The notes below the pieces were generated by a model. It made no database searches. It saw only the letters and a list, made by a program, of their open reading frames with translations, and was not told the DNA's origin. The translations under genes were made by a program, and so were the position numbers. Shown one piece after another: positions 1 through 64,000 of a stretch of 64,000 nucleotides of DNA (position 1 is the first letter of the stretch; each line of letters begins with the position of its first letter). This DNA comes from Frigoribacterium sp. ACAM 257 (GTDB lineage Bacteria; Actinomycetota; Actinomycetes; Actinomycetales; Microbacteriaceae). The stretch lies in assembly GCF_007954365.1 (NCBI RefSeq), contig NZ_VOLO01000001.1, positions 1,302,001 through 1,366,000 of the forward strand. The letters run 5' to 3'.

Positions 1-2484
1 GGCAAGGTCGGCGACTGGGTGGGCGGCGAGGTCGACCGTGTCCAGCTCGCGAAGCGCGAGGCGACCGAGACGAGGAGGCGCGCGGCCGACGACGAGGAGG
101 TCGCGCTCCGTGCCCGCGAGCAGGCCCTCGCGCAGATCGCCGACCTCGGCGGCGACCCCTCGCACTCGCTCCGCGAGCAGGTGCGCTGGGCCGAGCACGC
201 GCTCGCCCGCGTCGAGGCGCAGCACCGACGGTTCGCCGCGCCGCTCGAGGGCGTCGGCGAGGCCGTGCCGACCTCCGCGGACGAGCTCGAGGCACTGCGC
301 GGACGCGCGTCGTCGCTGGCCGCCGAGGAGAAGACCGCCCGCCGCGAGCACGACGAGCTGCGCGGCGAGCTCGCGGCCCGGATCGCCGAGACGCGTCGTG
401 CCGTGGGCGAGCGCCAGCGGCAGAAGGAGTCGTTCGAGCGCCGCCGCAGCAACGTGCCCGACGAGGCCGTCGAGCGTCGTCGCCGCATCGCCGACGGCAC
501 GGGCGTGCCCGTCTCGCGCCTGCCCTACGCGGGCGAGCTGATGGAGGTCGCCCCCGAGCACCGCGACTGGAGCACCGCGGTCGAGCGGGTCCTCGGCGAG
601 CTGGCCACGCACCTCCTCGTCGACTCGGACGACTTCGCGGCAGTCCGCCGCTTCGTCGACGCCGAGGACATGCGCGGACGCGTCACCCTCGTGCCCGCGA
701 CTCCGGGCCTCACGCCGCGTCTGACGCCGATCGCCCGCACGGTGCCGTCGATGCTCGTGCTCGACGAGGCGAGCCCGTTCCGCGGCTGGCTGCACGACGA
801 GCTGGTCGCCGAGCGCAGCGTGCTCTGCGTCGAGGGCGCCGACGACCTCGACGCACCGCTGCCCGACGGCGCGCGCGGGGCCGTCACCCGGGCAGGTCTC
901 CGTACCGGAGGCGGTCATCGCGTCACGAAGGACGACCGTCGGATCCGCTCGTGGATCGGCCTCGACAACGCCGCCCGCGTCGCCGAGCTGGGCGAGGAGA
1001 TCGACGAGCTGACCCGTTTCCTCGACGCCGCCCGTGCCGAGTGGGACGCCGCCGAGACCGTCGCCGGTGCCCGACGCCGCGTGGTCGAGACGATCGAGCG
1101 CGCGGTGGAGACGAGCTGGTCGGACGTCGACGCCGGCCCGGCTCGCGCCCGCCTCGACGACCTGCGCGGCCAGCTCGAGCGGGTCGCCCTCGAGCGACCC
1201 GAGGTCGCGACGCTGCAGGCCGCGGCCGCCGAGCACGACGAGGCCCGTCTCGAGGCCGTGCGCCGCGGGGCCGAGGTGCAGCAGGTGCTCGACCAGCTCG
1301 AGCAGACGCACGCCACCCTGGTCGACATCGAGGACGCGTTCAGCGACGCCCTGCACGGCGCCGACCCGCTCGACGACCACGAGCGTGCCCTGCTCAGCAC
1401 GCTTCCCTTCACCGCGCCGCGCGAAGCCGCGGACGTCGAACGGTCCCGTCGTGACGCCGCGGCGCAGCTGCGGTCGCAGATCGACGCGCACGACCGCGAG
1501 CGGGGCCAGCACGAGCTGACCCTCGAGCTCGTCTTCGCGCGCTACCTCGAGCTCGACCGCAACGCCGGGATCGACGCGACGATCGACAGCCTGCCCGCCG
1601 TGCTCGCGATCCACCGCGGGCTCGTCGACGACGACCTGCCGCACGCCAAGGAGAGCTGGCTCGAGAAGGCCGGCAGCGACATGGGCGACAGCCTCCGCGC
1701 GCTGCTCGTGCAGATCGAGGAGGACGGCCACGTCATCCGGCGCGGCGTCCGCCCCATCTCGGAGGCGCTGCGCGCGATCGAGTTCCGCGAGGGGTCGACG
1801 CTCGACATCGAGCCGCGACCCGTGTCGAACAGCGACCTGGCCGACTTCCGGCGGACGCTGCGCGAGCACCTGGGCGGTGCGCGCGGAACTGCTTCGCGCG
1901 CCGGAGGCGCGGGCTCAGACGGCACGTCCATCCCGTCTCGGGAACCCGCCGAGGTCGAGCGACGGTTCCTCCGCCTCCGGCGCGATCTGGCCCACCTCGA
2001 GGAGCGCTCGAAGGTCGGCGACGCGTGGCGGCGGCGGGTGCTCGACGCGCGAGAGCACTTCCAGTTCCGGGCGATCGAGACGCGGGCCGACGGCACGCAG
2101 ATCGTGCACGAGGGCGTCGCCGGCAAGTCGGGCGGCGAGGGCCAGGAGCTGATCGCGTTCGTGCTCGGTGCCGCCCTGCGGTTCCGGCTCGGCGACGGCA
2201 CCGACCGGGTGCCGACCTACGCGCCGATCGTGCTCGACGAGGGCTTCGTCAAGGCCGACACGGAGTACACCGGCCGCGCCCTGTCGGCCCTGCGCTCACT
2301 CGGGTTCCAGCTCGTCGTGGGGGCCCCGCGCGACAAGGTCGCCGCCTTCGAGCAGCACGTCGAGAGCGTGGCCTACATCTCGAGCGACCCGACCCGCCCC
2401 GAGCTCTCGCGCATCTGGCCGCTCACGATCCGCGAGGCGATGGAGGTCGAGCGCCACGGCCTCGACCCGGCTCTGCTCGGCTAG
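1..2484 (+). CDS. jetC: Wadjet JetC-like SMC/SbcC-type ATPase (5' end outside window)
   Basis: The reading frame is open from base 1, so the N-terminal ATPase half lies upstream; about 827 codons are visible. They show long Glu/Arg/Ala-rich coiled coils around a hinge-like middle part (roughly 500-900), then more coiled coil and a C-terminal ABC ATPase lobe with signature GKSGGEGQELIAF (about 2122-2160) and Walker B PIVLDEGF (about 2225-2250). The hinge style and the C-terminal lobe match JetC/MksB, the SMC subunit of the Wadjet/MksBEF(G) plasmid-defence complex, rather than chromosomal Smc or SbcC. No JetD-like gene follows: the next gene is convergent. JetA, JetB and JetD must therefore lie upstream or be absent. 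A 56-bp palindrome follows 33 bp after the stop. Confidence 0.75.
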   Translation, partial: GKVGDWVGGEVDRVQLAKREATETRRRAADDEEVALRAREQALAQIADLGGDPSHSLREQVRWAEHALARVEAQHRRFAAPLEGVGEAVPTSADELEALRGRASSLAAEEKTARREHDELRGELAARIAETRRAVGERQRQKESFERRRSNVPDEAVERRRRIADGTGVPVSRLPYAGELMEVAPEHRDWSTAVERVLGELATHLLVDSDDFAAVRRFVDAEDMRGRVTLVPATPGLTPRLTPIARTVPSMLVLDEASPFRGWLHDELVAERSVLCVEGADDLDAPLPDGARGAVTRAGLRTGGGHRVTKDDRRIRSWIGLDNAARVAELGEEIDELTRFLDAARAEWDAAETVAGARRRVVETIERAVETSWSDVDAGPARARLDDLRGQLERVALERPEVATLQAAAAEHDEARLEAVRRGAEVQQVLDQLEQTHATLVDIEDAFSDALHGADPLDDHERALLSTLPFTAPREAADVERSRRDAAAQLRSQIDAHDRERGQHELTLELVFARYLELDRNAGIDATIDSLPAVLAIHRGLVDDDLPHAKESWLEKAGSDMGDSLRALLVQIEEDGHVIRRGVRPISEALRAIEFREGSTLDIEPRPVSNSDLADFRRTLREHLGGARGTASRAGGAGSDGTSIPSREPAEVERRFLRLRRDLAHLEERSKVGDAWRRRVLDAREHFQFRAIETRADGTQIVHEGVAGKSGGEGQELIAFVLGAALRFRLGDGTDRVPTYAPIVLDEGFVKADTEYTGRALSALRSLGFQLVVGAPRDKVAAFEQHVESVAYISSDPTRPELSRIWPLTIREAMEVERHGLDPALLG

Positions 2485-2516
2485 CGGGCCAGCCCGGCTC
2501 CGCCTGCTCCCACCGC

Positions 2517-2572
2517 CGAGTGGTCGGGAACGGTCCTTCTCCCTCACGGGAAGGACCGTTTCCGACCACTCG
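2517..2572. repeat. 56-bp palindrome, CGAGTGGTC family (copy 1)
   Basis: Outer arms CGAGTGGTC/GACCACTCG continue into a 23-bp stem with one mismatch and a 10-nt loop. It lies between the convergent jetC-like gene and the citryl-CoA lyase-like gene. It could act as a bidirectional terminator, although no T-tract follows on either side. Confidence 0.85.
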
Positions 2573-2588
2573 ACACTGCCCGTGCCCG

Positions 2589-3551
2589 TCAGACGTCGCG
2601 GGTGGGCGGGCCCGTGTAGTCCGCGAGGAAGCCCTTCGGCAGCGGGCCCTTGATGCGCTGGCCGGACTGCGACTCCTCCCAGGCGTGCGCGAGGATGCCG
2701 ACCGACCGCGACAGCACGAAGAGGCCACGCGCGAGCTCGGGCTCGATGCCGAGCTCGCCGTAGACGACGGCCGAGACGCCGTCGATGTTCATCGGGACGT
2801 CCTTGGCCGCCAGTTCGTCCTCGATCGCGAGCGCGGCCGCGAGGTGCTCGCCCGCCACGACGCCGTCGTCACGTGCCCGCTCGATGAGCGTCAGCAGCGG
2901 GTCGCGGCGCGGGTCGCGCGGGTGCCACCGGTGGCCGAAGCCCGGCACGAAGGCGCCTCTCGCCTTGTACGAGGCCACGAGGGAGGCGGCGAGCTCGTCG
3001 AGAGGACGCCCCGCACCCAGCCCGCCAGCCGCCCCGATCCCGCCAGAGTCCGAGTCCGAGCCAGCACCCGCGTGCGCGGCGACCATCTCGTTCAGCAGCG
3101 CGACGCACTGCTGACCCGCGCCTCCGTGGGTGTCGCCCAGCACGTTGACCCCGTTCGCGATGGCCGAGTTGAGGCCGACGCCCGAGGTCGCCGCCATGCG
3201 CGCGCTCGCGATCGACGGCGCCTGCGGACCGTGGTCGACGCTCGCGACGAGGGCGGCCTCGAGCAGGGCGGCCTGCTCCGGCGAGGGCAGCTCGCCGCGG
3301 GTCATCAGCCACACCGTGCTGATGAAGTCGACGTTCCCGATCAGCTGCTGCACGGGGTAGCCGCGCAGCTCGATGACCCCGGGCTCGATCTTGGTGATCG
3401 CAGTCGACCACCACGCCGTCGTCGACGCGAGCCGCGCCTCGAGCCGAGCGTTCTCGGCCTGGGCGGCGGCCAGCTGCTCCTCGAGCGGACCAGCAGCGGC
3501 ACCGGCACCAGCACCAGCACCAGCACGAGCACCAGCCGAGCCCCCGCTCAC
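2589..3551 (-). CDS. Citryl-CoA lyase / citrate synthase-fold protein
   Basis: The 320-aa product has a citrate-synthase-like fold region (roughly residues 60-320): IELRGYPVQQLIGNVDF, a His-containing NVLGDTHGGAGQQC and a second His in PGFGHRWHPRDPR. Such short stand-alone proteins are annotated as citryl-CoA lyases, cleaving a citryl-CoA-type thioester to acetyl-CoA and oxaloacetate. The first 60 residues are an Ala/Gly-rich linker and a short coiled coil. A Ser/Asp/Gly-rich insertion sits near residue 170. The GTG start overlaps the stop of the upstream CoA-transferase gene (GTGA), so both are probably translated together. It is the last gene of a tctCBA-CoA-transferase-lyase operon. The substrate is inferred from context; a related acyl-CoA is possible. 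Confidence 0.75.
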   Translation of the reverse strand: MSGGSAGARAGAGAGAGAAAGPLEEQLAAAQAENARLEARLASTTAWWSTAITKIEPGVIELRGYPVQQLIGNVDFISTVWLMTRGELPSPEQAALLEAALVASVDHGPQAPSIASARMAATSGVGLNSAIANGVNVLGDTHGGAGQQCVALLNEMVAAHAGAGSDSDSGGIGAAGGLGAGRPLDELAASLVASYKARGAFVPGFGHRWHPRDPRRDPLLTLIERARDDGVVAGEHLAAALAIEDELAAKDVPMNIDGVSAVVYGELGIEPELARGLFVLSRSVGILAHAWEESQSGQRIKGPLPKGFLADYTGPPTRDV

Positions 3552-4804
3552 ACCGCACCTCCCTCGTGCAGCGCGCAGATCTCCGCCGCGTCGTACCCGA
3601 GCTCGGCCAGCACCTCGTCCGTGTGCTCGCCGAGCAGCGGCGGCGGCACGGTCGGCGCTCCCGGCACCCCGTCGAAGCGGATCCCGTGCCCCATGACGCG
3701 CAGCGGCGCGTCGCCGGCGACTCCCCCGGGGAAGGGCAGCGAGTGCACCAGCTCCCGGTCGCGCACCTGCGGGCTGTCGAGCATCTCGGCGACCGTGAGC
3801 ACGGCGGCCGCAGGCACTCCGGCGTCGCTGAGCAGCGTCTCCCACACGGAGGCGGGCCGCGAGGCCAAGGCCTCCTCGAGCGCAGCGGTCAACGCAGCCC
3901 GGTGCACCTTGCGCGCCTCCCGCTCGGCGAAGCGAGGGTCGGCGACGAGGTCGGGGCGGCCGACGACGCCGCAGAGCAGCTCGAACTGCTCCTGCTTGTT
4001 GGCCGCGATGTTGAGGGCGCCGTCGCCCGTCGCGAAGGTGCCCGACGGGGCCGCCGTCCCGTTGTCGTTGCCGAGCGGCTGCGGCTCGGTGCCCGCGACG
4101 AGGTGGTTCGAGACGACCCAGCCCATCGCGGTCGCGGCGGTCTCGAGCATCGAGACGTCGATCACCGAGCCGACGCCGGTCCGCTCTCGGCCGAGCAGCG
4201 CCGACGAGATGGCGAAGGCGGCAGCCAGACCACCGAGCGTGTCCGCGATCGGGTAGCCGGCGCGCAACGGAGCAGTAGAGGGAGTGCCGGTGACGCTCAT
4301 CATCCCCGAGCTGCCCTGGATGATCTGGTCGTAAGCCGGCTTCGACCGCAGCGGTCCGGTCTGCCCGAAGCCCGAGATCGCCGCGTAGACGAGCCGCGGG
4401 TTGATCGCGCGGAGCGCGTCCCAGCCGAAGCCGAGCCGCTCGAGCACCCCGGGCCGGAAGTTCTCGAGCAGCACGTCCGACTCCGCGACCGCCCTGCGGA
4501 GCACCTCCGCGCCTCCCTCGGTCTTCAGGTCGACCGTCAGCGAGCGCTTCTGGGCGTTCTGCGCCAAGAATGAGATGCCGAGGAGGCGCCCGTTCAGCTC
4601 GGCAGACGCGCCGAGCTGGCGGGCCAGGTCGCCGCCCCTCGGCGTCTCCACCTTGATCACGTCCGCTCCGAGCAGGGCCAGTTGGTAGGCCGCATAGGGC
4701 CCGGCCAGCACGTTCGTCATGTCGAGGACGCGGATCCCCTCGAGCGGGCGAGGCCCGGGCGCAGACCCGGGCACGGTCGACCCTGCGGGTGGGGCGTCGG
4801 TCAC
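3548..4804 (-). CDS. CaiB/BaiF (family III) CoA-transferase
   Basis: This 418-aa protein begins with the hallmark PLEGIRVLDMTNVLAGPYAAYQLALLGADVIKVE-type region, followed by KRSLTVDLKTEGG, LLENFRPGVLERLG, YDQIIQGSSGMMSVTG and a C-terminal HTDEVLAELGYDAAEI. These are typical of family III CoA-transferases, which move CoA between carboxylic acids. The GTG start overlaps the tctA stop (GTGA) and has a strong AGAAGGAG ribosome binding site inside tctA. Lying between a tricarboxylate importer and a citryl-CoA lyase-like gene, it most plausibly activates the imported acid to its CoA thioester. The donor and acceptor acids cannot be read from the sequence. Confidence 0.85.
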   Translation of the reverse strand: MTDAPPAGSTVPGSAPGPRPLEGIRVLDMTNVLAGPYAAYQLALLGADVIKVETPRGGDLARQLGASAELNGRLLGISFLAQNAQKRSLTVDLKTEGGAEVLRRAVAESDVLLENFRPGVLERLGFGWDALRAINPRLVYAAISGFGQTGPLRSKPAYDQIIQGSSGMMSVTGTPSTAPLRAGYPIADTLGGLAAAFAISSALLGRERTGVGSVIDVSMLETAATAMGWVVSNHLVAGTEPQPLGNDNGTAAPSGTFATGDGALNIAANKQEQFELLCGVVGRPDLVADPRFAEREARKVHRAALTAALEEALASRPASVWETLLSDAGVPAAAVLTVAEMLDSPQVRDRELVHSLPFPGGVAGDAPLRVMGHGIRFDGVPGAPTVPPPLLGEHTDEVLAELGYDAAEICALHEGGAV

Positions 4805-6354
4805 GCGTTCTCCTTCTCTCGGGCGTCGAGCGCGTCGCCGGAGGCGGCGCCGCGAGCAGCCCGACGACGCGCGCGGATCTTCGTGACGGCGGCCCCCGCG
4901 ACGGCGACGACCAGCACGGCGTAGAGGGTGACCGTGATCCCGCTCGACACGAGGATCGACGGGTCGCCCTCGCTCACGAGCAGCGCCCGGCGGAACTCCG
5001 TCTCGGCGAGCGGCCCGAGGATGATCGCGATCAGCATCGGCGCGACCGGCAGCCCGTAGCGGCGCATCAGGAACCCGATCAGCCCGATCACGGTCACGAG
5101 CGCCAGGTCGAGGATCTTGCTGCTCGTCGCGTAGACGCCGAGCATCGCGAAGACGGTGATGCCCGCGTAGAGGTAGTGGCGCGGCACCTTGAGCAGCTTC
5201 GCCCAGAGCGGCGCGAACGGCAGGTTGAGGATCAGCAGCACGACCATGCCGACGAAGAAGCTCGCGAGTAGCGCCCACACGAGGTCCGGCGCCCGCTCGA
5301 AGAGCAGGGGGCCCGGCTGCAGCCCGTACTGGCGGAAGGCGGCCAGCAGGATCGCCGCGGTGGCCGATGTGGGGAGACCGAGCGCCAGCAGCGCGCCCAT
5401 CGCGGTGCCGGCGGTCGCGTTGCCGGCCGCCTCCGGCCCGGCCACTCCCTGGATCGCGCCGCGACCGAACATCGGCGACTTCCGGCGAGCGTCGAGCCGC
5501 TTCTCGGTGCCGTACGCCAGGAAAGTCGGCACCTCGGCCCCGCCGACCGGGATGATGCCGAACGGGATGCCGATCGCGGTGCCGCGCAGCCACGCGGGTG
5601 CGGCCGACCGCAACTCGCGACGGGACAGCCAGAGGCGGCCGGTCGAGCGGAGCAGCTGGGTCTCGTCGCGCGAACCCCGACGGGCGGCGACGCTGAAGAC
5701 CTCGCCGAGCGCGAGCAGGCCGACCGTGATCACGACGATGTCGATGCCGTCGAACAGCTCGGGCACGCCGGCGGTGAAGCGCGAGGCGCCCGAGATGCCG
5801 TCGATGCCGACGACCGAGATCGCCAGGCCGATCGCGAGGGCGCCGAGGCCCCGGACGACCGACTCGGTCACGACCGCCGAGATCGCCACGAAGGCGAACA
5901 CCGCCAGTGCGAGGTACTCGGCCGGCCCGAACAGCGTGGCGAGCTCGGCGAGCCGCGGCGCGAAGAACACCACGAGGATCGACGCGACGATGCCGCCGAT
6001 GAAGGCACCGATCGCCGACGTGGCGAGCGCCTGGGCGGCCCGTCCGCTGGTGGCCATCTTGTGGCCCTCGATCGTGCCGGCGATGGCCGTGCTGTTGCCC
6101 GGCGTGTTCATCAGGATGCCCGAGATCGAGTCGCCGAACAGGCCGCCGAAGAGCACCCCGGCGAACATGATGAAGGCGCCGATCGGGTCGAGCGAGAAGG
6201 TGACCGGCAGGAGGAGCGCGACGGCCATCGCGGAGCCGAGGCCGGGCAGCACGCCCACTGCGGTCCCGAGCAGGGCGCCGATGAGCACCCAGAGCATGTT
6301 GATCGGCGTGAGGACGGTGGCGAAGCCGTCGCCGAGGTTCGCGAGCGACTCCAT
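4801..6354 (-). CDS. tctA: Tripartite tricarboxylate transporter, large membrane subunit TctA
   Basis: The 517-aa polytopic protein has about 12 hydrophobic segments and the two family hallmarks: [17 protein letters not shown] near residue 40 and the repeat-related [17 protein letters not shown] (about residue 305). The size is normal for TctA. It forms the channel of a secondary, binding-protein-dependent importer with TctB and TctC. The ATG overlaps the tctB stop (ATGA) and the end overlaps the CoA-transferase start, so translation is coupled across the operon. Confidence 0.93.
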
Positions 6355-6953
6355 CAGAGGATCCCTCCCAGGACGCCCGGAGGCAGGTTGAGGCCGAGAC
6401 CGGCCGAGAAGGCGAGCTGCACGATCGACGAGATCGCGAGCGACAGGAAGATGTCGAAGATCGGACGCTGGCTGCCCAGCGCCCGGGCGACGCCCCAGAA
6501 CAGCAGGGCGCCCGCGAGCAGCCAGCCGAGCGGTGTGAGCGCCGCGATGAACACGACGACGGTGAGCAGCGCGCCGAGCAGCGCACGGTGGTTGCTCGTC
6601 GGGCGGAGTGCCTGCGGCTCTCCCTCCTCGTCGAGCACGAGGTCGTCGTCGGGCTGGCCGGGCGCAGCGGGCTGCGCGACCTCGACGCTCTCCGACTCCG
6701 GCTTCCGGAGCACGTCGATCGCGAGCAGCACGGCGAGCACGATCACGAGGGCGGCGATCAGCGAGGGGAAGACCTGCGGGCCGGGCGAGGCCGTGTTGGC
6801 GGGCACCTCCATCGTCACCGTGCCGACCACGAGGCCGAGCCCGATGACGAGCATGAGCGCCGGGACGATCAGTCCGGTGCGGCGGCGCCAGAAGCCGTCG
6901 GCGACGACCACGGCACGACGGGTGACCGAGACGGTCCGGATGACGCCGCTCAC
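6354..6953 (-). CDS. tctB: Tripartite tricarboxylate transporter, small membrane subunit TctB
   Basis: The 199-aa protein has four hydrophobic helices in the 1+3 arrangement usual for TctB: a first helix ([19 protein letters not shown]), the conserved [10 protein letters not shown] loop with helix 2, an acidic cytosolic linker (residues 90-115), then two helices closing on [13 protein letters not shown] chose the GTG at 6953 because it overlaps the tctC stop (GTGA), as at the other joints of the operon. A longer frame extends upstream but only shadows tctC. Confidence 0.85.
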
Positions 6954-7951
6954 AGGCCCAGCTCCTCGATGATCGCGTCGACGCGCGCCTGGTCCTCGGC
7001 GATGAACTCGACGAAGTCGTCGCCGGTCACCACCGCGGGCTCCCACGAGTTGCGGCGCAGGGTGTCCTGCCACTCGTCGGACGCGACCATCTCGTCGATG
7101 ATCGCGACCAGCTCGTCCCGCTCGGCGGTCGTGATGCCGGCCGGGGCGACGATGCCGCGCCAGTTGGGCAGGTTGATGTCGATGCCCTGCTCGATGAAGG
7201 TCGGGGCGTCGATGCCGTCCACGGGCTCCTCGGCCGAGAGGGCGAGGGCGCGCAGGTTGCCGGCCTCGATCTGGTCGCTGAACTCGTTGTAGCCGCTGAC
7301 GCCGATCTCGACGGTGCCCGACAGCAGCGCGGTGAGCACCTCGCCGCCGCCCGGGTACGAGACGTAGTTGATGTCGCCGGGGTCGACGCCGACCTCACGG
7401 GCGAACAGCCCCGCGAGGAGGTGGTCGGTGCCGCCCAGCCCGCCGCCGCCGATCGCGTGGCTGGAGGGCGCCTCCTGCCAGGCCTCGACGAAGTCGTCGA
7501 TGGTCTCGTAGGGCGAGTCCTCGGGCACGATGAAGACCTCGTAGTCCTCGGCGAGCTTGGCGATCGGCGTCGTGTCCTCGAGGTTCACGCTCGAGCCCTG
7601 CACCGTGATGGCGCCCTCCATGACCGTGCCGGTCATCATGAGGTTGGTCGGGTCGGGGTCGAAGTCGGCGAACTGGGTCAGGCCGATCGTGCCGCCCGCG
7701 CCGGGCACGTTGACCACCTGGACGTTGTTCACGATGGAGGCGGCCCGCAGCGCCTGCTGCGCCTCACGGGCCGCGAGGTCCCAGCCTCCGCCGGGCGCGG
7801 CCGGGGCCATCACCGTCAGCTTGGCTCTCGGATCGGCTCCCGCGGTGCCGTCCCCGGCGTCCACGGCGGCGAAGCCGACGAGCGCGGCGGTGACGGCGAC
7901 GCCGACTCCCCCGAGCAGGCGGCGCCGCGTCTTGTCGTTCGGTCTGGCCAC
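6950..7951 (-). CDS. tctC: Tripartite tricarboxylate transporter substrate-binding protein TctC
   Basis: The 333-aa secreted binding protein starts with a twin-Arg-like RRRLLGGVGVAVTAALVGFAA signal sequence (no lipobox Cys seen) and continues with the TctC/Bug-family pattern TVMAPAAPGGGWDLAAREAQQAL, VPGAGGTIGLTQF and PNWRGIVAP. It captures a carboxylate in the envelope and hands it to TctAB. The GTG at 7951 is preferred because AAGGGAG lies 5 nt upstream; a longer start at 7981 would run into the palindromic operator. It is the first gene of the minus-strand operon and is transcribed divergently from the IclR regulator. Confidence 0.85.
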   Translation of the reverse strand: MARPNDKTRRRLLGGVGVAVTAALVGFAAVDAGDGTAGADPRAKLTVMAPAAPGGGWDLAAREAQQALRAASIVNNVQVVNVPGAGGTIGLTQFADFDPDPTNLMMTGTVMEGAITVQGSSVNLEDTTPIAKLAEDYEVFIVPEDSPYETIDDFVEAWQEAPSSHAIGGGGLGGTDHLLAGLFAREVGVDPGDINYVSYPGGGEVLTALLSGTVEIGVSGYNEFSDQIEAGNLRALALSAEEPVDGIDAPTFIEQGIDINLPNWRGIVAPAGITTAERDELVAIIDEMVASDEWQDTLRRNSWEPAVVTGDDFVEFIAEDQARVDAIIEELGL

Positions 7952-7978
7952 GTTCACTCCCTTGTGACGTCGGACGGG

Positions 7979-7995
7979 CATCCACTAGGTGGATG
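7979..7995. promoter_or_regulatory. Perfect palindrome, candidate IclR-family operator
   Basis: CATCCAC-TAG-GTGGATG is a perfect 7+3+7 inverted repeat in the 140-bp divergent promoter region between tctC and the IclR gene. IclR-family regulators commonly bind short palindromes in such regions and control both the target operon and themselves. Binding is inferred. Confidence 0.5.
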
Positions 7996-8091
7996 TCTGT
8001 GTCCGCCTGATGGTAGCTTCGCGTCGAGACATCGTGCAAGGCGGACCGGACAGGACGGTCCGGAGGCGCGGGTCGGGACGAGAGGTCGGCG

Positions 8092-8928
8092 ATGGTCACG
8101 GAAGCGAGCGGAGTCCGCGCCGTGAGCCGCGCCCTCGACGTGCTGCAGGCGTTCACGCCCGAGCGCGCCTCCTTGTCGATGGGCGAGCTCGTCAAGGCCG
8201 CCGGGCTCCCCCGCACCACCGTCCTGCGCCTCGTCGAGACCCTCGTCGCCGAGCGGATGCTGCAGCACGTCGCGGACGGCCGGGTCGCCGTCGGCACCCG
8301 GCTGATCCGCTGGGGCGCCTTCGCCGCCGCCGCGTGGACCGTGCCCGAGGCGACCGCGGCACGCATGGCCGAGCTGGCCGCCGAGACGGGCGAGACCGTC
8401 AGCCTCTACGTGCGGAGCGGGACGACCCGCGTCGTCGTCGCCCAGTCGCCGAGCCCGCACTCGCTGCGGCACGTCGTCCAGGTCGGCGACGAGCTGCCGC
8501 TCTGGAAGGGCGCCGCCGGGATGGTGCTGCTGAGCTCGGTCGCACCGGAGGCGCTCGGCACCGAGGTCGCGGCGCTGGCCGCTGCGGTCGCCGGGTCGAG
8601 CGCTGTGTCAGGCGCCGGTGCACCGTCCGGATCCGGGGCCGGCCCGCATGTCGGGTCCGCCGGCGAGGTCGTCGACGAGGAGGCGCTGGTCGCCCGCGTC
8701 GACCAGGCCCGGGCCGCCGGGTGGTCGCTGTCGCACGGCGTCCGCGAGCCGGGCAACAGCGGCATGGCGGTGCCGGTCCCGAGCCGCGACCGAGCGCAGC
8801 CCGTGGCGCTGGCGCTCGGCGGCCCGACCAGCCGGTTCACCGACGAGGCGACCGCGGGGTTCCTCGGGGCGCTGCAGGCCGCCTCCTCGGACATCGCCCG
8901 CACCGGGCTGCCGCCCGCACTCGACTGA
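8092..8928 (+). CDS. IclR-family transcriptional regulator
   Basis: The 278-aa protein has an N-terminal winged helix-turn-helix (residues about 12-70, core SMGELVKAAGLPRTTVLRLVETLV) and a C-terminal ligand-binding IclR domain (residues 90-275; TGETVSLYVRSG and the late HGVREPGNSGMAVPVPS segment). A Gly/Ser/Ala-rich insertion near residues 165-195 is unusual. It is divergent from tctCBA and first in the plus-strand gene set with the RraA-like and dehydrogenase genes. It therefore probably senses the acid or acyl-CoA handled by the module. Confidence 0.88.
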   Translation: MVTEASGVRAVSRALDVLQAFTPERASLSMGELVKAAGLPRTTVLRLVETLVAERMLQHVADGRVAVGTRLIRWGAFAAAAWTVPEATAARMAELAAETGETVSLYVRSGTTRVVVAQSPSPHSLRHVVQVGDELPLWKGAAGMVLLSSVAPEALGTEVAALAAAVAGSSAVSGAGAPSGSGAGPHVGSAGEVVDEEALVARVDQARAAGWSLSHGVREPGNSGMAVPVPSRDRAQPVALALGGPTSRFTDEATAGFLGALQAASSDIARTGLPPALD

Positions 8929-8988
8929 CCCAGGCCCCGGCCCGGGCGACGTCGCCGCGGGTCACCACCCCGATCGACAGGAGCGACG

Positions 8989-9639
8989 ATGCCCCAGCCC
9001 GACCCGCAGCAGCCCGAGCCCGCCGGATCCCCCGCAGCGGGGCCCGTCGACGCCGGGCCCGCCGCCTGGCCCGCCGCGGGTGAGCTGCCCGTCGCGACGA
9101 TCTCCGACGCGATGGAGCGCTTCGGCGTCGCCGACGGCATCCGTCCGCTCTGGCGCGGGGCGGCCCTGTCGGGGCGCGCCTTCACCGTCTGGACCCGCCC
9201 CGGCGACAACGCCGGCCTGCACGCCGCGTTCGAGCAGATCAGGAGGGGCGAGATCCTCGTCGTCTCCGGCGGCGGCGACGAGACGCGGGCGCTGATCGGC
9301 GAGCTCGTCGCCGAGAAGGCGCTCGCGCTGGGGGTCGGCGGCATCGTGCTCGACGCAGCCGCCCGCGACGTGGTCGAGCTGGAGCGGGTGGGAGTCCCCG
9401 TGTTCGCCCGGGCCGTGACGCCGGCGGGACCGTGGAAGACCGGCCCGTACCGGCTCGGCGAGACCGTGGCGGTCGGCGGGGTCGCCGTGGCTCCGGGCGA
9501 CTGGGTCGTGGGCGACGACGACGGCGTGGCGATCGTGCCCGCGGATCGCGTCGACGACGTGGTCGCGGCGACCCACGAGCTGCTGCGCGGCGAGGGCGAG
9601 CGACGCGAGGCGAACCGGCGGCTGGTGCCCCGTGGCTGA
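8989..9639 (+). CDS. RraA-family aldolase/decarboxylase-like protein
   Basis: The 216-aa protein belongs to the RraA/MenG-like fold: VATISDAMERFGV near residue 35, GGIVLDAAARDVVEL (the substrate and metal-binding D-x-x-x-R-D region, about residues 112-127) and GDWVVGDDDGVAIVP near residue 165. Catalytic members are 4-hydroxy-4-methyl-2-oxoglutarate/4-carboxy-4-hydroxy-2-oxoadipate aldolases that also decarboxylate oxaloacetate; others only bind RNase E. The conserved Arg-Asp pair favours an enzyme. In this context it could convert the oxaloacetate released by the lyase to pyruvate. The first 28 residues are Pro/Ala-rich and probably disordered. Its end overlaps the next gene by 8 nt. Confidence 0.8.
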   Translation: MPQPDPQQPEPAGSPAAGPVDAGPAAWPAAGELPVATISDAMERFGVADGIRPLWRGAALSGRAFTVWTRPGDNAGLHAAFEQIRRGEILVVSGGGDETRALIGELVAEKALALGVGGIVLDAAARDVVELERVGVPVFARAVTPAGPWKTGPYRLGETVAVGGVAVAPGDWVVGDDDGVAIVPADRVDDVVAATHELLRGEGERREANRRLVPRG

Positions 9640-10636
9640 GGGTGCGAACGCGGCGGCCGCGGCGGGCGAGGCCGCGGCGGGCGAGATCGCGCCCGCGGGT
9701 GGTGCTGCCCGGCCCGTCGTCTGGGTGCCGCGTCCGATCGACGACGCGGTCGTCGAGTCCCTGGCGGAGTGGGCCGACGTGCGCCTCGGCTGGGGCGCGA
9801 CCGCCGCCTCCTGGGCCGACGTCGCTGCGGAGGTGCAGGGCGTCCTGCTCCGCACCGCCCGCGTCGACGGCGCGATGATGCGCGAGGCCCCCCGGCTGCG
9901 GATCGTCGCACGGCACGGGGTCGGCCTCGACACCGTCGACGTGGCCGCCGCCGCCGAGCTCGGCATCGATGTCACGACGACGCCCGCGGCCAACAGCCGG
10001 TCGGTCGCGGAGCTCGCCGTCGCCCTGCTGATGGTCACGCGCCGAGGGCTCGGCCCTGTACTCACGGGTGCTGGTGCCGGCGCCACCCCTGCGGATCGTG
10101 CGTCCCTGACCGGCCGCGAGCTCTCCGGAGCGACCCTCGGCCTGCTCGGCTACGGCCGCATCGCGCAGCTCGTCGCCGGCATCGCCCGCGACGGGCTCGG
10201 CATGAGCGTCGTCGCGCACGACCCACACCTCAGCGACGACGCGATCCGCGAGGCCGGAGCCGAGCCCGCCGGTCTCGGCGACCTGCTCCGCGCCTCCGAC
10301 GCCCTCAGCGTCCACGTGCCGCTGACCGACGCGACCCGGGGCCTGATCTCGGTGCGCGAACTGGCTCTCCTGCCTGCCGGAGCAGTCGTGGTGAACACCT
10401 CACGCGGAGGCGTCGTCGACGAGGAGGCGCTGGTCGCCGCCCTGGAGTCCGGTCACCTCGCGGGAGCCGGCCTCGACGTCACCTCGGTCGAGCCGCTGCC
10501 CTGCGACCACCCCCTGCGGCACCGCCCCGACGTCGTGCTCACGCCGCACGTCGGCGGCCAGACCCGCGAGGCCATGTCCCGCGTGGGCCACGAGGCCGCC
10601 GCCCACCTGAAGCGCACCCTCCTCTCCGCGAGCTGA
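9632..10636 (+). CDS. D-2-hydroxyacid dehydrogenase (NAD(P)-dependent)
   Basis: The 334-aa protein has the complete D-2-hydroxyacid dehydrogenase layout: Rossmann motif LGLLGYGRIA (about residue 170), catalytic Arg in VNTSRGGVVDEEALV, Glu in TSVEPLP and His in LTPHVGGQTREAMSRVG. It interconverts a 2-keto acid and a D-2-hydroxy acid. The GTG start lies inside the rraA-like gene (8-nt overlap), so the two are co-translated. The first 25 residues are an Ala/Gly-rich extension. The product of the neighbouring RraA-like enzyme (pyruvate or another 2-keto acid) is a plausible substrate. The stop codon is part of a 56-bp palindrome. Confidence 0.88.
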   Translation: MAEGANAAAAAGEAAAGEIAPAGGAARPVVWVPRPIDDAVVESLAEWADVRLGWGATAASWADVAAEVQGVLLRTARVDGAMMREAPRLRIVARHGVGLDTVDVAAAAELGIDVTTTPAANSRSVAELAVALLMVTRRGLGPVLTGAGAGATPADRASLTGRELSGATLGLLGYGRIAQLVAGIARDGLGMSVVAHDPHLSDDAIREAGAEPAGLGDLLRASDALSVHVPLTDATRGLISVRELALLPAGAVVVNTSRGGVVDEEALVAALESGHLAGAGLDVTSVEPLPCDHPLRHRPDVVLTPHVGGQTREAMSRVGHEAAAHLKRTLLSAS

Positions 10637-10689
10637 ACCGGCAGAAAATGCTCCCTGCCGCCTCCTCCAGAGCACTTCCTGCCGGTTCA
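10634..10689. repeat. 56-bp palindrome, TGAACCGGCAG type
   Basis: Perfect 11-bp ends TGAACCGGCAG/CTGCCGGTTCA with an imperfect inner stem (TGCTC/GAGCA). It has the same total length as the CGAGTGGTC elements but different ends. It includes the stop codon of the dehydrogenase gene. Confidence 0.75.
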
Positions 10690-10694
10690 CCGGC

Positions 10695-10750
10695 CGAGTG
10701 GTCGGCAAGTGTCCCCTGTGCCCCCACGAAGAACAGTTCCTGACCACTCG
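10695..10750. repeat. 56-bp palindrome, CGAGTGGTC family (copy 2)
   Basis: Ends CGAGTGGTC/GACCACTCG; the inner arms pair only partly here. The right arm (AACAGTTCCTGACCACTCGA) is identical to that of the copy at 10911, suggesting a recombination or duplication product. Confidence 0.8.
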
Positions 10751-10783
10751 ACGCCGGCGCTACTCCCCACGCTCGACGAGAGT

Positions 10784-10826
10784 CCCCGGATCGACCTCCC
10801 CCGCACCTCCCGAGGTCGATCTGGGG
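10784..10826. repeat. 43-bp inverted repeat (CCCCGGATCGACCTC arms)
   Basis: Arms of 15 bp with one mismatch around a 13-nt loop. It lies between two 56-bp elements and has unrelated ends. Confidence 0.7.
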
Positions 10827-10910
10827 CCTCTCATCCACCACGCCCCTGCGAGTGGTCCGAATTCGGACCTCCGGCAGCACCATAAGGACTCTTCCTCCCG
10901 GCAAGCCGAC

Positions 10911-10966
10911 CGAGTGGTCAGGAACTGTCGTCTGCCACCCCACGAGGAACAGTTCCTGACCACTCG
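10911..10966. repeat. 56-bp palindrome, CGAGTGGTC family (copy 3)
   Basis: Ends CGAGTGGTC/GACCACTCG with pairing through about 18 bp (CGAGTGGTCAGGAACTGT). It lies 24 bp downstream of the stop of the minus-strand membrane-protein gene. Confidence 0.85.
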
Positions 10967-10989
10967 AGCGACGATCGCGAGCCGGTCGG

Positions 10990-11742
10990 CTAGCCGACGA
11001 CGGCGAGGACGCCCGTGGCCACGAGGGTGACGGCCGTCGTCCAGACGACGATGGCTACGGCCTGCCAGAGGATCACCCATCCCTTCGGCACTCCCGACGC
11101 GACGAACGTCGCGGCCGTGATCATGGTCGGCAGCGCCAGCGGGGCGAGGAGGCTCGCTCCGGGCACCCCGAACTTGACGAGCCAGCGCCGCAGCCGCGCC
11201 CTGCCCTTGCTCTCGGGCACCGCCTCCGTGCGCTCGACCGATCCCGCCGCGACGGGAGCCGGCGTCGATGCGGCAGCGCCCGCACGTCCCGACGCAGCCG
11301 CAGACGCAGCCGCCCCCGCCGGAGCCGGCGCAGCCGAGGACTCGGCCTGCCCGTCGGACCACGAGCCGGCGGGCACGGCGACCGCCGCCGCACCCGAGGC
11401 CCCGGCCGCCTGCGTACGGCGCCCGGCACGCCTCAGGACCACCGCCTCCCTGATCCGCGACCCCAGCAGCACCACGACGACGACGCACAGCAGGTTGCCC
11501 GCCATCCCGGCGAGCGCCGCGACGACCGGGTGAACGCCTCCGATGACGCCCAGGGCTGCGGAGGCCTCGCCCTCGATGAACGGGACGGCTCCGGCGAGGG
11601 CGATGACGAGCGGCTGCACCACGTCGGGAACCTGGCTCATGAGCTCCCGGACCCAGCCGAACGTGTCGGCGGTGGACGTGACGGTGGCCGTGAGGGCCGG
11701 GATGCCGGCAGCCGAGGAGGCGAGGAGGACGGGGCGGGACAT
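10990..11742 (-). CDS. Small multidrug-export/SNARE-like membrane protein
   Basis: The 250-aa membrane protein has two hydrophobic blocks: residues 30-95 (VVQPLVIALAGAVPFIEGE, then AALGVIGGVHPVVAALAGMAGNLLCVVVVVLLG) and residues 195-250. An Ala/Pro/Gly-rich soluble linker of about 80 residues separates them. PFIEGE, GNLLC and FGVPGASLLAPLALPT resemble the small multidrug export protein/YqaA-type families. The ATG at 11742 is chosen because the protein-like part starts there; longer frames upstream are Arg/Pro-rich and not protein-like. Transport substrate unknown. Confidence 0.7.
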   Translation of the reverse strand: MSRPVLLASSAAGIPALTATVTSTADTFGWVRELMSQVPDVVQPLVIALAGAVPFIEGEASAALGVIGGVHPVVAALAGMAGNLLCVVVVVLLGSRIREAVVLRRAGRRTQAAGASGAAAVAVPAGSWSDGQAESSAAPAPAGAAASAAASGRAGAAASTPAPVAAGSVERTEAVPESKGRARLRRWLVKFGVPGASLLAPLALPTMITAATFVASGVPKGWVILWQAVAIVVWTTAVTLVATGVLAVVG

Positions 11743-11858
11743 GGAGGTCTCCAGAGAGGGTCTCGTGCAGGACGGGAAGGGGGGAAGGGCGACGAACGGG
11801 CGGGCGAAGTGAGGGGGCGGAGAACGGGAGGAGGAGGGGCGCGAGACCCGGCAGCGGC

Positions 11859-12590
11859 TCAGTCGCGCAGCGACGGCAGCACGACGCTGACGAAGAGCGT
11901 GTTCGAGAGCACGGAGGCGGCGACCGCGGCAGCCGAGGCGGCGACGGCCTCGCCCGTGGCGGCGGCACCCCACTCGCCGCGCTGCAGCTCCTGCCCGCGG
12001 GTGTAGAGCGCGCCCGACCAGGGCAGGTCGCGGTGCAGCGCGGGCAGCGCCCCGCTGGCCGAGAGCAGGGCGGCGAGCGCGCCCGACCGCGGCGACGGCT
12101 CCTGGTCGTCGAGCAGCACCGGGGTCACGAGGGCGAGCAGCTCGTCGCGCCGACCGGTCCCGCCGTCCACGAGCGCCGTGGTCGGGATGAACCCGAGCGT
12201 CTTGCGGCCCTCGCGGCGCAGCGCCCCGCGCTCGACGACGCGGTCGATCACCGGCCCGCGCAGCCGTGGCCCGATCTCGAGCACCAGCGACCGCAGGTCG
12301 GTCGGCTTCTCATCGAGGCGACGCCACGTGGGGGCGAGCAGCGGGTCGGCGGGCTCCTGTCCCTCGACGGCGTGGACGAGTCGTCCGCGCAGCCCCGACC
12401 CGTGCTCGTCGACCGTGACCGCCCCGTCGAGGGCCAGCTCGGTGAGGACGGCGCCCGCCAGGGTGTGCAGCAGCGGGGTGCCCTCGGAGCGGATCGTGCC
12501 CGACTCCGGGTCGAAGAGCAGCACGAGCACGTCCTCGGCGAGCAGGGGCGCGGTGTCGAGGGAGGTGGTGGTGGGGTCGGTCTCGGTCAT
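11859..12590 (-). CDS. GPP34 (GOLPH3-like) family phosphoprotein
   Basis: The 243-aa protein shows the GOLPH3/GPP34 pattern found in many actinobacteria: LLAEDVLVLLFDPESG, a helix HTLAGAVLTELALDGAVTVD, PTWRRLDEKPTDLRSLVLEIGPRLR, ERGALRREGRKTLGFIPTT and a C-terminal Ala/Val-rich helix. Eukaryotic relatives bind phosphatidylinositol 4-phosphate at the Golgi; the bacterial role is not established. The ATG overlaps the MerR gene stop (ATGA), so regulator and GPP34 protein are co-expressed. Confidence 0.8.
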   Translation of the reverse strand: MTETDPTTTSLDTAPLLAEDVLVLLFDPESGTIRSEGTPLLHTLAGAVLTELALDGAVTVDEHGSGLRGRLVHAVEGQEPADPLLAPTWRRLDEKPTDLRSLVLEIGPRLRGPVIDRVVERGALRREGRKTLGFIPTTALVDGGTGRRDELLALVTPVLLDDQEPSPRSGALAALLSASGALPALHRDLPWSGALYTRGQELQRGEWGAAATGEAVAASAAAVAASVLSNTLFVSVVLPSLRD

Positions 12591-13459
12591 GGTCGTGTCC
12601 TCGGGTCGTGTTCGGGAGCAGGGGCAGGCACTCCCCCGGCAGCGGCGGTGGCGGAGGGAGCGGAGCCGGAGGGCACGGACGCAGCCGCCCCGTCTGCCTC
12701 CGCGGCGTCCAGCGCGGCCTCGAGCGCCTCCAGGTCGTCGTCCTTGCCGGCCGACACGAGGTACGCGCGGTAGAGAACCTCGAGCTGGGCCTGGTTGTAC
12801 AGCTCGGTGACGGCGGCGCCGACCGTGGCCGTCGCCGACTCGGCGCCGTGCAGCGCCTGTGCGCCCGGGTCGGTGAGCCACGGGTAGGTCTCGAAGAGCT
12901 GGCCCATCGCGGGGGCGAGCGAGGCTCCGAGACGGCGTCGGGTCGCCCGGTCGGCGTCCGGGGTCAGCGCGTCGAAGGCGTCGTCGTCGGAGGTGCGGGG
13001 CTCGTCCCGCAGGATCGTCCGCAGGTCGTCCATCGCCGACTCGTCGTAGACCCGCGACCAGATCATCACGAGCGACCGGTCGGCCTCGCTGAGGTGGCGG
13101 CCCACGTCGCTGAAGCCTGCGGGCAGCTCGGCCGGCGAGCGGTGCTGCATGATCAGGGCGAGCTCGCCGCGGATGCGCTGCAGCCGCCCGATCGTGGCCT
13201 CGAGCTCGGCGTCGAGCACACGGAGGGCCGCGTCGGGGTGGTCGCCGGCGTCGCCGAGTGCCTGGACCTGAGCCAGCGGCACGCCGAGCTCGGTCAGCCG
13301 GGTGATCTGCAGCAGGCGGACCAGGTGCCGCACCTCGTACTGCTTGTAGCCGTTGCTCAGCCGCGACGGCTCCTCGAGCAGCCCGAGCTGGTGGTAGTAG
13401 CGGACGCTCTTGACGGTGGTGCCGGCCATCTCGGCCAGCTGTCGTGTGCTCCAGGCCAT
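12587..13459 (-). CDS. MerR-family transcriptional regulator
   Basis: The 290-aa protein starts with a MerR winged helix (STRQLAEMAGTTVKSVRYYHQLGLLEEPSRLSNGYKQYEVRHLVRLLQI-type region, residues 4-52) followed by the dimerisation helix. A 170-residue all-helical C-terminal part, related to TipAS-like effector regions only in style, then leads to an Ala/Pro-rich tail. It is the upstream partner of the GPP34 gene. Ligand unknown. Confidence 0.88.
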   Translation of the reverse strand: MAWSTRQLAEMAGTTVKSVRYYHQLGLLEEPSRLSNGYKQYEVRHLVRLLQITRLTELGVPLAQVQALGDAGDHPDAALRVLDAELEATIGRLQRIRGELALIMQHRSPAELPAGFSDVGRHLSEADRSLVMIWSRVYDESAMDDLRTILRDEPRTSDDDAFDALTPDADRATRRRLGASLAPAMGQLFETYPWLTDPGAQALHGAESATATVGAAVTELYNQAQLEVLYRAYLVSAGKDDDLEALEAALDAAEADGAAASVPSGSAPSATAAAGGVPAPAPEHDPRTRP

Positions 13460-13783
13460 GGTCGCCTCCTCGTCGGTGTCGATGCCGGTGACGGCTTCGT
13501 CGCCGGAACGTGTCGCCGGCTACAGACGAGTAGAGCCCATGCCCCTGGGGCAGGGTCAAGCGATCCCCCGAGAAGTCGCCGACCGGTCGAGCCCGCCCTC
13601 AGCCGAGTGGTCGAGAACGGTTCTCCACCGACCGGAGGAGAACCGTTCTCGACCACTCGACGACGCCGCTCGGCGGCAGCACGTGTCACCCCCGCTACAC
13701 CTGTCGTCCACATCCCCCTGCTCTGATGCCCGAGGCCCGTCACGATCACGGGGGCGGCGCCTCCACGATCACGAAGGACCAGG
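13460..13783. other. Divergent intergenic region with one 56-bp palindrome
   Basis: About 320 bp between the MerR gene (minus) and a short secreted ORF (plus). It holds the perfect 56-bp palindrome at 13604-13659 and presumably promoters for both sides. I see no gene in it. Confidence 0.6.
13604..13659. repeat. 56-bp palindrome, CGAGTGGTC family (copy 4, perfect)
   Basis: Two perfectly complementary 22-bp arms beginning CGAGTGGTCGAGAACGGTTC around a 12-nt loop. It lies in a divergent promoter region rather than after a gene, which argues that the family is not simply terminators. Confidence 0.9.
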
Positions 13784-13984
13784 ATGACCACCACCGCCGC
13801 ACGACGCCCGCGCCGCCGCGCCCGCGTCGCCGCGGCCATTCTGCTGGTCACGGCCACCGCCGTCGGAGCCACGAGCACCGTCACGTCGGCCCGTGCCGAC
13901 GACGCCGTCCCGCTGCTGACCACCGAGTCGGCGGCGTGGAGCTACCTCGAGACCGGAGTCGACCCCTCGGCCGGCAGCGCCTGA
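13784..13984 (+). pseudogene. N-terminal remnant of a secreted protein (signal peptide plus about 25 residues)
   Basis: The 66-aa ORF has a good AAGGACCAGG ribosome binding site, an Arg-rich N-region, a hydrophobic core AAAILLVTATAVGATSTVTSARA with signal-peptidase-like site, and then PLLTTESAAWSYLETGVDPS. That last segment is typical of the first strand of jelly-roll/metallophosphoesterase extracellular proteins, which are hundreds of residues long. The frame stops soon after and 26 bp later a 56-bp palindrome begins. It is therefore probably a truncated gene remnant, though a short secreted peptide cannot be excluded. Confidence 0.5.
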
Positions 13985-14009
13985 CCCGGCTCGCGTCGCC
14001 CTCCCCCTT

Positions 14010-14065
14010 CGAGTGGTCACGAAGTGTCCTTCCGCGCCTCGGGAGCGACACTTCGTGACCACTCG
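14010..14065. repeat. 56-bp palindrome, CGAGTGGTC family (copy 5)
   Basis: Perfect 19-bp arms (CGAGTGGTCACGAAGTGTC) with an 18-nt loop, just downstream of the truncated secreted ORF. Confidence 0.9.
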
Positions 14066-14100
14066 CGGTGCCCCGCCGGCGACGACCTCAGCCTCGAGCT

Positions 14101-14156
14101 CGAGTGGTCCCGATTCGGCCCTCCGCACAGCGGAAGGGCCGAATTCGGACCAGTCG
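14101..14156. repeat. 56-bp palindrome, CGAGTGGTC family (copy 6)
   Basis: About 22-bp arms with three mismatches; the right end has CAGTCG in place of CACTCG. It lies 35 bp from copy 5 and 26 bp from the TetR gene end. Confidence 0.8.
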
Positions 14157-14182
14157 AGGTGGCCAGCGCGACTGAGAAGCCC

Positions 14183-14962
14183 TCAGGCGAAGGAGGCGCC
14201 CGTCTCGTGCCCGAGGAAAGTCCACATCCAGGTCAGCGCCAGCTCCGACGTCAGCCCCGGGGCCTTCTGCGCGAGCTGCGTCGCGACTCCGTCGCTGTAC
14301 GCGGCGAGCTTGAGCGCCACCTCCGACGCACGATCTCCGGGGTCGTCCCCGACAGGACCGGCGCCCCGAGCCCCGAGCACCGGGAACGCGCCCGACTCCG
14401 CCCCGCGCCGCAGCGTCCGCGTGAGGCACGCCTCCCAGACGCGGATCCGCTCGACGTACTCCGCGGCGACCGCGGGCTTCCGAGCGACGGCCGTCCAGTA
14501 GTCCGACCAGAGCCGCCAGTGCTCGTCGCTCGCGTCCGTCGCGGCGAAGAGCGGCTCGACGAGCATCCGCACGCCGGCGACCGGGTCCGGCTCGGCGTCG
14601 ACGGCCTCGATGATCGACGAGTAGAAGCGGGCCGTCTCGAGCACGACGACCTCGTTCAGGATCTCCGCGACGCTCTCGAAGTGGTACGTCACCGTGCCCA
14701 CCGAGACGCCCGCCTCCCCCGCGATGTCGCGCAGCCGCGTGCCGCCGAGCCCCTCGCGCAGGATCACGCCGCGGGCCGCCTCCACGATCAGCGCCCGCCG
14801 CACGGCCGGCTTCTGCCGCCCGCCGCCCGCGGCGACAGCCGCGCCCGCAGCAGCGCCTGCAGCAGCCGTGGCAGCGCCTGCACCAGCACCAGCACCAGCA
14901 GAACCAGCCGCACCCGCAGCCGCAGCCGAGGAGGCGCCGCTCCCGTCCCCGACCCCGCTCAC
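14183..14962 (-). CDS. TetR-family transcriptional regulator
   Basis: The 259-aa protein has a Gly/Ala-rich N-terminal stretch of about 50 residues, then a TetR DNA-binding domain (RQKPAVRRALIVEAARGVILREGLGGTRLRDIAGEAGVSVGTVTYHF-type region, residues about 50-97) and an all-helical ligand domain of about 150 residues. The GTG start overlaps the hydrolase stop (GTGA). It is the last gene of the ABC transporter-hydrolase operon and is a natural local repressor. The palindrome at 23552-23573 ahead of the first gene is a plausible operator. Confidence 0.85.
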   Translation of the reverse strand: MSGVGDGSGASSAAAAGAAGSAGAGAGAGAATAAAGAAAGAAVAAGGGRQKPAVRRALIVEAARGVILREGLGGTRLRDIAGEAGVSVGTVTYHFESVAEILNEVVVLETARFYSSIIEAVDAEPDPVAGVRMLVEPLFAATDASDEHWRLWSDYWTAVARKPAVAAEYVERIRVWEACLTRTLRRGAESGAFPVLGARGAGPVGDDPGDRASEVALKLAAYSDGVATQLAQKAPGLTSELALTWMWTFLGHETGASFA

Positions 14963-17193
14963 GCCGACGTCCTCGGTACCCGGTCCTCGAACTGCCGCGA
15001 GGCGACGACGACGACCGGCGCCTCCGGCCCGCCGTCCCGAGCCCACGCCTGCACGGTGTTGACGACGACGAACTCGTCCCGCGTCGCCGTCAGCCGTGAC
15101 GTCGTCTCGAGCCACGCCCGCCACGACGGCTTCTCGAGCCCGATCGCCCAGCGCGACTCCGCCGAGGCCGACAGCGGGTCGCCGTCGGTGATGCGATAGG
15201 TCTCGCGGCTGTCCTCGGTGAAGACGAGGCCGTCGGGGTACTCTCGCCCGCCGCCGTAGCCGGGGTCGACGTCGAGCACCCACTCGCCCGTGCCGACGTC
15301 GTGCGAGACGCTGCGCTGCGGCAGGTCCGACGCGGCGGGCAGTGCGCGCACGGCGAGCGGCGTCGCTCGGGTCGGCTCCTCGAAGCGCACCCCGTCGTCG
15401 CCGCTCCGCGTCCAGACGGGCAGCGTCACCGAGCTGTGCCGCGGGTCGATCGTGAGGGCCGCCTCGTCGGGGTGCGGCCAGATCCAGGGCCAGTAGGCGG
15501 AGGAGACGGCCACCCGGAGGCGGTGGCCGACCGGGAAGGAATGTCCGGTCGAGACCAGCGCGACCTGCACGTCTTCCTCGACCCCCGCCTCCATCGGGAC
15601 GTTCTGCTCTCGCCCGAGGCGCGCGTTCAGATTGAGGACGCCGCGGGTGACGAGCGTCGAGCTGCCGTCGGGGGCGACGTCGCAGAGCCGGACGATGACC
15701 GTGGCCGACGTCCGGTCGCTCGTCAGCGCGAGGTCGACGACGACGTTCCCCAGCAGGTCGAGGGGCGCCTCCGTGACCAGCAGGTCGAAGCAGGCCGAGC
15801 GGCCGTCCTCGCCGCGCTGGTCGGGCGGCAGGTCGGTGGCGTTGCCGAAGGGGAAGAAGCGTCCGGCGTCGAGGCCGGTGCTCTGCGGCGAGCGCACCGA
15901 CACCGGTCCGTGCTCGCCGCCGGTGAGCAGCTCGAGCGACTCGACCTGCGCCGTGGTCGCCGCCGACGGCCAGGCCTCGGCGGCGACCCAGCGGCCGGTC
16001 CGCTCGGAGTAGAACGTCGCGGGAGGCTCCGAGTCGTTGATCCAGGCCCGCAGCGCCGGCTCGTCGTCGACGCCGTTCGGGTCGTCGAGCAGCCAGCGGT
16101 CCCACCAGCGCAGCGTCTCCTGCAGGAACCCGATGCCCGGCCCGGGAGCCAGCCCGCGGTCCGGGTACTGGTGCGACCAGGGCCCGACGATGCCCTTGAC
16201 AGGGGCATCGAGGTTCGCGACGAGCCGCAGCACGGCGTCCCGGTAGGGGTCGGCCCAGCCACCGACGGCGAGCACCGCGGCCGTGATCGAGGAGTAGTCC
16301 TCGCAGACGCTGCCGTGCCGCCAGTAGTCGTCGCGCTCCTGGTGGGCGAGCCAGGTCGGCGTCATCGGCCGGTTGTGCTCGAGCCGTTCGCGCCACTGCG
16401 CGATCCAGTCGGCGCCGACCACCTCGGGCCGTGGCGGACGGGAGTTGAACGCGAACATCGTCCCTCCCCAGGCCGCCATGTCGATGCCGAGCACCGCGCC
16501 GCCCATGTAGTGGACGTCGTTGTCGTACCGGTCGTCGGTCGAGCACACGGTGACGATCGCCTTGAGCGCGGCCGGCGCGCGACCGGCGAGCTGGAGAGCG
16601 TTGAACCCGCCCCACGAGATCCCGAACATGCCGACCGCGCCCGTCGACCACGGCTGTGCGGCGAGCCACTCGATCAGGGCGAGGCCGTCGTCGAGCTCCT
16701 GCACCGAGTACTCGTCGTCGAACAGCCCGTCGCTCGACCCCGTGCCCCGGATGTCCACCCGCACCGACGCGTACCCCCGCGCCGCGTACCAGGGGTGCCG
16801 CTCACTGTCGCGCGGAGCCGTCCAGTCGTCGAGCCGGTACGGCAGGTACTCGAGCAGCACCGGCACGGGATGCGCGACCCGCGGCGCCCAGATCCGCGCG
16901 TGCAGCCGCGTGCCGTCCGGCAGCGGCACCCACTCGTCGCGCACGTCGACCTCGTGCAGCACATTGGGGTCGCGAAGGAGGCGCGGGTCGCGACCGGCGG
17001 ACCGGTCGCCCTTGGCGCCGTGCGCGTGCTGGTCGCACTGCGCGCCCTGCTCCGCCTGCTCCGCCTGCTCCGCCTGCTCCGCCTGCTCCGCCTGCTCCGC
17101 CTGCTCCGCCTGCTCGGCCTGCTCGGCCTGCTCGGCCTGCTCGGCCTGCTCCGCCTGCTCGGCCTGCTCGGCCGGCTCGCCCTGCTCGCTCAC
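14959..17193 (-). CDS. CocE/NonD-family (peptidase S15-like) hydrolase with an AEQ-repeat N terminus
   Basis: The 744-aa protein has an alpha/beta-hydrolase domain of the X-Pro dipeptidyl-peptidase/cocaine-esterase family: VRDEWVPLPDGTRLHARIW, RDSERHPWYAARGYASVRVDIRGTG, nucleophile motif GMFGISWGG (Ser near residue 193), a WSHQYPDRG His, then the C-terminal jelly roll (RVAVSSAYWPWIWPHPD). It probably cleaves an ester or amide bond in a compound imported by the ABC transporter encoded upstream. The first 50 residues are 14 copies of Ala-Glu-Gln, then a His/Cys-containing linker; the catalytic part begins near residue 75. The GTG start overlaps the previous stop (GTGA). A later start that omits the repeat is possible. 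Confidence 0.85.
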   Translation of the reverse strand: MSEQGEPAEQAEQAEQAEQAEQAEQAEQAEQAEQAEQAEQAEQAEQAEQGAQCDQHAHGAKGDRSAGRDPRLLRDPNVLHEVDVRDEWVPLPDGTRLHARIWAPRVAHPVPVLLEYLPYRLDDWTAPRDSERHPWYAARGYASVRVDIRGTGSSDGLFDDEYSVQELDDGLALIEWLAAQPWSTGAVGMFGISWGGFNALQLAGRAPAALKAIVTVCSTDDRYDNDVHYMGGAVLGIDMAAWGGTMFAFNSRPPRPEVVGADWIAQWRERLEHNRPMTPTWLAHQERDDYWRHGSVCEDYSSITAAVLAVGGWADPYRDAVLRLVANLDAPVKGIVGPWSHQYPDRGLAPGPGIGFLQETLRWWDRWLLDDPNGVDDEPALRAWINDSEPPATFYSERTGRWVAAEAWPSAATTAQVESLELLTGGEHGPVSVRSPQSTGLDAGRFFPFGNATDLPPDQRGEDGRSACFDLLVTEAPLDLLGNVVVDLALTSDRTSATVIVRLCDVAPDGSSTLVTRGVLNLNARLGREQNVPMEAGVEEDVQVALVSTGHSFPVGHRLRVAVSSAYWPWIWPHPDEAALTIDPRHSSVTLPVWTRSGDDGVRFEEPTRATPLAVRALPAASDLPQRSVSHDVGTGEWVLDVDPGYGGGREYPDGLVFTEDSRETYRITDGDPLSASAESRWAIGLEKPSWRAWLETTSRLTATRDEFVVVNTVQAWARDGGPEAPVVVVASRQFEDRVPRTSA
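17047..17172. repeat. 9-bp tandem repeat encoding (Ala-Glu-Gln)x14
   Basis: Fourteen in-frame copies of GCSGAGCAG (minus strand), with a block of one variant (GCG) and a block of the other (GCC). Copy-number change would lengthen or shorten the hydrolase N terminus without a frameshift. Confidence 0.85.
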
Positions 17194-17549
17194 GAGGCGC
17201 TCCCGTCGCGACCTCGGGCCTGTTCGCGCTCACGCAGGCGGCGCAGGAGGTGCGCCTCCGCAGCGATGCCGCCCTCCGCCTCCTCGTCGCCGGCCCGGTC
17301 GTGCAGCCGGTCCCCGCCGTGGACGCTGGTCCTCACGGCACTCCTCGGGGCGCTGATCCGTTCCGTGCCGGATCGCTCCGTGCCGATCCGTTCCGTGCCG
17401 GACCGATGTGCGGCGGTCCGTTCCGTACCGGATCGCTCTGCGCCGATCCGTCCCGTACCGAATCGCTCCGCAACACTCCGTTCCGTACCGGATCGCTCCG
17501 TGCCGCGCGTCCCCGCCACAGCCCTCCTGGTCACGTCCTCGTTCCTCAC
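17190..17549 (-). CDS. Small operon ORF with ten-residue GTER-type repeats
   Basis: The 119-aa ORF is joined to both neighbours by 4-nt GTGA overlaps: its GTG overlaps the ABC ATPase stop, and its TGA overlaps the hydrolase GTG. This supports real translation. Residues about 16-65 are five 10-aa repeats of the type GTERIGTERS, encoded by a 30-bp DNA repeat. The C-terminal 55 residues (HDRAGDEEAEGGIAAEAHLL, then RRLREREQARG) look like a charged helix. I do not recognise a family. The repeat DNA may have inserted into or replaced part of an older gene. Confidence 0.5.
   Translation of the reverse strand: MRNEDVTRRAVAGTRGTERSGTERSVAERFGTGRIGAERSGTERTAAHRSGTERIGTERSGTERISAPRSAVRTSVHGGDRLHDRAGDEEAEGGIAAEAHLLRRLREREQARGRDGSAS
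17355..17504. repeat. 30-bp tandem repeat, five degenerate units
   Basis: Five consecutive 30-bp units based on GATCCGTTCCGTRCCGGATC plus GCTCCGTGCC. Each unit contains the small palindrome GATCCG-N8-CGGATC. The array lies inside the 119-aa ORF. Confidence 0.85.
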
Positions 17550-19861
17550 ATCGCCTCCCAGCGCTTGATCCGGTGTCCGTTCCCGTGATCGTCCCAGCCG
17601 TCGGCGTCGCGCCAGCGCGGGCGGCCGTCGCCGACGCTCGGCAGCTCGGTGGTGCCCGGGTCGAGCGTCGCGTCGAGCAGCGTCCGCGTGTACGGATGGG
17701 TCGGGCCGGAGAAGACGGCGTCGGCCGGGCCGACCTCCACGATCTGTCCGCCGGTCATGACGGCGACGCGGTCGGCCACCCCGCGCACGACGGCGAGGTC
17801 GTGGCTGATGAAGAGGCAGCTCAGCCCCTTCTCGTCGCGGAGCCCCGTCAGCAGGTCGAGCACCCCCGCCTGCACCCGCACGTCGAGCGCGGTCGTGATC
17901 TCGTCGGCGATGATCAGCTCGGGGCCGGCGGCGAGCGCGCGGGCGATGCCGACGCGCTGGCGCTGTCCGCCCGAGAGCTGGGCCGGCAGGCGTGCGGCGA
18001 AGTCCGGCGAGAGCCCGACCTCGACCAGCAGCTCGGCGACGCGATCAGCCCGTGCGGAGCCCGTCAGCCCCGTGAACAACGTCAGCGGCCGGGCGATCGC
18101 GGCGCCGACGGTGCGGCGGGGGTTGAGCGACGTGTCCGCGTTCTGGAACACCAGCTGCACCGACCGCCGCAGCTCGGCCGTGCGACGGGCGACGGGCTGA
18201 GTGAGGTCGCCCTCGACGCCGTCCGCGCCGCGGAACGTGAACGACCCCGACTCCGCCGGGATCAGCCCCGCCATCGCCGTCGCGAGCGTCGACTTGCCGG
18301 AGCCCGACTCCCCCACCACGGCCAGCGTCTCCCGCCGGCCGATCTCGAGCGACACACGGTCGACGGCTGCGGGCAGCCCGCGTCCGTACCGCACGACGAG
18401 CTCGCGTGCGACGACGACCGCCTCCGCCTGCGCGCTGGGCGCTGCTGTCTCGCTGCCGGTGGCGTGCCCAGAGCTGTCAGCGCGACCCGCACCTGCCGCG
18501 AACCCCGGAGTGGACGATGCACCCCGCAACGACGGGGTGTTCGGTCCACTCGAGGGTGCATCGCCGCCGGGAACGCTGGTCCCCCGCACCGCACCTGGAG
18601 CGTGCCCGGTCCCGTCAACGCGACCCGAACCTCCTTCGTGCCCCGTTCCGGACAACGTGCCGCGCTGTGCCGCGTCACCGTGTCCGGAACGCGTCAGGTC
18701 ACTCGCAGCACCTTCAGCGCCCGCAGCGCCCGCAGCGCCCGCAGCGCCCGCAGCACCAGCAGCACCAGCAACGCCAGCAGCGCCAGCAGCGCCAGCAGCG
18801 CCAGCGGCAGACTCACCCGCAGGAGGCGCGGCGCCGTCCCCGGCACCGCCCACCACGCGACTCACCCGCGCCAAGAACCGCGTTCCGAACGATGAACCGC
18901 GTTTTGTCCCGGTCCTTGGTTCGGAACCCTGTTCATGGTGGTCATTAGCGTCAGCGCCAGACCCGCCGGCGCCGCCGCCGACGCGCGGGATGCTCGCGAG
19001 CAGCTCCCGCGTGTAAGCATCGCGCGGGTCGGCGAACAGGTCCGCGGTCGCCCGGTGCTCGACGACGACCCCGTCGCGCATGACGGCGATCTCGTCGGCC
19101 ATGCTCGAGACGACGCCGAGGTCGTGGCTCACGAGCAGGATCGCCATGTCGAGCTCGACGGCGAGGTCGCGGATCAGCTCGAGCACGGCCGACTGCGTGA
19201 CGACGTCGAGCGCGGTCGTCGGCTCGTCGAGCACGAGCAGCATGGGACGCGCCGCGACGGCCATCGCGATCGCGATGCGCTGCTGCTGCCCTCCGGAGAG
19301 CTGGTGCGGATACCGCCGCACGATCCCCTGGGGGTCGGGCAGCCGCACGTGCCGGACGAGCTCGAGCACCCGCTCGTGCCCGCCGGGCAGTCCGTGGCTC
19401 TCGAGCGCCTCGCGCAACTGTCGGCCGACGCGCATCGACGGAGTCAGCGCCTGTCCGGCGTTCTGGGCGACGAGTGCTGCCGTGCCGCCGCGCAGTGCAC
19501 GCCGGGCCCGCTCGTCGAGCGCGAAGACGTCTGAACCGGCCACGGTGACGCTGCCGCCGACGATCCGCGAGCCCCGCCGGAGGTGCGCCAGCAGCGTCCG
19601 AGCCACCGTCGACTTGCCGCTGCCGCTCTCGCCGACGAGGCCGAGTGCGCGGCCGGCGGCGATGTCGAAGCTGACGCCGCGCACCACGGGCACCTCGCGT
19701 CGCCCGGCCGAGTACGAGATCGAGAGGTCGTCGACACGGACGACGAGGTCGCGGGCGGTCTCGCCGACCGCACCCGCGCCTCCTCGTGTCGCGCCTGCAG
19801 CAGCACCAGGAGCCGAACCGAAGGAGGCGCCCCCAGGCTGGCCGAGATCACGAGCGCTCAT
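17546..19861 (-). CDS. Dual ABC transporter ATP-binding protein (DppD-DppF type fusion)
   Basis: This 771-aa protein contains two complete oligopeptide-type ATPases. Domain 1 (about residues 35-300) has Walker A GESGSGKST, signature LSGGQQQR and Walker B MLLVLDEPTTALDV. Domain 2 (about 485-740) has GESGSGKST, LSGGQRQR and LIIADEITTALDV; its Walker B Glu is present (DE) and Ile replaces the usual Pro. They energise import through the two permeases upstream. The linker of about 180 residues is Gly/Ala-rich and contains three 56-bp palindromic elements in frame (18502-18557, 18640-18695, 18877-18932). The ATG overlaps the permease stop by one base. Fused DppDF ATPases are common in actinobacteria; a linker carrying such elements is not. 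Confidence 0.92.
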   Translation of the reverse strand: MSARDLGQPGGASFGSAPGAAAGATRGGAGAVGETARDLVVRVDDLSISYSAGRREVPVVRGVSFDIAAGRALGLVGESGSGKSTVARTLLAHLRRGSRIVGGSVTVAGSDVFALDERARRALRGGTAALVAQNAGQALTPSMRVGRQLREALESHGLPGGHERVLELVRHVRLPDPQGIVRRYPHQLSGGQQQRIAIAMAVAARPMLLVLDEPTTALDVVTQSAVLELIRDLAVELDMAILLVSHDLGVVSSMADEIAVMRDGVVVEHRATADLFADPRDAYTRELLASIPRVGGGAGGSGADANDHHEQGSEPRTGTKRGSSFGTRFLARVSRVVGGAGDGAAPPAGESAAGAAGAAGAAGVAGAAGAAGAAGAAGAAGAEGAASDLTRSGHGDAAQRGTLSGTGHEGGSGRVDGTGHAPGAVRGTSVPGGDAPSSGPNTPSLRGASSTPGFAAGAGRADSSGHATGSETAAPSAQAEAVVVARELVVRYGRGLPAAVDRVSLEIGRRETLAVVGESGSGKSTLATAMAGLIPAESGSFTFRGADGVEGDLTQPVARRTAELRRSVQLVFQNADTSLNPRRTVGAAIARPLTLFTGLTGSARADRVAELLVEVGLSPDFAARLPAQLSGGQRQRVGIARALAAGPELIIADEITTALDVRVQAGVLDLLTGLRDEKGLSCLFISHDLAVVRGVADRVAVMTGGQIVEVGPADAVFSGPTHPYTRTLLDATLDPGTTELPSVGDGRPRWRDADGWDDHGNGHRIKRWEAM
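18502..18557. repeat. Palindromic element inside the ABC ATPase linker (AGTGGACGATGCACCCCG type)
   Basis: The core AGTGGACGATGCACCCCG pairs imperfectly with the downstream arm, and ACCC/GGGT ends give 56 bp. It is nearly the same sequence as the intergenic element at 47450-47509, 29 kb away. It is read in frame as part of the protein linker. Confidence 0.85.
18640..18695. repeat. Palindromic element inside the ABC ATPase linker (GCCCCGTTCCGGACA type)
   Basis: GTTCCGGACA/TGTCCGGAAC arms and GCCCC/GCGTC ends span 56 bp. Its reverse complement shares CACAGCGCGGCA and both ends with the intergenic element at 45784-45839. Confidence 0.85.
18877..18932. repeat. Palindromic element inside the ABC ATPase linker (ACCGCGTTCCGAAC type)
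   Basis: GAACCGCGTTCCGAAC pairs with GTTCGGAACCCTGTTC with three mismatches (full extent 18875-18934). It is related to the element at 47564-47625, which forms the end of the MATE gene. Confidence 0.75.
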
Positions 19862-20838
19862 CAGATCGCCCCCTTCTGTGCCCGGTCCACGCCGAGCGTC
19901 TTGCTGAGTCCGTCGGCGCTGAGGTTGAGGCCGATCACGAGGGTGGCGAGCGCGACGACGGGGGCGAGGGTCCCGAGCGGCACGACGGTGAGGGCGGTGC
20001 GGTTCTCCTGCACCATGAGCCCCCAGTCGGGAGTCGGCGGGTTCGCGCCGAACCCCAGGAACGACAGCGTCGAGATCAGCAGCACGATCCAGGAGGCGCG
20101 CATCGCGAACTCGACGAGCACCACGTCGGTGACGTTCGGCAGGATCTCGCGGAACACGATGCTGAGCGCTCCCTCGCCGCGGGCGCGGGCGGCGGTGACG
20201 TAGTCCTGGGTGATGACGGTGCGGGCGGCGCCGCGGACGACGCGCGTCACGGCCGGTGCGTACACGACGGTGACGGCGAGCACGATGACCCACAGCCCCG
20301 AGTCGAACACGGTCACGACGACGAGCAGCGCGAGGATCGACGGCACGCTGAGCAGCGCGTCCACGATGCGCATGACGACCTCGTCGAACCAGTTGTCGGC
20401 GTAGGCGGTGACGCAGCCGAGCACCGTGCCGATGCCGACGGCGATCGTCGTCGCGAGGAACGTCACGAGCAGCGCGTACTGGCCGCCGTGCAGGGTGCGC
20501 GAGAGGATGTCGCGGCCGTACTGGTCGGTGCCGAGCCAGTGCGACCAGCTCGCGCCGCTGAGTGCTGCGGTGGAGTCGGTCATGACGGGATCGTGTCCCG
20601 AGATCAGCGGGGCGAGCACGGCGAGCAGCACGTGCAGCGCGATGAGTCCCAGCCCGATGCCGAGGGCCGAGGAGGCGCTGATGCTGCTGCCGAGACCGGT
20701 CCAGACCGAGCGCAGCCGCGTCGCGATCGGGGCTGATCCGTGACGAGACGGATCACCGCCGGGACCCGATCCGTCGCGTGACGGATCAGCCCCAGGAGCA
20801 ACAGCCCCGGAGGCAGGAGGAGGCGTGATCGTGCTCAT
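19861..20838 (-). CDS. Oligopeptide-type ABC transporter permease (DppC/OppC family)
   Basis: The 325-aa inner-membrane permease has an OppC-type loop (HWLGTDQYGRDILSRTLHGGQ, about residue 95), five to six membrane segments and the ATPase-contact (EAA) loop DYVTAARARGEGALSIVFREILPNV. The first 40 residues are a Pro/Gly/Ser linker containing two DPSRDGSGPGG-like repeats. These repeats are encoded by a double palindrome. The ATG overlaps the preceding permease stop (ATGA). Confidence 0.92.
   Translation of the reverse strand: MSTITPPPASGAVAPGADPSRDGSGPGGDPSRHGSAPIATRLRSVWTGLGSSISASSALGIGLGLIALHVLLAVLAPLISGHDPVMTDSTAALSGASWSHWLGTDQYGRDILSRTLHGGQYALLVTFLATTIAVGIGTVLGCVTAYADNWFDEVVMRIVDALLSVPSILALLVVVTVFDSGLWVIVLAVTVVYAPAVTRVVRGAARTVITQDYVTAARARGEGALSIVFREILPNVTDVVLVEFAMRASWIVLLISTLSFLGFGANPPTPDWGLMVQENRTALTVVPLGTLAPVVALATLVIGLNLSADGLSKTLGVDRAQKGAI
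20729..20793. repeat. Double palindrome (GATCCGT/ACGGATC) in the permease N terminus
   Basis: Perfect 13-bp outer arms GGGGCTGATCCGT/ACGGATCAGCCCC enclose two GATCCGT-N6-ACGGATC units. The unit GATCCGT-N6-ACGGATC also occurs at 43666-43689 on the stop codon of another ABC gene. Confidence 0.8.
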
Positions 20839-21932
20839 GAGCGGGCCTTCCGTCGGGTGCGCAGCCGCGGGTCGAGCGCGAGGGCGATCAGGTCGGCCGC
20901 GAGGTTGCAGACGACGTAGACGAGCGCGCTGACGACGGCGATCGCCTGGATGGTGGGCAGGTCGCGGTTGAAGACCGACTCGAGCATGAGCTTGCCCATG
21001 CCCGGGTAGTTGAAGACGTTCTCGACGACGACGACTCCCCCGAGCAGCCACGCCACGTTGAGGGCGACGACGTTGAGGGTCGGCAGCAGGGCGCTCGGCA
21101 CGGCGTGGCGCCAGACGACCTGGCGGGTCGAGAGGCCCTTGAGCTCGGCGGTGGTGACGAACTCCGACGCCATCACGTCGATGGTCGACGAGCGCGCCGT
21201 CCGGACGATGTACGCCGCCATGGCGAGGGTCAGCACGATGGCGGGCAGCCACACGCTCGGCAGCAGCTCCGTCACGGTGGCGCTGTCGCCGCGCAGCACG
21301 ACGGCCGGGAAGATCGGGATGGCGACCGCGAACAACAGCACGAGGATCGTCGCGACCATGAACTCCGGCACGCTCATCACGACCAGGCTGATCAGCGAGA
21401 TGGTGTGGTCGCTCGGGCGGCCGCGGCGCACGCCCGCGACGACGCCGAGCGTCAGCGATAGGGTGACGCCGACGAGCAGGGCCGGCACGGCGATCAACAT
21501 GCTGTTGCGGAACGCGACGAGCAGGTCGGGCCCGACCGGGGCACCGCTGACCAGCGAGATGCCGAAGTCGCCATGGCTGGCGCCGACGAGCCACTGGCCG
21601 TAGCGGGCCCAGACGTTCTGGTCGAGTCCGAGCGTCTCGCGCAGGGCGGCGACCGCGTCGGGCGTCGCGTCCTGGCCGAGCAGCTGCTGCGCGACGTCGC
21701 CGGGCAGCGCCTGCACCGCGAAGAACACGAAGAAGGAGGCGAGCAGCACGGTGAGCAGGGCGGTGCCGACCCGGCGCAGCACGAGCAGGGCGGTCGTGGC
21801 GGCCGCGCTGCCGGGTCGGGAGCCTCCTCGTGGCGAGGGGGCGCCTCCTCGGTTCTGCTTCTCGGCGTCCGTCGACGGACGCGGCTGACCCGGCTGCGGC
21901 TGACCCGGCGGGCTGGTGATCTCGGTGCTCAT
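20835..21932 (-). CDS. Oligopeptide-type ABC transporter permease (DppB/OppB family)
   Basis: The 365-aa permease has an N-terminal disordered stretch of about 50 residues, helix 1 (VGTALLTVLLASFFVFFAVQALPGD), the OppB-type loop RETLGLDQNVWARYGQWL and the EAA loop SEFVTTAELKGLSTRQVVWRHAVPSAL. The end VFNYPGMGKLMLESVFNRDLP is also typical. It pairs with the DppC-type permease to form the channel. The start overlaps the binding-protein stop (ATGA). Confidence 0.92.
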   Translation of the reverse strand: MSTEITSPPGQPQPGQPRPSTDAEKQNRGGAPSPRGGSRPGSAAATTALLVLRRVGTALLTVLLASFFVFFAVQALPGDVAQQLLGQDATPDAVAALRETLGLDQNVWARYGQWLVGASHGDFGISLVSGAPVGPDLLVAFRNSMLIAVPALLVGVTLSLTLGVVAGVRRGRPSDHTISLISLVVMSVPEFMVATILVLLFAVAIPIFPAVVLRGDSATVTELLPSVWLPAIVLTLAMAAYIVRTARSSTIDVMASEFVTTAELKGLSTRQVVWRHAVPSALLPTLNVVALNVAWLLGGVVVVENVFNYPGMGKLMLESVFNRDLPTIQAIAVVSALVYVVCNLAADLIALALDPRLRTRRKARS

Positions 21933-23533
21933 GCGCGCAGTCCGATCTGGAGGTAGTCGAACTCGAAGCCGTACTCGCGGTAGTTGACGACGTTCCGGCC
22001 GAGGCCGACAAGCCGGTCGCCGAACATCGGGGTCATGTCCGCGGAGTCCTCGACGATGACGCGCTGGGCGTCCTGGTAGAGCATCCGGCGACGGTCGTCG
22101 TTCATCTCGGCGCGAGCGGAGTCGAGCAGCCCGTCGAAGGTCGGGTTCGACCAGGCGCTCTCGTTGTACGACGAGCCGGTGCGGAAGATCTGGTTCAGCA
22201 GCTGGTCGATCGGGCGGCCGGTGAACCAGTAGCTGACCATCAACGGCTTCTGCATCCAGATCTGTGTGTAGTACGAGTCCGAGGAGGCGTTGCGCACGAC
22301 GAGATCGATGCCCGCCTCCTTCACCTGGTCGCGGTACGCGACGGCCATCGGGGTGAAGACCGACTCGTAGCTGGACGTGTAGATCTCGGTGCGGAACCCT
22401 TCGCGACCGGCCTGCTTGAGCAGTGCCCGGGCCTTGTCGGGGTCGTGCTGGCGCTGCTCGTCGAGCCAGACCGCCTGGGTGGGAGGCACGGGGTTGTCCC
22501 ACCCCGGCGAGCCGGTGCCCTGCAGGGCGGTGTCGACGATGGCCTGGGGGTCGTAGGCGAACTTCATGGCCTGGCGGACCAGCGGGTCGCTGAACTCGGC
22601 GGAGGTGTACAGCATCGGGATCGTGTACCACTGCGCGTTGGCGGAGCGGGCGACGGTGGAGGTGCTCGAGGCGCTGACGACCTGGGCGGTGGCGAAGTCG
22701 AGGTTGGTCTGCGAGATGAGGTCGATCTGGCCGGCGAGCAGGGCGTTGACGCGGGCCGTCGTGTCCTGGATCGAGTAGAAGTCGATCCCGTCGAGCACCG
22801 GACGTCCGGCGAAGTGGTCCTCGAACGCCTCGATGCTGCCCGTCCCCGCAGGCTCGAAGCTGCTCAGCTTGAACGGCCCCGTGCCGATGCCGGTCGTGCC
22901 GATCCCGTTCGGGTCGCCGGCCTCGGCGCTGCCCTCGGGGACGATGTAGCACTGGTACGCCGTCAGCAGCGAGGGGAACTCGGCGTTGGCCGTCAGCAGC
23001 TCGAAGCGGAGGGTGAGCGGGTCGGGGGCGCTCATGCTGCCCGGGCCGATCATGGCGGCGAGCACCTCGCCCTGGGGCGAGCCGGTGTCGGGGTCGAGGA
23101 TGTGCTCGATCGAGTAGATGGCGTCGGCGGCGGTGAAGCGGCGTCCGTCGTGGAACGTGACGCCCTGGCGCAGGCGGAAGGTCCAGGTGACGCCGTCGGG
23201 GGTGGCGGACCACTCCTCGGCGAGGTCGGGCACGGTGACGCCCTGTTCGTCGAGCTTGACGAGGCGGTTGTAGAGGGCGCCGAGGTACTCGTAGGCCGAG
23301 AGGGAGCTGGCCGAGTCGAGGGTCTCCGCGGCGGAGGCGGCGGGTCGCGCGATGCGCAGGCGTCCGCCGCTCTTCGCTGTGCCGGTGGCAGCGGCCTCGG
23401 GGATGGTCGGGTTGCTCCGTGCCGGCGTGCAGCCCGACAGGGTGAGCAGGCCGAGCCCGGCGAGCCCGGCGGCGCCGGCCAGCACGGTGCGCCGGCTCAG
23501 GCCGGATCGGTGTTCAGGGACGATCGGTGTCAT
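21929..23533 (-). CDS. ABC transporter substrate-binding lipoprotein (SBP family 5, DppA/OppA type)
   Basis: The 534-aa secreted lipoprotein has the signal RRTVLAGAAGLAGLGLLTLSGC with lipobox LSGC (Cys near residue 35), then the family 5 fold: LRIARPAASAAETLDS, LVKLDEQGVTVPDLAEEW, VTFHDGRRFTAADAIYSIEHIL and LLKQAGREGFRTEIYTS. It captures a peptide-like or other amphiphilic ligand outside the cell. First gene of a seven-gene operon (binding protein, DppB, DppC, DppDF, 119-aa ORF, hydrolase, TetR) with overlapping start and stop codons at every joint. Confidence 0.93.
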   Translation of the reverse strand: MTPIVPEHRSGLSRRTVLAGAAGLAGLGLLTLSGCTPARSNPTIPEAAATGTAKSGGRLRIARPAASAAETLDSASSLSAYEYLGALYNRLVKLDEQGVTVPDLAEEWSATPDGVTWTFRLRQGVTFHDGRRFTAADAIYSIEHILDPDTGSPQGEVLAAMIGPGSMSAPDPLTLRFELLTANAEFPSLLTAYQCYIVPEGSAEAGDPNGIGTTGIGTGPFKLSSFEPAGTGSIEAFEDHFAGRPVLDGIDFYSIQDTTARVNALLAGQIDLISQTNLDFATAQVVSASSTSTVARSANAQWYTIPMLYTSAEFSDPLVRQAMKFAYDPQAIVDTALQGTGSPGWDNPVPPTQAVWLDEQRQHDPDKARALLKQAGREGFRTEIYTSSYESVFTPMAVAYRDQVKEAGIDLVVRNASSDSYYTQIWMQKPLMVSYWFTGRPIDQLLNQIFRTGSSYNESAWSNPTFDGLLDSARAEMNDDRRRMLYQDAQRVIVEDSADMTPMFGDRLVGLGRNVVNYREYGFEFDYLQIGLRA

Positions 23534-23551
23534 GCGGGGATGGCCTTCCGT

Positions 23552-23573
23552 TTATCGTTCCGCTGAACGATAA
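23552..23573. promoter_or_regulatory. Perfect palindrome, candidate TetR operator
   Basis: TTATCGTT-CCGCTG-AACGATAA: two perfect 8-bp arms 18 bp upstream of the binding-protein start. The length and AT-rich arms fit a TetR-family operator overlapping the promoter; the operon ends with a TetR gene. Confidence 0.5.
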
Positions 23574-23779
23574 GGGACTTGCGGCCCTGCCGCGAGGCCG
23601 TCAGACCGTAGGAGGCGCCGCCTGCGTGCGCACTCTGCACCCCGCAATCCCCGCAGCTACGGGCCTTCCGCGGGGCTCGTGCCCTCCCCCTCCCGCCCCC
23701 GAAGCTTCACGCACTCGTTACACGGGCCGCACGTCTGCCCACAAACCATTCCCCCAGCTCGTGGTGGGCACGGTATGGG

Positions 23780-23835
23780 CGAGTGGTCACTATCGGTCAT
23801 TTATGTCCGCTTTAGCGACATGTCTTGACCACTCG
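23780..23835. repeat. 56-bp palindrome, CGAGTGGTC family (copy 7, AT-rich interior)
   Basis: Outer CGAGTGGTCA/TGACCACTCG and an inner ATGTC/GACAT stem. The interior is AT-rich unlike the other copies, and no further copies occur until after the tRNA gene at 42.5 kb. Confidence 0.8.
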
Positions 23836-23873
23836 ACAGCTGTCCTCCCCCGTCCGGGCACTAGGTTCACTGC

Positions 23874-24500
23874 ATGCCCAGGCAGATGGCGGACCCCGCG
23901 TTCCGAGCCGAACAGACAGCGGAAGCGTCGACGGCAGCGCACGTCGCACCGATCAATGCTTTCGTCGATCACATCCGAGATCGGGACGGACGCGGTTGGG
24001 CGCCATACGTCCCGCCCCACCACGGCGGCATCGATGCTCGCGTCGTCAGCATCCTGCGCGACCCCGGCCCCGCAACGCAGGTCGGGATCGGCTCGGGATT
24101 TCTTAGCACCGAGAACGACGACCCGACCGCCGAGCGCATGGCGAGGCTCTTCGACCGTGTCGGTATCGCCTCAAGAGTGGTGCTGCCGTGGAATGCTTAC
24201 CCCTGGTACATCAACGCGGCTCCCAACGCAGCACAGTCGCAGGCCGGGGCCGTGGCCCTCCTCGAACTGCTCGAGTTGACGCCCGGGATGGAAGCCGTCC
24301 TCCTCCAAGGCCGAGACGCTCAGAGGGCTTGGCAGCGTGCGTGTGCGCTGGACCCGAACCTGGGGTCCCGATATTCGGTTCACGCCACGATCCACCCCGG
24401 CCGACAGGCCCTGTTCCACCCCGATCCGGAGGAGCGTCGTCGGCGAATCGCCCACCAGGAGGACACCTTCGAACTCATCGCTGCCGAGCTCAGCGTGTGA
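23874..24500 (+). CDS. Uracil-DNA-glycosylase-superfamily-like protein
   Basis: The 208-aa protein has an order of motifs that recalls the UDG fold: VVSILRDPGPATQVGIGSGFL (like the water-activating loop), NDDPTAERMARLF, VLPWNAYPWYIN (the PWNAxPW segment) and VHATIHPGRQALFH with a conserved His-Pro near the C terminus. It may remove a damaged or modified base, or simply recognise one. It lies at the left edge of the island and is not tightly linked to other genes. The family call rests on these motifs only. Confidence 0.55.
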   Translation: MPRQMADPAFRAEQTAEASTAAHVAPINAFVDHIRDRDGRGWAPYVPPHHGGIDARVVSILRDPGPATQVGIGSGFLSTENDDPTAERMARLFDRVGIASRVVLPWNAYPWYINAAPNAAQSQAGAVALLELLELTPGMEAVLLQGRDAQRAWQRACALDPNLGSRYSVHATIHPGRQALFHPDPEERRRRIAHQEDTFELIAAELSV

Positions 24501-24553
24501 CAGTTCGGCTCAGACCGTTCCGTTAGAGCGCGCCCATCACAGCTGGCCGATGA

Positions 24554-25048
24554 TCAACCCCTCCGATTCGCGAACGGGTAGCTCCCGTGCTCGGCCTTGA
24601 AGGCCTGCAGGTACTGCTGCTCGACCGCCAGCGCAGATTCACCGGGCGTCTCCAACCAGGCAACGAGGAGATCCTGCGACGTCTCGAGCTGCCAGAGCGA
24701 ACGGCCACCCGAGTGATTTGTCGCCTGCCGGCTGAACGCCCCCACCCGACGGTGGAGACCGACCTTGCCTTCTGCCTTTCCGATGTAGACGACCGGCACG
24801 TCCGTCATCCACCTCTCGCGAAGGTGCGCCGACGGATAGGGCGGCCACTTGTCGATGACGTTCGAATCGAGGAACTCGGGTTCTTGGTCCAGTTCATGCA
24901 CCACCACGTAGACCCCGTGCCGACGAGGGAGTTGCGTGCGGTCCATCCCGATCAGCGGCACGAACCCGACGAAGCCGACACGCTCAAGCTCCAGCCGGTT
25001 CCACGCAGCGGGAACCGCAGTGAGGGAAGGCGCCTCCGTCGAGCTCAT
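24554..25048 (-). CDS. GIY-YIG nuclease-like protein
   Basis: The 164-aa protein has GVYVVVHE (about residue 43) followed about 35 residues later by VPVVYIGKAEGKVGLHRRVGAF. This matches the GIY...YIG core with the Arg helix of GIY-YIG nucleases. The C-terminal part SALAVEQQYLQAFKAEHGSYPFANRR supplies the late Glu and Asn region of the fold. I chose the ATG at 25048; an upstream TTG (25114) would add 22 charged residues. It is divergent from the 407-aa coiled-coil gene across 200 bp with a pentanucleotide repeat. Confidence 0.6.
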   Translation of the reverse strand: MSSTEAPSLTAVPAAWNRLELERVGFVGFVPLIGMDRTQLPRRHGVYVVVHELDQEPEFLDSNVIDKWPPYPSAHLRERWMTDVPVVYIGKAEGKVGLHRRVGAFSRQATNHSGGRSLWQLETSQDLLVAWLETPGESALAVEQQYLQAFKAEHGSYPFANRRG

Positions 25049-25158
25049 CGCCCTGTCGCGCTCATGCTCCGAATTGTCGTCGTCCACGCCAGGATCATCG
25101 CATCCGCGGGACAAGGTCGGTACCTGGTGTGCGCTGGATCTGAACTATTGTCAACTCA

Positions 25159-25203
25159 GACCCGACCCGACCCGACCCGACCCGACCCGACCCGACCCAA
25201 CCC
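25159..25203. repeat. Pentanucleotide microsatellite (GACCC)x8 plus one variant unit
   Basis: Eight perfect GACCC units and one AACCC unit in the 5' region of the gene starting at 25249, 46 bp before its ATG. Slippage here could change promoter or leader spacing. Confidence 0.85.
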
Positions 25204-25248
25204 GTGACTACCCGCTCAGGGATCGCACGAGCATGCCTGGAGGAACCC

Positions 25249-26472
25249 ATGAGCGACGACATCGAGCTGATCAGCGATGGAGAAGGTGTGGCCATCGTCG
25301 GTCCCGCCGAGGCAGTGGATCGCTTTCTCGCTGCGGAGGGACTCGACTCGCGCGACCTCGGTCTCGGGCGCGTCAGGCCGGCGCTGATCGCCTCGGGCGC
25401 TCTCGAGGCGGGCGCGAAGATCGCGGAGCACTCAGGCCGATGGGTGAAGCTCACGAAGCAGTCCGCAGAGGCCATGAAGAAGTACGACGTCATGAAGGGT
25501 GCCGGCAAGGGTCTCAGCCGCGGAGTCTTGACGGAGAACGGGAAGATCAAGGGCCTGATCCAGTTCTCACGCGGCGGCGTGAGCACCTTGACCAACCCTG
25601 CAGTCCTAGCGGGTGCGGCAGGCATCATGGCGCAGGTCGCGATGCAGCAACAGATGGACGAGATCAGTGAGTATCTCGAGGAGATCGACGCCAAGGTCGA
25701 CGACGTCCTTCGAGGGCAGAAGGATGCGGTGCTGGCCGACATGGTCGGCGTCGACCTGGTCATCAAGGACGCCATGACTGTTCGCGGCGAGGTCGGACGC
25801 GTTTCCGAGATCACCTGGTCCAAGGTTCAGACCACCTCCACCACCATCGCGCGAACGCAGGTCTATGCCCTGCGTCAGCTCGACGCTCTTGCCGAGTCGT
25901 TGGAGAAGAAGAAGATGTCGGAGCTCGAGGATGCGACCCGGGAGGTCGAGTCGAGGGCCCAGGAGTGGTTCGCGGTCTTGGCGAGCTGTTTCCAACTCCA
26001 GGACGGCCTGTCGGTACTGGAACTGGATCGCGTCCTCGACGCGTCACCGGAAGACCTCGACAACCACCGCCAGGGCCTCATGGCGGCACGCGACAAGCGC
26101 CTCGAGGTCATTGCCAGCAGGACGGAGATCCTGGTGGATCGACTCGAGGCAGCCGCGGATCTGGCAACGTCCAAGGTCCTGCTGCACCCCCTCGCATCGG
26201 GTTCCATCGTCCGCTCCAGCAACAATGTCGGCTCGGACATCACACGGTTCCAAGACGGTCTGGGCATCGAGAACTCTCACGACGTACAGGAAGCCAAACG
26301 TTGGACCACCGCAGTTGTCGAGATGCGCGACACGGCCATCGATCGCGGCGGTGACGGCGTCGACGCGGCGAAGCGCCTGGGCGACGAGACTCTCGACCGG
26401 GCCAAATCCGTGTCGGTCCTGGTGACGAGCAAGCTGGCAGACCGAGCTCGTCGCTGGCAGAAGAGCGACTAG
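25249..26472 (+). CDS. Conserved hypothetical helical protein
   Basis: The 407-aa protein belongs to no family I recognise. It begins with a short acidic beta-rich segment (DDIELISDGEGVAIVGPAEA). Next comes an amphipathic Ala-rich helix LTNPAVLAGAAGIMAQVAMQ that could touch or cross a membrane (about residues 113-132), then long coiled-coil helices (DEISEYLEEIDAKVDDVLRG; LDALAESLEKKKMSELEDAT). The start is fixed by GGAGG 5 nt before the ATG. A hairpin follows the stop. This architecture is seen in some phage-resistance and pore-forming proteins, but that is only an analogy. Confidence 0.75.
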   Translation: MSDDIELISDGEGVAIVGPAEAVDRFLAAEGLDSRDLGLGRVRPALIASGALEAGAKIAEHSGRWVKLTKQSAEAMKKYDVMKGAGKGLSRGVLTENGKIKGLIQFSRGGVSTLTNPAVLAGAAGIMAQVAMQQQMDEISEYLEEIDAKVDDVLRGQKDAVLADMVGVDLVIKDAMTVRGEVGRVSEITWSKVQTTSTTIARTQVYALRQLDALAESLEKKKMSELEDATREVESRAQEWFAVLASCFQLQDGLSVLELDRVLDASPEDLDNHRQGLMAARDKRLEVIASRTEILVDRLEAAADLATSKVLLHPLASGSIVRSSNNVGSDITRFQDGLGIENSHDVQEAKRWTTAVVEMRDTAIDRGGDGVDAAKRLGDETLDRAKSVSVLVTSKLADRARRWQKSD

Positions 26473-26477
26473 ATCTG

Positions 26478-26511
26478 CCTAATGGCGCACGAGGACTTCG
26501 CCGTCATTAGG
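26478..26511. terminator. Hairpin after the 407-aa gene
   Basis: CCTAATG pairs with CATTAGG and the stem continues imperfectly (GGCG/CGCC), 5 nt after the stop codon. No T-tract follows, so a terminator role is tentative. Confidence 0.45.
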
Positions 26512-26610
26512 TTCGAGACATCCCAGTTCGGCGAGCACTGCCTGTTTTCGGGTGACTGACGCCACGCCCCTCGATCCGTTGTTGACTTGTCGACGATAAG
26601 ATCGCTGGTC

Positions 26611-27684
26611 ATGACCTTTGCACAGCCGGCCTTCCCTCCTTCGGCCGCCCAGATGGTGGATCTCTTCGCCGGTCCTGGTGGGTTGGATGTTGCCGCAAGC
26701 TGGTTGGGGTTGTCCGTGGCTGGCGTCGAGTGGGACGAAAACGCTTGCGCGACGAGACGGTCTGCGGGGCTGGAAACCGTGCAAGGTGATGTGCGGGAAC
26801 ACAGTCCGAAAGAGTTTCCTCATGCAACGATCCTCACCGGGGGCCCCCCGTGCCAGACGTATACCGTGGCCGGGGCAGGTGCCGGTCGTAAGGCGTTGAA
26901 CCAAGTCCTGTCATTTATTGACCGTATGGCCGACGGGGATAATGTCTCTAAGGAGCTGGCCGCCTTGGATGATGAACGAACTGGTCTCGTGCTTCAACCG
27001 CTGCGGTGGGCGCTCGAGGCGCATCGGTCGGGAAAACCCTACGAGGTGATCGTCTTCGAGCAGGTACCAGCGGTCCTGCCCGTTTGGGAGGCCATGGGCA
27101 AAGTTCTGCAGTCTCTCGGTTATAACGCCGTTACCGGCATACTTCACGCGGAGGAGTACGGAGTTCCGCAGACCCGCCGCCGAGCAATCTTGATCGCGAA
27201 CCGATACCAGACCCCCGTCCTGCCAGCCCCGACTCACCACCGGTTTAGGAACAGGCAGGTGGAAGCCCTCGCGACTCGACCTACGTTGCTGCCGTACCGA
27301 AGTATTGGCGAGACCTTGGACCGAGTCGAGCCTTATGAACTGGTGTCTAACTATGGGACCGGCGGTGACCCGAAGGCCCGCGGCCGGCGAACTTCAAAAG
27401 AACCAGCCTTCACAGTCACTGGGAAAGTTTCCCGGAACCGCCTGTTCTCTGACAAAGGTGAGCTCAGGCGCCTCATGGTCTCAGAAGCGGGTCGACTCCA
27501 GACCTTTCCTGCTGACTACCCATGGTCGGGCAAGGACGTATCCCAGCAGGTCGGTAACGCAATTCCACCGCGTCTGGCGGCTCACGTTCTAGCGGCTGCT
27601 CTCGGTCGAGAGCTCCCCCCCGATTTCCTGGACTTGATGACGAAGAGACCGTGGATTCCATCCACAACGAGTCCTCGCTTCTAG
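26611..27684 (+). CDS. DNA (cytosine-5-)-methyltransferase (DrmMII-like position)
   Basis: The 357-aa enzyme shows the C5-methylase motifs in order: I (VDLFAGPGGLDVAASW, about residue 16), IV (TGGPPCQTY with the catalytic Cys near residue 80), VI (FEQV instead of the usual ENV), VIII (PQTRRRAILIANR), a variable target-recognition region (about 210-290), and IX-X (SEAGRLQTFP...QQVGNAIPPRLA). It transfers a methyl group from S-adenosylmethionine to cytosine, protecting host DNA. A TAAGAT -10-like box 8 nt before the ATG at 26611 and no ribosome binding site suggest a leaderless start. It precedes the four-gene helicase operon and may protect against it or against the NaeI-like protein's site. 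Confidence 0.9.
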   Translation: MTFAQPAFPPSAAQMVDLFAGPGGLDVAASWLGLSVAGVEWDENACATRRSAGLETVQGDVREHSPKEFPHATILTGGPPCQTYTVAGAGAGRKALNQVLSFIDRMADGDNVSKELAALDDERTGLVLQPLRWALEAHRSGKPYEVIVFEQVPAVLPVWEAMGKVLQSLGYNAVTGILHAEEYGVPQTRRRAILIANRYQTPVLPAPTHHRFRNRQVEALATRPTLLPYRSIGETLDRVEPYELVSNYGTGGDPKARGRRTSKEPAFTVTGKVSRNRLFSDKGELRRLMVSEAGRLQTFPADYPWSGKDVSQQVGNAIPPRLAAHVLAAALGRELPPDFLDLMTKRPWIPSTTSPRF

Positions 27685-27942
27685 CACAAGAAAAGGAGTC
27701 GGCCCCCGTCAGCCCATCCCACGGAGGGCCCCGAACGTGGGTCCCGACCCGCCACTGGACCTCGATCCGGGTTCTGATCTGAAATCGCCCCGCGCACCCA
27801 GCTACAGCACTGCCTGCACAGCCAGCTACGAGCCTCTGCGGCCCTTTGCTTTAAATTAGTGGCGCGTATGACGGCGTTCCCACAAGTGAAGAGTCCTCGA
27901 CCTCATTATGATCAAGGCATCCGCGTGGGGAAGGAACCAGCA

Positions 27943-30900
27943 ATGACGCACGATGTGTGGAGCGAGCCGAATAAAGTGCTCCTAGCTTTTCTCGAGAACT
28001 GGCAGTCGGTGGTTCCTCGCATCTATAGCGAGGATCCAAAGTTGCTCCAGGAGCATGTTGGACAGGAAAACTCGTTTCGCACGAGTGGCTACTCACGTCG
28101 TCAAATCACTGAACTGGTTCAGAACGCGGCCGACGCGATCTTCAAATCGGGACAAACAGGACAGATCAAGCTTGTCTTGACCGACCGGTACCTGTACTGC
28201 GCGAACGACGGCGCGGAGTTCGACCAGGCAGGGATCGACGCGATCACTCACGCCTACCTCAGCGATAAGAGGGGCGAAGAGATCGGTCGCTACGGCCTGG
28301 GTTTTAAGTCCGTGCTAGCCGTGACCGACAACCCGCAGGTCTTTAGTCGGTCGGTCAGTTTCCACTTCGGGGCGCCGGAAGCCCGAGTGATCCTGAGTGC
28401 GGTCGGTGCAAATGAGGACGACCTACCCATTCTGCGGCTACCCACGGTCTTGAACGCGGCAGACGCGATCGACGATGACGCCACTCTGTGTGAACTTACG
28501 GGATGGGCTAGCACCGTTGTGCGCCTTCCGCTTCGGGAGCATGTGGAGCTGGAGGAACAACTACTCGACTTTCAAACCCAGTTTCTTATTTTCACGCCTC
28601 ACGTCGAGGAGCTGTCGATCGTCATACGTCGTGGAGGTGTTGAGCGAGAGGTCGAGCACTCCTGCAGATCGGTAGGGCCGTCGTCCTATGAGCTGCGAGG
28701 GCCCGGACTCATTGCCCAGCAATGGGCCATTTTCAAGACGGCACATCAACCTTCCTTGGCGGCTCGGCAGGAGGTCGACGACGCGATTGCTCGCAAGTCG
28801 ATCCTCGTCACCTGCGCCATGCCTTTGGACTCCCCCGGTAAAGAGGGTGAGTTCTGGGCAAACTTCCCGTTGTCCGACCGGACCTCTGCCGTCGGTATCT
28901 TCAACGCTCCATGGGCGCTGAGCGAGGATCGCAGCCACATCCTGACCGAGAAGAAGTACAACACCGAGATATTTGACACGATGGCTCAACTGTTCGTTGA
29001 TTCTTTGCCACACCTGCGTACACAAGAGCAGCCAGCGCGCCACCTTCGATATCTACCGAGCCGCCCCCAGGAGTACCATTCCTTGGCGGACAAAGCCCTG
29101 ATCTCGCAGATTCATCGCAAAGCTTCGGAAGCGGCGTTAATCCCCGATTCCGGTGGGGAGCTACGTCATGGATCCGAGATCATTGCCCTCAACTACGGGG
29201 TTGTCCTCCCTGCGGCTGCCATGGCAGCATGGATCGCTGCTCCCCACACGCCTAAGCATGTACCTCACTTGTCATGTTACCAAGATGACAAAAATGGGAC
29301 ATTGAGGGTCCGCCTTCGAGAAATGCACCGGAGGGCATTCGCCGATGCCGGAGCTCTTCTTCAACGAGATTTGCCGCCTTCAAGGAACGAACTTGATCCC
29401 TCGGTCTGGTTGAGCATGCTCGGCGATGTGGACGACTCGAGGTACCCACGAGCCGCGCTGACGATGATCTCGATCCTTGAACCGGAGATGGCCCGGAAAT
29501 CGTTGTCCTCGGCTCGGATCGTTCCTACCGACCGAGGGCGGCGAGTGACCCTAAGCGAGTCAGCAACGGTGCACCTTCCTCCTGATGTCGGACCGGCGCT
29601 GCCGGGCTACGAGTTGGTGTCGAGCGACATCGCCAAAAATCCGTCCTGCCGCAAGGTGCTTCAGGAGTTTGGGTTTAAGACGTTGGACTCCGAGATTGTC
29701 TTCACCTCGATGCTCTCAACCATGGGGCCTGGTTCCACTGATCGTCAGTGGGAGGACCTGTGGGACCATGCCCTTAACCTCGAGCCACGTCGATTGCTGC
29801 TGATACTAAAAGACTGGAGGCGCGCGGGCAACGTAGTGAAGGTCAGCACGAAAGCCTCCACGTGGCGGGACTCCGAAAAGGTCTTCGCACTTCGCAAGCC
29901 TGCTGTAACACTCCCATGGCGAGATCGGGAGCTGGTACCCAACTTTCTGAGCGAGGACCTTATCGAGGCGCTGGGCGTCGTGACCGGCTTTTCACACCGG
30001 TACCCGGTGATCGATGAACCGGAGTTTGCACGCTATCGCGCCTGGGCAATCGAACGGGTCCAAGGAGCAACTGACGGGGATCAGAAGTCAGTACCGGAAG
30101 ACTGGTACTTCACTGAAGAACAAGGAGCAGGCCCCATGGGGCTCATCCATGATCTATTCCAGGTGAACCCACAACCGGTACCTGATTTGGTCCAGTTGAC
30201 CGCAGCCCTGCTTAGAACCGGCACTTCCCGAGAGTGGAATCTGCATAGCCCGGACGGATCAGAAAGCTTCACGGTACCGGCCCCGCACCTGTGGGCCGTA
30301 ATGGAGTGGGGTCTCGCAGAGACGTCCTATGGCGTGCTTCCGGTATCACGCGCAGTTTCCCCTCTTCTCCAACCGTACTTTCCTTGGGTGCCGGTACCCC
30401 TGGATTCGCATTTTGGCACGCTGCCGTTGGCCGAGTCGATCGAGGAGATCGACACCGACATGCTCCTGCAGGGAATGAGGGCAGGTCAGGACATGCAGGC
30501 GACTCCCGCATTGACCACCTCACTTCTCAAATTTCTCTCCGAAGCCCTTTCAAAGATCCGCGATGAGCAACGTTGGACAGGCGACGTCCCGGCCATCGTC
30601 GGTTCGGTTTTCGACCTGGTTCCCGCCGGGAACGTCTTTGTCGCATCCGACCAGGCGCAGGTCGATGTCCTGGTGCGATCGAAGAGTCCATACCTGTTCG
30701 TCGAGGACGGAACGCTTCGGAAGGTTCTTTTCGAGCATGCGGACTTCCGGGACGCCGCGACCGCCATCCAGTTCGAAGTAATTCCACAGCAACCTGCCGA
30801 GCCAGTTCTGCTCACGGACTGCATTCCGCCCGTGCTGAGGCTGCTCGACAGGGGAGATCGGCGACTCACCATCACAGAGTGCTCCGGGATCGTGGCGCGC

Positions 30901-32658
30901 CAGTTGACGCCGGCCGGTACGCAGGAGCAGGCCCTGACGCGGACGTTCTACGGTGGGACCATCTACGTGACCAGTGATCCTTCAGTGAGGGAGGATGCTC
31001 ACGATCTCCTCACTTGGATCAGCCAGGAAGTCGGTCTCCGGCTGAGTGCCGCGGACATTGATGATGTAATCCAAGCACTTAGTGACGCCGATACTAACGA
31101 AGTCAGGCAGCGGTGTCGTGCTGCCACATCTAACGAGGACCGACTTAAGGTATTGGCGACACCGGCTCAGCTCGACGCCAAGCTTCCTCGTGGTCTCACA
31201 GGCACCCTTCGCGCTATGAGTTCTTCGGTGCGCGACGGCGACATGGCTCGGTTGTTCCTCGATTCATTCGGCACTGACAGTTTGGCTCAATTGACGGGCG
31301 AGTTAAGGTCTCGCGGGTTGACGCCTCCTGACAAGTGGGGCGGCCTTGGGCCTGCCCGCAGGTTCGTCACAGATCTTGGGTTCACACCGGACTTCGCCGG
31401 GACGCCCAAGCCCTTGCGTCCGCCGTCGGAGACCGTGATGGGCAAACCTGGCCTCGGGGCGTTGCACGATTATCAGCGGGATGCTTTGCGTGAACTAAGG
31501 TTCTGCCTTCGTTCTAACCCCGGCAATGCCGATAAGGCACTCCTGGAGTTGCCGACCGGCGCCGGGAAGACCCGTGTTGCTGTCGAATCGCTGGTGAAGG
31601 CGTTTTTGGACCGCGATTTCGCGACAACTGGCCCGGTGTTGTGGATCGCCCAGTCGGCGGAACTGTGTGAACAGGCCATCACGACGTGGAGTGAGGTTTG
31701 GCGGGAGTTCTCCGATGAAAGGTCGTTGAGTATAAATCGATTCTTTGGTGGGCATCGACCTCAAGTACCCGAGTTGGAGTTGAGCGTGGTCGTAGCTACC
31801 GATGCGATGCTTTATGAGCACATCGACGATGATTCGTACGACTGGATCTATTCGCCTGTCGCCGTGATCGTCGACGAGGCTCACCGGGCAGCGGATAGTA
31901 AGACGTATCGCAGGATCTTCCAAAGGCTCGGGGTTGACCTCGGGCACCAGGAGCGTCCCCTGATCGGTCTCTCCGCGACTCCATACCGGGGTAGGAGCGC
32001 TGAGGCAACGGAATTGTTGGCCAAGCGGTTTGGAAACAATCTTGTTCAAGCGTTGGGATCTAACCCGATAAAAGAACTTCAAGATCGTGAGGTGTTGGCT
32101 CGTATCGATCACGAGACCCTTCCCGGTATAAGACTGACCATGGATAAGTCGGAAATCGATTTCAACAACCTGTCGCAGGACACGTTGGACAGGGTGGGTG
32201 AAGACCAGGAACGGACGAAGGGCATCGTCAAGCACATCCTTGCACTGCCCGAGGGGTGGAAGGTTCTTGTGTTCATGCCGTCGGTGCTCTCGGCCCAAGT
32301 CCTGGCAACGATCTTGAAGAATGAGGGCGTCGAGGCAGCATCAGTAAGCGGGCGGAGTTCACGCGGTGAGCGGTCAAAGGTGATTTCTGACTTCAAAACC
32401 GGTTCTCTTCAAATTTTGGTCAACTGTGAGTTGTTAATCCAGGGTTTTGATGCTCCTCAGATCCGTGCACTTTATGTCGCTCGACCGACCCTGAGCGAGA
32501 GCGAATATGTGCAGATGGTGGGGCGTGGGCTGCGAGGACCTAAGAATCGCGGATCAGAGCGGTGCCTGGTAGTAAATCTTCAGGACACCATCGAGAACGT
32601 TAATGTTGATTTGGCTTACCGGGGGTTCACCCAGCACTGGGGGGTGGACGAATCGTGA
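27943..32658 (+). CDS. Sacsin-like HATPase fused to SF2 (DEAH) helicase
   Basis: The 1571-aa protein joins two ATP-using modules. The N-terminal 200 residues form a sacsin/Hsp90-type nucleotide site (YSRRQITELVQNAADAI, CANDGAEFD, GRYGLGFKSVLAVTD). The central 1000 residues are unrecognised. The C terminus is an SF2 helicase with Walker A LPTGAGKTRVA (about residue 1202), DEAH in VIVDEAHRA (1308), motif III GLSATPYRG (1341) and motif VI QMVGRGLRG (1523). It probably remodels or translocates on invading DNA. I chose the ATG at 27943 (GAAGGA 8 nt upstream); ATG 27868, which could be leaderless behind TTAAATT, would add 25 residues. Its stop overlaps the next start (GTGA). Confidence 0.8.
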   Translation: MTHDVWSEPNKVLLAFLENWQSVVPRIYSEDPKLLQEHVGQENSFRTSGYSRRQITELVQNAADAIFKSGQTGQIKLVLTDRYLYCANDGAEFDQAGIDAITHAYLSDKRGEEIGRYGLGFKSVLAVTDNPQVFSRSVSFHFGAPEARVILSAVGANEDDLPILRLPTVLNAADAIDDDATLCELTGWASTVVRLPLREHVELEEQLLDFQTQFLIFTPHVEELSIVIRRGGVEREVEHSCRSVGPSSYELRGPGLIAQQWAIFKTAHQPSLAARQEVDDAIARKSILVTCAMPLDSPGKEGEFWANFPLSDRTSAVGIFNAPWALSEDRSHILTEKKYNTEIFDTMAQLFVDSLPHLRTQEQPARHLRYLPSRPQEYHSLADKALISQIHRKASEAALIPDSGGELRHGSEIIALNYGVVLPAAAMAAWIAAPHTPKHVPHLSCYQDDKNGTLRVRLREMHRRAFADAGALLQRDLPPSRNELDPSVWLSMLGDVDDSRYPRAALTMISILEPEMARKSLSSARIVPTDRGRRVTLSESATVHLPPDVGPALPGYELVSSDIAKNPSCRKVLQEFGFKTLDSEIVFTSMLSTMGPGSTDRQWEDLWDHALNLEPRRLLLILKDWRRAGNVVKVSTKASTWRDSEKVFALRKPAVTLPWRDRELVPNFLSEDLIEALGVVTGFSHRYPVIDEPEFARYRAWAIERVQGATDGDQKSVPEDWYFTEEQGAGPMGLIHDLFQVNPQPVPDLVQLTAALLRTGTSREWNLHSPDGSESFTVPAPHLWAVMEWGLAETSYGVLPVSRAVSPLLQPYFPWVPVPLDSHFGTLPLAESIEEIDTDMLLQGMRAGQDMQATPALTTSLLKFLSEALSKIRDEQRWTGDVPAIVGSVFDLVPAGNVFVASDQAQVDVLVRSKSPYLFVEDGTLRKVLFEHADFRDAATAIQFEVIPQQPAEPVLLTDCIPPVLRLLDRGDRRLTITECSGIVARQLTPAGTQEQALTRTFYGGTIYVTSDPSVREDAHDLLTWISQEVGLRLSAADIDDVIQALSDADTNEVRQRCRAATSNEDRLKVLATPAQLDAKLPRGLTGTLRAMSSSVRDGDMARLFLDSFGTDSLAQLTGELRSRGLTPPDKWGGLGPARRFVTDLGFTPDFAGTPKPLRPPSETVMGKPGLGALHDYQRDALRELRFCLRSNPGNADKALLELPTGAGKTRVAVESLVKAFLDRDFATTGPVLWIAQSAELCEQAITTWSEVWREFSDERSLSINRFFGGHRPQVPELELSVVVATDAMLYEHIDDDSYDWIYSPVAVIVDEAHRAADSKTYRRIFQRLGVDLGHQERPLIGLSATPYRGRSAEATELLAKRFGNNLVQALGSNPIKELQDREVLARIDHETLPGIRLTMDKSEIDFNNLSQDTLDRVGEDQERTKGIVKHILALPEGWKVLVFMPSVLSAQVLATILKNEGVEAASVSGRSSRGERSKVISDFKTGSLQILVNCELLIQGFDAPQIRALYVARPTLSESEYVQMVGRGLRGPKNRGSERCLVVNLQDTIENVNVDLAYRGFTQHWGVDES

Positions 32659-34253
32659 AGTTGATTCCACCAGCTGATTACATCAGCGCTCAGAGTCGTG
32701 CGGAGCTTAAGGTCGCCGAACTGCTCACGGCTATCCGCTCGGACGAAGGTGTTGCCTACCACTCAGTCCACCTTCCTCGACACCGTAAACAGGTGATGGG
32801 TGAGGCGGACTTCGTGGTGCTGTGGAAGGGAGCGATCCTTGTGTTGGAGGTCAAGGGAGGGCGAATCGGTCGGACCGAGCACGGCCTCTGGTACTCCATG
32901 GACCGGCAAGGAGCTCAACATCCTCTACAGCGCAGCCCATGGGTGCAGGCCAAAGACGCTACGTTCGCGTTGCTGGACATTCTCGCTGAGCAGTCGGACG
33001 GCAGATGGCCATTCGCCTACGCGGTGGTGACTCCTGACCAGAATTTGCCGGCAGACGCGGAATGGATTCCGCAGCAACACATCGGGTTGGAGCGGATGAC
33101 GCCCTTAGCATTGGAGCGCAGCCTTGACGCGCTGGCCCGTATGGCTCGGACACCACCGGACCACGCTCGGCGCGAAGGTTTACGTCCGATGGCGGACCTC
33201 TCCATCGTCGTCACCTACCTGCGGCGGGAGGTGGACGCCATGCGTACCGTGCCGGACACCGAAATGCTCATCGAGCGGGATATCTTGACCATGACCGATG
33301 AGCAGGTCGATGCGATGCAGGCATTCGAACGCAATTCGCGGGTTCTAGTCCTGGGCGGGGCCGGCACAGGAAAGACCGTCTTGGCAATCGAAGCAGCACG
33401 CCGGGCGACCGCCGACGGCAGTTCTGTGGCCTTCGTATGCGGCTCCCCCGGCGTCTTGGACTTCGCCTCAAAATTATTGAGCGAGAGCACGGTTCAGTTG
33501 GTGCCCGTCAATTCGATTCCTGAAGAACCGGTCTTCGACGTCGTCGTGGTGGACGAGGCACAGGACCTACTCAACGTCGAGGACATGAGTCGGCTTTCCG
33601 ATTCTGTGCGTGGCGGATTGCACGGCGGCCGGTGGTGGATCTTCCTGGACCCTAATAATCAGACTCACCTGGTCGGGGTATTTGACGACGCGGTTTACCA
33701 GGAAATACAGGCCGGTGCCACCATCGTCGATCTGACGAAGAACGTGAGGAACGCCCGCACAGTCGTGACAACGGTCCAGTCCCATCTCGGGGCGGATCTT
33801 GGTAGCCCACGCATCGGTGAAGGGCCGGGCGCTTCAATCGTGCAAGCCCAGGGCTCGGAAGCAGTTCGACGTCTCTTGGACAACCGCCTTGATGCCCTTC
33901 GCGGCCAGGGCGTCAGTCGGAAAAAGATCACCATCATCAGTGCTGCCGCAGACGCCTCCTTGTCGATCCTGGCCGATGAGGGCCTGCAACCGTCGACTTA
34001 CACCGTCAACGACTGGTCCGTCGAGGTCGCCGCAGCAGCGAACGTAAAAGGCCTGGAGCGGGAGCACGTGATTGTCGTTGATGTCACCGACCTCGACACT
34101 CCCAGGGGGCGGGCCGCGTCTTACGTCGCGATGACCCGCCCTCGCTACTCCCTCTACGTGATTAGTTCTCCGAGCGCGTACCAGGTCATGGGACGAAACG
34201 CACTTCAATACATCCAGCAGGAGGCAAAGAAAGACAATGCCCGCCATGAATGA
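32655..34253 (+). CDS. NERD nuclease-related domain fused to SF1 (UvrD/DUF2075-like) helicase
   Basis: The 532-aa protein has an N-terminal NERD domain with PD-(D/E)xK-type residues (AELKVAELL, GEADFVVLWKGAILVLEVKGG, about residues 15-75). An SF1 ATPase follows: Walker A VLGGAGTGKTVLA (about 230), Walker B VVVDEAQDL (about 299), LTKNVRNARTV and the late motif YVAMTRPRYSLYVI. NERD domains are predicted nucleases, so this could be a helicase-nuclease. The GTG start overlaps the preceding stop and the end overlaps the drmA-like start, placing it firmly inside the operon. Confidence 0.85.
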   Translation: MKLIPPADYISAQSRAELKVAELLTAIRSDEGVAYHSVHLPRHRKQVMGEADFVVLWKGAILVLEVKGGRIGRTEHGLWYSMDRQGAQHPLQRSPWVQAKDATFALLDILAEQSDGRWPFAYAVVTPDQNLPADAEWIPQQHIGLERMTPLALERSLDALARMARTPPDHARREGLRPMADLSIVVTYLRREVDAMRTVPDTEMLIERDILTMTDEQVDAMQAFERNSRVLVLGGAGTGKTVLAIEAARRATADGSSVAFVCGSPGVLDFASKLLSESTVQLVPVNSIPEEPVFDVVVVDEAQDLLNVEDMSRLSDSVRGGLHGGRWWIFLDPNNQTHLVGVFDDAVYQEIQAGATIVDLTKNVRNARTVVTTVQSHLGADLGSPRIGEGPGASIVQAQGSEAVRRLLDNRLDALRGQGVSRKKITIISAAADASLSILADEGLQPSTYTVNDWSVEVAAAANVKGLEREHVIVVDVTDLDTPRGRAASYVAMTRPRYSLYVISSPSAYQVMGRNALQYIQQEAKKDNARHE

Positions 34254-37200
34254 AGCCGCCGAACGCCAGAATCGAGTGGTCGCGCACCTCGAGCAGCAAT
34301 ATTTGGGCCCAATAGAGGGACCGAAAGAACGACTCAGGAACCGCCCGAATGCAACCTACCTCGTTGGCGTTCTTTACCCCGTCGGTATCGGCGCAGAGGT
34401 CGAGGAACCGCAACCGCCGACCGAGGAGAACACCAGCGAAGAAAGAGTGGATGGTCTTGAGGAACCCGCCATTGACATGGCGAACGCCTACCACCCCTCC
34501 TCCAGCGCCCTTTCATTCATCCACGACGGTAACGCAGTAGAGGTCGACATAACGTACGCCACCTACGGCGAGGAGAAGACCGACACCCATGTTGCCTGGC
34601 AGCGTGTGGGCCACGAATTTCCCGCAATCCGGTGCGATCAGGCAGCCGCAAAGGTATCCCCAGGAGACGGGCGCGTGCATCTCGACGTTCGATGGCGGCC
34701 TTTCGGCGAGAACAGTTCACTAGTTACCATTGCCATTAGCAACACCCGCCAAGCCCCGGAGAGAGACGGCGAGCGACAGCTACGCACCGAGGACTGCCTC
34801 TACCAAGTCGGCATGACCGTCCGCTCGATTGGGGGTCGGATACTTCCCTACCGGACAGTCGAGGACCTCCGGCTGGATCCAGAACAAGAAGAGCTTGCAG
34901 TGCGGTACCGACACCGTCAAGTCTTCGCTGTGGGTCATGGAACATCCGTCCGTTGGCAACATGACGGAGCTGGTGGGTGCTCTTGGGTGTCTTTGGATCC
35001 TCTACCTCGCTACACCGTCCCAGCCGTCGAGGCCAAGCGAAGCAACGCGGGGATTCTCCAGCTTGATCGTCTCAGACAGATTCAAGAATACACCGGACTC
35101 GTCTTAGCCGAGCTGAGGACCTTCGTCGATGAATACCAACTCTGGACCCAGGAACAGGCTGAGCAAGAGCTTGGCCTCGAGCGACACCACCGGCAAGCGG
35201 CCCAGAGGATCACCGACCGACAGCTCAAAGCCGTTGACCGCATGCGCGAAGGAATTACCCTCCTGGAGGGCTCCTCCACCGCCAGGAGCGCTTTCCGTCT
35301 GGCCATGTCCGCCATGCAGGAACAAATGCTTCAATCTGGCCGCGCCAAAGCTGACGGTCGCAAAACAACCGAACTCGAAGGTAAACCGACGTGGCGACCG
35401 TTCCAGTTGGGTTTCATCCTCGTTGCGCTGGCCAGCACCGCGGACGCTGAACACGCCGACCGCAACCTTGTTGACCTGATCTGGTTCCCCACCGGTGGAG
35501 GCAAGACAGAGGCCTATCTCGGGTTGGCGGCGTTCGAGATATTCCGACGTCGGCTCCACCACGGGATTGGAGGAGGCGGTACCGCCGTTATCACCCGCTA
35601 CACCTTGCGCTTGCTGACGACACAACAGTTTGAACGCGCGGCGACTCTAGTTTGCGCCATGGAACGCCTCCGAATGACCGATTCGCTCGCACAGGGCATG
35701 GCCCCCTTTACCATCGGACTTTGGGTCGGTAACGCAACTACCCCAGGGACGCAGAAGGAGGCGATCAGGCGCCTCGAACTTACCCGAAAACGGGAAATCC
35801 CCGACAACCCCTTTCAGCTCACTCGATGCCCCTGGTGCGGGCACCGCATGATGCCAGAAACCAAGTCCGAACACGCAAGAGATTATGGCGCCGTCAGCTC
35901 CGCCGGAGATATCTGGCTTCGGTGCCCGGACCAGACCTGTTTTTTCCACGATCGGCTCCCCGTCGAGGTCGTCGACGAAAGAATTTACAAGTACCCGCCC
36001 ACCATCTTGCTGGCGACCGTCGACAAATTCGCGCGGCTGCCCTTTATGCAAGAGGCAGGGGTCCTGCTTGGCGCCGGCAACACGGCCAATGAACCACCGT
36101 CGCTCATCCTCCAGGACGAAATGCACCTACTCTCCGGTCCCCTCGGCACCACGGTCGCAATCTACGACGCCGCGGTCCTGGGCATCATCGGGGAGGGCGG
36201 GGGACGCCCGAAAATTGTCGCCTCCACCGCGACGATCCGCTCCGCCGAGGACCAGGTAAAAGGCTTGATGGCGAGGAAAGTAGAACTGTTCCCACCCTCG
36301 GGACTTACTGAAGAGGACAGCTACTTTGCCCGTGCCGTGCAAGACACTGACGCCCCAGGAAGGACCTATATCGGCCTCATGCCGCAGGCCTTTACACAGG
36401 CTACGTCGGTCGTGCGAGCCACCGGCGCGATGCTTGAAGCGCCCAGGATGGCCACTCAGGGGCCACAAGACCTGAAGGGTGCCGATGCATACTGGACAGT
36501 GGTGGCATACCACAACAGCCTGCGCGAACTCGGTCGAACCGTGACCCTGGTCCGGGACGATGTCAATAGTTTGCTGGCGACCCGGCCGGGACCCACGGGA
36601 AGGGCCCGGCAGATCCGCGGCGACGGACTTGTGGAGTTGACCAGCCGCGTGGATGCCCAGGAACTTCCTAAAAGCCTTCAGCGATTGGCCCGCGGCCTCG
36701 AAAAAGGCGATGCCGTGGACGTGGTCGCCTGCACGAACATGTTGTCGGTTGGTATCGATGTCCCGCGCTTGGCCCTGATGCTCATGAATGGTCAACCCAA
36801 GACCACCTCGGAATACATCCAGGCCACGAGTCGGGTCGGACGCGGCGATGTCCCCGGCGTCATCGTCACGTTGTACCGGGCATCACGCCCACGCGATCGT
36901 TCTCACTACGAGTCTTTCCTCGGCTATCACCAAGCGCTCTATCGCAGTGTGGAACCGACCAGTGTGACTCCCTGGTCGGCGGCGTCCAGGCACCGGTCCT
37001 TGGCAGCCGTCCTCGTTACAATGATTCGCCACTTGAGCCCATGGCGAGACGACTCGCAGGCAGTACTCTTCCGGGCCGATTCTAATGTGGTGCGCAACGT
37101 CCGGGAGACAATACTGGATGTAGTGAAGCGTTCGGATCCGGACGAATATCTCGCCACGATGAAGCATCTTGATCGCCTAATCGACGAGTGGCGCATTCGC

Positions 37201-37380
37201 ACCTCCCCGGACCCCGAAACCGGAGACTCGGCGCTGCGGTATGAGCCCCTTCGAGGGACGCCCAAAGAGCCGGCTCTGATGCGCGCCTTCGACGAGGATC
37301 GGCATGGCTGGGCTGTCATGAATTCGATGCGCAGTGTCGATTCAAATGTCAACATCAAAATAATCGGAGAGAAAGCATGA
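34237..37380 (+). CDS. drmA: DISARM DrmA-like helicase
   Basis: The 1047-aa protein matches DrmA in layout. An N-terminal segment reads NRPNATYLVGVLYPVGIG. A long beta-rich region follows, then an SF2 helicase with Walker A WFPTGGGKTEAYLG (about residue 420), a Cys4 zinc site inserted in the helicase core (RCPWCGHRMM...RCPDQTC, about 530-570), Walker B as LILQDEMHLL (DEMH, about 626) and a C-terminal lobe CTNMLSVGIDVPRL and YIQATSRVGRGD (about 862). DrmA with DrmB forms the core of DISARM, which blocks incoming phage DNA. The start at 34237 has AGGAGG 12 nt upstream within the NERD gene (17-nt overlap). Confidence 0.82.
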   Translation: MPAMNEAAERQNRVVAHLEQQYLGPIEGPKERLRNRPNATYLVGVLYPVGIGAEVEEPQPPTEENTSEERVDGLEEPAIDMANAYHPSSSALSFIHDGNAVEVDITYATYGEEKTDTHVAWQRVGHEFPAIRCDQAAAKVSPGDGRVHLDVRWRPFGENSSLVTIAISNTRQAPERDGERQLRTEDCLYQVGMTVRSIGGRILPYRTVEDLRLDPEQEELAVRYRHRQVFAVGHGTSVRWQHDGAGGCSWVSLDPLPRYTVPAVEAKRSNAGILQLDRLRQIQEYTGLVLAELRTFVDEYQLWTQEQAEQELGLERHHRQAAQRITDRQLKAVDRMREGITLLEGSSTARSAFRLAMSAMQEQMLQSGRAKADGRKTTELEGKPTWRPFQLGFILVALASTADAEHADRNLVDLIWFPTGGGKTEAYLGLAAFEIFRRRLHHGIGGGGTAVITRYTLRLLTTQQFERAATLVCAMERLRMTDSLAQGMAPFTIGLWVGNATTPGTQKEAIRRLELTRKREIPDNPFQLTRCPWCGHRMMPETKSEHARDYGAVSSAGDIWLRCPDQTCFFHDRLPVEVVDERIYKYPPTILLATVDKFARLPFMQEAGVLLGAGNTANEPPSLILQDEMHLLSGPLGTTVAIYDAAVLGIIGEGGGRPKIVASTATIRSAEDQVKGLMARKVELFPPSGLTEEDSYFARAVQDTDAPGRTYIGLMPQAFTQATSVVRATGAMLEAPRMATQGPQDLKGADAYWTVVAYHNSLRELGRTVTLVRDDVNSLLATRPGPTGRARQIRGDGLVELTSRVDAQELPKSLQRLARGLEKGDAVDVVACTNMLSVGIDVPRLALMLMNGQPKTTSEYIQATSRVGRGDVPGVIVTLYRASRPRDRSHYESFLGYHQALYRSVEPTSVTPWSAASRHRSLAAVLVTMIRHLSPWRDDSQAVLFRADSNVVRNVRETILDVVKRSDPDEYLATMKHLDRLIDEWRIRTSPDPETGDSALRYEPLRGTPKEPALMRAFDEDRHGWAVMNSMRSVDSNVNIKIIGEKA

Positions 37381-39203
37381 GCCTAAAGGGACGGCAGGAC
37401 AAAACACCTGATATGCGCCAGCTCACCCTGCAAGAAACTATCTATCCCTTTGGAGTCGGCGCCATCGTTGACATCAAGAGCGAGTCATTCATTGGGATGG
37501 ACACTGGGACCTGGAATGAGGAGACCTGCGAGCGCATGTCGTGCCCTCCGCTGGAAAGGGAATTGGGCGTTCTCCAGCTACGTCGTCCGCCCACAGCCGG
37601 TGACTTTAGTCGCAGACCAGGCTTCGCCCTACCCTACCGGCGGTTTCCAAAATGGCGATTCTGCCAGGACTGCACTCTGATGTCCAACCGGGTCCATCAC
37701 AAGAACGGAGCCAGCACAAACGACTGCTCGAGATGTGGGGGACTCATGGTCCCGATGCGTTTCGTCGCGGTCTGCGCTGCTGGAGGTCACATTCAGGACC
37801 TCGACTGGCGGCGGTGGGCTCACTTTGAGTCTTCGAGCGACGAGCAACGCCAATGCAAAGACTCCGAGCACCTGGAGTTGCGAACGAATCCGGAGGCGGG
37901 CGAAGGACTGCGTTCGTTGAGGATCCTTTGTCGCGCCTGTGGCGCTTCGAGGGACATGGGGTCGCTAGGACGCAACACGTCTTTGGCCGAGGAAGGGTAC
38001 AGATGTTGGGGCCTGCAGCCTTGGGAGCCGCAGGATGCCACCAAGGAGTGCACCGAGGAACTGAGAGTCGTCCAACGGGGGTCTACAAGCGTCTACCAAG
38101 CGGAGACGGCTTCGGCGATCGACATACCAGAGGTGGAATCAGCCACGATTGCGCTCCGGGCCAAAGTCCTCCAGAACGACATGTTTAAGGGCGTTTTTGG
38201 GCAGCAAGAAGGCCCTTTGTTCGATCTTGCCGTACCGGTCATCGCGGACCAGACCGGGGCCCCGGAGTACATGGTCCGCCACATGTTAAGAGCCGATCCC
38301 GCGGCAGACACGGCACAACTTCAGAGCAATCTTCGTTCAGGAGAATGGGCGGCGTTCGACAGGGTACTGGCCGGGGACACGGAAGTGACAAATCCTGATT
38401 TCGATGTGCTTCCTTCGGACTACCCTCGGCAGCCGGGTCCGATGCCGGCCCTGGCCGAATTGGTTGCGGACGTCGGATTGGTCCGGAGGTTGCGAGAAGT
38501 ACGTGCGTTGCGGGGATTCCGCCGCTACGAGCAGCAAGACTTCACTCGCGTGGATCTTGGGACCATCGACGGCCTTAAGTGGTACCCGGCCATCGAGCAG
38601 TTTGGGGAGGGTATCTTTCTGCGATTCAACGAGGAAGCCCTTTGCGCGTGGGAGGAAAATACCGCCGTCCGGCAACGCACCCAGCACTGGATCGATCGAG
38701 GCGCAAACCTGTCGAATCGCAGGGCCGTCATCAACGATCTCCACCCGCGATACATTCTTCTGCACACCTTGGCTCACCTACTGATGCGTCGGCTGGAGTT
38801 CCAGAGTGGATACTCCGCCGCGTCTCTTTCCGAACGCATTTACGCCTCGAGCGACGGTCCTGACCCCCAAGGCGGGCTGCTGATCTACACGAGCAACGGA
38901 GACGCTCAGGGAACCCTGGGCGGCCTCGTACGTCTGGGGGAGGCGCGGTACTTTTCCAGACTGCTCTTGAGCGCGGTCGAGGATGCCGATCGGTGCTCCA
39001 ATAACCCCGTCTGCGCGGAGAGCCGCGGGCAAGGAATGAACAGTCTCAACTTGGCTGCCTGTCATGCGTGCAGCCTGGTCTCCGAGACCTCGTGTGAGCG
39101 CAGCAACATGTACCTCGACCGTAAACTCCTGGTTGGCGATGAATTCGTACCGGGCTTCTTTCAAAGTGTCCTGTCGAGTGCCCGCGCGAGCATCGCGACG
39201 TGA
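37377..39203 (+). CDS. drmB: DISARM DrmB-like DUF1998 protein
   Basis: The 608-aa protein opens with RQLTLQETIYPFGVGAIVDIKSESFIG, as DrmB proteins do. It has a zinc-ribbon-like RFCQDCTLMSN...NDCSRCGGLMVP (about residues 93-125), a second Cys pair in ILCRACGAS, and the DUF1998 core near the C terminus: HTLAHLLMRRLEFQSGYS, GGLLIYTSNGDAQGTLGGLV and a final NPVCAES...ACHACSLVSETSC metal site. In DISARM the DrmA-DrmB complex binds DNA and is autoinhibited until triggered. The ATG overlaps the drmA stop (ATGA). No DrmC (phospholipase D) gene follows. Confidence 0.85.
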   Translation: MSLKGRQDKTPDMRQLTLQETIYPFGVGAIVDIKSESFIGMDTGTWNEETCERMSCPPLERELGVLQLRRPPTAGDFSRRPGFALPYRRFPKWRFCQDCTLMSNRVHHKNGASTNDCSRCGGLMVPMRFVAVCAAGGHIQDLDWRRWAHFESSSDEQRQCKDSEHLELRTNPEAGEGLRSLRILCRACGASRDMGSLGRNTSLAEEGYRCWGLQPWEPQDATKECTEELRVVQRGSTSVYQAETASAIDIPEVESATIALRAKVLQNDMFKGVFGQQEGPLFDLAVPVIADQTGAPEYMVRHMLRADPAADTAQLQSNLRSGEWAAFDRVLAGDTEVTNPDFDVLPSDYPRQPGPMPALAELVADVGLVRRLREVRALRGFRRYEQQDFTRVDLGTIDGLKWYPAIEQFGEGIFLRFNEEALCAWEENTAVRQRTQHWIDRGANLSNRRAVINDLHPRYILLHTLAHLLMRRLEFQSGYSAASLSERIYASSDGPDPQGGLLIYTSNGDAQGTLGGLVRLGEARYFSRLLLSAVEDADRCSNNPVCAESRGQGMNSLNLAACHACSLVSETSCERSNMYLDRKLLVGDEFVPGFFQSVLSSARASIAT

Positions 39204-39564
39204 CCCGACCGGCACAGTCAAACGGGACAGCGTCTGCAGACCGCCACCCGTGTCCCTATTCTGTCGCCCCGGCACCGCATTGGCCCCCAAGCTTGGTGAG
39301 CTCTGGAACCGAAACGCCATGGATGGATACAAATGGTCAGTGCTGTCCTCGACCACGACACGGCCCCGCGATAGGCGGACCATATTTCGATAACTAACAC
39401 GAAACTGTTCTCGTATAATAGCCGAGACGCGGGCATGGAAATGCATCGATGCAGAACGTGATGTAATTGGTTGTGGTGGCGCCTAGGACAGGAGACTCGG
39501 ATGGTCAAATATACCGCAACCAGCCAAGCACAAGCATCACCGACGCTCGCAAACTTGGTAGACG
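39204..39564. other. Intergenic region with promoter-like and operator-like sequences
   Basis: The 361 bp between drmB and the NaeI-like gene hold a consensus TATAAT (39414-39419) flanked by the inverted pair TCTCG/CGAGA, a perfect 12-bp palindrome TGCATCGATGCA (39442-39453) and a short leader ORF with a ribosome binding site. No long gene. It looks like a separate promoter for the NaeI-like/HNH genes. Confidence 0.5.
39414..39453 (+). promoter_or_regulatory. Candidate promoter (-10 TATAAT) and operator for the NaeI-like gene
   Basis: TATAAT at 39414-39419 lies between TCTCG and CGAGA. TGCATCGATGCA at 39442-39453 would fall about 15-25 nt after the transcription start. I see no good -35 box, so an activator or a specific sigma factor may be needed. 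Confidence 0.4.
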
Positions 39565-39575
39565 ATGACTGCTAG
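39501..39575 (+). CDS. Possible 24-aa leader ORF overlapping the NaeI-like start
   Basis: ATG preceded by GGAG 6 nt upstream; it encodes MVKYTATSQAQASPTLANLV plus four residues, and its stop lies 11 nt inside the NaeI-like gene in another frame. Translation of this ORF could couple or limit translation of the following gene, which lacks an obvious ribosome binding site of its own. No homology recognised. Confidence 0.4.
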   Translation: MVKYTATSQAQASPTLANLVDDDC

Positions 39576-40674
39576 CGCCGCCGATGATCTTGCCCTTTTC
39601 GACGACGGCTCGCAGCCGGCCGCAGACAAAAAGAGCGCGAGAGCCTTAGCTGGGTCTTCGGGAACGCGACGAGCCCGCCCCTCTTCCCCCGACCCGGCCA
39701 GATGGCCGGAACCGACTTGGAAGTCGCGTGCTCGCAGGACGCCAGCCGTTCCCCCTACTCCCGACCAAGACCCCGAAGTGCACCGCATCAGGGACTGCAT
39801 CGAGGCAGCCGACCCCGAGGGCATCCGGTGCGGACGTGCTATACGACAGGCTCTCGATCAGACATACGACGGTCGACGGACGGGGCGGTGGGACCTAACT
39901 CAGCTGACCAAGGCGGAGACAGTGCATATTGGATCGCTGATCGAGGTCTGGCTACAACGGGTATTTGATCTCTCCGACGGCGTTAATACCTCGCTCCAGG
40001 TCGCCGGTTACGACGTTGCCTGTACATGGAGTGAGCGGATAAACGGCTGGACACTCGATCGTGCCTATTCCAGAGAGCATGAAGTGCCCGTCTTGGTCGT
40101 TTGGGCCAATGAGGAGACATCCCGATTCAGCATTGGCGTCCTTCGTCCCGGCCCTGAATCGCGTGGGATGGCTTCCATGGACCGGGGGCGCCCCCGCTTG
40201 TCCCAGACCGGGATCGACCAGATTTTGTGGATTTTCGACGGCGCTGCTCTACCGGCCAATATTCTCGTAAAACATCCCGCGATAGCTATGGAAGCAGTAC
40301 TTCAGCTCTCGGGACAATCGGCTGTCAACACACTGTTTCGCCGGTTACAAGGAGAGCTAATCCCACACGCCGCCGTGGAGACGGTCGCTCAGCAAATCGA
40401 CTCTTCGAAACGGATTCGTGATGCTCGGAGAGACCTAAAGAATGAAGGAATCGTCATCCTGGGGCCCTTGCATCCTCAACCTAAAATTGCGGCTGCACTC
40501 GGGCTGCCGCTCCCCCAAGCTGGAAGCTTCGTGAGCCACCGCTTGGCCCCGATGAAAGTCAGCGAAGTTGGCATTGGCGCAGAAATCGGCGGTAGACGTT
40601 GGCGTCTTGCTACTGCGAGTGATTCGGTCACCACCGCCCCTACGCTCCCCGTCCAAGGCAAGGAAAGGGCATAA
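39565..40674 (+). CDS. NaeI-like type IIE restriction endonuclease homologue, catalytically degenerate
   Basis: The 369-aa protein resembles NaeI over its length: DQTYDGRRTGRWDLTQLTKAE, HIGSLIEVWLQRVF, LQVAGYDVACTWSERINGW, FDGAALPANILV, and the C-terminal CAP-like DNA-binding part ending DxxxxWRLAT-like. With a constant offset of 57 residues, NaeI Glu70, Asp86, Asp95 and Lys97 correspond here to Glu127, Ser143, Ala152 and Thr154. Only the Glu remains, so metal-dependent cleavage is unlikely. It may still bind DNA (NaeI has two DNA-binding domains) as a sensor or loader. The N-terminal 70 residues are a basic, Pro-rich extension. Downstream of drmB in the island. Confidence 0.75.
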   Translation: MTASAADDLALFDDGSQPAADKKSARALAGSSGTRRARPSSPDPARWPEPTWKSRARRTPAVPPTPDQDPEVHRIRDCIEAADPEGIRCGRAIRQALDQTYDGRRTGRWDLTQLTKAETVHIGSLIEVWLQRVFDLSDGVNTSLQVAGYDVACTWSERINGWTLDRAYSREHEVPVLVVWANEETSRFSIGVLRPGPESRGMASMDRGRPRLSQTGIDQILWIFDGAALPANILVKHPAIAMEAVLQLSGQSAVNTLFRRLQGELIPHAAVETVAQQIDSSKRIRDARRDLKNEGIVILGPLHPQPKIAAALGLPLPQAGSFVSHRLAPMKVSEVGIGAEIGGRRWRLATASDSVTTAPTLPVQGKERA

Positions 40675-41081
40675 TTCTGCATGCCTGGGCCGGTCGCACG
40701 CCCTGCAGTCGTTGTCCATCCCAAAGTCGCAGGACAGAGACGGGACGAACGGCTCCAACCTACGGGTACCGTCGGTCGTCGCGTTCCTCCTCTTGCAATC
40801 GCCGGATGGCACGCTATTCGAAGGGCAGCGGGCGCTGATCAGCTAATTAAGTCAGCGATTTAGACGAGAGCCTGCCGGGCACGACAAATGCGACAGGGCA
40901 TGAGTCGATGACGGCAGCTGTCCACCCCATTCCCGCCCCCTCCGAGGCGAGCGACTTGATGTGCGCAGTCCCAGTCATATTGATGACTAATTTGAGGCTG
41001 ATCAAATGGTCCGCGGGATCTCGCGGGCTTCCAATTGCGCCCAACGTTGGGGATGATGAGAGCGCATGCCATTCTTGAGAA
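40675..41081. other. Gene-poor spacer between the NaeI-like and HNH genes
   Basis: The 407 bp contain only a 60-codon ORF of doubtful reality (40681-40863). There is also a weak promoter-like pair, TTGATG (40956) and TATTGA (40978), with a 16-bp spacer. Nothing else recognised. Confidence 0.45.
40681..40863 (+). CDS. Doubtful 60-aa ORF after the NaeI-like gene
   Basis: It starts 6 nt after the NaeI-like stop without a clear ribosome binding site and encodes a basic peptide (RPAVVVHPKVAGQRRDERL, then PPLAIAGWHAIRRAAGADQL). I do not recognise it. It could be the remnant of a gene lost between the two nuclease-like genes, or chance. Confidence 0.25.
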   Translation: MPGPVARPAVVVHPKVAGQRRDERLQPTGTVGRRVPPLAIAGWHAIRRAAGADQLIKSAI

Positions 41082-42341
41082 GTGCACGCTTACTCGGACG
41101 AGGGCTCTCCCATTGCTGCGACGTTCTCCATTGAAAAGGACGCTGACTACTTCGCGGTGATCCTCGAGAGTCGGAGTGGACCGTCGCGAGGCAATCCGGC
41201 CCGGAACCCCGAGTACAACGTCGCGTTGGAATTGCTTCTCGTTCGACTCGCAGGGTTGAGGGCAACCTTGTGGGACGCATTCGTGGACTCCGCCGTTGCC
41301 CGAAGGCTGCCGAAACAAGCGAGACGTATTCTCGATGCGCCTGTCGGCCTGGATGATGCCACTGATGTCCACCAGATGCGGATGCGGCTGAGCGTGGCCG
41401 CCTCGGGGGTCGGTCGTGAGCCGGGCGCAGCAGGCGAAGGAAATCGAACAAAACGTATCAGGCTAATCGTCACGGTTCCCGGCCACGAACCCTACGATTC
41501 GCGAGCTCTACAAGTCGTACTCGCCCGACCACCGATGACTCTTGACCCTTCCCCCGCAGCAATCGGAGGCTTCCTCCGCGATCTAATCGGCCTCGAGCTG
41601 CTCACGATCTCTGACCGACGGATCAACGTGATACTCGCTGTCCGGGCTAATGACGTCCTTGTTGCCACCGATGAATACCTGAGTGGTCAGACTGTACCCG
41701 TAGCAAGTGTGGCTACAGCAATGGAGACGCTGCGACGGGACGGCGCCATTGATGCCACCCCGGCGACTCTTGGGAATCGAAGCTCGTTCATCGGTGCAGT
41801 CCTGCTCCAGTTGCCAGGTGCTCGCGTTGTAGACACGAAACCACCGCAGATTGTTATAGTCCCGGACGCTAGCCAGGAATTCGATTTGGAGGAGCAAGAG
41901 TCGGTCCGTGCGGCGTCGATCCCGGGCCCCTTCCAGGGTGCTCTCAACCGTCTTACCACTGTCCGCCAGCGGCGAGAACAGAGTGCGCTGCGCATGGCGC
42001 TCCTGCACGGACGCGACGAGGCCGCTTGCGCGTTGTGCGGTGAACTCTTCCCGTCGCGCTTCCTCTGGGCGTCTCACATCAAGAAGCGTGCGGCGACGAA
42101 TGAAGATGAGGCCCGAGACCTGCCGGGCATTGCGATGCTCGCGTGTATCTTCGGCTGCGACGCCCTCTTCGAGGATGGGTACATTTCCGTGGATGGCGGC
42201 AGAGTCATCGGGACGTCGACAGTAGGCAGGATGAGCGCCATCGGACGCCGCGTCCGAGAACTACATGGACGAATAGTGCCGAACTACTCTCAGAGTGCCG
42301 CGTACTTCCAGTGGCACCTGCAAAATGTCTTCCTGGCGTGA
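41082..42341 (+). CDS. HNH endonuclease-domain protein
   Basis: The 419-aa protein ends in an HNH/beta-beta-alpha-metal module: CALCGELFPSRFLWASHIKKR (Cys316, Cys319, catalytic-type His332) and LACIFGCDALFEDGYISVDGG. This is the arrangement of the restriction-associated HNH group with C-x2-C and a second Cys pair. The 300 residues before it are unrecognised: an acidic N terminus and an alpha/beta region that could be a DNA- or modification-recognition domain. As last gene of the island and beside a dead NaeI homologue, it is a candidate nuclease effector. The GTG at 41082 is uncertain. Confidence 0.7.
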   Translation: MHAYSDEGSPIAATFSIEKDADYFAVILESRSGPSRGNPARNPEYNVALELLLVRLAGLRATLWDAFVDSAVARRLPKQARRILDAPVGLDDATDVHQMRMRLSVAASGVGREPGAAGEGNRTKRIRLIVTVPGHEPYDSRALQVVLARPPMTLDPSPAAIGGFLRDLIGLELLTISDRRINVILAVRANDVLVATDEYLSGQTVPVASVATAMETLRRDGAIDATPATLGNRSSFIGAVLLQLPGARVVDTKPPQIVIVPDASQEFDLEEQESVRAASIPGPFQGALNRLTTVRQRREQSALRMALLHGRDEAACALCGELFPSRFLWASHIKKRAATNEDEARDLPGIAMLACIFGCDALFEDGYISVDGGRVIGTSTVGRMSAIGRRVRELHGRIVPNYSQSAAYFQWHLQNVFLA

Positions 42342-42460
42342 ATATAACGACGTCACGCGCTTGCTGGCTGTGTTCAGAGCCGAACCACTTGAAAGCTCTT
42401 TGGCCCGATGGAAACGTAAGAAAAAAGTCTCGGAAACCCAAGGTGTACGAGTCATTTCGG

Positions 42461-42534
<74 letters not shown>

Positions 42535-42742
42535 AGAAATCTGTTGCTGAGCAACCGACTTCTTGGTGTTGCCCCGACCGAGGCAACTCGAACAGCATAG
42601 CGGATCCCGAGGCCCGGGACGAACCACGCTGGGCAGGCGCGTCCGACGGGCGAGCCCTAGGCGGATACGGGCCAGCCCACCACTGTTGCGCCCCGTTACA
42701 CCTCGCGCGACAGCACCTGCCACCCCGCCCTACCGTCGGGAC

Positions 42743-43669
42743 ATGCCCGCCTCCTCGACGTCCGCCTCCCGCGCTCTGCCGCTGACCCTGCGCGGCGTGG
42801 GCCGGCGGTTCGACCGGCCGGTGCTGCAGGGGGTGGACCTCGACGTGGCCGGTGGCGAGATCGTCGCCGTGCTCGGGCCGAGCGGGTGCGGCAAGTCGAC
42901 GCTGCTCCGCCAGCTCGGCGGACTCGACCAGCCCGACACCGGCACCGTCCGGATCGGCGACGAACCCGCCCGCCACGCCGACCAGCGCTGCGCCGTCGCC
43001 TTTCAGGAGCCGCGCCTCCTCCCCTGGCGCACCCTCCGCGACAACGTCGCCCTCGGCCTCCCGAAGCCGAGCAAGAGCACCACCGCCTCCCCCAGGCTCA
43101 CGAAGCCCGAGCGCGACGCCCGCCTCACCGAACTGCTCGATCTCGTCCACCTCGGCCCTGCCGGAGCCCGCCGCCCCCGCGAGGTCAGCGGCGGCATGGC
43201 CCAGCGCGCCAGCCTCGCCCGGGCCCTCGCCCGCCAGCCCGCGGTCCTCCTCCTCGACGAGCCGTTCGGCGCCCTCGACGCCCTCACCCGCCTCCGCATG
43301 CAGGATCTGCTCCTCGACGTCCACGACGCCCTCCCCACCACGGTCGTCCTCGTCACCCACGACGTCGACGAGGCCCTCTACCTCGCCGACCGCATCGTGC
43401 TGCTCGCCGATCTGAGCCAGCAGGCTGCCGACCAGCTCGACACGGCGAGCGCCGACTCGACGCACACCGACACCGCAGGAGGCGCCACCAGCATCCAGCG
43501 CATCGTCACGGTCCCCGGAGCCCGCCGTCGAGACCGCGACGCCCCCGAGCTCGCCGTCCTCCGCCAGGAGCTGCTCGAGGGCCTCGGCGTCCACCGCGTC
43601 CCCGCGGGCCACGCCAGCCACGGCAGCGCCACCGGCCACGCCAGCCTCACCGGCCACGCCAGGGCCTGA
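42743..43669 (+). CDS. ABC transporter ATP-binding protein (SsuB/TauB/NrtD type)
   Basis: The 308-aa ATPase has Walker A GPSGCGKSTLL (about residue 51), Q-loop FQEPRLLPWRTLRDNV, signature VSGGMAQRASLARALARQP, Walker B LLLDEPFGALDALTR and H-loop VTHDVDEALYLADRI. The QEPRLLPW motif is typical of aliphatic sulfonate/nitrate/taurine importers. The C-terminal 50 residues are His/Gly/Ala-rich (GHASHGSATGHASLTGHARA). The stop codon lies in a small palindrome shared with the other ABC operon. Binding protein and permease follow. Confidence 0.92.
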   Translation: MPASSTSASRALPLTLRGVGRRFDRPVLQGVDLDVAGGEIVAVLGPSGCGKSTLLRQLGGLDQPDTGTVRIGDEPARHADQRCAVAFQEPRLLPWRTLRDNVALGLPKPSKSTTASPRLTKPERDARLTELLDLVHLGPAGARRPREVSGGMAQRASLARALARQPAVLLLDEPFGALDALTRLRMQDLLLDVHDALPTTVVLVTHDVDEALYLADRIVLLADLSQQAADQLDTASADSTHTDTAGGATSIQRIVTVPGARRRDRDAPELAVLRQELLEGLGVHRVPAGHASHGSATGHASLTGHARA

Positions 43670-43689
43670 TCCGTCCCGTGACGGATCAG
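43666..43689. repeat. Palindrome CTGATCCGT-N6-ACGGATCAG on the ATPase stop codon
   Basis: Perfect 9-bp arms with a 6-nt loop. It is the same unit as in the DppC-type permease gene at 20729-20793. It could attenuate transcription between the ATPase and the binding-protein gene. Confidence 0.8.
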
Positions 43690-43767
43690 CCACAACGGAC
43701 AACACCTCCCCCGCACCGCACACCTCGAGCACCACGCCATCCCCGACACAGCACCGGAGACGACACC

Positions 43768-44835
43768 ATGACCACCACCCGCACCTCCCCCGCCCGTCGC
43801 AGCCGCGCCTCCTTCGCCGCCCTCGCACTTGGCGCAGCAGCAGCCCTCGCGCTCACCGGCTGCGTCGCCGGCGAGGATGCCCAGGGCGAGCCCGCCGAGG
43901 CCGCGGGCGGCGACGCGAGCGCGTCCAGCGGCGAGTGGAGCACCGACACCCTCGACATCGACTTCGCGACCTACAACCCGCTCAGCCTGATCGTCAAGGA
44001 CCAGGGCTTCATCGAGGACGCCCTCGGCGACGACGTCGCCGTCACCTGGACCCAGTCCGCCGGCTCCAACAAGGCCAACGAGCTGCTGCGTGCCGCAGCC
44101 GTCGACGTCGGCTCCACCGCCGGCTCGGCCGCGCTGCTCGCCCGCTCGAACGGCTCCCCCATCCACACGATCGACATCTACTCGCAGCCCGAGTGGTCGG
44201 CGCTCGTCGTCCCCGGCGACAGCGACATCAGCGACGTCGAAGACCTCAAGGGCAAGACGATCGCGGCGACCAAGGGCACCGACCCCTACTTCTTCCTGCT
44301 GCAGGCGCTCGACGAGGCCGGCCTCAGCGCGAGCGACGTCACCATCGAGAACCTGCAGCACGCCGACGGCCGCGCCGCCCTCGAGAACGGCAGCGTCGAC
44401 GCCTGGTCAGGGCTCGACCCGATCATGGCCGCCAGCGAGGCCGAGTCGGGCACGAAGCTGCTCTACCGCAACGTCGACTTCAACACCTACGGGTTCCTCA
44501 ACGCGACGGAGTCGTTCCTGGCCGAGTCGCCCGACGTCGCCCAGGTCGTCGTCGACTCGTACGAGAAGGCCCGCGCGTGGGCCGAGGAGAACCCCGACGA
44601 GACCGCCACGATCCTCTCGGGAGTCGCGGGCATCGACCCGGCCGTCGCCAGCACCGTGCTCGACCGCACCCACTTCGACGTCGACCCCGTCCCCGGAGCC
44701 GCACAGCAGACCGTGCTGAAGACCGTCGGGCCGATCCTCGTCGAGTCCGGCGACGTTGCCTCGCAGGACGCCGTCGACGACGCCCTCGACACCCTCTTCG
44801 ACGACACCTTCGCCAAGGACGCCGACGCTTCATGA
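43768..44835 (+). CDS. ABC transporter substrate-binding lipoprotein (aliphatic sulfonate/nitrate type)
   Basis: The 355-aa lipoprotein has a signal ending LALTGC (Cys near residue 32), an acidic linker, and the SsuA/TauA fold: FATYNPLSLIVKDQGFIEDAL, WTQSAGSNKANELLRAAAVDVGSTAGSAALLA, VEDLKGKTIAATKGTDPYFFL and ENGSVDAWSGLDPIMA. The SN-x-A-N-ELL pattern resembles binding proteins for sulfonates or other small organic anions. GGAGA 9 nt before the ATG. The stop overlaps the permease start (ATGA). Confidence 0.9.
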   Translation: MTTTRTSPARRSRASFAALALGAAAALALTGCVAGEDAQGEPAEAAGGDASASSGEWSTDTLDIDFATYNPLSLIVKDQGFIEDALGDDVAVTWTQSAGSNKANELLRAAAVDVGSTAGSAALLARSNGSPIHTIDIYSQPEWSALVVPGDSDISDVEDLKGKTIAATKGTDPYFFLLQALDEAGLSASDVTIENLQHADGRAALENGSVDAWSGLDPIMAASEAESGTKLLYRNVDFNTYGFLNATESFLAESPDVAQVVVDSYEKARAWAEENPDETATILSGVAGIDPAVASTVLDRTHFDVDPVPGAAQQTVLKTVGPILVESGDVASQDAVDDALDTLFDDTFAKDADAS

Positions 44836-45734
44836 CCGACGCGTACCCGCTGAGCGGCAACGAGAAGGAGGCGGACGCCCGCCAGGTCGTCGAGCGCAGC
44901 CGCGAGGCGGCCGAGCGCCGCGGTGCCAGCGCGAGCAGCAGCCCGCAGGAGGCGCGGGTCGGCCGGGCCCCCACCTCCCGCGGTCCGCGTCGCGGCCTGG
45001 CACTGCTCGGGGCGATCCTGCCCGCGGCCGTCCTGCTCGCGTGGGTGCTCGCCACCGAGGTCGTCGACGTGCCGAGCTACAACCTCCCCTCGCCGTCGGA
45101 CGTCTGGCTGGCCGGCGTGCAGCTGGCGCAGGCGGGGCTGCTCGGCCAGTACGTCGCGATCTCCGTGCAGCGCGTGCTGATCGGCTTCGCGATCGGGGCC
45201 GGCATCGGCATCGTGCTCGGAGCCGTCGTCGGCCTCTCCCGGGTCGGCGAGGCGCTGCTCGCCCCGTCGATCGCCGCGGTGCGGGCCGTGCCGTCGCTGG
45301 CGTGGGTGCCGCTGCTGATCCTCTACCTCGGCATCGGCGAGGACTCGAAGATCACCCTCATCGCGATCGGCGCCGCGTTCCCCGTCTTCACGACCGTCGC
45401 GGGCAGCCTCCGCCACGTCGACCCCCAGCTGGTGGAGGCGGGCCGCGCCTACGGACTCGGCCCCGTCTCGCTCTTCACGACGGTGCAGCTGCCGGCGGTG
45501 ATCCCGTCGCTCGTCTCGGGCCTGCGTCTCGCGCTCGCCCAGGCGTGGCTGTTCCTGGTCGCGGCGGAGCTGATCGCGTCGTCGATGGGGCTCGGCTTCC
45601 TGCTCACCGACTCGCAGTACAACGGACGCGTCGACCGCATGTTCCTCGCCATCATCCTGCTGGCGCTGCTCGGGACGCTGACGGACTTCGTCCTCAACCT
45701 GCTGCAGCGAGTGCTGTTGCGCCGCTGGCGCTAG
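44832..45734 (+). CDS. ABC transporter permease (SsuC/TauC type)
   Basis: The 300-aa permease has a 60-residue charged cytosolic N terminus, six hydrophobic segments and the EAA loop VEAGRAYGLGPVSLFTTVQLPAVIPSLVSGLRLALAQAW characteristic of the nitrate/sulfonate/taurine permease family. SLAWVPLLILYLGIGEDSKI is also conserved. Completes an ATPase-binding protein-permease importer, likely for a sulfonate or related anion. Confidence 0.92.
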   Translation: MTDAYPLSGNEKEADARQVVERSREAAERRGASASSSPQEARVGRAPTSRGPRRGLALLGAILPAAVLLAWVLATEVVDVPSYNLPSPSDVWLAGVQLAQAGLLGQYVAISVQRVLIGFAIGAGIGIVLGAVVGLSRVGEALLAPSIAAVRAVPSLAWVPLLILYLGIGEDSKITLIAIGAAFPVFTTVAGSLRHVDPQLVEAGRAYGLGPVSLFTTVQLPAVIPSLVSGLRLALAQAWLFLVAAELIASSMGLGFLLTDSQYNGRVDRMFLAIILLALLGTLTDFVLNLLQRVLLRRWR

Positions 45735-45783
45735 CCGCTGCGCGCCTCCTGCCTTTCTGGCCCCGCGCCTCCTGCACCGCAAT

Positions 45784-45839
45784 GCCCCGTTCCGGACATA
45801 ACGTCACCGCACAGCGCGGCATCTTGTCCGGAACGGGGC
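45784..45839. repeat. 56-bp palindrome, GCCCCGTTCCGGAC type
   Basis: Perfect 17-bp arms (ATGCCCCGTTCCGGACA, full extent 45783-45841 with AT/AT ends). It lies between the convergent sulfonate permease and betaine-binding protein genes. Related in sequence to the in-gene element at 18640-18695 and to 47297-47352. Confidence 0.9.
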
Positions 45840-45881
45840 ATCAGGGCGCGCGCGTGCGAATCGCGGGCCAGCCAGCGCCTC

Positions 45882-46820
45882 CTACGCGGTCAGCTCGTCG
45901 ACGTAGTCGCCGTGCTCGGCCATCCACTCGCGCACCAACGGCTCGTAGTCGCTGCCGCTGTTCTCGTTGAAGAGCAGGTTGCAGAGCGAGAGCAGCTCGT
46001 CGTCGCTCATCGAGAAGTCGCGCAGCCAGCCGCCCGCCGTCGCGAACTCGTCGTCGAAGGTGGGACTGCCGAGCGCGTGGATCTCTTCGGCCGCGCCCAT
46101 GGCACCCTCCGGGTCCTCCAGGTCGCGCAGCCCGTAAGCCTCGTAGGCCCAGTGCGGGCGGGCGAGGGTCGCGACGATGTTCTCGCCCGCGGCGTCGGCG
46201 GCCTGCAGCTCGGTCAGCAGCGCGGCGGTCGACGACGTGAGGAACTCCATGTCCTCCAGGCCGTAGGTCGGGATCGCCTGCTCCTCGGTGATCTTCGTCA
46301 GGCCGGCGCCGGGCTCGAGTCCGACGATCCGGTTGCCGAACAGGTCGGCGTTAGCGGCGAGCTCGTCGAGGGAGGTGATCGGTGCGTCGTCGTTGACGAC
46401 GATCGTGTTGCGGGCGTCGGTGTACCAGGGGCCGAGGTCGGTGAGGTCGTCCCCGAACTCGTCGAGGTAGGCGGCGTGCGTGTCGGGCAGCCACGAGTCG
46501 AGCACGAGGTCGTAGTCGCCCGACGCGACACCCGAGTACCCCGGAGCCACGTCGATGTCCGTCAGCGTCACGTCGTAGCCCTCGTCCTCGAGCACGGCGC
46601 TCCACAGCTCGGACGCCGCGATCCCCTCCGGCCAGCCGGCGAACACGGCGATGGTGATCTCGCCCTGGTCTCCGTTGTCGAGGGCAGCCGCGGGAGGGCC
46701 TCCGGGCGTGCAGGCCGTCAGCCCGAGCGAGAGGGCGACGGCGGCGCCGCTCAGGGCCGTGGCGAGTCGGGCGTTCTTCTTCATGCGAGTGGTCTTCTTG
46801 ATGCGAGTGGTCTTATTCAC
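45882..46820 (-). CDS. Glycine betaine/choline-type ABC substrate-binding lipoprotein (OpuAC family), orphan
   Basis: The 312-aa protein has a signal with lipobox LTAC and an OpuAC domain: ITIAVFAGWPEGIAASELWSAVLEDEGYDV, GDYDLVLDSWLPDTHAAYLDEFGDDL and RPHWAYEAYGLRDLEDPEG with the Trp/Tyr residues that cage quaternary amines. No permease or ATPase gene adjoins it, so it must work with a transporter encoded elsewhere. The GTG start is followed by two tandem 18-nt copies encoding KTTRIK/KTTRMK; an ATG at the third copy could also start. It is preceded by a long GC-rich leader. Confidence 0.82.
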   Translation of the reverse strand: MNKTTRIKKTTRMKKNARLATALSGAAVALSLGLTACTPGGPPAAALDNGDQGEITIAVFAGWPEGIAASELWSAVLEDEGYDVTLTDIDVAPGYSGVASGDYDLVLDSWLPDTHAAYLDEFGDDLTDLGPWYTDARNTIVVNDDAPITSLDELAANADLFGNRIVGLEPGAGLTKITEEQAIPTYGLEDMEFLTSSTAALLTELQAADAAGENIVATLARPHWAYEAYGLRDLEDPEGAMGAAEEIHALGSPTFDDEFATAGGWLRDFSMSDDELLSLCNLLFNENSGSDYEPLVREWMAEHGDYVDELTA

Positions 46821-46994
46821 GGTGGGCCTTTCGTCTGCTCGGCACGCGCCGGCACCGAGACGAGGAGGTGCGGTGCACGCGACACGACGACGTCACGGAC
46901 CGCAGGCGGCCGCGTCGGTCGCGGCCGCCGAGACGAGCCGCACGGCTCCGACCGGCGAGCGCGCGTCAGCGCGGCGGTCGGGTGCCCTGGCGGC

Positions 46995-47144
46995 TCAGGA
47001 GCGTGGCGAGACCGCGCCGAAGTGCACGGTGCGACGCGACCAGACGACGCTCGCGCGGCGGACGACGGAGCCGAGGGTGCGGACGCCGGAGGCGGAGGTA
47101 CGGTCGACGGAGGCAGCTGCGGCGCGGGGCGCACACGGTGCCAT
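46995..47144 (-). CDS. Possible 49-aa ORF upstream of the betaine-binding protein gene
   Basis: GGAGG lies 7 nt before the ATG, the best ribosome binding site nearby. The product (MAPCAPRAAAASVDRTSASG, then basic and Val-rich) resembles no family I know. It could be a leader peptide or chance. Confidence 0.3.
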   Translation of the reverse strand: MAPCAPRAAAASVDRTSASGVRTLGSVVRRASVVWSRRTVHFGAVSPRS

Positions 47145-47296
47145 GTCGGATCCTCCGGGCTGCTCGGGCTGGGGCTGGTCGGGGCTGGTCACGTCACGCC
47201 CGACGACAGTCGTCGCAGAGTTCTGTGACGCAGCCACGGTAGTCCCGATCACGCCCGCTGGCGAATGCGACGCCACTCCCGCCTCCTCGCTGCGAT

Positions 47297-47352
47297 GCCC
47301 CGTTCCGGACGAGATCTCGCCGTCCGGCGCGGCATCTCGTCCGGAACGCGGC
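47297..47352. repeat. 56-bp palindrome, GCCCCGTTCCGGAC type (second intergenic copy)
   Basis: Arms pair over 20 bp with one mismatch (TGCCCCGTTCCGGACGAGAT). It shares both ends and GCGCGGCATCT with the copy at 45784. Confidence 0.88.
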
Positions 47353-47449
47353 ACGACGCCCACTGCGGCCCGACTCGACCCGCCTCGCGCACCGCTGCCG
47401 ACTCGAGCTTCCGCACCTCCTGCTCGTCAGCCCGGCCCGCGCCTCCGAT

Positions 47450-47509
47450 GCACCCCGTAGTGGACGATGCACCCCGACACGACGGGGTGCATCGTCCACT
47501 GCAGGGTGC
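47450..47509. repeat. Palindrome, AGTGGACGATGCACCCCG type
   Basis: Perfect 18-bp arms with a 6-nt loop (47459-47500), extended by GCACCC/GGGTGC. It is the intergenic counterpart of the element in the ABC ATPase linker at 18502-18557. Confidence 0.9.
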
Positions 47510-47563
47510 TAGACCGTTGCGCAGCCAGGCGCGCCCCCGTAAGCAGCCGCACAGCAGGCGTAA

Positions 47564-47625
47564 CGAACCGGGTTCCGCTCAGAGAACCGCGTCGCTCCGC
47601 CGTTCTGTGAACGGAACGCGGTTCG
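47564..47625. repeat. Palindrome forming the 3' end of the MATE gene
   Basis: CGAACCGGGTTCCG and CGGAACGCGGTTCG ends, with an inner AGAAC/GTTCT pair; 24-bp arms with three mismatches. It encodes the last residues of the MATE protein and contains its stop codon. Confidence 0.82.
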
Positions 47626-49084
47626 CCGCGACCCCGCGCACGATCGACCCGCGCACCGCGACCCACATCACCACGCCCACGACGAGCACCAGCACCTCGC
47701 TCACCGTGAGCGACCACACGATCCCCGCCAGCCCGAACACCGCGTTGCCGACGAGCACGATCGGGATGAACAGCACTCCCTGCCCCATCGACAGCACGAT
47801 CGCGGGCACGGCCCGACCGGTCGCCTGGAACAGCGACGTCAGCAGCCCGGTGAACCCGTTCGCGACCGCGGCGACGAGCTGTGCCGTGAGGATCGTCACG
47901 CCGATCGCGAGCACAGACGGGTCGGCCGAGAACGCGCCGAACACGGCTTCGCGGAACACGAACACGACCCCGGCGACCACTCCGATCACCAGCGCGACCG
48001 CCACGACGGAGGTGCGGAGCGCGGCCCGCAGACGAGCCCCGTCGCCCTTGCCGAACGAGTACGCGAGCAGCGGGAGCACGCCGAGGGTGATCCCCATCAC
48101 GAGGAACTCCGGCACCTGGGCGATGCGCACCGCGACCCCCATGGCGGCGAGCGCCCCGTCCCCGTAGGCGGCGGCCAGCCGGTTCAGCACCAGCGAGGTC
48201 ACGATGAGGAACGACGCCTGCAGCAGCTCGCTCGCCCCGACCGAGAACACCGGCCCGGTGACGCGCCGCGCCACCGTGACCCAGCGCGGAGCCAGGCTGA
48301 CGTGTTCGCCGTGCCTGCTCAGCCACACCGCGAAGTACGCGACGGCGACGGCGTTCGCGAGCCCGGTCCCGAGCGCGGCGCCGGCCACGCCCCAGTGCAG
48401 CACGAGGATGAACACGACGTCGAGCAGCACGTTGGCGACCGTCGAGATGATCAGGCCGATCATCGTCTGGCGGGCCGCTCCCCCGGCCCGGACGATCTGC
48501 TCGAGGCAGAACGCGGCCGCGAGCACCGGCACGAAGGCGAGCATGACGGCGACGTAGCTCGTCGTCTCGGCTCGGGCAGCCTCGTCGGTGCCGAGCACGG
48601 CGACGAGCTGGGGCAGCAGGAGGAGCCCCACGGCTCCCAGCACCGCCCCCGTGCCGACAGCGCCCCACAGCGCGAACGCCGAGACGTGCTTGATCTCGCC
48701 CGCCTTCGACGGGTCCGTCTCGGACGCGCCGAGCAGCCGCGAGATCAGGGCGCCGCCGCCGACGCCGAACACGCCCCCGACGGCCATGACGAGGCCGAGC
48801 AGCGGGGTGCCGAACGTGACGGCGGCGAGCATCGCGGTGTCGCGCTGTGAGCCGATGAACCCGGCGTTCACGACGTTGTAGAGCGCGCCGACGATCAGCG
48901 CGGCGGCCATCGGCACGCAGAGGTGCACGAGCGCCCGGACGATCGGCGCGGCCGAGAGGTACCAGCGGTCGGTGCCGGGCTCGGGCGAGGAAGGCGGATC
49001 GCTGACGGCGGCGCCGACGACGGCAGTGCTGGCGATGCCGACTGTGGTCGTGGTGGTGGTGGCTGAGGGCTCGACGGAGTCCAT
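47579..49084 (-). CDS. MATE-family multidrug efflux transporter
   Basis: The 501-aa protein has about 12 membrane segments in two homologous halves. LVHLCVPMAAALIVGALYNVVNAGFIG opens the first and GVAVRIAQVPEFLVMGITLGVLPLLAYSFGKGDGARL marks the second, as in the NorM/DinF group. These pumps export cationic drugs using a Na+ or H+ gradient. The ATG at 49084 has GAGGAG upstream. The C-terminal tail NRVPFTERRSDAVL is encoded by a palindromic element and is probably acquired. It follows a MarR gene in the same direction; eight Gs in a row (49141-49148) lie between them. Confidence 0.9.
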   Translation of the reverse strand: MDSVEPSATTTTTTVGIASTAVVGAAVSDPPSSPEPGTDRWYLSAAPIVRALVHLCVPMAAALIVGALYNVVNAGFIGSQRDTAMLAAVTFGTPLLGLVMAVGGVFGVGGGALISRLLGASETDPSKAGEIKHVSAFALWGAVGTGAVLGAVGLLLLPQLVAVLGTDEAARAETTSYVAVMLAFVPVLAAAFCLEQIVRAGGAARQTMIGLIISTVANVLLDVVFILVLHWGVAGAALGTGLANAVAVAYFAVWLSRHGEHVSLAPRWVTVARRVTGPVFSVGASELLQASFLIVTSLVLNRLAAAYGDGALAAMGVAVRIAQVPEFLVMGITLGVLPLLAYSFGKGDGARLRAALRTSVVAVALVIGVVAGVVFVFREAVFGAFSADPSVLAIGVTILTAQLVAAVANGFTGLLTSLFQATGRAVPAIVLSMGQGVLFIPIVLVGNAVFGLAGIVWSLTVSEVLVLVVGVVMWVAVRGSIVRGVAANRVPFTERRSDAVL

Positions 49085-49198
49085 GGCTGCTCCTCTCCGG
49101 GGCAGGCTGGAGCGCGCGCCGACGGACGCCGGCACGGCGAGGGGGGGGTGGAACGGACGGGAGGAGGCGCGGCGCCGCTCAGGACGCCCCGCCGCCGG

Positions 49199-49642
49199 TC
49201 ACCGGCGCGGCGGGGCCAGCTGTGAGGTGATCGTGGTGAGCAGGGCGAGCAGCTGGGCCCGCTCGTCGTCGTCGAGCGGCGCGAGGATGGCGTCGTCGAC
49301 CTCGGCCATCGCCTCGGCGAAGCCCGAGACGAGCTCGGCCCCCGCGGCGGTGGCGTAGACGCGCTTGCGACGTTCGTCGCCGTCCTCGCTGCGTCTCTCG
49401 ACGAGGAGGCGGCGCTCCAGCCCCTGGACGAGGCTCGACACGCTCGCCGCGCTCGTCCGCGTCATCTCGGCGATGTCGCGCTGGATGACCCCGGGGGTCT
49501 GCACGAGGTACCCGAGCACGAACGCCTGCTCGGGAGTGAGGTCGCGACTGCGCACCCAGTCCTCACCGCCCTTGCGCTGGGCCCAGGCGATCCAGCGCAC
49601 GAGTCCGAGCGGGGTGGTGCGCATGTCCTCGGGTTCATCCAT
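49199..49642 (-). CDS. MarR-family transcriptional regulator
   Basis: The 147-aa protein is a typical MarR winged helix dimer: LTPEQAFVLGYLVQTPGVIQRDIAEMTRTSAASVSSLVQGLERRLLVERRSEDGDERRKRVYATAAGAEL. It is directly upstream of the MATE pump gene and is its likely drug-responsive repressor, acting on itself as well through the repeats at 49653-49677. Confidence 0.9.
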   Translation of the reverse strand: MDEPEDMRTTPLGLVRWIAWAQRKGGEDWVRSRDLTPEQAFVLGYLVQTPGVIQRDIAEMTRTSAASVSSLVQGLERRLLVERRSEDGDERRKRVYATAAGAELVSGFAEAMAEVDDAILAPLDDDERAQLLALLTTITSQLAPPRR

Positions 49643-49652
49643 ATTCAGGACT

Positions 49653-49677
49653 CTAACTGTTAGCTATCTAACTGTCA
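49653..49677. promoter_or_regulatory. Candidate MarR operator/promoter
   Basis: AT-rich 25 bp just upstream of the MarR start with TAACTGTTA, TTAGCTATCTAA and a direct repeat of CTAACTGT 15 bp apart. It stands out from its high-GC surroundings and overlaps the end of the upstream membrane-protein gene. Confidence 0.5.
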
Positions 49678-50282
49678 ATGCGCGCCGTCCGCACCGGGCG
49701 CGGGAACGCCGCGCGCATGTGGTCCGTCGTCAGCAGGTCGCCGATGCCGATCATCAGCAACGAGAAGACGATCTGCTCGACGACCATCCAGCCCGGGTAG
49801 AGCCCGGGGATCGTCGCGACGATCAGCGTCACGATCGGGAAGATCCGACTGAACAGCCGCAGCCTCGAGTACGCCCACCAGTAGCCGAGCTGCGCCCGCC
49901 AGGCGAAGACGTAGAGCGACGCCGTGATGAAGAGCACCACGGTCGAGCGGAACCACACGGCCCACGGCACGTGCTCGCCCCGGCTCCACAGCACGGCGGC
50001 GATGAAGATCGCGGTCAGCCCGACGACGGTCTCGCCGAGCAGCAGCCACCGGATGCCCATGAACGCCCGGACCGTCCGCGGGTGCTCCCGCATGTCCTCG
50101 TGGATGACGTGCTCGGCCTGACGCCCCCCGGCGATCCTGTCCAGCCGGAGGCGCCTCCACAGCCGGTCGGCGGAGTCGCTGAGGGCGCTGGTCGCGTCCA
50201 CACCGTCCCGGGGCCCGATCACCCCGCCTCGCACCGTCCGCACCACCCCATCGTGCCCCATCCCGCCAAGCGTTCCCGTCAC
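49668..50282 (-). CDS. Membrane protein of unknown function (ESX-like locus)
   Basis: The 204-aa protein has four hydrophobic segments in the C-terminal two-thirds (FMGIRWLLLGETVVGLTAIFIAAVLW; STVVLFITASLYVFAW; IFPIVTLIVATIPGLYPGW; VEQIVFSLLMIGIGDLL). The GTG start overlaps the stop of the lipoprotein gene (GTGA). Last gene of the hydrolase/ESX-like operon; possibly an immunity or anchoring protein. A start at an internal ATG (MGHDGVV) is possible. Confidence 0.7.
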   Translation of the reverse strand: MTGTLGGMGHDGVVRTVRGGVIGPRDGVDATSALSDSADRLWRRLRLDRIAGGRQAEHVIHEDMREHPRTVRAFMGIRWLLLGETVVGLTAIFIAAVLWSRGEHVPWAVWFRSTVVLFITASLYVFAWRAQLGYWWAYSRLRLFSRIFPIVTLIVATIPGLYPGWMVVEQIVFSLLMIGIGDLLTTDHMRAAFPRPVRTARIDS

Positions 50283-50809
50283 TCGGCCGCGATCTCCCAG
50301 GGGTAGCCGTCCCGCTCCTCGTCGTAGGCGAAGCAGGTCGAGAAAGAGAGGACCTGCACCTTGTCGTCGAACTGCCTGAAGTAGTAGTTGCCGAGCTGGG
50401 CGCTCCTGAGCACCAGGCTGGGATCCCCCGTCGAGGCTTCGGTCAACTCGATCTCGAACTCGCCGGTGCGTGCCCAGCCCGCGCGGACGGCAGCCGCGAC
50501 ATCGCCGAGATCCGGCTGTTCCGTGACCCGGACGACGGTTGAGCTGCCCCAGCTCACGCCTCCCGGCGCACAGTCCATGATGGAGCCGCGGGTCTTCTCC
50601 TCGATCACGACCGTCACCTCGTCCGGCACGAACGACGCGAGCTCGACCTCGATGGCCTTCACGACCTGCTGGACCTCGACCAGCGTCTCCTGCGAGAGCG
50701 GGGGCGTTGCTCGTCGGAGCTCGAGCAGCGGCGTCGCGCACCCGCTGAGCACGATCATGAGGAGAACGACCGCTGCTGCCGTCGCCGCACGGCGGACCTC
50801 GGCGCGCAT
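50279..50809 (-). CDS. Lipoprotein of unknown function (possible immunity/accessory protein)
   Basis: The 176-aa protein has a signal sequence with lipobox VLSGC (Cys near residue 24) and a small alpha/beta domain (TLVEVQQVVKAIEVELASFVP; MDCAPGGVSWGSSTVVRVTEQPD; FDDKVQVLSFSTCFAYD). Small actinobacterial lipoproteins of this kind often lie next to secreted hydrolases or toxins. The ATG overlaps the upstream hydrolase stop by one base. Confidence 0.75.
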   Translation of the reverse strand: MRAEVRRAATAAAVVLLMIVLSGCATPLLELRRATPPLSQETLVEVQQVVKAIEVELASFVPDEVTVVIEEKTRGSIMDCAPGGVSWGSSTVVRVTEQPDLGDVAAAVRAGWARTGEFEIELTEASTGDPSLVLRSAQLGNYYFRQFDDKVQVLSFSTCFAYDEERDGYPWEIAAE

Positions 50810-52485
50810 CACAGTGGATCCATCCTCTTGAGCTCCGCCAGGACGTCGCGGATCACCGGGTCGTTCCCCGGCCCGTCGCTCGCGATCAACGCGTGGTTCG
50901 ACAGCAGCGCCGCCAACCTCAGGATGGCCGGCGAGTTCCACTCCACGGCGCGGTCCGCGAAGCTCTCGTACTCGTGCTGCTCGAAGTCGGCGAGGTACTG
51001 CGGGTTGTGGTGCCGGTAGACGACGCCCGTCGCCTGGACGACCCCGAGGGCGTCGTCGTAGCGGAACGAGTCGTACTCGGTGTCCGGCGAGCCCGACCAC
51101 TCCTGCGGCGCCCCGGCCCCTGCGAGCGAGACGGCGTGGTCCCAGTGGGCGCCCGCGAGTTCCGAGGCCAGGACGTTCGCCGTGCCCCAGCTGTGGCCGA
51201 TGCCGACGGACCGAGGAGGAGGCGACCCGACCGCCGCCCCGCCGACGTCCAGTCCTGCTCTGAACGCTGCCAGCCGTTCACCTGACTCGCGGGCGAACGA
51301 CGACGAGTTCGCCTGGGCGAGCGCCTCGACGAGGTTCTTCTTCTCTGCGGGGAACACCTGATCGCCCCCGCCGGGGAACCGGCCGTCCTTGTAGACGAAC
51401 GCGACGCTGTCGACGTCGTCTTGCGTCATCAGTCGACGGGCGAAGGCCTGCAGCCCCGAGCCGCCTGCCCAGAAATCCTTCATCTGTGCAGACGTCCCCG
51501 GCACGTACGTGTAGATCCGCTCCGGGGCTCCCGCGACGGGCCACTCCCCGAGCATCTCCACGATGCGATCGGCGGCACGGTCGTACGTGTACAGCTGGAT
51601 CGTCGGCGGGACGGCCGCGGCCCCGCGGAGGTAGACGTTCTCCCGCTCGAGCTCGGCGATCAGCTCCCGCGCGCGGGGATCGTCCAGCGGGTGACGGGCG
51701 ATGTCGTCGATCATCCGCTGGTTCTCCGCGACCTGCGCCGCCGCCGTGACCGCGTTCGCCCTGATGCGCACAGGAGGCGGCACGCCGTCCAGGTTCCCGA
51801 TCAGCCACGGGACGGCGAGCACGAGGGCCTGCTGAGCGGCCGACAGTCCGTCTCCGGCGAGGGGGCGCAGGAGCGCGAGCGAGTCCCACCACCGCCGCAC
51901 CGCCTCCGGCGAGGCCCCTGCGATCAGCTCGGCGAGGAACGGGCTCTCGCCGAACAGGAGAGCCAGGTCGACGACCGAGAGACCGTCCAGCCGGCGCAGC
52001 GCCTCCTCTGGGGTCGTCGCTCTGCTGACCTCTGCCGCAGCGATCCGCGGGGCGGTCGACGATGCGCGGTACAGGCCCGCGATGCAGGTGGTGTCCGCCG
52101 AGCCGCGCCGCTCGACGAGCTCGGCCCACCGTCGGCCGGCCCGGGCCAGCTCGTCGTGGTCGACCTCGGCGGCCTCGTCCCGACGACGCTCGAGGAGTCG
52201 CTGGGCCGAGGCGATGTCGTCGACCTCCTGTCCGTACGCCTCGAGCACCTCGCCGTGCTGCTCGAGGGCGTCCATGACAGTCGCGAACTCGTCGACGAGG
52301 AGCTGTCCTGCGTCGCAGAAGGCCGTGCCTGCCTCGGCCTGCCACTCCGTCGCCGCCCAACGCAGACAAGCCTCCAGCCGATGCCGACCGAGTCCCAGAT
52401 CGTCGTGCTTCTCTCGCCGCACCCGGGCGAGGCGCGCCGTCTCGGCGGGGCTGCCCCGGCCGGGGTCGAGCGTCGAGACGGTCAT
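50809..52485 (-). CDS. Alpha/beta-hydrolase (DUF1023-like) protein with ESX/LXG-like helical N terminus
   Basis: The 558-aa protein starts with about 120 residues of coiled helices (REKHDDLGLGRHRLEACLRWAATEWQAEAG), reminiscent of WXG/LXG secretion domains. A helical middle follows, then an alpha/beta-hydrolase domain with nucleophile motif VGIGHSWGTANVLASE (about residue 420) and a late His (SNHALIAS). DUF1023-type hydrolases are frequent beside type VII secretion substrates in actinobacteria. It is a close paralogue of the next gene and has kept the catalytic Ser. Confidence 0.75.
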   Translation of the reverse strand: MTVSTLDPGRGSPAETARLARVRREKHDDLGLGRHRLEACLRWAATEWQAEAGTAFCDAGQLLVDEFATVMDALEQHGEVLEAYGQEVDDIASAQRLLERRRDEAAEVDHDELARAGRRWAELVERRGSADTTCIAGLYRASSTAPRIAAAEVSRATTPEEALRRLDGLSVVDLALLFGESPFLAELIAGASPEAVRRWWDSLALLRPLAGDGLSAAQQALVLAVPWLIGNLDGVPPPVRIRANAVTAAAQVAENQRMIDDIARHPLDDPRARELIAELERENVYLRGAAAVPPTIQLYTYDRAADRIVEMLGEWPVAGAPERIYTYVPGTSAQMKDFWAGGSGLQAFARRLMTQDDVDSVAFVYKDGRFPGGGDQVFPAEKKNLVEALAQANSSSFARESGERLAAFRAGLDVGGAAVGSPPPRSVGIGHSWGTANVLASELAGAHWDHAVSLAGAGAPQEWSGSPDTEYDSFRYDDALGVVQATGVVYRHHNPQYLADFEQHEYESFADRAVEWNSPAILRLAALLSNHALIASDGPGNDPVIRDVLAELKRMDPL

Positions 52486-52564
52486 GCGACGGGGCCGGGA
52501 ACCGACATGTGGCTTCCCCAGATCGCAGCGGGTGCTGCCGCGCGCGGCATCGCTCGGGCCGTCG

Positions 52565-54274
52565 TCATCGGGGACCGACCGTGACCAGGTCGGAGATGAC
52601 GTCTCGGAGCACCTGCTCGCTCCTGTCCCGGCCGGAGGAGACCAGGGCGTGGCGCCACACCGACGCCGCCGTCCGTTCCTCGAGTGGCGAGCTCCAGCGC
52701 AGCGCCCGGGCTGCCTCGCTCTCGGAGCCGTACCGTCCGAACTCGGTGGGGCGCCGGGAGGAGTCGCGCTCGGCACCGCGGGCCCCTGCCAGGTCGTGCT
52801 CCGCACCGACGCCGGCCAACACGACGACGTGGTCCCAGCGGGCGCCGGCCGTCTCGGACGCCAGCACGTTCGCCGTTCCCCAGCCGTGCCCGACCCCGAC
52901 CGACCGCGGCGGCGCAGCCCCTGAGGAGGCCGTGCCTGCGGCGAGGCCCGCCCGGAAGGCGGCCAGCTGCTCGCCCGACCGACGCGCGAACGACGGGGAG
53001 GCGGCCTCGGCCGGGGACGCCGCGTCGCCTGCCCCGGGGAAGTGGCCGTCCTTGTAGACGAACGCGACGCTGTCGACCTCGTCGTCCCGCACGAGCCGAC
53101 GGACGAAGCCCTGCACGCCGCCACCGTGCGTCCAGAAGTCGTCCATCCGGGTGCGGGCCCCGGGGACGTCCGTGTAGACCCGCTCCACGGTCCCGCTCCA
53201 GTCGCCGAGCATCTCGACGATCCTGTCCGCGGCGCGGTCGTAGGTGTAGAGCTGCACCGTCGGCGGGACGGTCGCCGCCCCGCGCAGGTACACGTTCTCT
53301 CGCTCGAGCTCGAGGATCGCCTCACGGGCCCGCGGCTCGTCCGACGGGGGCCGGGCGATGTCGTCGATGACCTTCAGGTTCTCGACCACCTGGCGCGCTG
53401 CGGTCACGGCGTTCGCCCTGACGCGAGCCGCGGGCGGGACGCCGTCGAGGTTGCCGACCAACCACGGCACGCCGAGCACGAGGGCCTGCTGAGCTGCGGA
53501 GAGGCCCGCGGCGTCGACGGGTCGGAGCAGGGCGAGAGCGTCCCACCACCGGCGCACCGCCTCCGGTGTGGCCTCGGCCACCAGGGCGGTCAGCAGGGGG
53601 GCGTCCGCGAAGAGCAACGCGAGGTCGAACGCGGAGGGGCCGTCCATCAGCCGGAGGACCTGCTCGGGCGTCGTGGCGTCACGAGCGGCTTGTGAGAAGT
53701 CGACGAACGCACCCGTCGCAGCGTCGCCGCAGAGCGCCGACATGCAGCCGCTGTCGGCCGCCTGTCGGCGCGTGACGAGCTCGGCCCACTCGCGCCCGAT
53801 GTGCGCCAGCACGGTGTGGTTGACCTGCTCGCCCCGCTCGAGGGCCTCCAGCTCGAAGGCCCGGACCTCGTCGAGCGGTGACCACCTGCCTCCGCCGGAC
53901 GCCGCCTCCTCGGCCTCGAGGAGCACCATCGACCGGATCGTCCACTCCAGGGCCTCCTCGACCTCGCCCCGCCGTCGCTCGAGCACTCGCTGCGCCGCAG
54001 CGATGTCGCCCACCTCGGCGCCGTACGCCTCGAGGGCGACGCCCTGGCGCTCGATGGCCGTCAGCACGGTGCCGATCTCGGCCAGCAGGACCTCGCCGGC
54101 ACGGCAGAGCGCCGATGCGGCCTCGGCTCGCCACTCGGTCGCGGCCCAGCTGAGGCACTGCTCCAGCCGGTAGCTGCAGAGGCTGAGGTCGTCGTGCTTC
54201 TCGCGCCTCAGGCGAGCGAGTCGGCTCATCTCGGCCGGGCTGCCCCCGCCCGGGTCACCCCCGTCGTCGGTCAT
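52565..54274 (-). CDS. Paralogous DUF1023-like hydrolase with nucleophile Ser replaced by Gly
   Basis: The 569-aa protein aligns with the downstream paralogue throughout (REKHDDLSLCSYRLEQCLSWAATEW; ERENVYLRGAATVPPTVQLYTYDRAADRIVEMLGDW). The nucleophile elbow reads VGVGHGWGTANVLASE, so GHSWG has become GHGWG. The lid region after it is also shorter, while the late His (WRHALVSS) remains. It is probably enzymatically inactive, perhaps a partner or decoy of the active copy. The ATG overlaps the small ESX-like gene stop (ATGA). Confidence 0.75.
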   Translation of the reverse strand: MTDDGGDPGGGSPAEMSRLARLRREKHDDLSLCSYRLEQCLSWAATEWRAEAASALCRAGEVLLAEIGTVLTAIERQGVALEAYGAEVGDIAAAQRVLERRRGEVEEALEWTIRSMVLLEAEEAASGGGRWSPLDEVRAFELEALERGEQVNHTVLAHIGREWAELVTRRQAADSGCMSALCGDAATGAFVDFSQAARDATTPEQVLRLMDGPSAFDLALLFADAPLLTALVAEATPEAVRRWWDALALLRPVDAAGLSAAQQALVLGVPWLVGNLDGVPPAARVRANAVTAARQVVENLKVIDDIARPPSDEPRAREAILELERENVYLRGAATVPPTVQLYTYDRAADRIVEMLGDWSGTVERVYTDVPGARTRMDDFWTHGGGVQGFVRRLVRDDEVDSVAFVYKDGHFPGAGDAASPAEAASPSFARRSGEQLAAFRAGLAAGTASSGAAPPRSVGVGHGWGTANVLASETAGARWDHVVVLAGVGAEHDLAGARGAERDSSRRPTEFGRYGSESEAARALRWSSPLEERTAASVWRHALVSSGRDRSEQVLRDVISDLVTVGPR

Positions 54275-54582
54275 CGTGCCGCCCCGCCGTCACCCTTGCC
54301 CGCGTCGGCCACCTTCGCCGCCAGCGCCGCGTCGGCGGCTCGGACGCCCTCGGCGAACTCCCGAGGCAGGGTGGCCAGTCGTCCGGCGAGGTCGAGCGCG
54401 AGCTCGCAGCGCCGCGCGAGGTGGACCGAGACCTCGCGGAGGACCTCCGCCACGTCACCCGACCCCAGTGCCGCCGAGCAGTCGCCCGTCAGCACGTGCG
54501 AGAAGGTCAGCCCTTCGCCCACGTCACCTGCCGCCGCGGCCATCGCCCGCAGCGCATCCAGGTCCACATCGATCGTCGTCAT
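54271..54582 (-). CDS. Small ESX/EspC-like helical protein
   Basis: The 103-aa all-helical protein (MTTIDVDLDALRAMAAAAGD at the start, then VSVHLARRCELALDLAGRLA) has the size and pattern of ESX secretion-associated EspC/WXG100-like proteins, without a WXG tripeptide. It is first in a five-gene operon with the two hydrolases, a lipoprotein and a membrane protein. A 28-bp inverted repeat lies upstream. Confidence 0.6.
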   Translation of the reverse strand: MTTIDVDLDALRAMAAAAGDVGEGLTFSHVLTGDCSAALGSGDVAEVLREVSVHLARRCELALDLAGRLATLPREFAEGVRAADAALAAKVADAGKGDGGAAR

Positions 54583-54610
54583 GCCCAGCCCTCCGTCAGT
54601 GAGATCGGTC

Positions 54611-54638
54611 CACCTGAAATGTCAATTCATTCCAGGTG
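54611..54638. promoter_or_regulatory. Inverted repeat upstream of the ESX-like operon
   Basis: CACCTGAAAT-N8-ATTCCAGGTG (9 of 10 paired) with a TTGACA on the minus strand inside it (54620-54625). It is a likely -35 region covered by an operator; no clear -10 box was seen at the right distance. Confidence 0.5.
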
Positions 54639-54724
54639 TACGTCACACTAGCAATGCAGGACGCCCGGCTGGGAGATGATCCACAACCGGGCGTTCACCG
54701 CACAGGGGCGGAGGGAGAGACGGA

Positions 54725-56233
54725 CTACGGGCGCTTGCGCTTCTCGCGCACGCGCATGTTCACGGTGATCGGGGTGCCCTCGAAGCCGAAGATCTCGCGC
54801 AGGCGGCGCGTGATGAAGCGGCGGTACTGCGGGTCGAGGAACCCGGTCGTGAAGAGCACGAAGGTCGGCGGGCGGTTGGCCGCCTGGGTGCCGAACAGGA
54901 TGCGCGGCTGCTTGCCCGAGCGCAGCGGGTGCGGGTGCTCGGCGACGAGCTCGGCGAGCAGGGCGTTGAACTTGCCGGTGGGGATGCGGGTGTCCCACGA
55001 CTCGAGGGCGAGCTCGAGGGCAGGCACGAGCTTCTCGAGGTGACGACCCGTGCGGGCCGAGATGTTGACGCGTGGCGCCCACGACACGTGGTCGAGGTCC
55101 TGCTCGATCTCGCGCTCCAGGTACCGACGACGATCGTCGTCGAGCAGGTCCCACTTGTTGAAGGCGAGCACGAGCGCCCGGCCCGACTCGAGCACGAGGT
55201 CGATGATGCGCAGGTCCTGCGTGGAGATGGGCTCGGTGACGTCGATGACGACGACGGCGACCTCGGCCTTCTCGAGCGCTGCGGACGTACGGAGCGAGGC
55301 GTAGAAGTCGGCGCCCTGCTGCAGGTGGACGCGCTTGCGGATGCCCGCGGTGTCGACGAACGTCCAGATGCGACCGGCGATCTCGACCTGCTCGTCGACC
55401 GGGTCGCGGGTGGTGCCGGCCAGCTCGTTGACGACGACGCGCTCCTCGCCCGCGGCCTTGTTCAGCAGCGAGCTCTTGCCGACGTTCGGGCGGCCGAGGA
55501 TGGCGACGCGGCGGGGTCCGCCGATCTCCTCCTTCGCGACCGTCGAGACGGCGGGCAGCTTCGTCATGATCATGTCGAGCAGGTCGGCGACGTTGCGGCC
55601 GTGCAGGGCCGACGCGGGGAAAGGCTCGCCGAGCCCGAGCGTCCAGAGCGAGGCCGCCTCCAGGTCCTTCCGGGCGTCGTCGCTCTTGTTGGCGACCAGG
55701 ATGACCGGCTTGTGCGAGGCGCGCAGCATGCGGACGACGTGCTCGTCGGTGGACGTGGCCCCGACGTTGACGTCGACGACGAACAGGACGGCGTCGGCCA
55801 GGTCGACGGCGATCTCGGCCTGCATCGCGACGGACTTGTCGATGCCGATCGCATCGGGCTCCCACCCGCCGGTGTCGACGAGGGTGAAGCGGCGTCCGCC
55901 CCACTCCGCCTTGTACGAGACGCGGTCGCGGGTGACGCCCGGCTTGTCCTCGACGACGGCCTCGCGGCGGCCGAGGATGCGGTTGACCATGGCGCTCTTG
56001 CCGACGTTGGGGCGGCCGACGATGGCGAGGACCGGCAGGGCCGGGGCGTAGGTGAGGGCGTCAGGATCCCACTCGCCGCCCTCGAGGACGTCGACGTCCT
56101 CGTCGTCCAGCTCGTAGTCCGAGAGGCCGGCGCGCAGGGCGCGGGCGCGCTGCTCCGCGTCCTCGTCGGGCATCGCCTGGATGCGACCGACCATCTGGTC
56201 GTCGAGCTCGGGGTACTTGTCGTCGTCTGCCAT
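54725..56233 (-). CDS. der: Ribosome-biogenesis GTPase Der (EngA)
   Basis: The 502-aa protein has two tandem GTPase domains, each with GRPNVGKS (first at residues 73-80, second near 245), DTGG/DTAG switch II and NKSD/NKWD specificity motifs. A C-terminal KH-like domain follows ([37 protein letters not shown]). It assists 50S subunit maturation. The 60-residue acidic N-terminal extension is common in actinobacteria. It follows cmk by 8 bp. Confidence 0.97.
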
Positions 56234-56241
56234 GGAGGCTC

Positions 56242-57075
56242 CTAGCGTGTGGGGGTGCTCGCTCGCACGAGCTCGACCACGGCCTGCACCGTCCGGTCGA
56301 AGTCGAGATGGGTGGAGTCGACGGTCGACACGCCCTCGGCGGCGGTCATGAAGTCGACGACCTTGCTGTCCAGCCGGTCGCGGGTCGACAGCTGCCGAGC
56401 GGTCTCCTCGGCGGACTGCCCGGTGACCTCGGCGGAACGCCTGGCCATCCTAGCCTCTTCGCTCGCCGTCAACAGGATGCGCACCTGGGCGTCGGGCGCC
56501 ACGACCGTGGTGATGTCGCGGCCCTCGGTCACGATGCCGGGCCGGTCGGTCGACGCGATGATGCGACGGAACAGGTCGACCATGAAGCGCCGCACCTCCG
56601 GCAGCTTGGCCACGTGGCTGACGGCGCCGGTCACGCGGGGCGTGCGGATCTCGTCCGTGACGTCCGCGCCTCCCACGGTCACCGAGGAGGCGCGGGCCGG
56701 GTCGATCTCGATCGCGTACTCGAACGAGGGCAGCGCCCCGATCACGGCGTCCGGGTCGTCGAGGTCGACGCCGCTGTCGAGCGCGTGCAGGGCGAAGGCG
56801 CGGTAGGCCGCGCCGGTGTCCTGGTAGTCGTAGCCGAGGGCCACGGCGGAGGCGCGGCTCACGCTGGACTTGCCGCTGCCGGCCGGGCCGTCGACGGCCA
56901 CGACGACGTGTCGGTGCACCGCCTCCGCGGTCCGCTCGCGCAGCTCGGCGGTGTGGGCCTCGCCGGCGGGGCCGCCCACGCCGTGCTCGCCGGGGGTGCG
57001 CTCGACGTCGGTCTCGACGGGCGAGCCTGCGGAGCCAGCCGAGCCGACGGGGCCGGTCGTGCCCTCGGCGCTCAT
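56242..57075 (-). CDS. cmk: Cytidylate kinase
   Basis: The 277-aa protein has P-loop GPAGSGKS (residues 63-70), [13 protein letters not shown] (CMP-binding region), [30 protein letters not shown] and the RDRLDSKV lid. It phosphorylates CMP and dCMP. A disordered Gly/Ser/Glu N-terminal extension of about 55 residues precedes the catalytic domain. The ATG overlaps the tyrA stop (ATGA). Confidence 0.96.
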
Positions 57076-58259
57076 GCGAACGCCCCGGACACGGTCCAGC
57101 CGCGTCCCTCGAGCTCGGCGACGAGTCGTTCTTCTTGTTCGGGCACGATGCTGACCTCCGCGAGTCCTACCTGCGCGCCGGGCGAGTGCTCCAGCCGCAG
57201 GTCTTCCAGGTTGACGCCGATGTCGCCGATGTCGGCGAGCAGGCGGGCGATCTGGCCCGGGGCGTCGTCGACGATGACGACGACCGAGCTGAACCGTGTC
57301 GACTGCCCGTGCTTGCCGGGCAGGCGTGCGACGCCGGTGTTGCCGGCGCCGATGGCCTCGGCGACCGTGCGGCGAGCGCCAGGGGCCGAGGGGTCGGCGA
57401 GCGCCGCGATCACGCCGTCGAGGTCGTCGCGCAGCTCGCGCAGCACCTCGACGACACGGGACGCGTTGGCGCCGAGGATCTGCACCCACAGGGCCGGATC
57501 GCTGGCGGCGATGCGCGTGACGTCGCGCACGCCCCCGCCGGCGAGCCCCAGGGAGGCGTCGGTCGCGTCGCGCAGGCGGGTCGCCATGAGGCTCGACACG
57601 ACCTGCGGCACGTGGCTGACGAGGGCGACGCCTGCGTCGTGCTCCTCGGGCGTCATCTCGATCGGGGTGGCGCCGAGGTCGAGGGCGAGGTCCTCGACGG
57701 CCGCAGCACGGCGGTAGCTGATGTCGTCGTGGCCGGCGATGACCCACGGGCGGCCGGCGAACAGGTCGGCGCGGGCCGAGATGGCGCCGCCGCGCTCGCG
57801 ACCGGCCATGGGGTGCGAGCCGATGTAGCGCGAGACGTCGGCGCCGCGGGCACGGAGCTCGTCGAGCGGCGCGACCTTGACCGAGGCGACGTCGGTGACC
57901 AGCGCCTCCGGGAACGCGTCGAGCTCGCGGTGGACGATCTCGGCGGTGACGTCGGGCGGCACCGCCACGACGACGAGCACGGGGGCGTCGCCCTCGGCGG
58001 CGACGCGACCCGCGCCGTAGTCGACGGCGAGGCTGCGGGCCGCGGGCGAGGCGTCATCGAGGATCACGTCGACCCCGTGCTCGCGCAGCCGCAGCCCGAT
58101 GCTCGTGCCGAGCAGGCCGGAGCCCACGATCCGCACCTGGCCATCGAGACGGCGCGTGCCGCCGACGAGGTCGTCGACGGTCACGCCGGGGCGGCCCGAG
58201 CCCGTGCTCGCGTCAGTGACGCTGAGGTCCGTCGAGGAGGCGCGGGTCGGGTCGGTCAC
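57072..58259 (-). CDS. tyrA: Prephenate dehydrogenase with C-terminal ACT domain
   Basis: The 395-aa enzyme has NAD-binding VRIVGSGLLGTSIGLRL (about residues 42-58), the SHPMAGRERGG active-site His region, LVSHVPQVVSS and a C-terminal ACT domain (residues about 318-395, FSSVVVIVDDAPGQIARLLADIGDIGVNLEDLRLEHS-type). It makes 4-hydroxyphenylpyruvate for tyrosine; the ACT domain suggests feedback control. The GTG overlaps the rluB stop. Confidence 0.94.
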   Translation of the reverse strand: MTDPTRASSTDLSVTDASTGSGRPGVTVDDLVGGTRRLDGQVRIVGSGLLGTSIGLRLREHGVDVILDDASPAARSLAVDYGAGRVAAEGDAPVLVVVAVPPDVTAEIVHRELDAFPEALVTDVASVKVAPLDELRARGADVSRYIGSHPMAGRERGGAISARADLFAGRPWVIAGHDDISYRRAAAVEDLALDLGATPIEMTPEEHDAGVALVSHVPQVVSSLMATRLRDATDASLGLAGGGVRDVTRIAASDPALWVQILGANASRVVEVLRELRDDLDGVIAALADPSAPGARRTVAEAIGAGNTGVARLPGKHGQSTRFSSVVVIVDDAPGQIARLLADIGDIGVNLEDLRLEHSPGAQVGLAEVSIVPEQEERLVAELEGRGWTVSGAFA

Positions 58260-60295
58260 GACCGCCCGCCCCCGCGGGGACCACGTCCCCCGTCGTCGGG
58301 GCGGCCACGGAACGGACGGTCGCCGCCGCGCTCGGGGCGTCCGCCGCGGTCGTCGCGACCCTGGTAGCCGCCGCGCTCAGGGCGTCCGCCACGGTCGTCG
58401 CGACCGGAACGGTCGTCACGACCCTGGTAGCCACCACCCGCAGGACGACCACCACGGTCATCGCGCCCCTGGTAGCCGCCACGCTCGGGGCGTCCACCGC
58501 GGTCGTCACGACCACCACGGTCATCGCGACCCTGGTAGCCGCCACCCGCCGGGCGACCGCCACGGTCGTCACGACCCTGGTAGCCACCGCGCTCCGGGCG
58601 TCCACCACGCTCGTCGCGGCCCTGGTAGCCGCCGCGGTCGTCGCCGTCACGGGCGCTGCGGTCCTCGCGGCCGCCGCGGCCGGATCCGGGTCCGCCAGCA
58701 CGGACGCCGGAGGGGCGGCCGGTGCGCGGGTCCTTGGGCAGGTCGCGGTTCGGGTAGCCGGCGGCGCGTTCCTCGCCGGGACTCAGCGGGCGGTCGCCAC
58801 CACGGGGAGCACCGCCGCGGTCGTCGCGCGACACGTAGCCGCCGCGGTCCGGGCGTCCGCCACGGTCGTCGCGCGACACGAAGCCGCCGCGCTCGGGACG
58901 AGCACCACGGTCGTCACGACCCTGGTAGCCACCACGCTCCGGGCGACCACCACGGTCGTCACGACCCTGGTAGCCACCACGCTCCGGGCGACCACCACGG
59001 TCGTCACGACCCTGGTAGCCACCGCGCTCGGGGCGACCGCCGCGGTCGTCGCGAGCAGCGCCTCCTCGTGCACCCGAGCCAGGACGGTCGGCGCGGGGGG
59101 CGTAGCCCCCACGGTCCTCGCGAGCGGCATAGCCCCCGCGGTCGCTGCGGTCGTCGCGCCCCTGGTAGCCGCCACGCTCCGGGCGGCCGCCACGGTCATC
59201 ACGCACGGGGCGCCCACCGCGGTCGCCACGGTCGGCACCCTGCTCGCGGCGTCCTGCCTGCTCGCGCCGCACCTCCGCGCGTCGCGACACGGGGGCGTCG
59301 CCCTTGCCGACGCCGGCACGCGGGCCGGCACCGGGCACGCGGCGACGGGCGTCGCGGGCGTCGGTCTCGGGGTCGTACTCGTCGTCGTCCTCGTCGTAGA
59401 ACTCCTTCTCGACCTCGTCCGCGTCGAGGGCGACCTCGACCACGTCGGCCTCGTCGACCGGGGCGTCGCCGCTCTCGATCGTCGGGACGGAGTCGACCTT
59501 CGGCGACGGCGAGGCGTCGCGCGCGATCGTGAGGATGGCGCCGAGCTCGGTCTTGTTCAGCGAGCGCACGTGGCCCGCCTTGAGGGTGCCGAGGTGCAGC
59601 GGGCCGAACGAGCGGCGGACGAGGTCGATGACGGGGTGACCCACCTCTTCCATCATGCGGCGGACGATGCGGTTGCGCCCCGAGTGCAGGGTGATCTCGA
59701 CCAGGGACGAGTCGGCGGAGCGCGACAGGCCCGCGCCTCCTGCGACGACGGCCGCGCGGTCGGCCGCGATCGGGCCGTCTTCGAGGTCGACGCCGGCGAG
59801 CAGCTGCGCGAGGACCGCGGGCGTGACGACGCCGCGCACCTTGGCGATGTAGGTCTTGGTGACGCCGAACGAGGGGTGCGCCAGCACGTGGGCGAGCTCG
59901 CCGTCGTTCGTCAGCAGCAGCAGGCCGCTGGTCTCGACGTCGAGGCGGCCGACGTTGAACAGGCGCTCCTCGAAGTCCGAGGTGAACTGACGGAGGTCGG
60001 GGCGGTCGGCCTCGTCGCTCATCGTGCTCACGACGCCGACGGGCTTGTTCAGCATCACGTAGCGACGCGTCGTGTCGAGCTGGACCGCGGCGCCGTCGAC
60101 GACGACCTTGTCCTTCTCGGGGTCGATGCGGCGACCGGCCTCGGTGACGACCTTGCCGTTGACGGTGACGCGGCCCGCGGCGATCAGGTCTTCCGAGACG
60201 CGACGCGAGGCGACGCCCGCGGCGGCCATGACCTTCTGCAGGCGCTCGCCCGTGGGCAGATCGTCGTCGTGGGTGGTGGTGGGGTCAGATGACAT
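58256..60295 (-). CDS. rluB: 23S rRNA pseudouridine synthase RluB-like with a long RGG-repeat tail
   Basis: The 679-aa protein has a normal RluB/RsuA-type enzyme in its first 270 residues: an S4 RNA-binding domain (RLQKVMAAAGVASRRVSEDLIAAGRVTVNG) and the catalytic GRLDVETSGLLLLTNDG (Asp119). An acidic linker follows (residues 280-330), then about 340 residues of RGG/RPERGGYQGRDD repeats. The enzyme isomerises a uridine in 23S rRNA. The tail is far longer than in family members (usually 240-300 aa in total) and resembles RNA-binding, phase-separating RGG regions. It overlaps scpB by 11 nt. Confidence 0.93.
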   Translation of the reverse strand: MSSDPTTTHDDDLPTGERLQKVMAAAGVASRRVSEDLIAAGRVTVNGKVVTEAGRRIDPEKDKVVVDGAAVQLDTTRRYVMLNKPVGVVSTMSDEADRPDLRQFTSDFEERLFNVGRLDVETSGLLLLTNDGELAHVLAHPSFGVTKTYIAKVRGVVTPAVLAQLLAGVDLEDGPIAADRAAVVAGGAGLSRSADSSLVEITLHSGRNRIVRRMMEEVGHPVIDLVRRSFGPLHLGTLKAGHVRSLNKTELGAILTIARDASPSPKVDSVPTIESGDAPVDEADVVEVALDADEVEKEFYDEDDDEYDPETDARDARRRVPGAGPRAGVGKGDAPVSRRAEVRREQAGRREQGADRGDRGGRPVRDDRGGRPERGGYQGRDDRSDRGGYAAREDRGGYAPRADRPGSGARGGAARDDRGGRPERGGYQGRDDRGGRPERGGYQGRDDRGGRPERGGYQGRDDRGARPERGGFVSRDDRGGRPDRGGYVSRDDRGGAPRGGDRPLSPGEERAAGYPNRDLPKDPRTGRPSGVRAGGPGSGRGGREDRSARDGDDRGGYQGRDERGGRPERGGYQGRDDRGGRPAGGGYQGRDDRGGRDDRGGRPERGGYQGRDDRGGRPAGGGYQGRDDRSGRDDRGGRPERGGYQGRDDRGGRPERGGDRPFRGRPDDGGRGPRGGGRS
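58289..59235. repeat. Degenerate tandem repeat encoding the RGG tail
   Basis: Variants of about 30 and 45 bp encoding GGYQGRDDRGGRPER and close forms, with scattered silent differences. Roughly fifteen units. The repeat is coding, not CRISPR. Confidence 0.85.
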
Positions 60296-60890
60296 CGTCG
60301 AATCCTCCGGATCCGTCAGGGAGGAGCGGGGAGATCAGCGGGAGCTCGTCGAGCGAGGCGATGCCGAGGTGGGTCAACAGGAGATCCGTCGTTTCGTAGG
60401 TGAGGGCGCCGGTCTCGGGGTCGGTGGACGACTCCGTGACCAGGCCGCGACCCACCAGTGTACGGACGACCGAGTCGACGTTCACCGCGCGGATCTGCGC
60501 GATGCTGCTCCGGGTGATGGGTTGCTTGTAGGCGATGACCGCCAGCGTCTCGAGAGCCGCCTGCGACAGTCTGGACGGGTTCTCCGTCAGCACGAAATCG
60601 CGCACGACGCGATCCAGCTCTTCCCGGACGTAGAAACGCCAGCCGCCGCCGACCTCACGCAGCTCGAAGCCGCGTCGGGGCGTGCCGTCGACGCCGTCGA
60701 AGTCGGCGACCAGGTCGGCCACGGCGCGGCGCACCTCCGCGGTCGGCCGCCCCACGGCCGCGGCCAACGAGAGCAGCGACTGCGGCTCGTCGGCGACCAG
60801 CAGCACGGCCTCGAGCGCCCGGGCGGTCGCGCGGTCGTCGTGCGCTGCGGCAGAGCGGGTCGAGGAGGCGGTCGTCGCGTCAGCCGTCAT
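60285..60890 (-). CDS. scpB: Segregation and condensation protein ScpB
   Basis: The 201-aa protein has two winged-helix domains: ALEAVLLVADEPQSLLSLAAAVG and SRLSQAALETLAVIAYKQPITRSSIAQIRAVNVDSVVRTLVGRGLV are the family hallmarks. With ScpA it completes the SMC condensin. I chose the ATG at 60890 (11-nt overlap with scpA) over an upstream extension. Confidence 0.95.
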   Translation of the reverse strand: MTADATTASSTRSAAAHDDRATARALEAVLLVADEPQSLLSLAAAVGRPTAEVRRAVADLVADFDGVDGTPRRGFELREVGGGWRFYVREELDRVVRDFVLTENPSRLSQAALETLAVIAYKQPITRSSIAQIRAVNVDSVVRTLVGRGLVTESSTDPETGALTYETTDLLLTHLGIASLDELPLISPLLPDGSGGFDDVI

Positions 60891-61737
60891 AGTCGGCCCC
60901 CAGCGAGTCCAGTGCCTCGTCGGTCCAGTGCTCGGCGATCCACCGCACACTGAGCTCGCCGAGCGGCTCCACCTGTTCGAACGCCAACGATCCGTGGCGG
61001 TAGAGCTCGAGCAGCGCCAGGAACCGCGCGACGACGACGCCCTTCTGGTCGACGTCGGCCACGAGCTCGCGGAACGTGGCGACCCCGGCCCGCCGCAGCA
61101 CCGCCACGACCCAGGCCGCCTGCTCGCGGATGCTCACGAGCGGGGCGTGCAGGTGGTCGAGGCCGACTGTCGGCACGGCCTGGGGCGTGAGGGCGAACGC
61201 GGCGAGCGCTGCGAAGTCGTCAGGCGTGAGCGTCCACACCAGCTCGGGCGTCGTGACGCGGTACTTGTCCTCCAGCCTCACGGTGCGGGGGTGTCGGCGG
61301 GACTCGACGGCGCCGCGCTCGGCGAACCACTCCGCCGCCTGCTTGAAGGCCCGGTACTGCAGCAGCCTCGCGAACAGGAGATCGCGGGCCTCGAGCAGCG
61401 CGACGTCTTCCGCGTCGACGAGCTCGCCCTGGGGCAGCAGGCCGGCGACCTTGAGGTCGAGCAGCGTCGCCGCGACGACGATGAACTGGCTGGCCTGGTC
61501 GAGGTCCCGGTCGGTGTCGACCGTGCGCAGGTAGCTGATGAACTCGTCGGTGACGGCGCTGAGCGCGACCTCGGTGACGTCCATCTCGCGCTTCCCGATG
61601 AGGGTCAGGAGCAGGTCGAACGGACCGCTGAAGTTGTCGAGGACGACCTCGAACCCCCGCGTCGGCGCGCCGACCTCGGGATCAGGAGCACCGCTGGGTC
61701 CAGCGGCGACGACGGGTGCCTCAGGCTGCGGCACCAC
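60880..61737 (-). CDS. scpA: Segregation and condensation protein ScpA (kleisin)
   Basis: The 285-aa protein has FEVVLDNFSGPFDLLLTLIGKREMDVTEVALSAVTDEFISYL at the N terminus and a winged-helix C terminus (KGVVVARFLALLELYRHGSLAFEQVEPLGEL). It bridges the SMC heads. The GTG start lies 17 nt inside parA, and the gene overlaps scpB by 11 nt. Confidence 0.95.
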   Translation of the reverse strand: MVPQPEAPVVAAGPSGAPDPEVGAPTRGFEVVLDNFSGPFDLLLTLIGKREMDVTEVALSAVTDEFISYLRTVDTDRDLDQASQFIVVAATLLDLKVAGLLPQGELVDAEDVALLEARDLLFARLLQYRAFKQAAEWFAERGAVESRRHPRTVRLEDKYRVTTPELVWTLTPDDFAALAAFALTPQAVPTVGLDHLHAPLVSIREQAAWVVAVLRRAGVATFRELVADVDQKGVVVARFLALLELYRHGSLAFEQVEPLGELSVRWIAEHWTDEALDSLGADYDG

Positions 61738-62620
61738 GCGCGATCAGCTCTCGGGCCAGCTGGCGATAGGCCTGCGCCGCCGGGTGCTCGGGGGCGAACT
61801 GGGTGATGGGGATGCCCGCGACCGAGGCGTCGGGGAACTTCACGGTGCGGCCGATGACGGTCTCGAGCACCTCGTCGCCGAACGCGTCGACGACCCGCTC
61901 GAGCACCTCGCGGCTGTGCAGGGTGCGCGAGTCGAACATCGTCGGCAGGATGCCGTCGAGCGTGATGGCGGGGTTCAGGCGGTCGCGGACCTTCTCGATC
62001 GTCTCGACGAGCAGGGCCACGCCGCGCAGCGCGAAGAACTCGCACTCGAGCGGGATGAGCACGCCGTGCGCCGCGGTGAGGGCGTTGACGGTGAGCAGGC
62101 CGAGCGAGGGCTGGCAGTCGATCAGGATGACGTCGTACTCGGCGCTGACCTGGCGGATGATGCGGGCGAGGATCTGCTCGCGGGCGACCTCGTTGACGAG
62201 GTGCACCTCGGCGGCCGAGAGGTCGATGTTCGCCGGCATGACGTCGAGGTCGTGCACGCGCGTCGGCACGATGACGTCGTGTGCGTCCTTCACCGAACCG
62301 ATCATCAGGTCGTAGATCGTCGGCTGGTCGTGTGCCTGCACGCCGAGCCCCGCGGTCAGGGCGCCCTGGGGGTCGAAGTCGATGGCGAGCACGCGACGGC
62401 CGTACTCGGCGAACGCGGCGCCGAGGTTGATGGTGGTCGTGGTCTTGCCGACGCCGCCCTTCTGGTTGCAGAGGGTGATGATGCGCGCGGGGCCGTGGCC
62501 GTCGAGCCGCTCGGGGACGGCGAACTCGGTGCGCGGGCGACCGGTCGGACCGTTCGCGGGAACGGTCGCCGGAGCGCTCTCGAAGAGGGCGGGCGTGCTC
62601 GAGGTCGACTTGGTGCTCAC
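61721..62620 (-). CDS. ParA/Soj-family ATPase of the scpAB cluster
   Basis: The 299-aa protein has the deviant Walker A KGGVGKTT (residues 54-61), DFDPQGALTAGL, Walker B YDVILIDCQPSLGLLT and no HTH. This ParA-like protein is regularly linked to scpAB in actinobacteria and is distinct from the parAB pair near the origin. GTG start; disordered N terminus of about 35 residues. Confidence 0.93.
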   Translation of the reverse strand: MSTKSTSSTPALFESAPATVPANGPTGRPRTEFAVPERLDGHGPARIITLCNQKGGVGKTTTTINLGAAFAEYGRRVLAIDFDPQGALTAGLGVQAHDQPTIYDLMIGSVKDAHDVIVPTRVHDLDVMPANIDLSAAEVHLVNEVAREQILARIIRQVSAEYDVILIDCQPSLGLLTVNALTAAHGVLIPLECEFFALRGVALLVETIEKVRDRLNPAITLDGILPTMFDSRTLHSREVLERVVDAFGDEVLETVIGRTVKFPDASVAGIPITQFAPEHPAAQAYRQLARELIARGAAA

Positions 62621-62714
62621 ACGTCGATGGTACCGGCGGCCCCCTGCCGAGCCGGGCTGACGCGCCCGCCCCGGAGGCAGGAAGCCTCATGCGGCGGATG
62701 AAGGTAGTGCCTGG

Positions 62715-63638
62715 TCAGGAGGCAGGTCGGAGCGCCCGCGGGTGGGCCGTGACGTACATGTCGCGCAGGGCGTCCGCCGTCACCAGCGTGTAGATCTGCG
62801 TCGTCGCGACGGACGAGTGGCCGAGGAGTTCCTGCACCACCCGGACGTCGGCGCCGCCCTCGAGCAGGTGCGTCGCGAACGAGTGCCTCAGGGTGTGCGG
62901 CGAGACGTCGACCTCGAGCTCGGCGCGCTCGGCCGCGGCCTGGATCACGAGCCAGGCGCTCTGCCGCGAGAGCCGCGCGCCCCGCGCGCCGAGGAACAAC
63001 GCGGGCGTGGCGTCGCCGCGCACCGAGAACTCGGGGCGGCCCCGCACGAGCCAGGCGTCCAGCGCCCGCCGCGCGTAGCTGCCCACCGGCACGATCCGCT
63101 GCTTGCCGCCCTTGCCGAACAGCCGCACGACGTCTCCCCCGTCGATGACGTCGTCGACGTTGAGCGAGACCGCCTCGCTGACGCGGGCGCCCGTCGCGTA
63201 CAGAAGCTCGAGCAGCGCCTTGTCGCGCACGCGCGCCGTCTCGTCGCCGTCGGTCGCGGCCAGCAGCGCCTCGACCTGCGCGACCGAGATGGCCTTGGGC
63301 AGGCGCGACGGCAACTTCGGCGGGCGGACGCCTGCCGCGACGTCGACCGCGACCAGCCCCTCCTCGTGCAGGAACCTGTGCAGCCCCCGCACCGACGACA
63401 GCACCCTGGCCACGCTGGAGGCGCGCAGCGGGTCGTCCGCCCGGGTCGCCAGCGCGGCGGGGAACGCCGCGACGTCCGCGGGCGCGACCTCCTCGACGGA
63501 GGCGCGTCCCGCCTCCTCGAGGTGCGCCGCCCAGAGCACGAGGTCACGTCGGTACGCGGCCGTGGTGTTCGGGGACAGGCCGCGCTCGACCGTGACGTGC
63601 CTCAGGTAGCGGGCCACCGCCTCCTCGATCGAGGTCAT
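62715..63638 (-). CDS. xerD: Tyrosine recombinase XerD
   Basis: The 307-aa protein has a SAM-like N-terminal domain and the complete catalytic set: Arg152 ([10 protein letters not shown]), Lys169, His238 and Arg241 (HTLRH), His264 (LLGHSS) and Tyr273 (QIYT). It resolves chromosome dimers at dif with XerC and FtsK. The conserved genomic position beside the scp genes marks it as housekeeping, not an island integrase. Confidence 0.95.
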
Positions 63639-63672
63639 CGTGCGCTCGTCCCGACCGCCGGCTGCCGCGTCG

Positions 63673-64000
63673 TCAGCGGCGGGCGGCGACGGTCGCGGCC
63701 AGCGCCGCGATGCTGAGGATGGAGTTGTGCAGGCGCCCGGCCAGCACGCCGTCGACGATCTCGTCGAGGGCGACCCAGCGCTTCTCGATGTCCGCTTCTT
63801 CGTCGGTGCGGTCGAACGCGGCAGCCGTCGCGGTCACGCCGGTGGCCCGGTAGACCGTGACCATCTCGTCGTTGCCCCCGGGGGTCGTGTGGAACGAGAC
63901 GAGCTCGTCCCAGTCGGTCGCCTCGAGGTCGGCCTCCTCGGCCAGCTCGCGCTTGGCCGCGTCGAGCTTCGACTCGCCCTCGGCGTCGAGCAGGCCTGCC
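63673..64000 (-). CDS. NUDIX hydrolase, ADP-ribose pyrophosphatase-like (5' end outside window)
   Basis: The frame is open to the window edge, so about 108 C-terminal codons are visible. They begin with the Nudix box [20 protein letters not shown] followed by EAD (G-x5-E-x7-R-E-x2-E-E), then [21 protein letters not shown] and [25 protein letters not shown], as in ADP-ribose pyrophosphatases of this conserved cluster. Confidence 0.88.

Follow-up and report, generated by a model that had tools for sequence, protein, structure and literature searches.

Which kind of system is encoded where a DrmA-DrmB pair is preceded by two further motor proteins and no DrmC is found? Known DISARM loci carry drmABC with drmD/drmMI (class 1) or drmE/drmMII (class 2). 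The question was raised by a locus of Frigoribacterium sp. ACAM 257; positions are given as coordinates of the window, the whole 64,000-nt stretch that was analysed. An earlier note had read there a C5-methylase, four overlapping core genes, a NaeI-like gene and an HNH gene, and all of these were recovered from open reading frames and profile matches (Table 1). The island probably encodes a DrmC-less, HATPase-type DISARM variant.

Table 1. Features of the island and its border (window coordinates).
Feature	Position	Strand	Basis
Variable island, tRNA-Pro defence hotspot	23727..42455	.	Same-genus genome alignments
C5-cytosine methylase, the system's likely self-marking enzyme	26611..27684	+	PF00145 4.8e-34; ORF opens at 26587
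HATP (core 1), sacsin-type HATPase/SF2 helicase	27859..32658	+	1599 aa; NF047352, ResIII
NERD nuclease domain-SF1 helicase fusion (core 2)	32655..34253	+	PF08378 6.4e-09
DrmA helicase (core 3)	34237..37380	+	1047 aa; NF038325, PADLOC DrmA, 7s9v
DrmB, MZB/DUF1998 (core 4)	37377..39203	+	608 aa; NF038324, PF09369
NaeI-like protein, an accessory or relic outside the core; nuclease probably dead	39565..40674	+	PF09126 6.6e-79
HNH protein, EcoKMcrA-like N-terminus; probably separate cargo	41082..42341	+	6r64 E=0.0038, residues 1-134
tRNA-Pro(ggg), island right border	42459..42534	-	Border from same-genus alignments

The left window flank aligned with same-genus genomes as far as about 23,725-23,738, and alignment resumed at 42,448-42,459. 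Between these flanks the same-genus genomes bear different cargo, and in sister species other defence systems occupy the same tRNA-Pro site. GC content was 58-61% across 26-42 kb versus 69-77% in the rest of the window, save 65% at 24-26 kb. No att repeat at the tRNA end of the island was present among the repeat families listed.

Neighbouring genes of the core share 4, 17 and 4 bp, and the whole unit spans 27859-39203. HATP was matched by the sacsin ATP-binding model (NF047352, 5.8e-20) and ResIII (1.3e-17), with a sacsin/GHKL-type HATPase domain at about 55-440 and a RadD-like SF2 helicase at about 1200-1580; no domain was assigned to the middle (about 440-1190). Its ATPase and helicase motif residues were invariant across 18 homologues. 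Plasmids gave no HATP match at 1e-60, and the sole near-full-length relative on viral contigs (L229) was distant, the other kept matches covering the helicase part. In the NERD-SF1 fusion, E50, D52, E65, K67, Walker A and DEAQ residues were conserved in 95% or more of the 28 sequences compared. Window DrmA was matched by PADLOC DrmA (1.5e-206), 7s9v (4.9e-139) and NF038325 (876.5 bits, under the 950-bit equivalog cut-off); window DrmB was matched by PF09369, exceeded the NF038324 cut-off (419.7 versus 240 bits) and has many conserved Cys. The MZB and DrmB models each had a single match in the window genome. DrmA and DrmB are separate adjacent genes, as in DISARM, and no nuclease domain was found on either by Pfam. 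V1034 of window DrmA aligns with Serratia DrmA V1296, for which the accessible text of PMC9142583 reports a base contact and lower ATPase activity on 5mC DNA; the equivalent residue was Val in 89/89 module DrmAs, window included. The Serratia trigger-loop region failed to align to window DrmA.

Related loci were sought with a single-protein query, which gave none, and with an alignment query, which gave 78 loci. DrmA-DrmB lay downstream of HATP, in one order, in 86 of 93 other HATP loci, with an SF1 helicase in between in 81, so the four-gene set is conserved elsewhere, as the earlier note required, and its recurrences are in actinobacteria. Across 394 genomes, the HATP module accounted for 17 of 68 DrmB rows over the cut-off, and 17/18 full-length HATP loci, window included, had DrmA-DrmB downstream on the same strand, with DrmB split across two frames in one of them (L035). 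Because DrmB is that rare and yet follows nearly every full-length HATP, the association is not due to chance. Gaps were 9 bp or less in all 68 loci (of 96 called) with full-chain ORF calls, measured from longest starts, which exaggerates overlap. The expected NERD helicase held for the window and 32 loci and was not universal: the remaining 49 of the 81 SF1-containing loci carried a UvrD type (no NERD by Pfam in the two scanned), and NERD therefore cannot be the general effector. In DrmA trees, the module fell in two DrmA lineages (AU p=2.2e-131). Loci lacking the middle helicase had DrmD with a DrmMI-like methylase in 4/5 cases; a DrmD-like gene occurred in 6/93 other HATP loci.

The same counts bear on the first alternative, that a paraMORC-like GHKL/SF2 plus SF1 module and a minimal DrmAB are two adjacent systems sharing a promoter, co-selected and acting independently. 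Each half does occur without the other: HATP is not followed by a same-strand DrmAB in L087 or L112 (10 kb examined), nor in the Chloroflexota-side L128 and L216 (about 4 kb examined), SF1-DrmA-DrmB stands without HATP in L129-L135 and L142, and 21/38 lower-scoring DrmB rows lack a HATP next to them, although among these G118 carries one at a distance of about 27 kb and G057 a relative with the SF2 part only. Against this stand the frequency and single order of the coupling, the mostly overlapping ORFs, and the fact that two DrmA lineages either gained or kept it, and we consider independent action unlikely.

DrmC was searched for in locus DNA by tblastn and a two-motif PLD pattern and was found in 0/93 other HATP loci, versus 19/20 high-scoring, classical-type DrmB loci used as a positive control; its absence, already noted for the window, extends to the relatives. 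The tblastn queries were four PLD genes lying after DrmB, plus one wrongly picked ORF from L166. DrmC here bears one HKD, so the two-motif pattern was too strict; a one-motif pattern covered the 40 loci L129-L168. Genome-wide, PLD was matched in 58/58 genomes, which is uninformative on linkage. No PLD family was among the matches listed for window proteins, and neither DrmD nor DrmE, the latter previously noted as missing, was among the PADLOC matches listed for eight of them. According to the accessible text of PMC9142583, DrmC is non-essential and often missing in DISARM; its absence alone is therefore not new, and a replacement nuclease need not exist.

The methylase retains the FAGPGG, PCQ and QQVGN motifs and was scored by PADLOC DrmMII (2.9e-23) and MTase_II (3.3e-89). 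Close relatives were present in 3/246 genomes, window included, each at most about 11 kb from DrmB. A methylase at least 40% identical to that of the window lay near 33/93 modules; the window methylase had tblastn matches at only 53/93 loci, and ORF clusters placed a methylase at 69/96. Its clade is tied to DrmB loci and accompanies the four-gene set, and from this distribution it looks dedicated to the system. Close relatives also occur in actinophages, which suggests self-marking by the phages.

With DISARM, the locus shares DrmA, DrmB, a C5-methylase and the V1296 equivalent; it differs in the lack of DrmC, in two extra motor proteins and in a DrmA below the NCBIfam equivalog cut-off. No named DISARM subtype with this gene set was found in the openly accessible main texts searched. 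A 2025 preprint (PMC12458937), in its accessible text, places 'many uncharacterized DISARM-like' classes in the DISARM clade; the terms HATPase, sacsin and NaeI are absent from the accessible main text. The same text describes ARMADA, BRIGADE and TALON as further YprA-family helicase systems, TALON with a NERD nuclease and ARMADA II with a GajB-like SF1 helicase, but with DUF1998 typically fused to their helicase. Membership in ARMADA/Druantia was dropped, DrmA (1047 aa) and DrmB (608 aa) being separate and without a nuclease domain by Pfam. TmtA (PADLOC 2.0.0, about 1060-1780 aa) resembles HATP in that its N-terminal part matched HATP 54-526 (1.7e-48), but the match was confined to that part; no paper on TmtA or its system was found in the literature searched. 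MORC/paraMORC restriction-modification loci likewise place a GHKL ATPase and SF2 helicase beside methylases and nucleases, a combination also found here, whereas DrmA/DrmB and a sacsin-SF2 fusion are absent from the accessible account (PMC2292703). PADLOC RTasNERD-Hel, Nhi and GajB-type SF1 helicases resemble the NERD-SF1 or UvrD-like helicase; these names belong to other systems.

The earlier note had cast the NaeI-like and HNH proteins as recognition and cutting parts, and a restriction system can be drawn from this, in which sequence recognition falls to a dead NaeI-like protein and cleavage to the helicases together with NERD or HNH. The NaeI-like protein aligned with nearly the whole NaeI chain (1ev7, 1.3e-54), but has E,S,A,T in place of the catalytic E,D,D,K, the D86, D95 and K97 equivalents being lost; it is probably nuclease-dead. 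The HNH protein had a weak PADLOC HNH match (4.9e-05), no Pfam match, and conserved CxxC and HIKxR. Methylase, NaeI-like, NERD, DrmA, DrmB and HNH genes occur together in the HATP-less L129 (G237), DrmAB lies alongside an HNH relative in L143, and NaeI or NgoMIV genes adjoin some modules. By tblastn, however, NaeI lay near 7/93 modules (two more distant ones were added by ORF clusters) and HNH near 0/93, and both were dropped as core genes. Among 26 NaeI-carrying genomes, NaeI was within 15 kb of DrmB only in the window, G237 and G373 (about 13 kb in the last). The NaeI homologues beside other modules have preserved E/Q-D-D/E-K/R and so look like ordinary R-M cargo; HNH homologues are also found in genomes that lack DrmB, G148 being one example. 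The proposed pair is weakly supported, and a restriction system of this kind is quite improbable.

YprA/MrfA and RadD act in repair, and the SF2 part of HATP resembles RadD, but a DNA-repair or genome-maintenance operon was dropped as very improbable given the patchy distribution, the low GC of the island and its place at a tRNA defence hotspot, the linked methylase and closest helicases that are DISARM DrmA/B.

Under the favoured reading, a DrmC-less DISARM variant, defence would begin with the C5-methylase marking host DNA. The DrmAB pair, in which the valine proposed as methylation sensor is retained, would then load where incoming DNA exposes single-stranded, unmethylated ends or forks. 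With its GHKL clamp fused to a RadD-like translocase, HATP may form a complex with DrmAB and hold and remodel it or the DNA under ATP control. The SF1 helicase would unwind, and in this subtype the NERD domain is predicted to cut, as DrmC may do in classical DISARM. More tentatively, the loci may represent a third DISARM architecture, widespread and built twice, on different DrmA lineages, with a sacsin-type ATPase clamp-SF2 motor and an SF1 helicase in place of DrmC, DrmD and DrmE. It would depend on a methylase clade of its own, captured by actinophages as self-marking counter-defence.

The joining of DrmAB to a HATPase protein and a helicase-nuclease, first noted in the window, is a recurrent unit without DrmC. 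If the reading is true, a sizeable DISARM branch would be missed by DrmC-based searches. The module would make testable how DISARM destroys DNA without DrmC, a question left open in the accessible text of PMC9142583. It would also link Hsp90/MORC-type ATPases to DISARM, and the methylases of some Streptomyces phages are predicted to shield them from the system.

The genes of the operon are collected in the table. The region from 26 to 42 kb has a GC content of 58–61%, compared with 69–77% in the rest of the window, apart from 24–26 kb (65%).

Genes of the DrmAB operon in the window and their neighbours
Feature	Position (nt)	Length	Description
C5-methylase	26611-27684		upstream of core genes
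Core genes 1 to 4	27859-39203		co-directional; overlaps of 4, 17 and 4 bp
HATP		1599 aa	core gene 1; sacsin-type HATPase fused to RadD-like SF2 helicase
NERD/SF1 helicase			core gene 2, after HATP
DrmA			core gene 3, after NERD/SF1 helicase
DrmB			core gene 4, after DrmA
NaeI-like gene and HNH gene			downstream of core genes

Full-length HATP was found at 18 loci in 17 genomes among 394 genomes of the class, window included, and at 17 of these 18 loci DrmA and DrmB lie behind it on the same strand. The exception is genome G118, in which DrmB is ~27 kb from HATP on the same contig and strand; at locus L035, DrmB is split over two frames. Contigs were scanned with the 18 HATPs and the best 80 of at least 373 relatives (78 loci) were taken, a sample that leans towards close relatives. 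After removal of the window, of L044 and L048 as duplicates and of L049 and L050 as partial loci, the pooled set comprised 93 loci. The order HATP-SF1-DrmA-DrmB was present at 81 of the 93 (SF1 helicase of NERD type, as in the window, at 32 and of UvrD type at 49), so the four-gene set that the earlier note put forward as a distinct system is conserved elsewhere. The NERD domain was absent from two UvrD-type helicases analyzed by Pfam scan. Five loci (L068, L070, L075, L076 and L078) have HATP-DrmA-DrmB without a middle gene, four of them with DrmD and DrmMI-like genes upstream; two (L108 and L113) are cut off by the contig end. DrmAB was not seen behind HATP at L087, L112, L121, L122 and L128, with <2.5 kb of sequence there for L121 and L122, and with L087 lying opposite the complete module of L107 on one contig. 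Intergenic gaps were all ≤9 bp in loci with a full ORF chain (68 of 96 loci). At L049 and L217 (one from the window's class, one from the phylum searched around a Chloroflexota locus), the HATP relative is the SF2 helicase part alone (~580 aa), adjoining an opposite-strand DrmA-DrmB pair.

DrmB_fam gave 68 rows over the cut-off in the 394 genomes: 30 at ≥638 bits, 17 adjoining HATP, and 21 others. A one-HKD PLD gene follows DrmB at 19/20 classical loci, sampled from the 30 high-scoring ones (≥638 bits), and tblastn matches to DrmC (four of five queries being true DrmC) fell at the identical 19. The same search found DrmC at none of the 93 HATP loci, in agreement with its absence from the system as first described, and at none of the 20 examined of the 21 other DrmB loci, the sequence behind DrmB being mostly ~3 kb in both sets. 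These 20 are further DrmC-less DISARM-like forms. One such form is seen at L136, L137, L139, L140 and L141; at L137, genes for a sigma-70-like and an AIPR protein and a methylase-like gene come after DrmA-DrmB, a UvrD-like helicase is divergent, and at L131 a sigma-70-like protein is likewise divergent.

Bergerat and SF2 motif residues were invariant among the 18 HATPs. At least 95% conservation was found for NERD E50/D52/E65/K67, SF1 Walker A and DEAQ (28 sequences), the DrmA motifs (89 sequences) and the DrmB cysteines (85 sequences). DrmA V1034 (V in 89/89) aligns with V1296 of Serratia DrmA, which is reported to touch a DNA base, and 5mC is reported to reduce ATPase activity (PMC9142583). 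HATP residues ~440-1190 matched no Pfam family in the 18 members (E ≤ 0.01; match positions are those of the window protein only). PADLOC family TmtA, for which a literature source was not found, matches the HATP N-terminal part (1.7e-48).

The DrmA tree (85 of 128 sequences, three groups randomly subsampled; unrooted) joined modules of NERD type and modules lacking a middle gene in one lineage and placed UvrD-type modules in another, closer to classical DISARM. The AU test rejected a single grouping of all 51 module rows with locus L130 (p = 2.2e-131; two quick trees). HATP sequences showed the same split for most rows, L035 and L045 falling outside the UvrD clade. HATP thus met DrmAB at least twice or was lost frequently, the unrooted tree favouring neither. 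The window is a long-branched NERD-subtype member, with identities to tree rows of ≤51% (DrmA) and ≤36% (HATP).

Unlike textbook DISARM, the module has no DrmC in the sequence searched, and neither of the DrmD/DrmE markers is among the PADLOC matches listed for eight window proteins; it is therefore filed as a variant and not as DISARM class 1 or 2. DrmC is reported to be apparently non-essential and frequently absent (PMC9142583). ARMADA, BRIGADE and TALON are defined in PMC12458937, where many uncharacterised DISARM-like classes are placed within the DISARM clade; the words HATPase, sacsin and NaeI are absent from its main text. SF2 helicases are linked to GHKL ATPases in R-M systems (PMC2292703). 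The operon was not found described in the openly readable main texts searched. The module is a real, recurrent, DrmC-less DISARM variant, whose mode of action we infer.

The NaeI-like and HNH proteins had been proposed as possible recognition and cutting parts. The window NaeI-like protein reads E,S,A,T at NaeI E70, D86, D95 and K97 (numbering of the 1ev7 chain), which we take to be the catalytic positions. In 33 other homologues, 8 of them from the vicinity of modules and 25 from genomes, these residues are E,D,D,K in 26, Q,D,E,K in four, E,D,D,R in one and H,D,D,K in another; the last, L190, has an internal stop and is degenerate. The window copy is therefore probably nuclease-dead. By tblastn, NaeI was near 7/93 modules and HNH near none of the 93. 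On the other side, at L129 (genome G237), where HATP is missing, DrmA and DrmB occur together with neighbours that the window also has: a methylase, a NaeI-like protein (a distant NaeI), a NERD helicase and HNH. L143 carries an HNH relative. Overall, the proposal has weak support. The HNH N-terminus weakly matched the EcoKMcrA DNA-binding domain (0.0038); HNH homologues occur in 11/296 genomes (window included) and on one viral contig (51%). At L053, an NgoMIV-like restriction enzyme (5320-6648; PF09015, 6.3e-41) and a NaeI homologue accompany one and the same module; NgoMIV and NaeI both cut GCCGGC.

In alignments to same-genus genomes, the left flank of the window matches until ~23,725-23,738 and the right flank resumes at 42,448-42,459, the tRNA-Pro end. 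Four of seven fetched relatives (L219, L220, L221 and L225) have both borders with ~9-16 kb of different cargo inside; L224 apparently has both (right flank 68% identical, at the extreme end of its stretch), and the L222 and L223 stretches stop short of the right flank. Ten cargo proteins from L219, L220 and L221 were scanned: in L219 they include a type II R-M pair together with an OLD/GajA-like protein, and in L221, from another species, Drt3a/Drt3b (DRT3) and a UvrD-like helicase, whereas L220 gave no match or weak matches only. Since the same borders hold other defence cargo in L219 and L221, the tRNA-Pro site of the genus (window 23727-42455) is a defence hotspot. No integrase was seen among scanned window ORFs, and no att repeat for the tRNA end among the repeat families listed. 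The island also holds a small ORF at its left edge (23874-24500), which resembles uracil-DNA glycosylase weakly (PF03167, 0.00062, short of the cut-off), and a short GACCC tandem repeat (25159-25213).

The window C5-methylase was matched at E ≤ 1e-50 in 3/246 genomes: the window, G118 (~8.5 kb from DrmB) and G089 (~11 kb, match partial). Relatives ≥40% identical lie near 33/93 modules, versus 1/40 fetched DrmB loci without adjacent HATP. Related methylases were found at E ≤ 1e-30 in 35/50,697 phage records, some of which are duplicates. Of these records, Arthrobacter accounts for 16, Streptomyces for 13, Rhodococcus for 4, and Microbacterium and Saccharomonospora for 1 each. Five were fetched (ON526979.1, GQ919031.1, NC_048097.1, GU580943.1 and PP393683.1; L308 to L312 respectively). 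In a tree with one highly divergent row, for which a long-branch warning was given, the Woodruffvirus Asis methylase is nested in the module clade (branch at 95, inner forks at 84 and 91; drawn partly open) and the other four lie outside it. These actinophage C5-methylases may provide a counter-defence by self-methylation.
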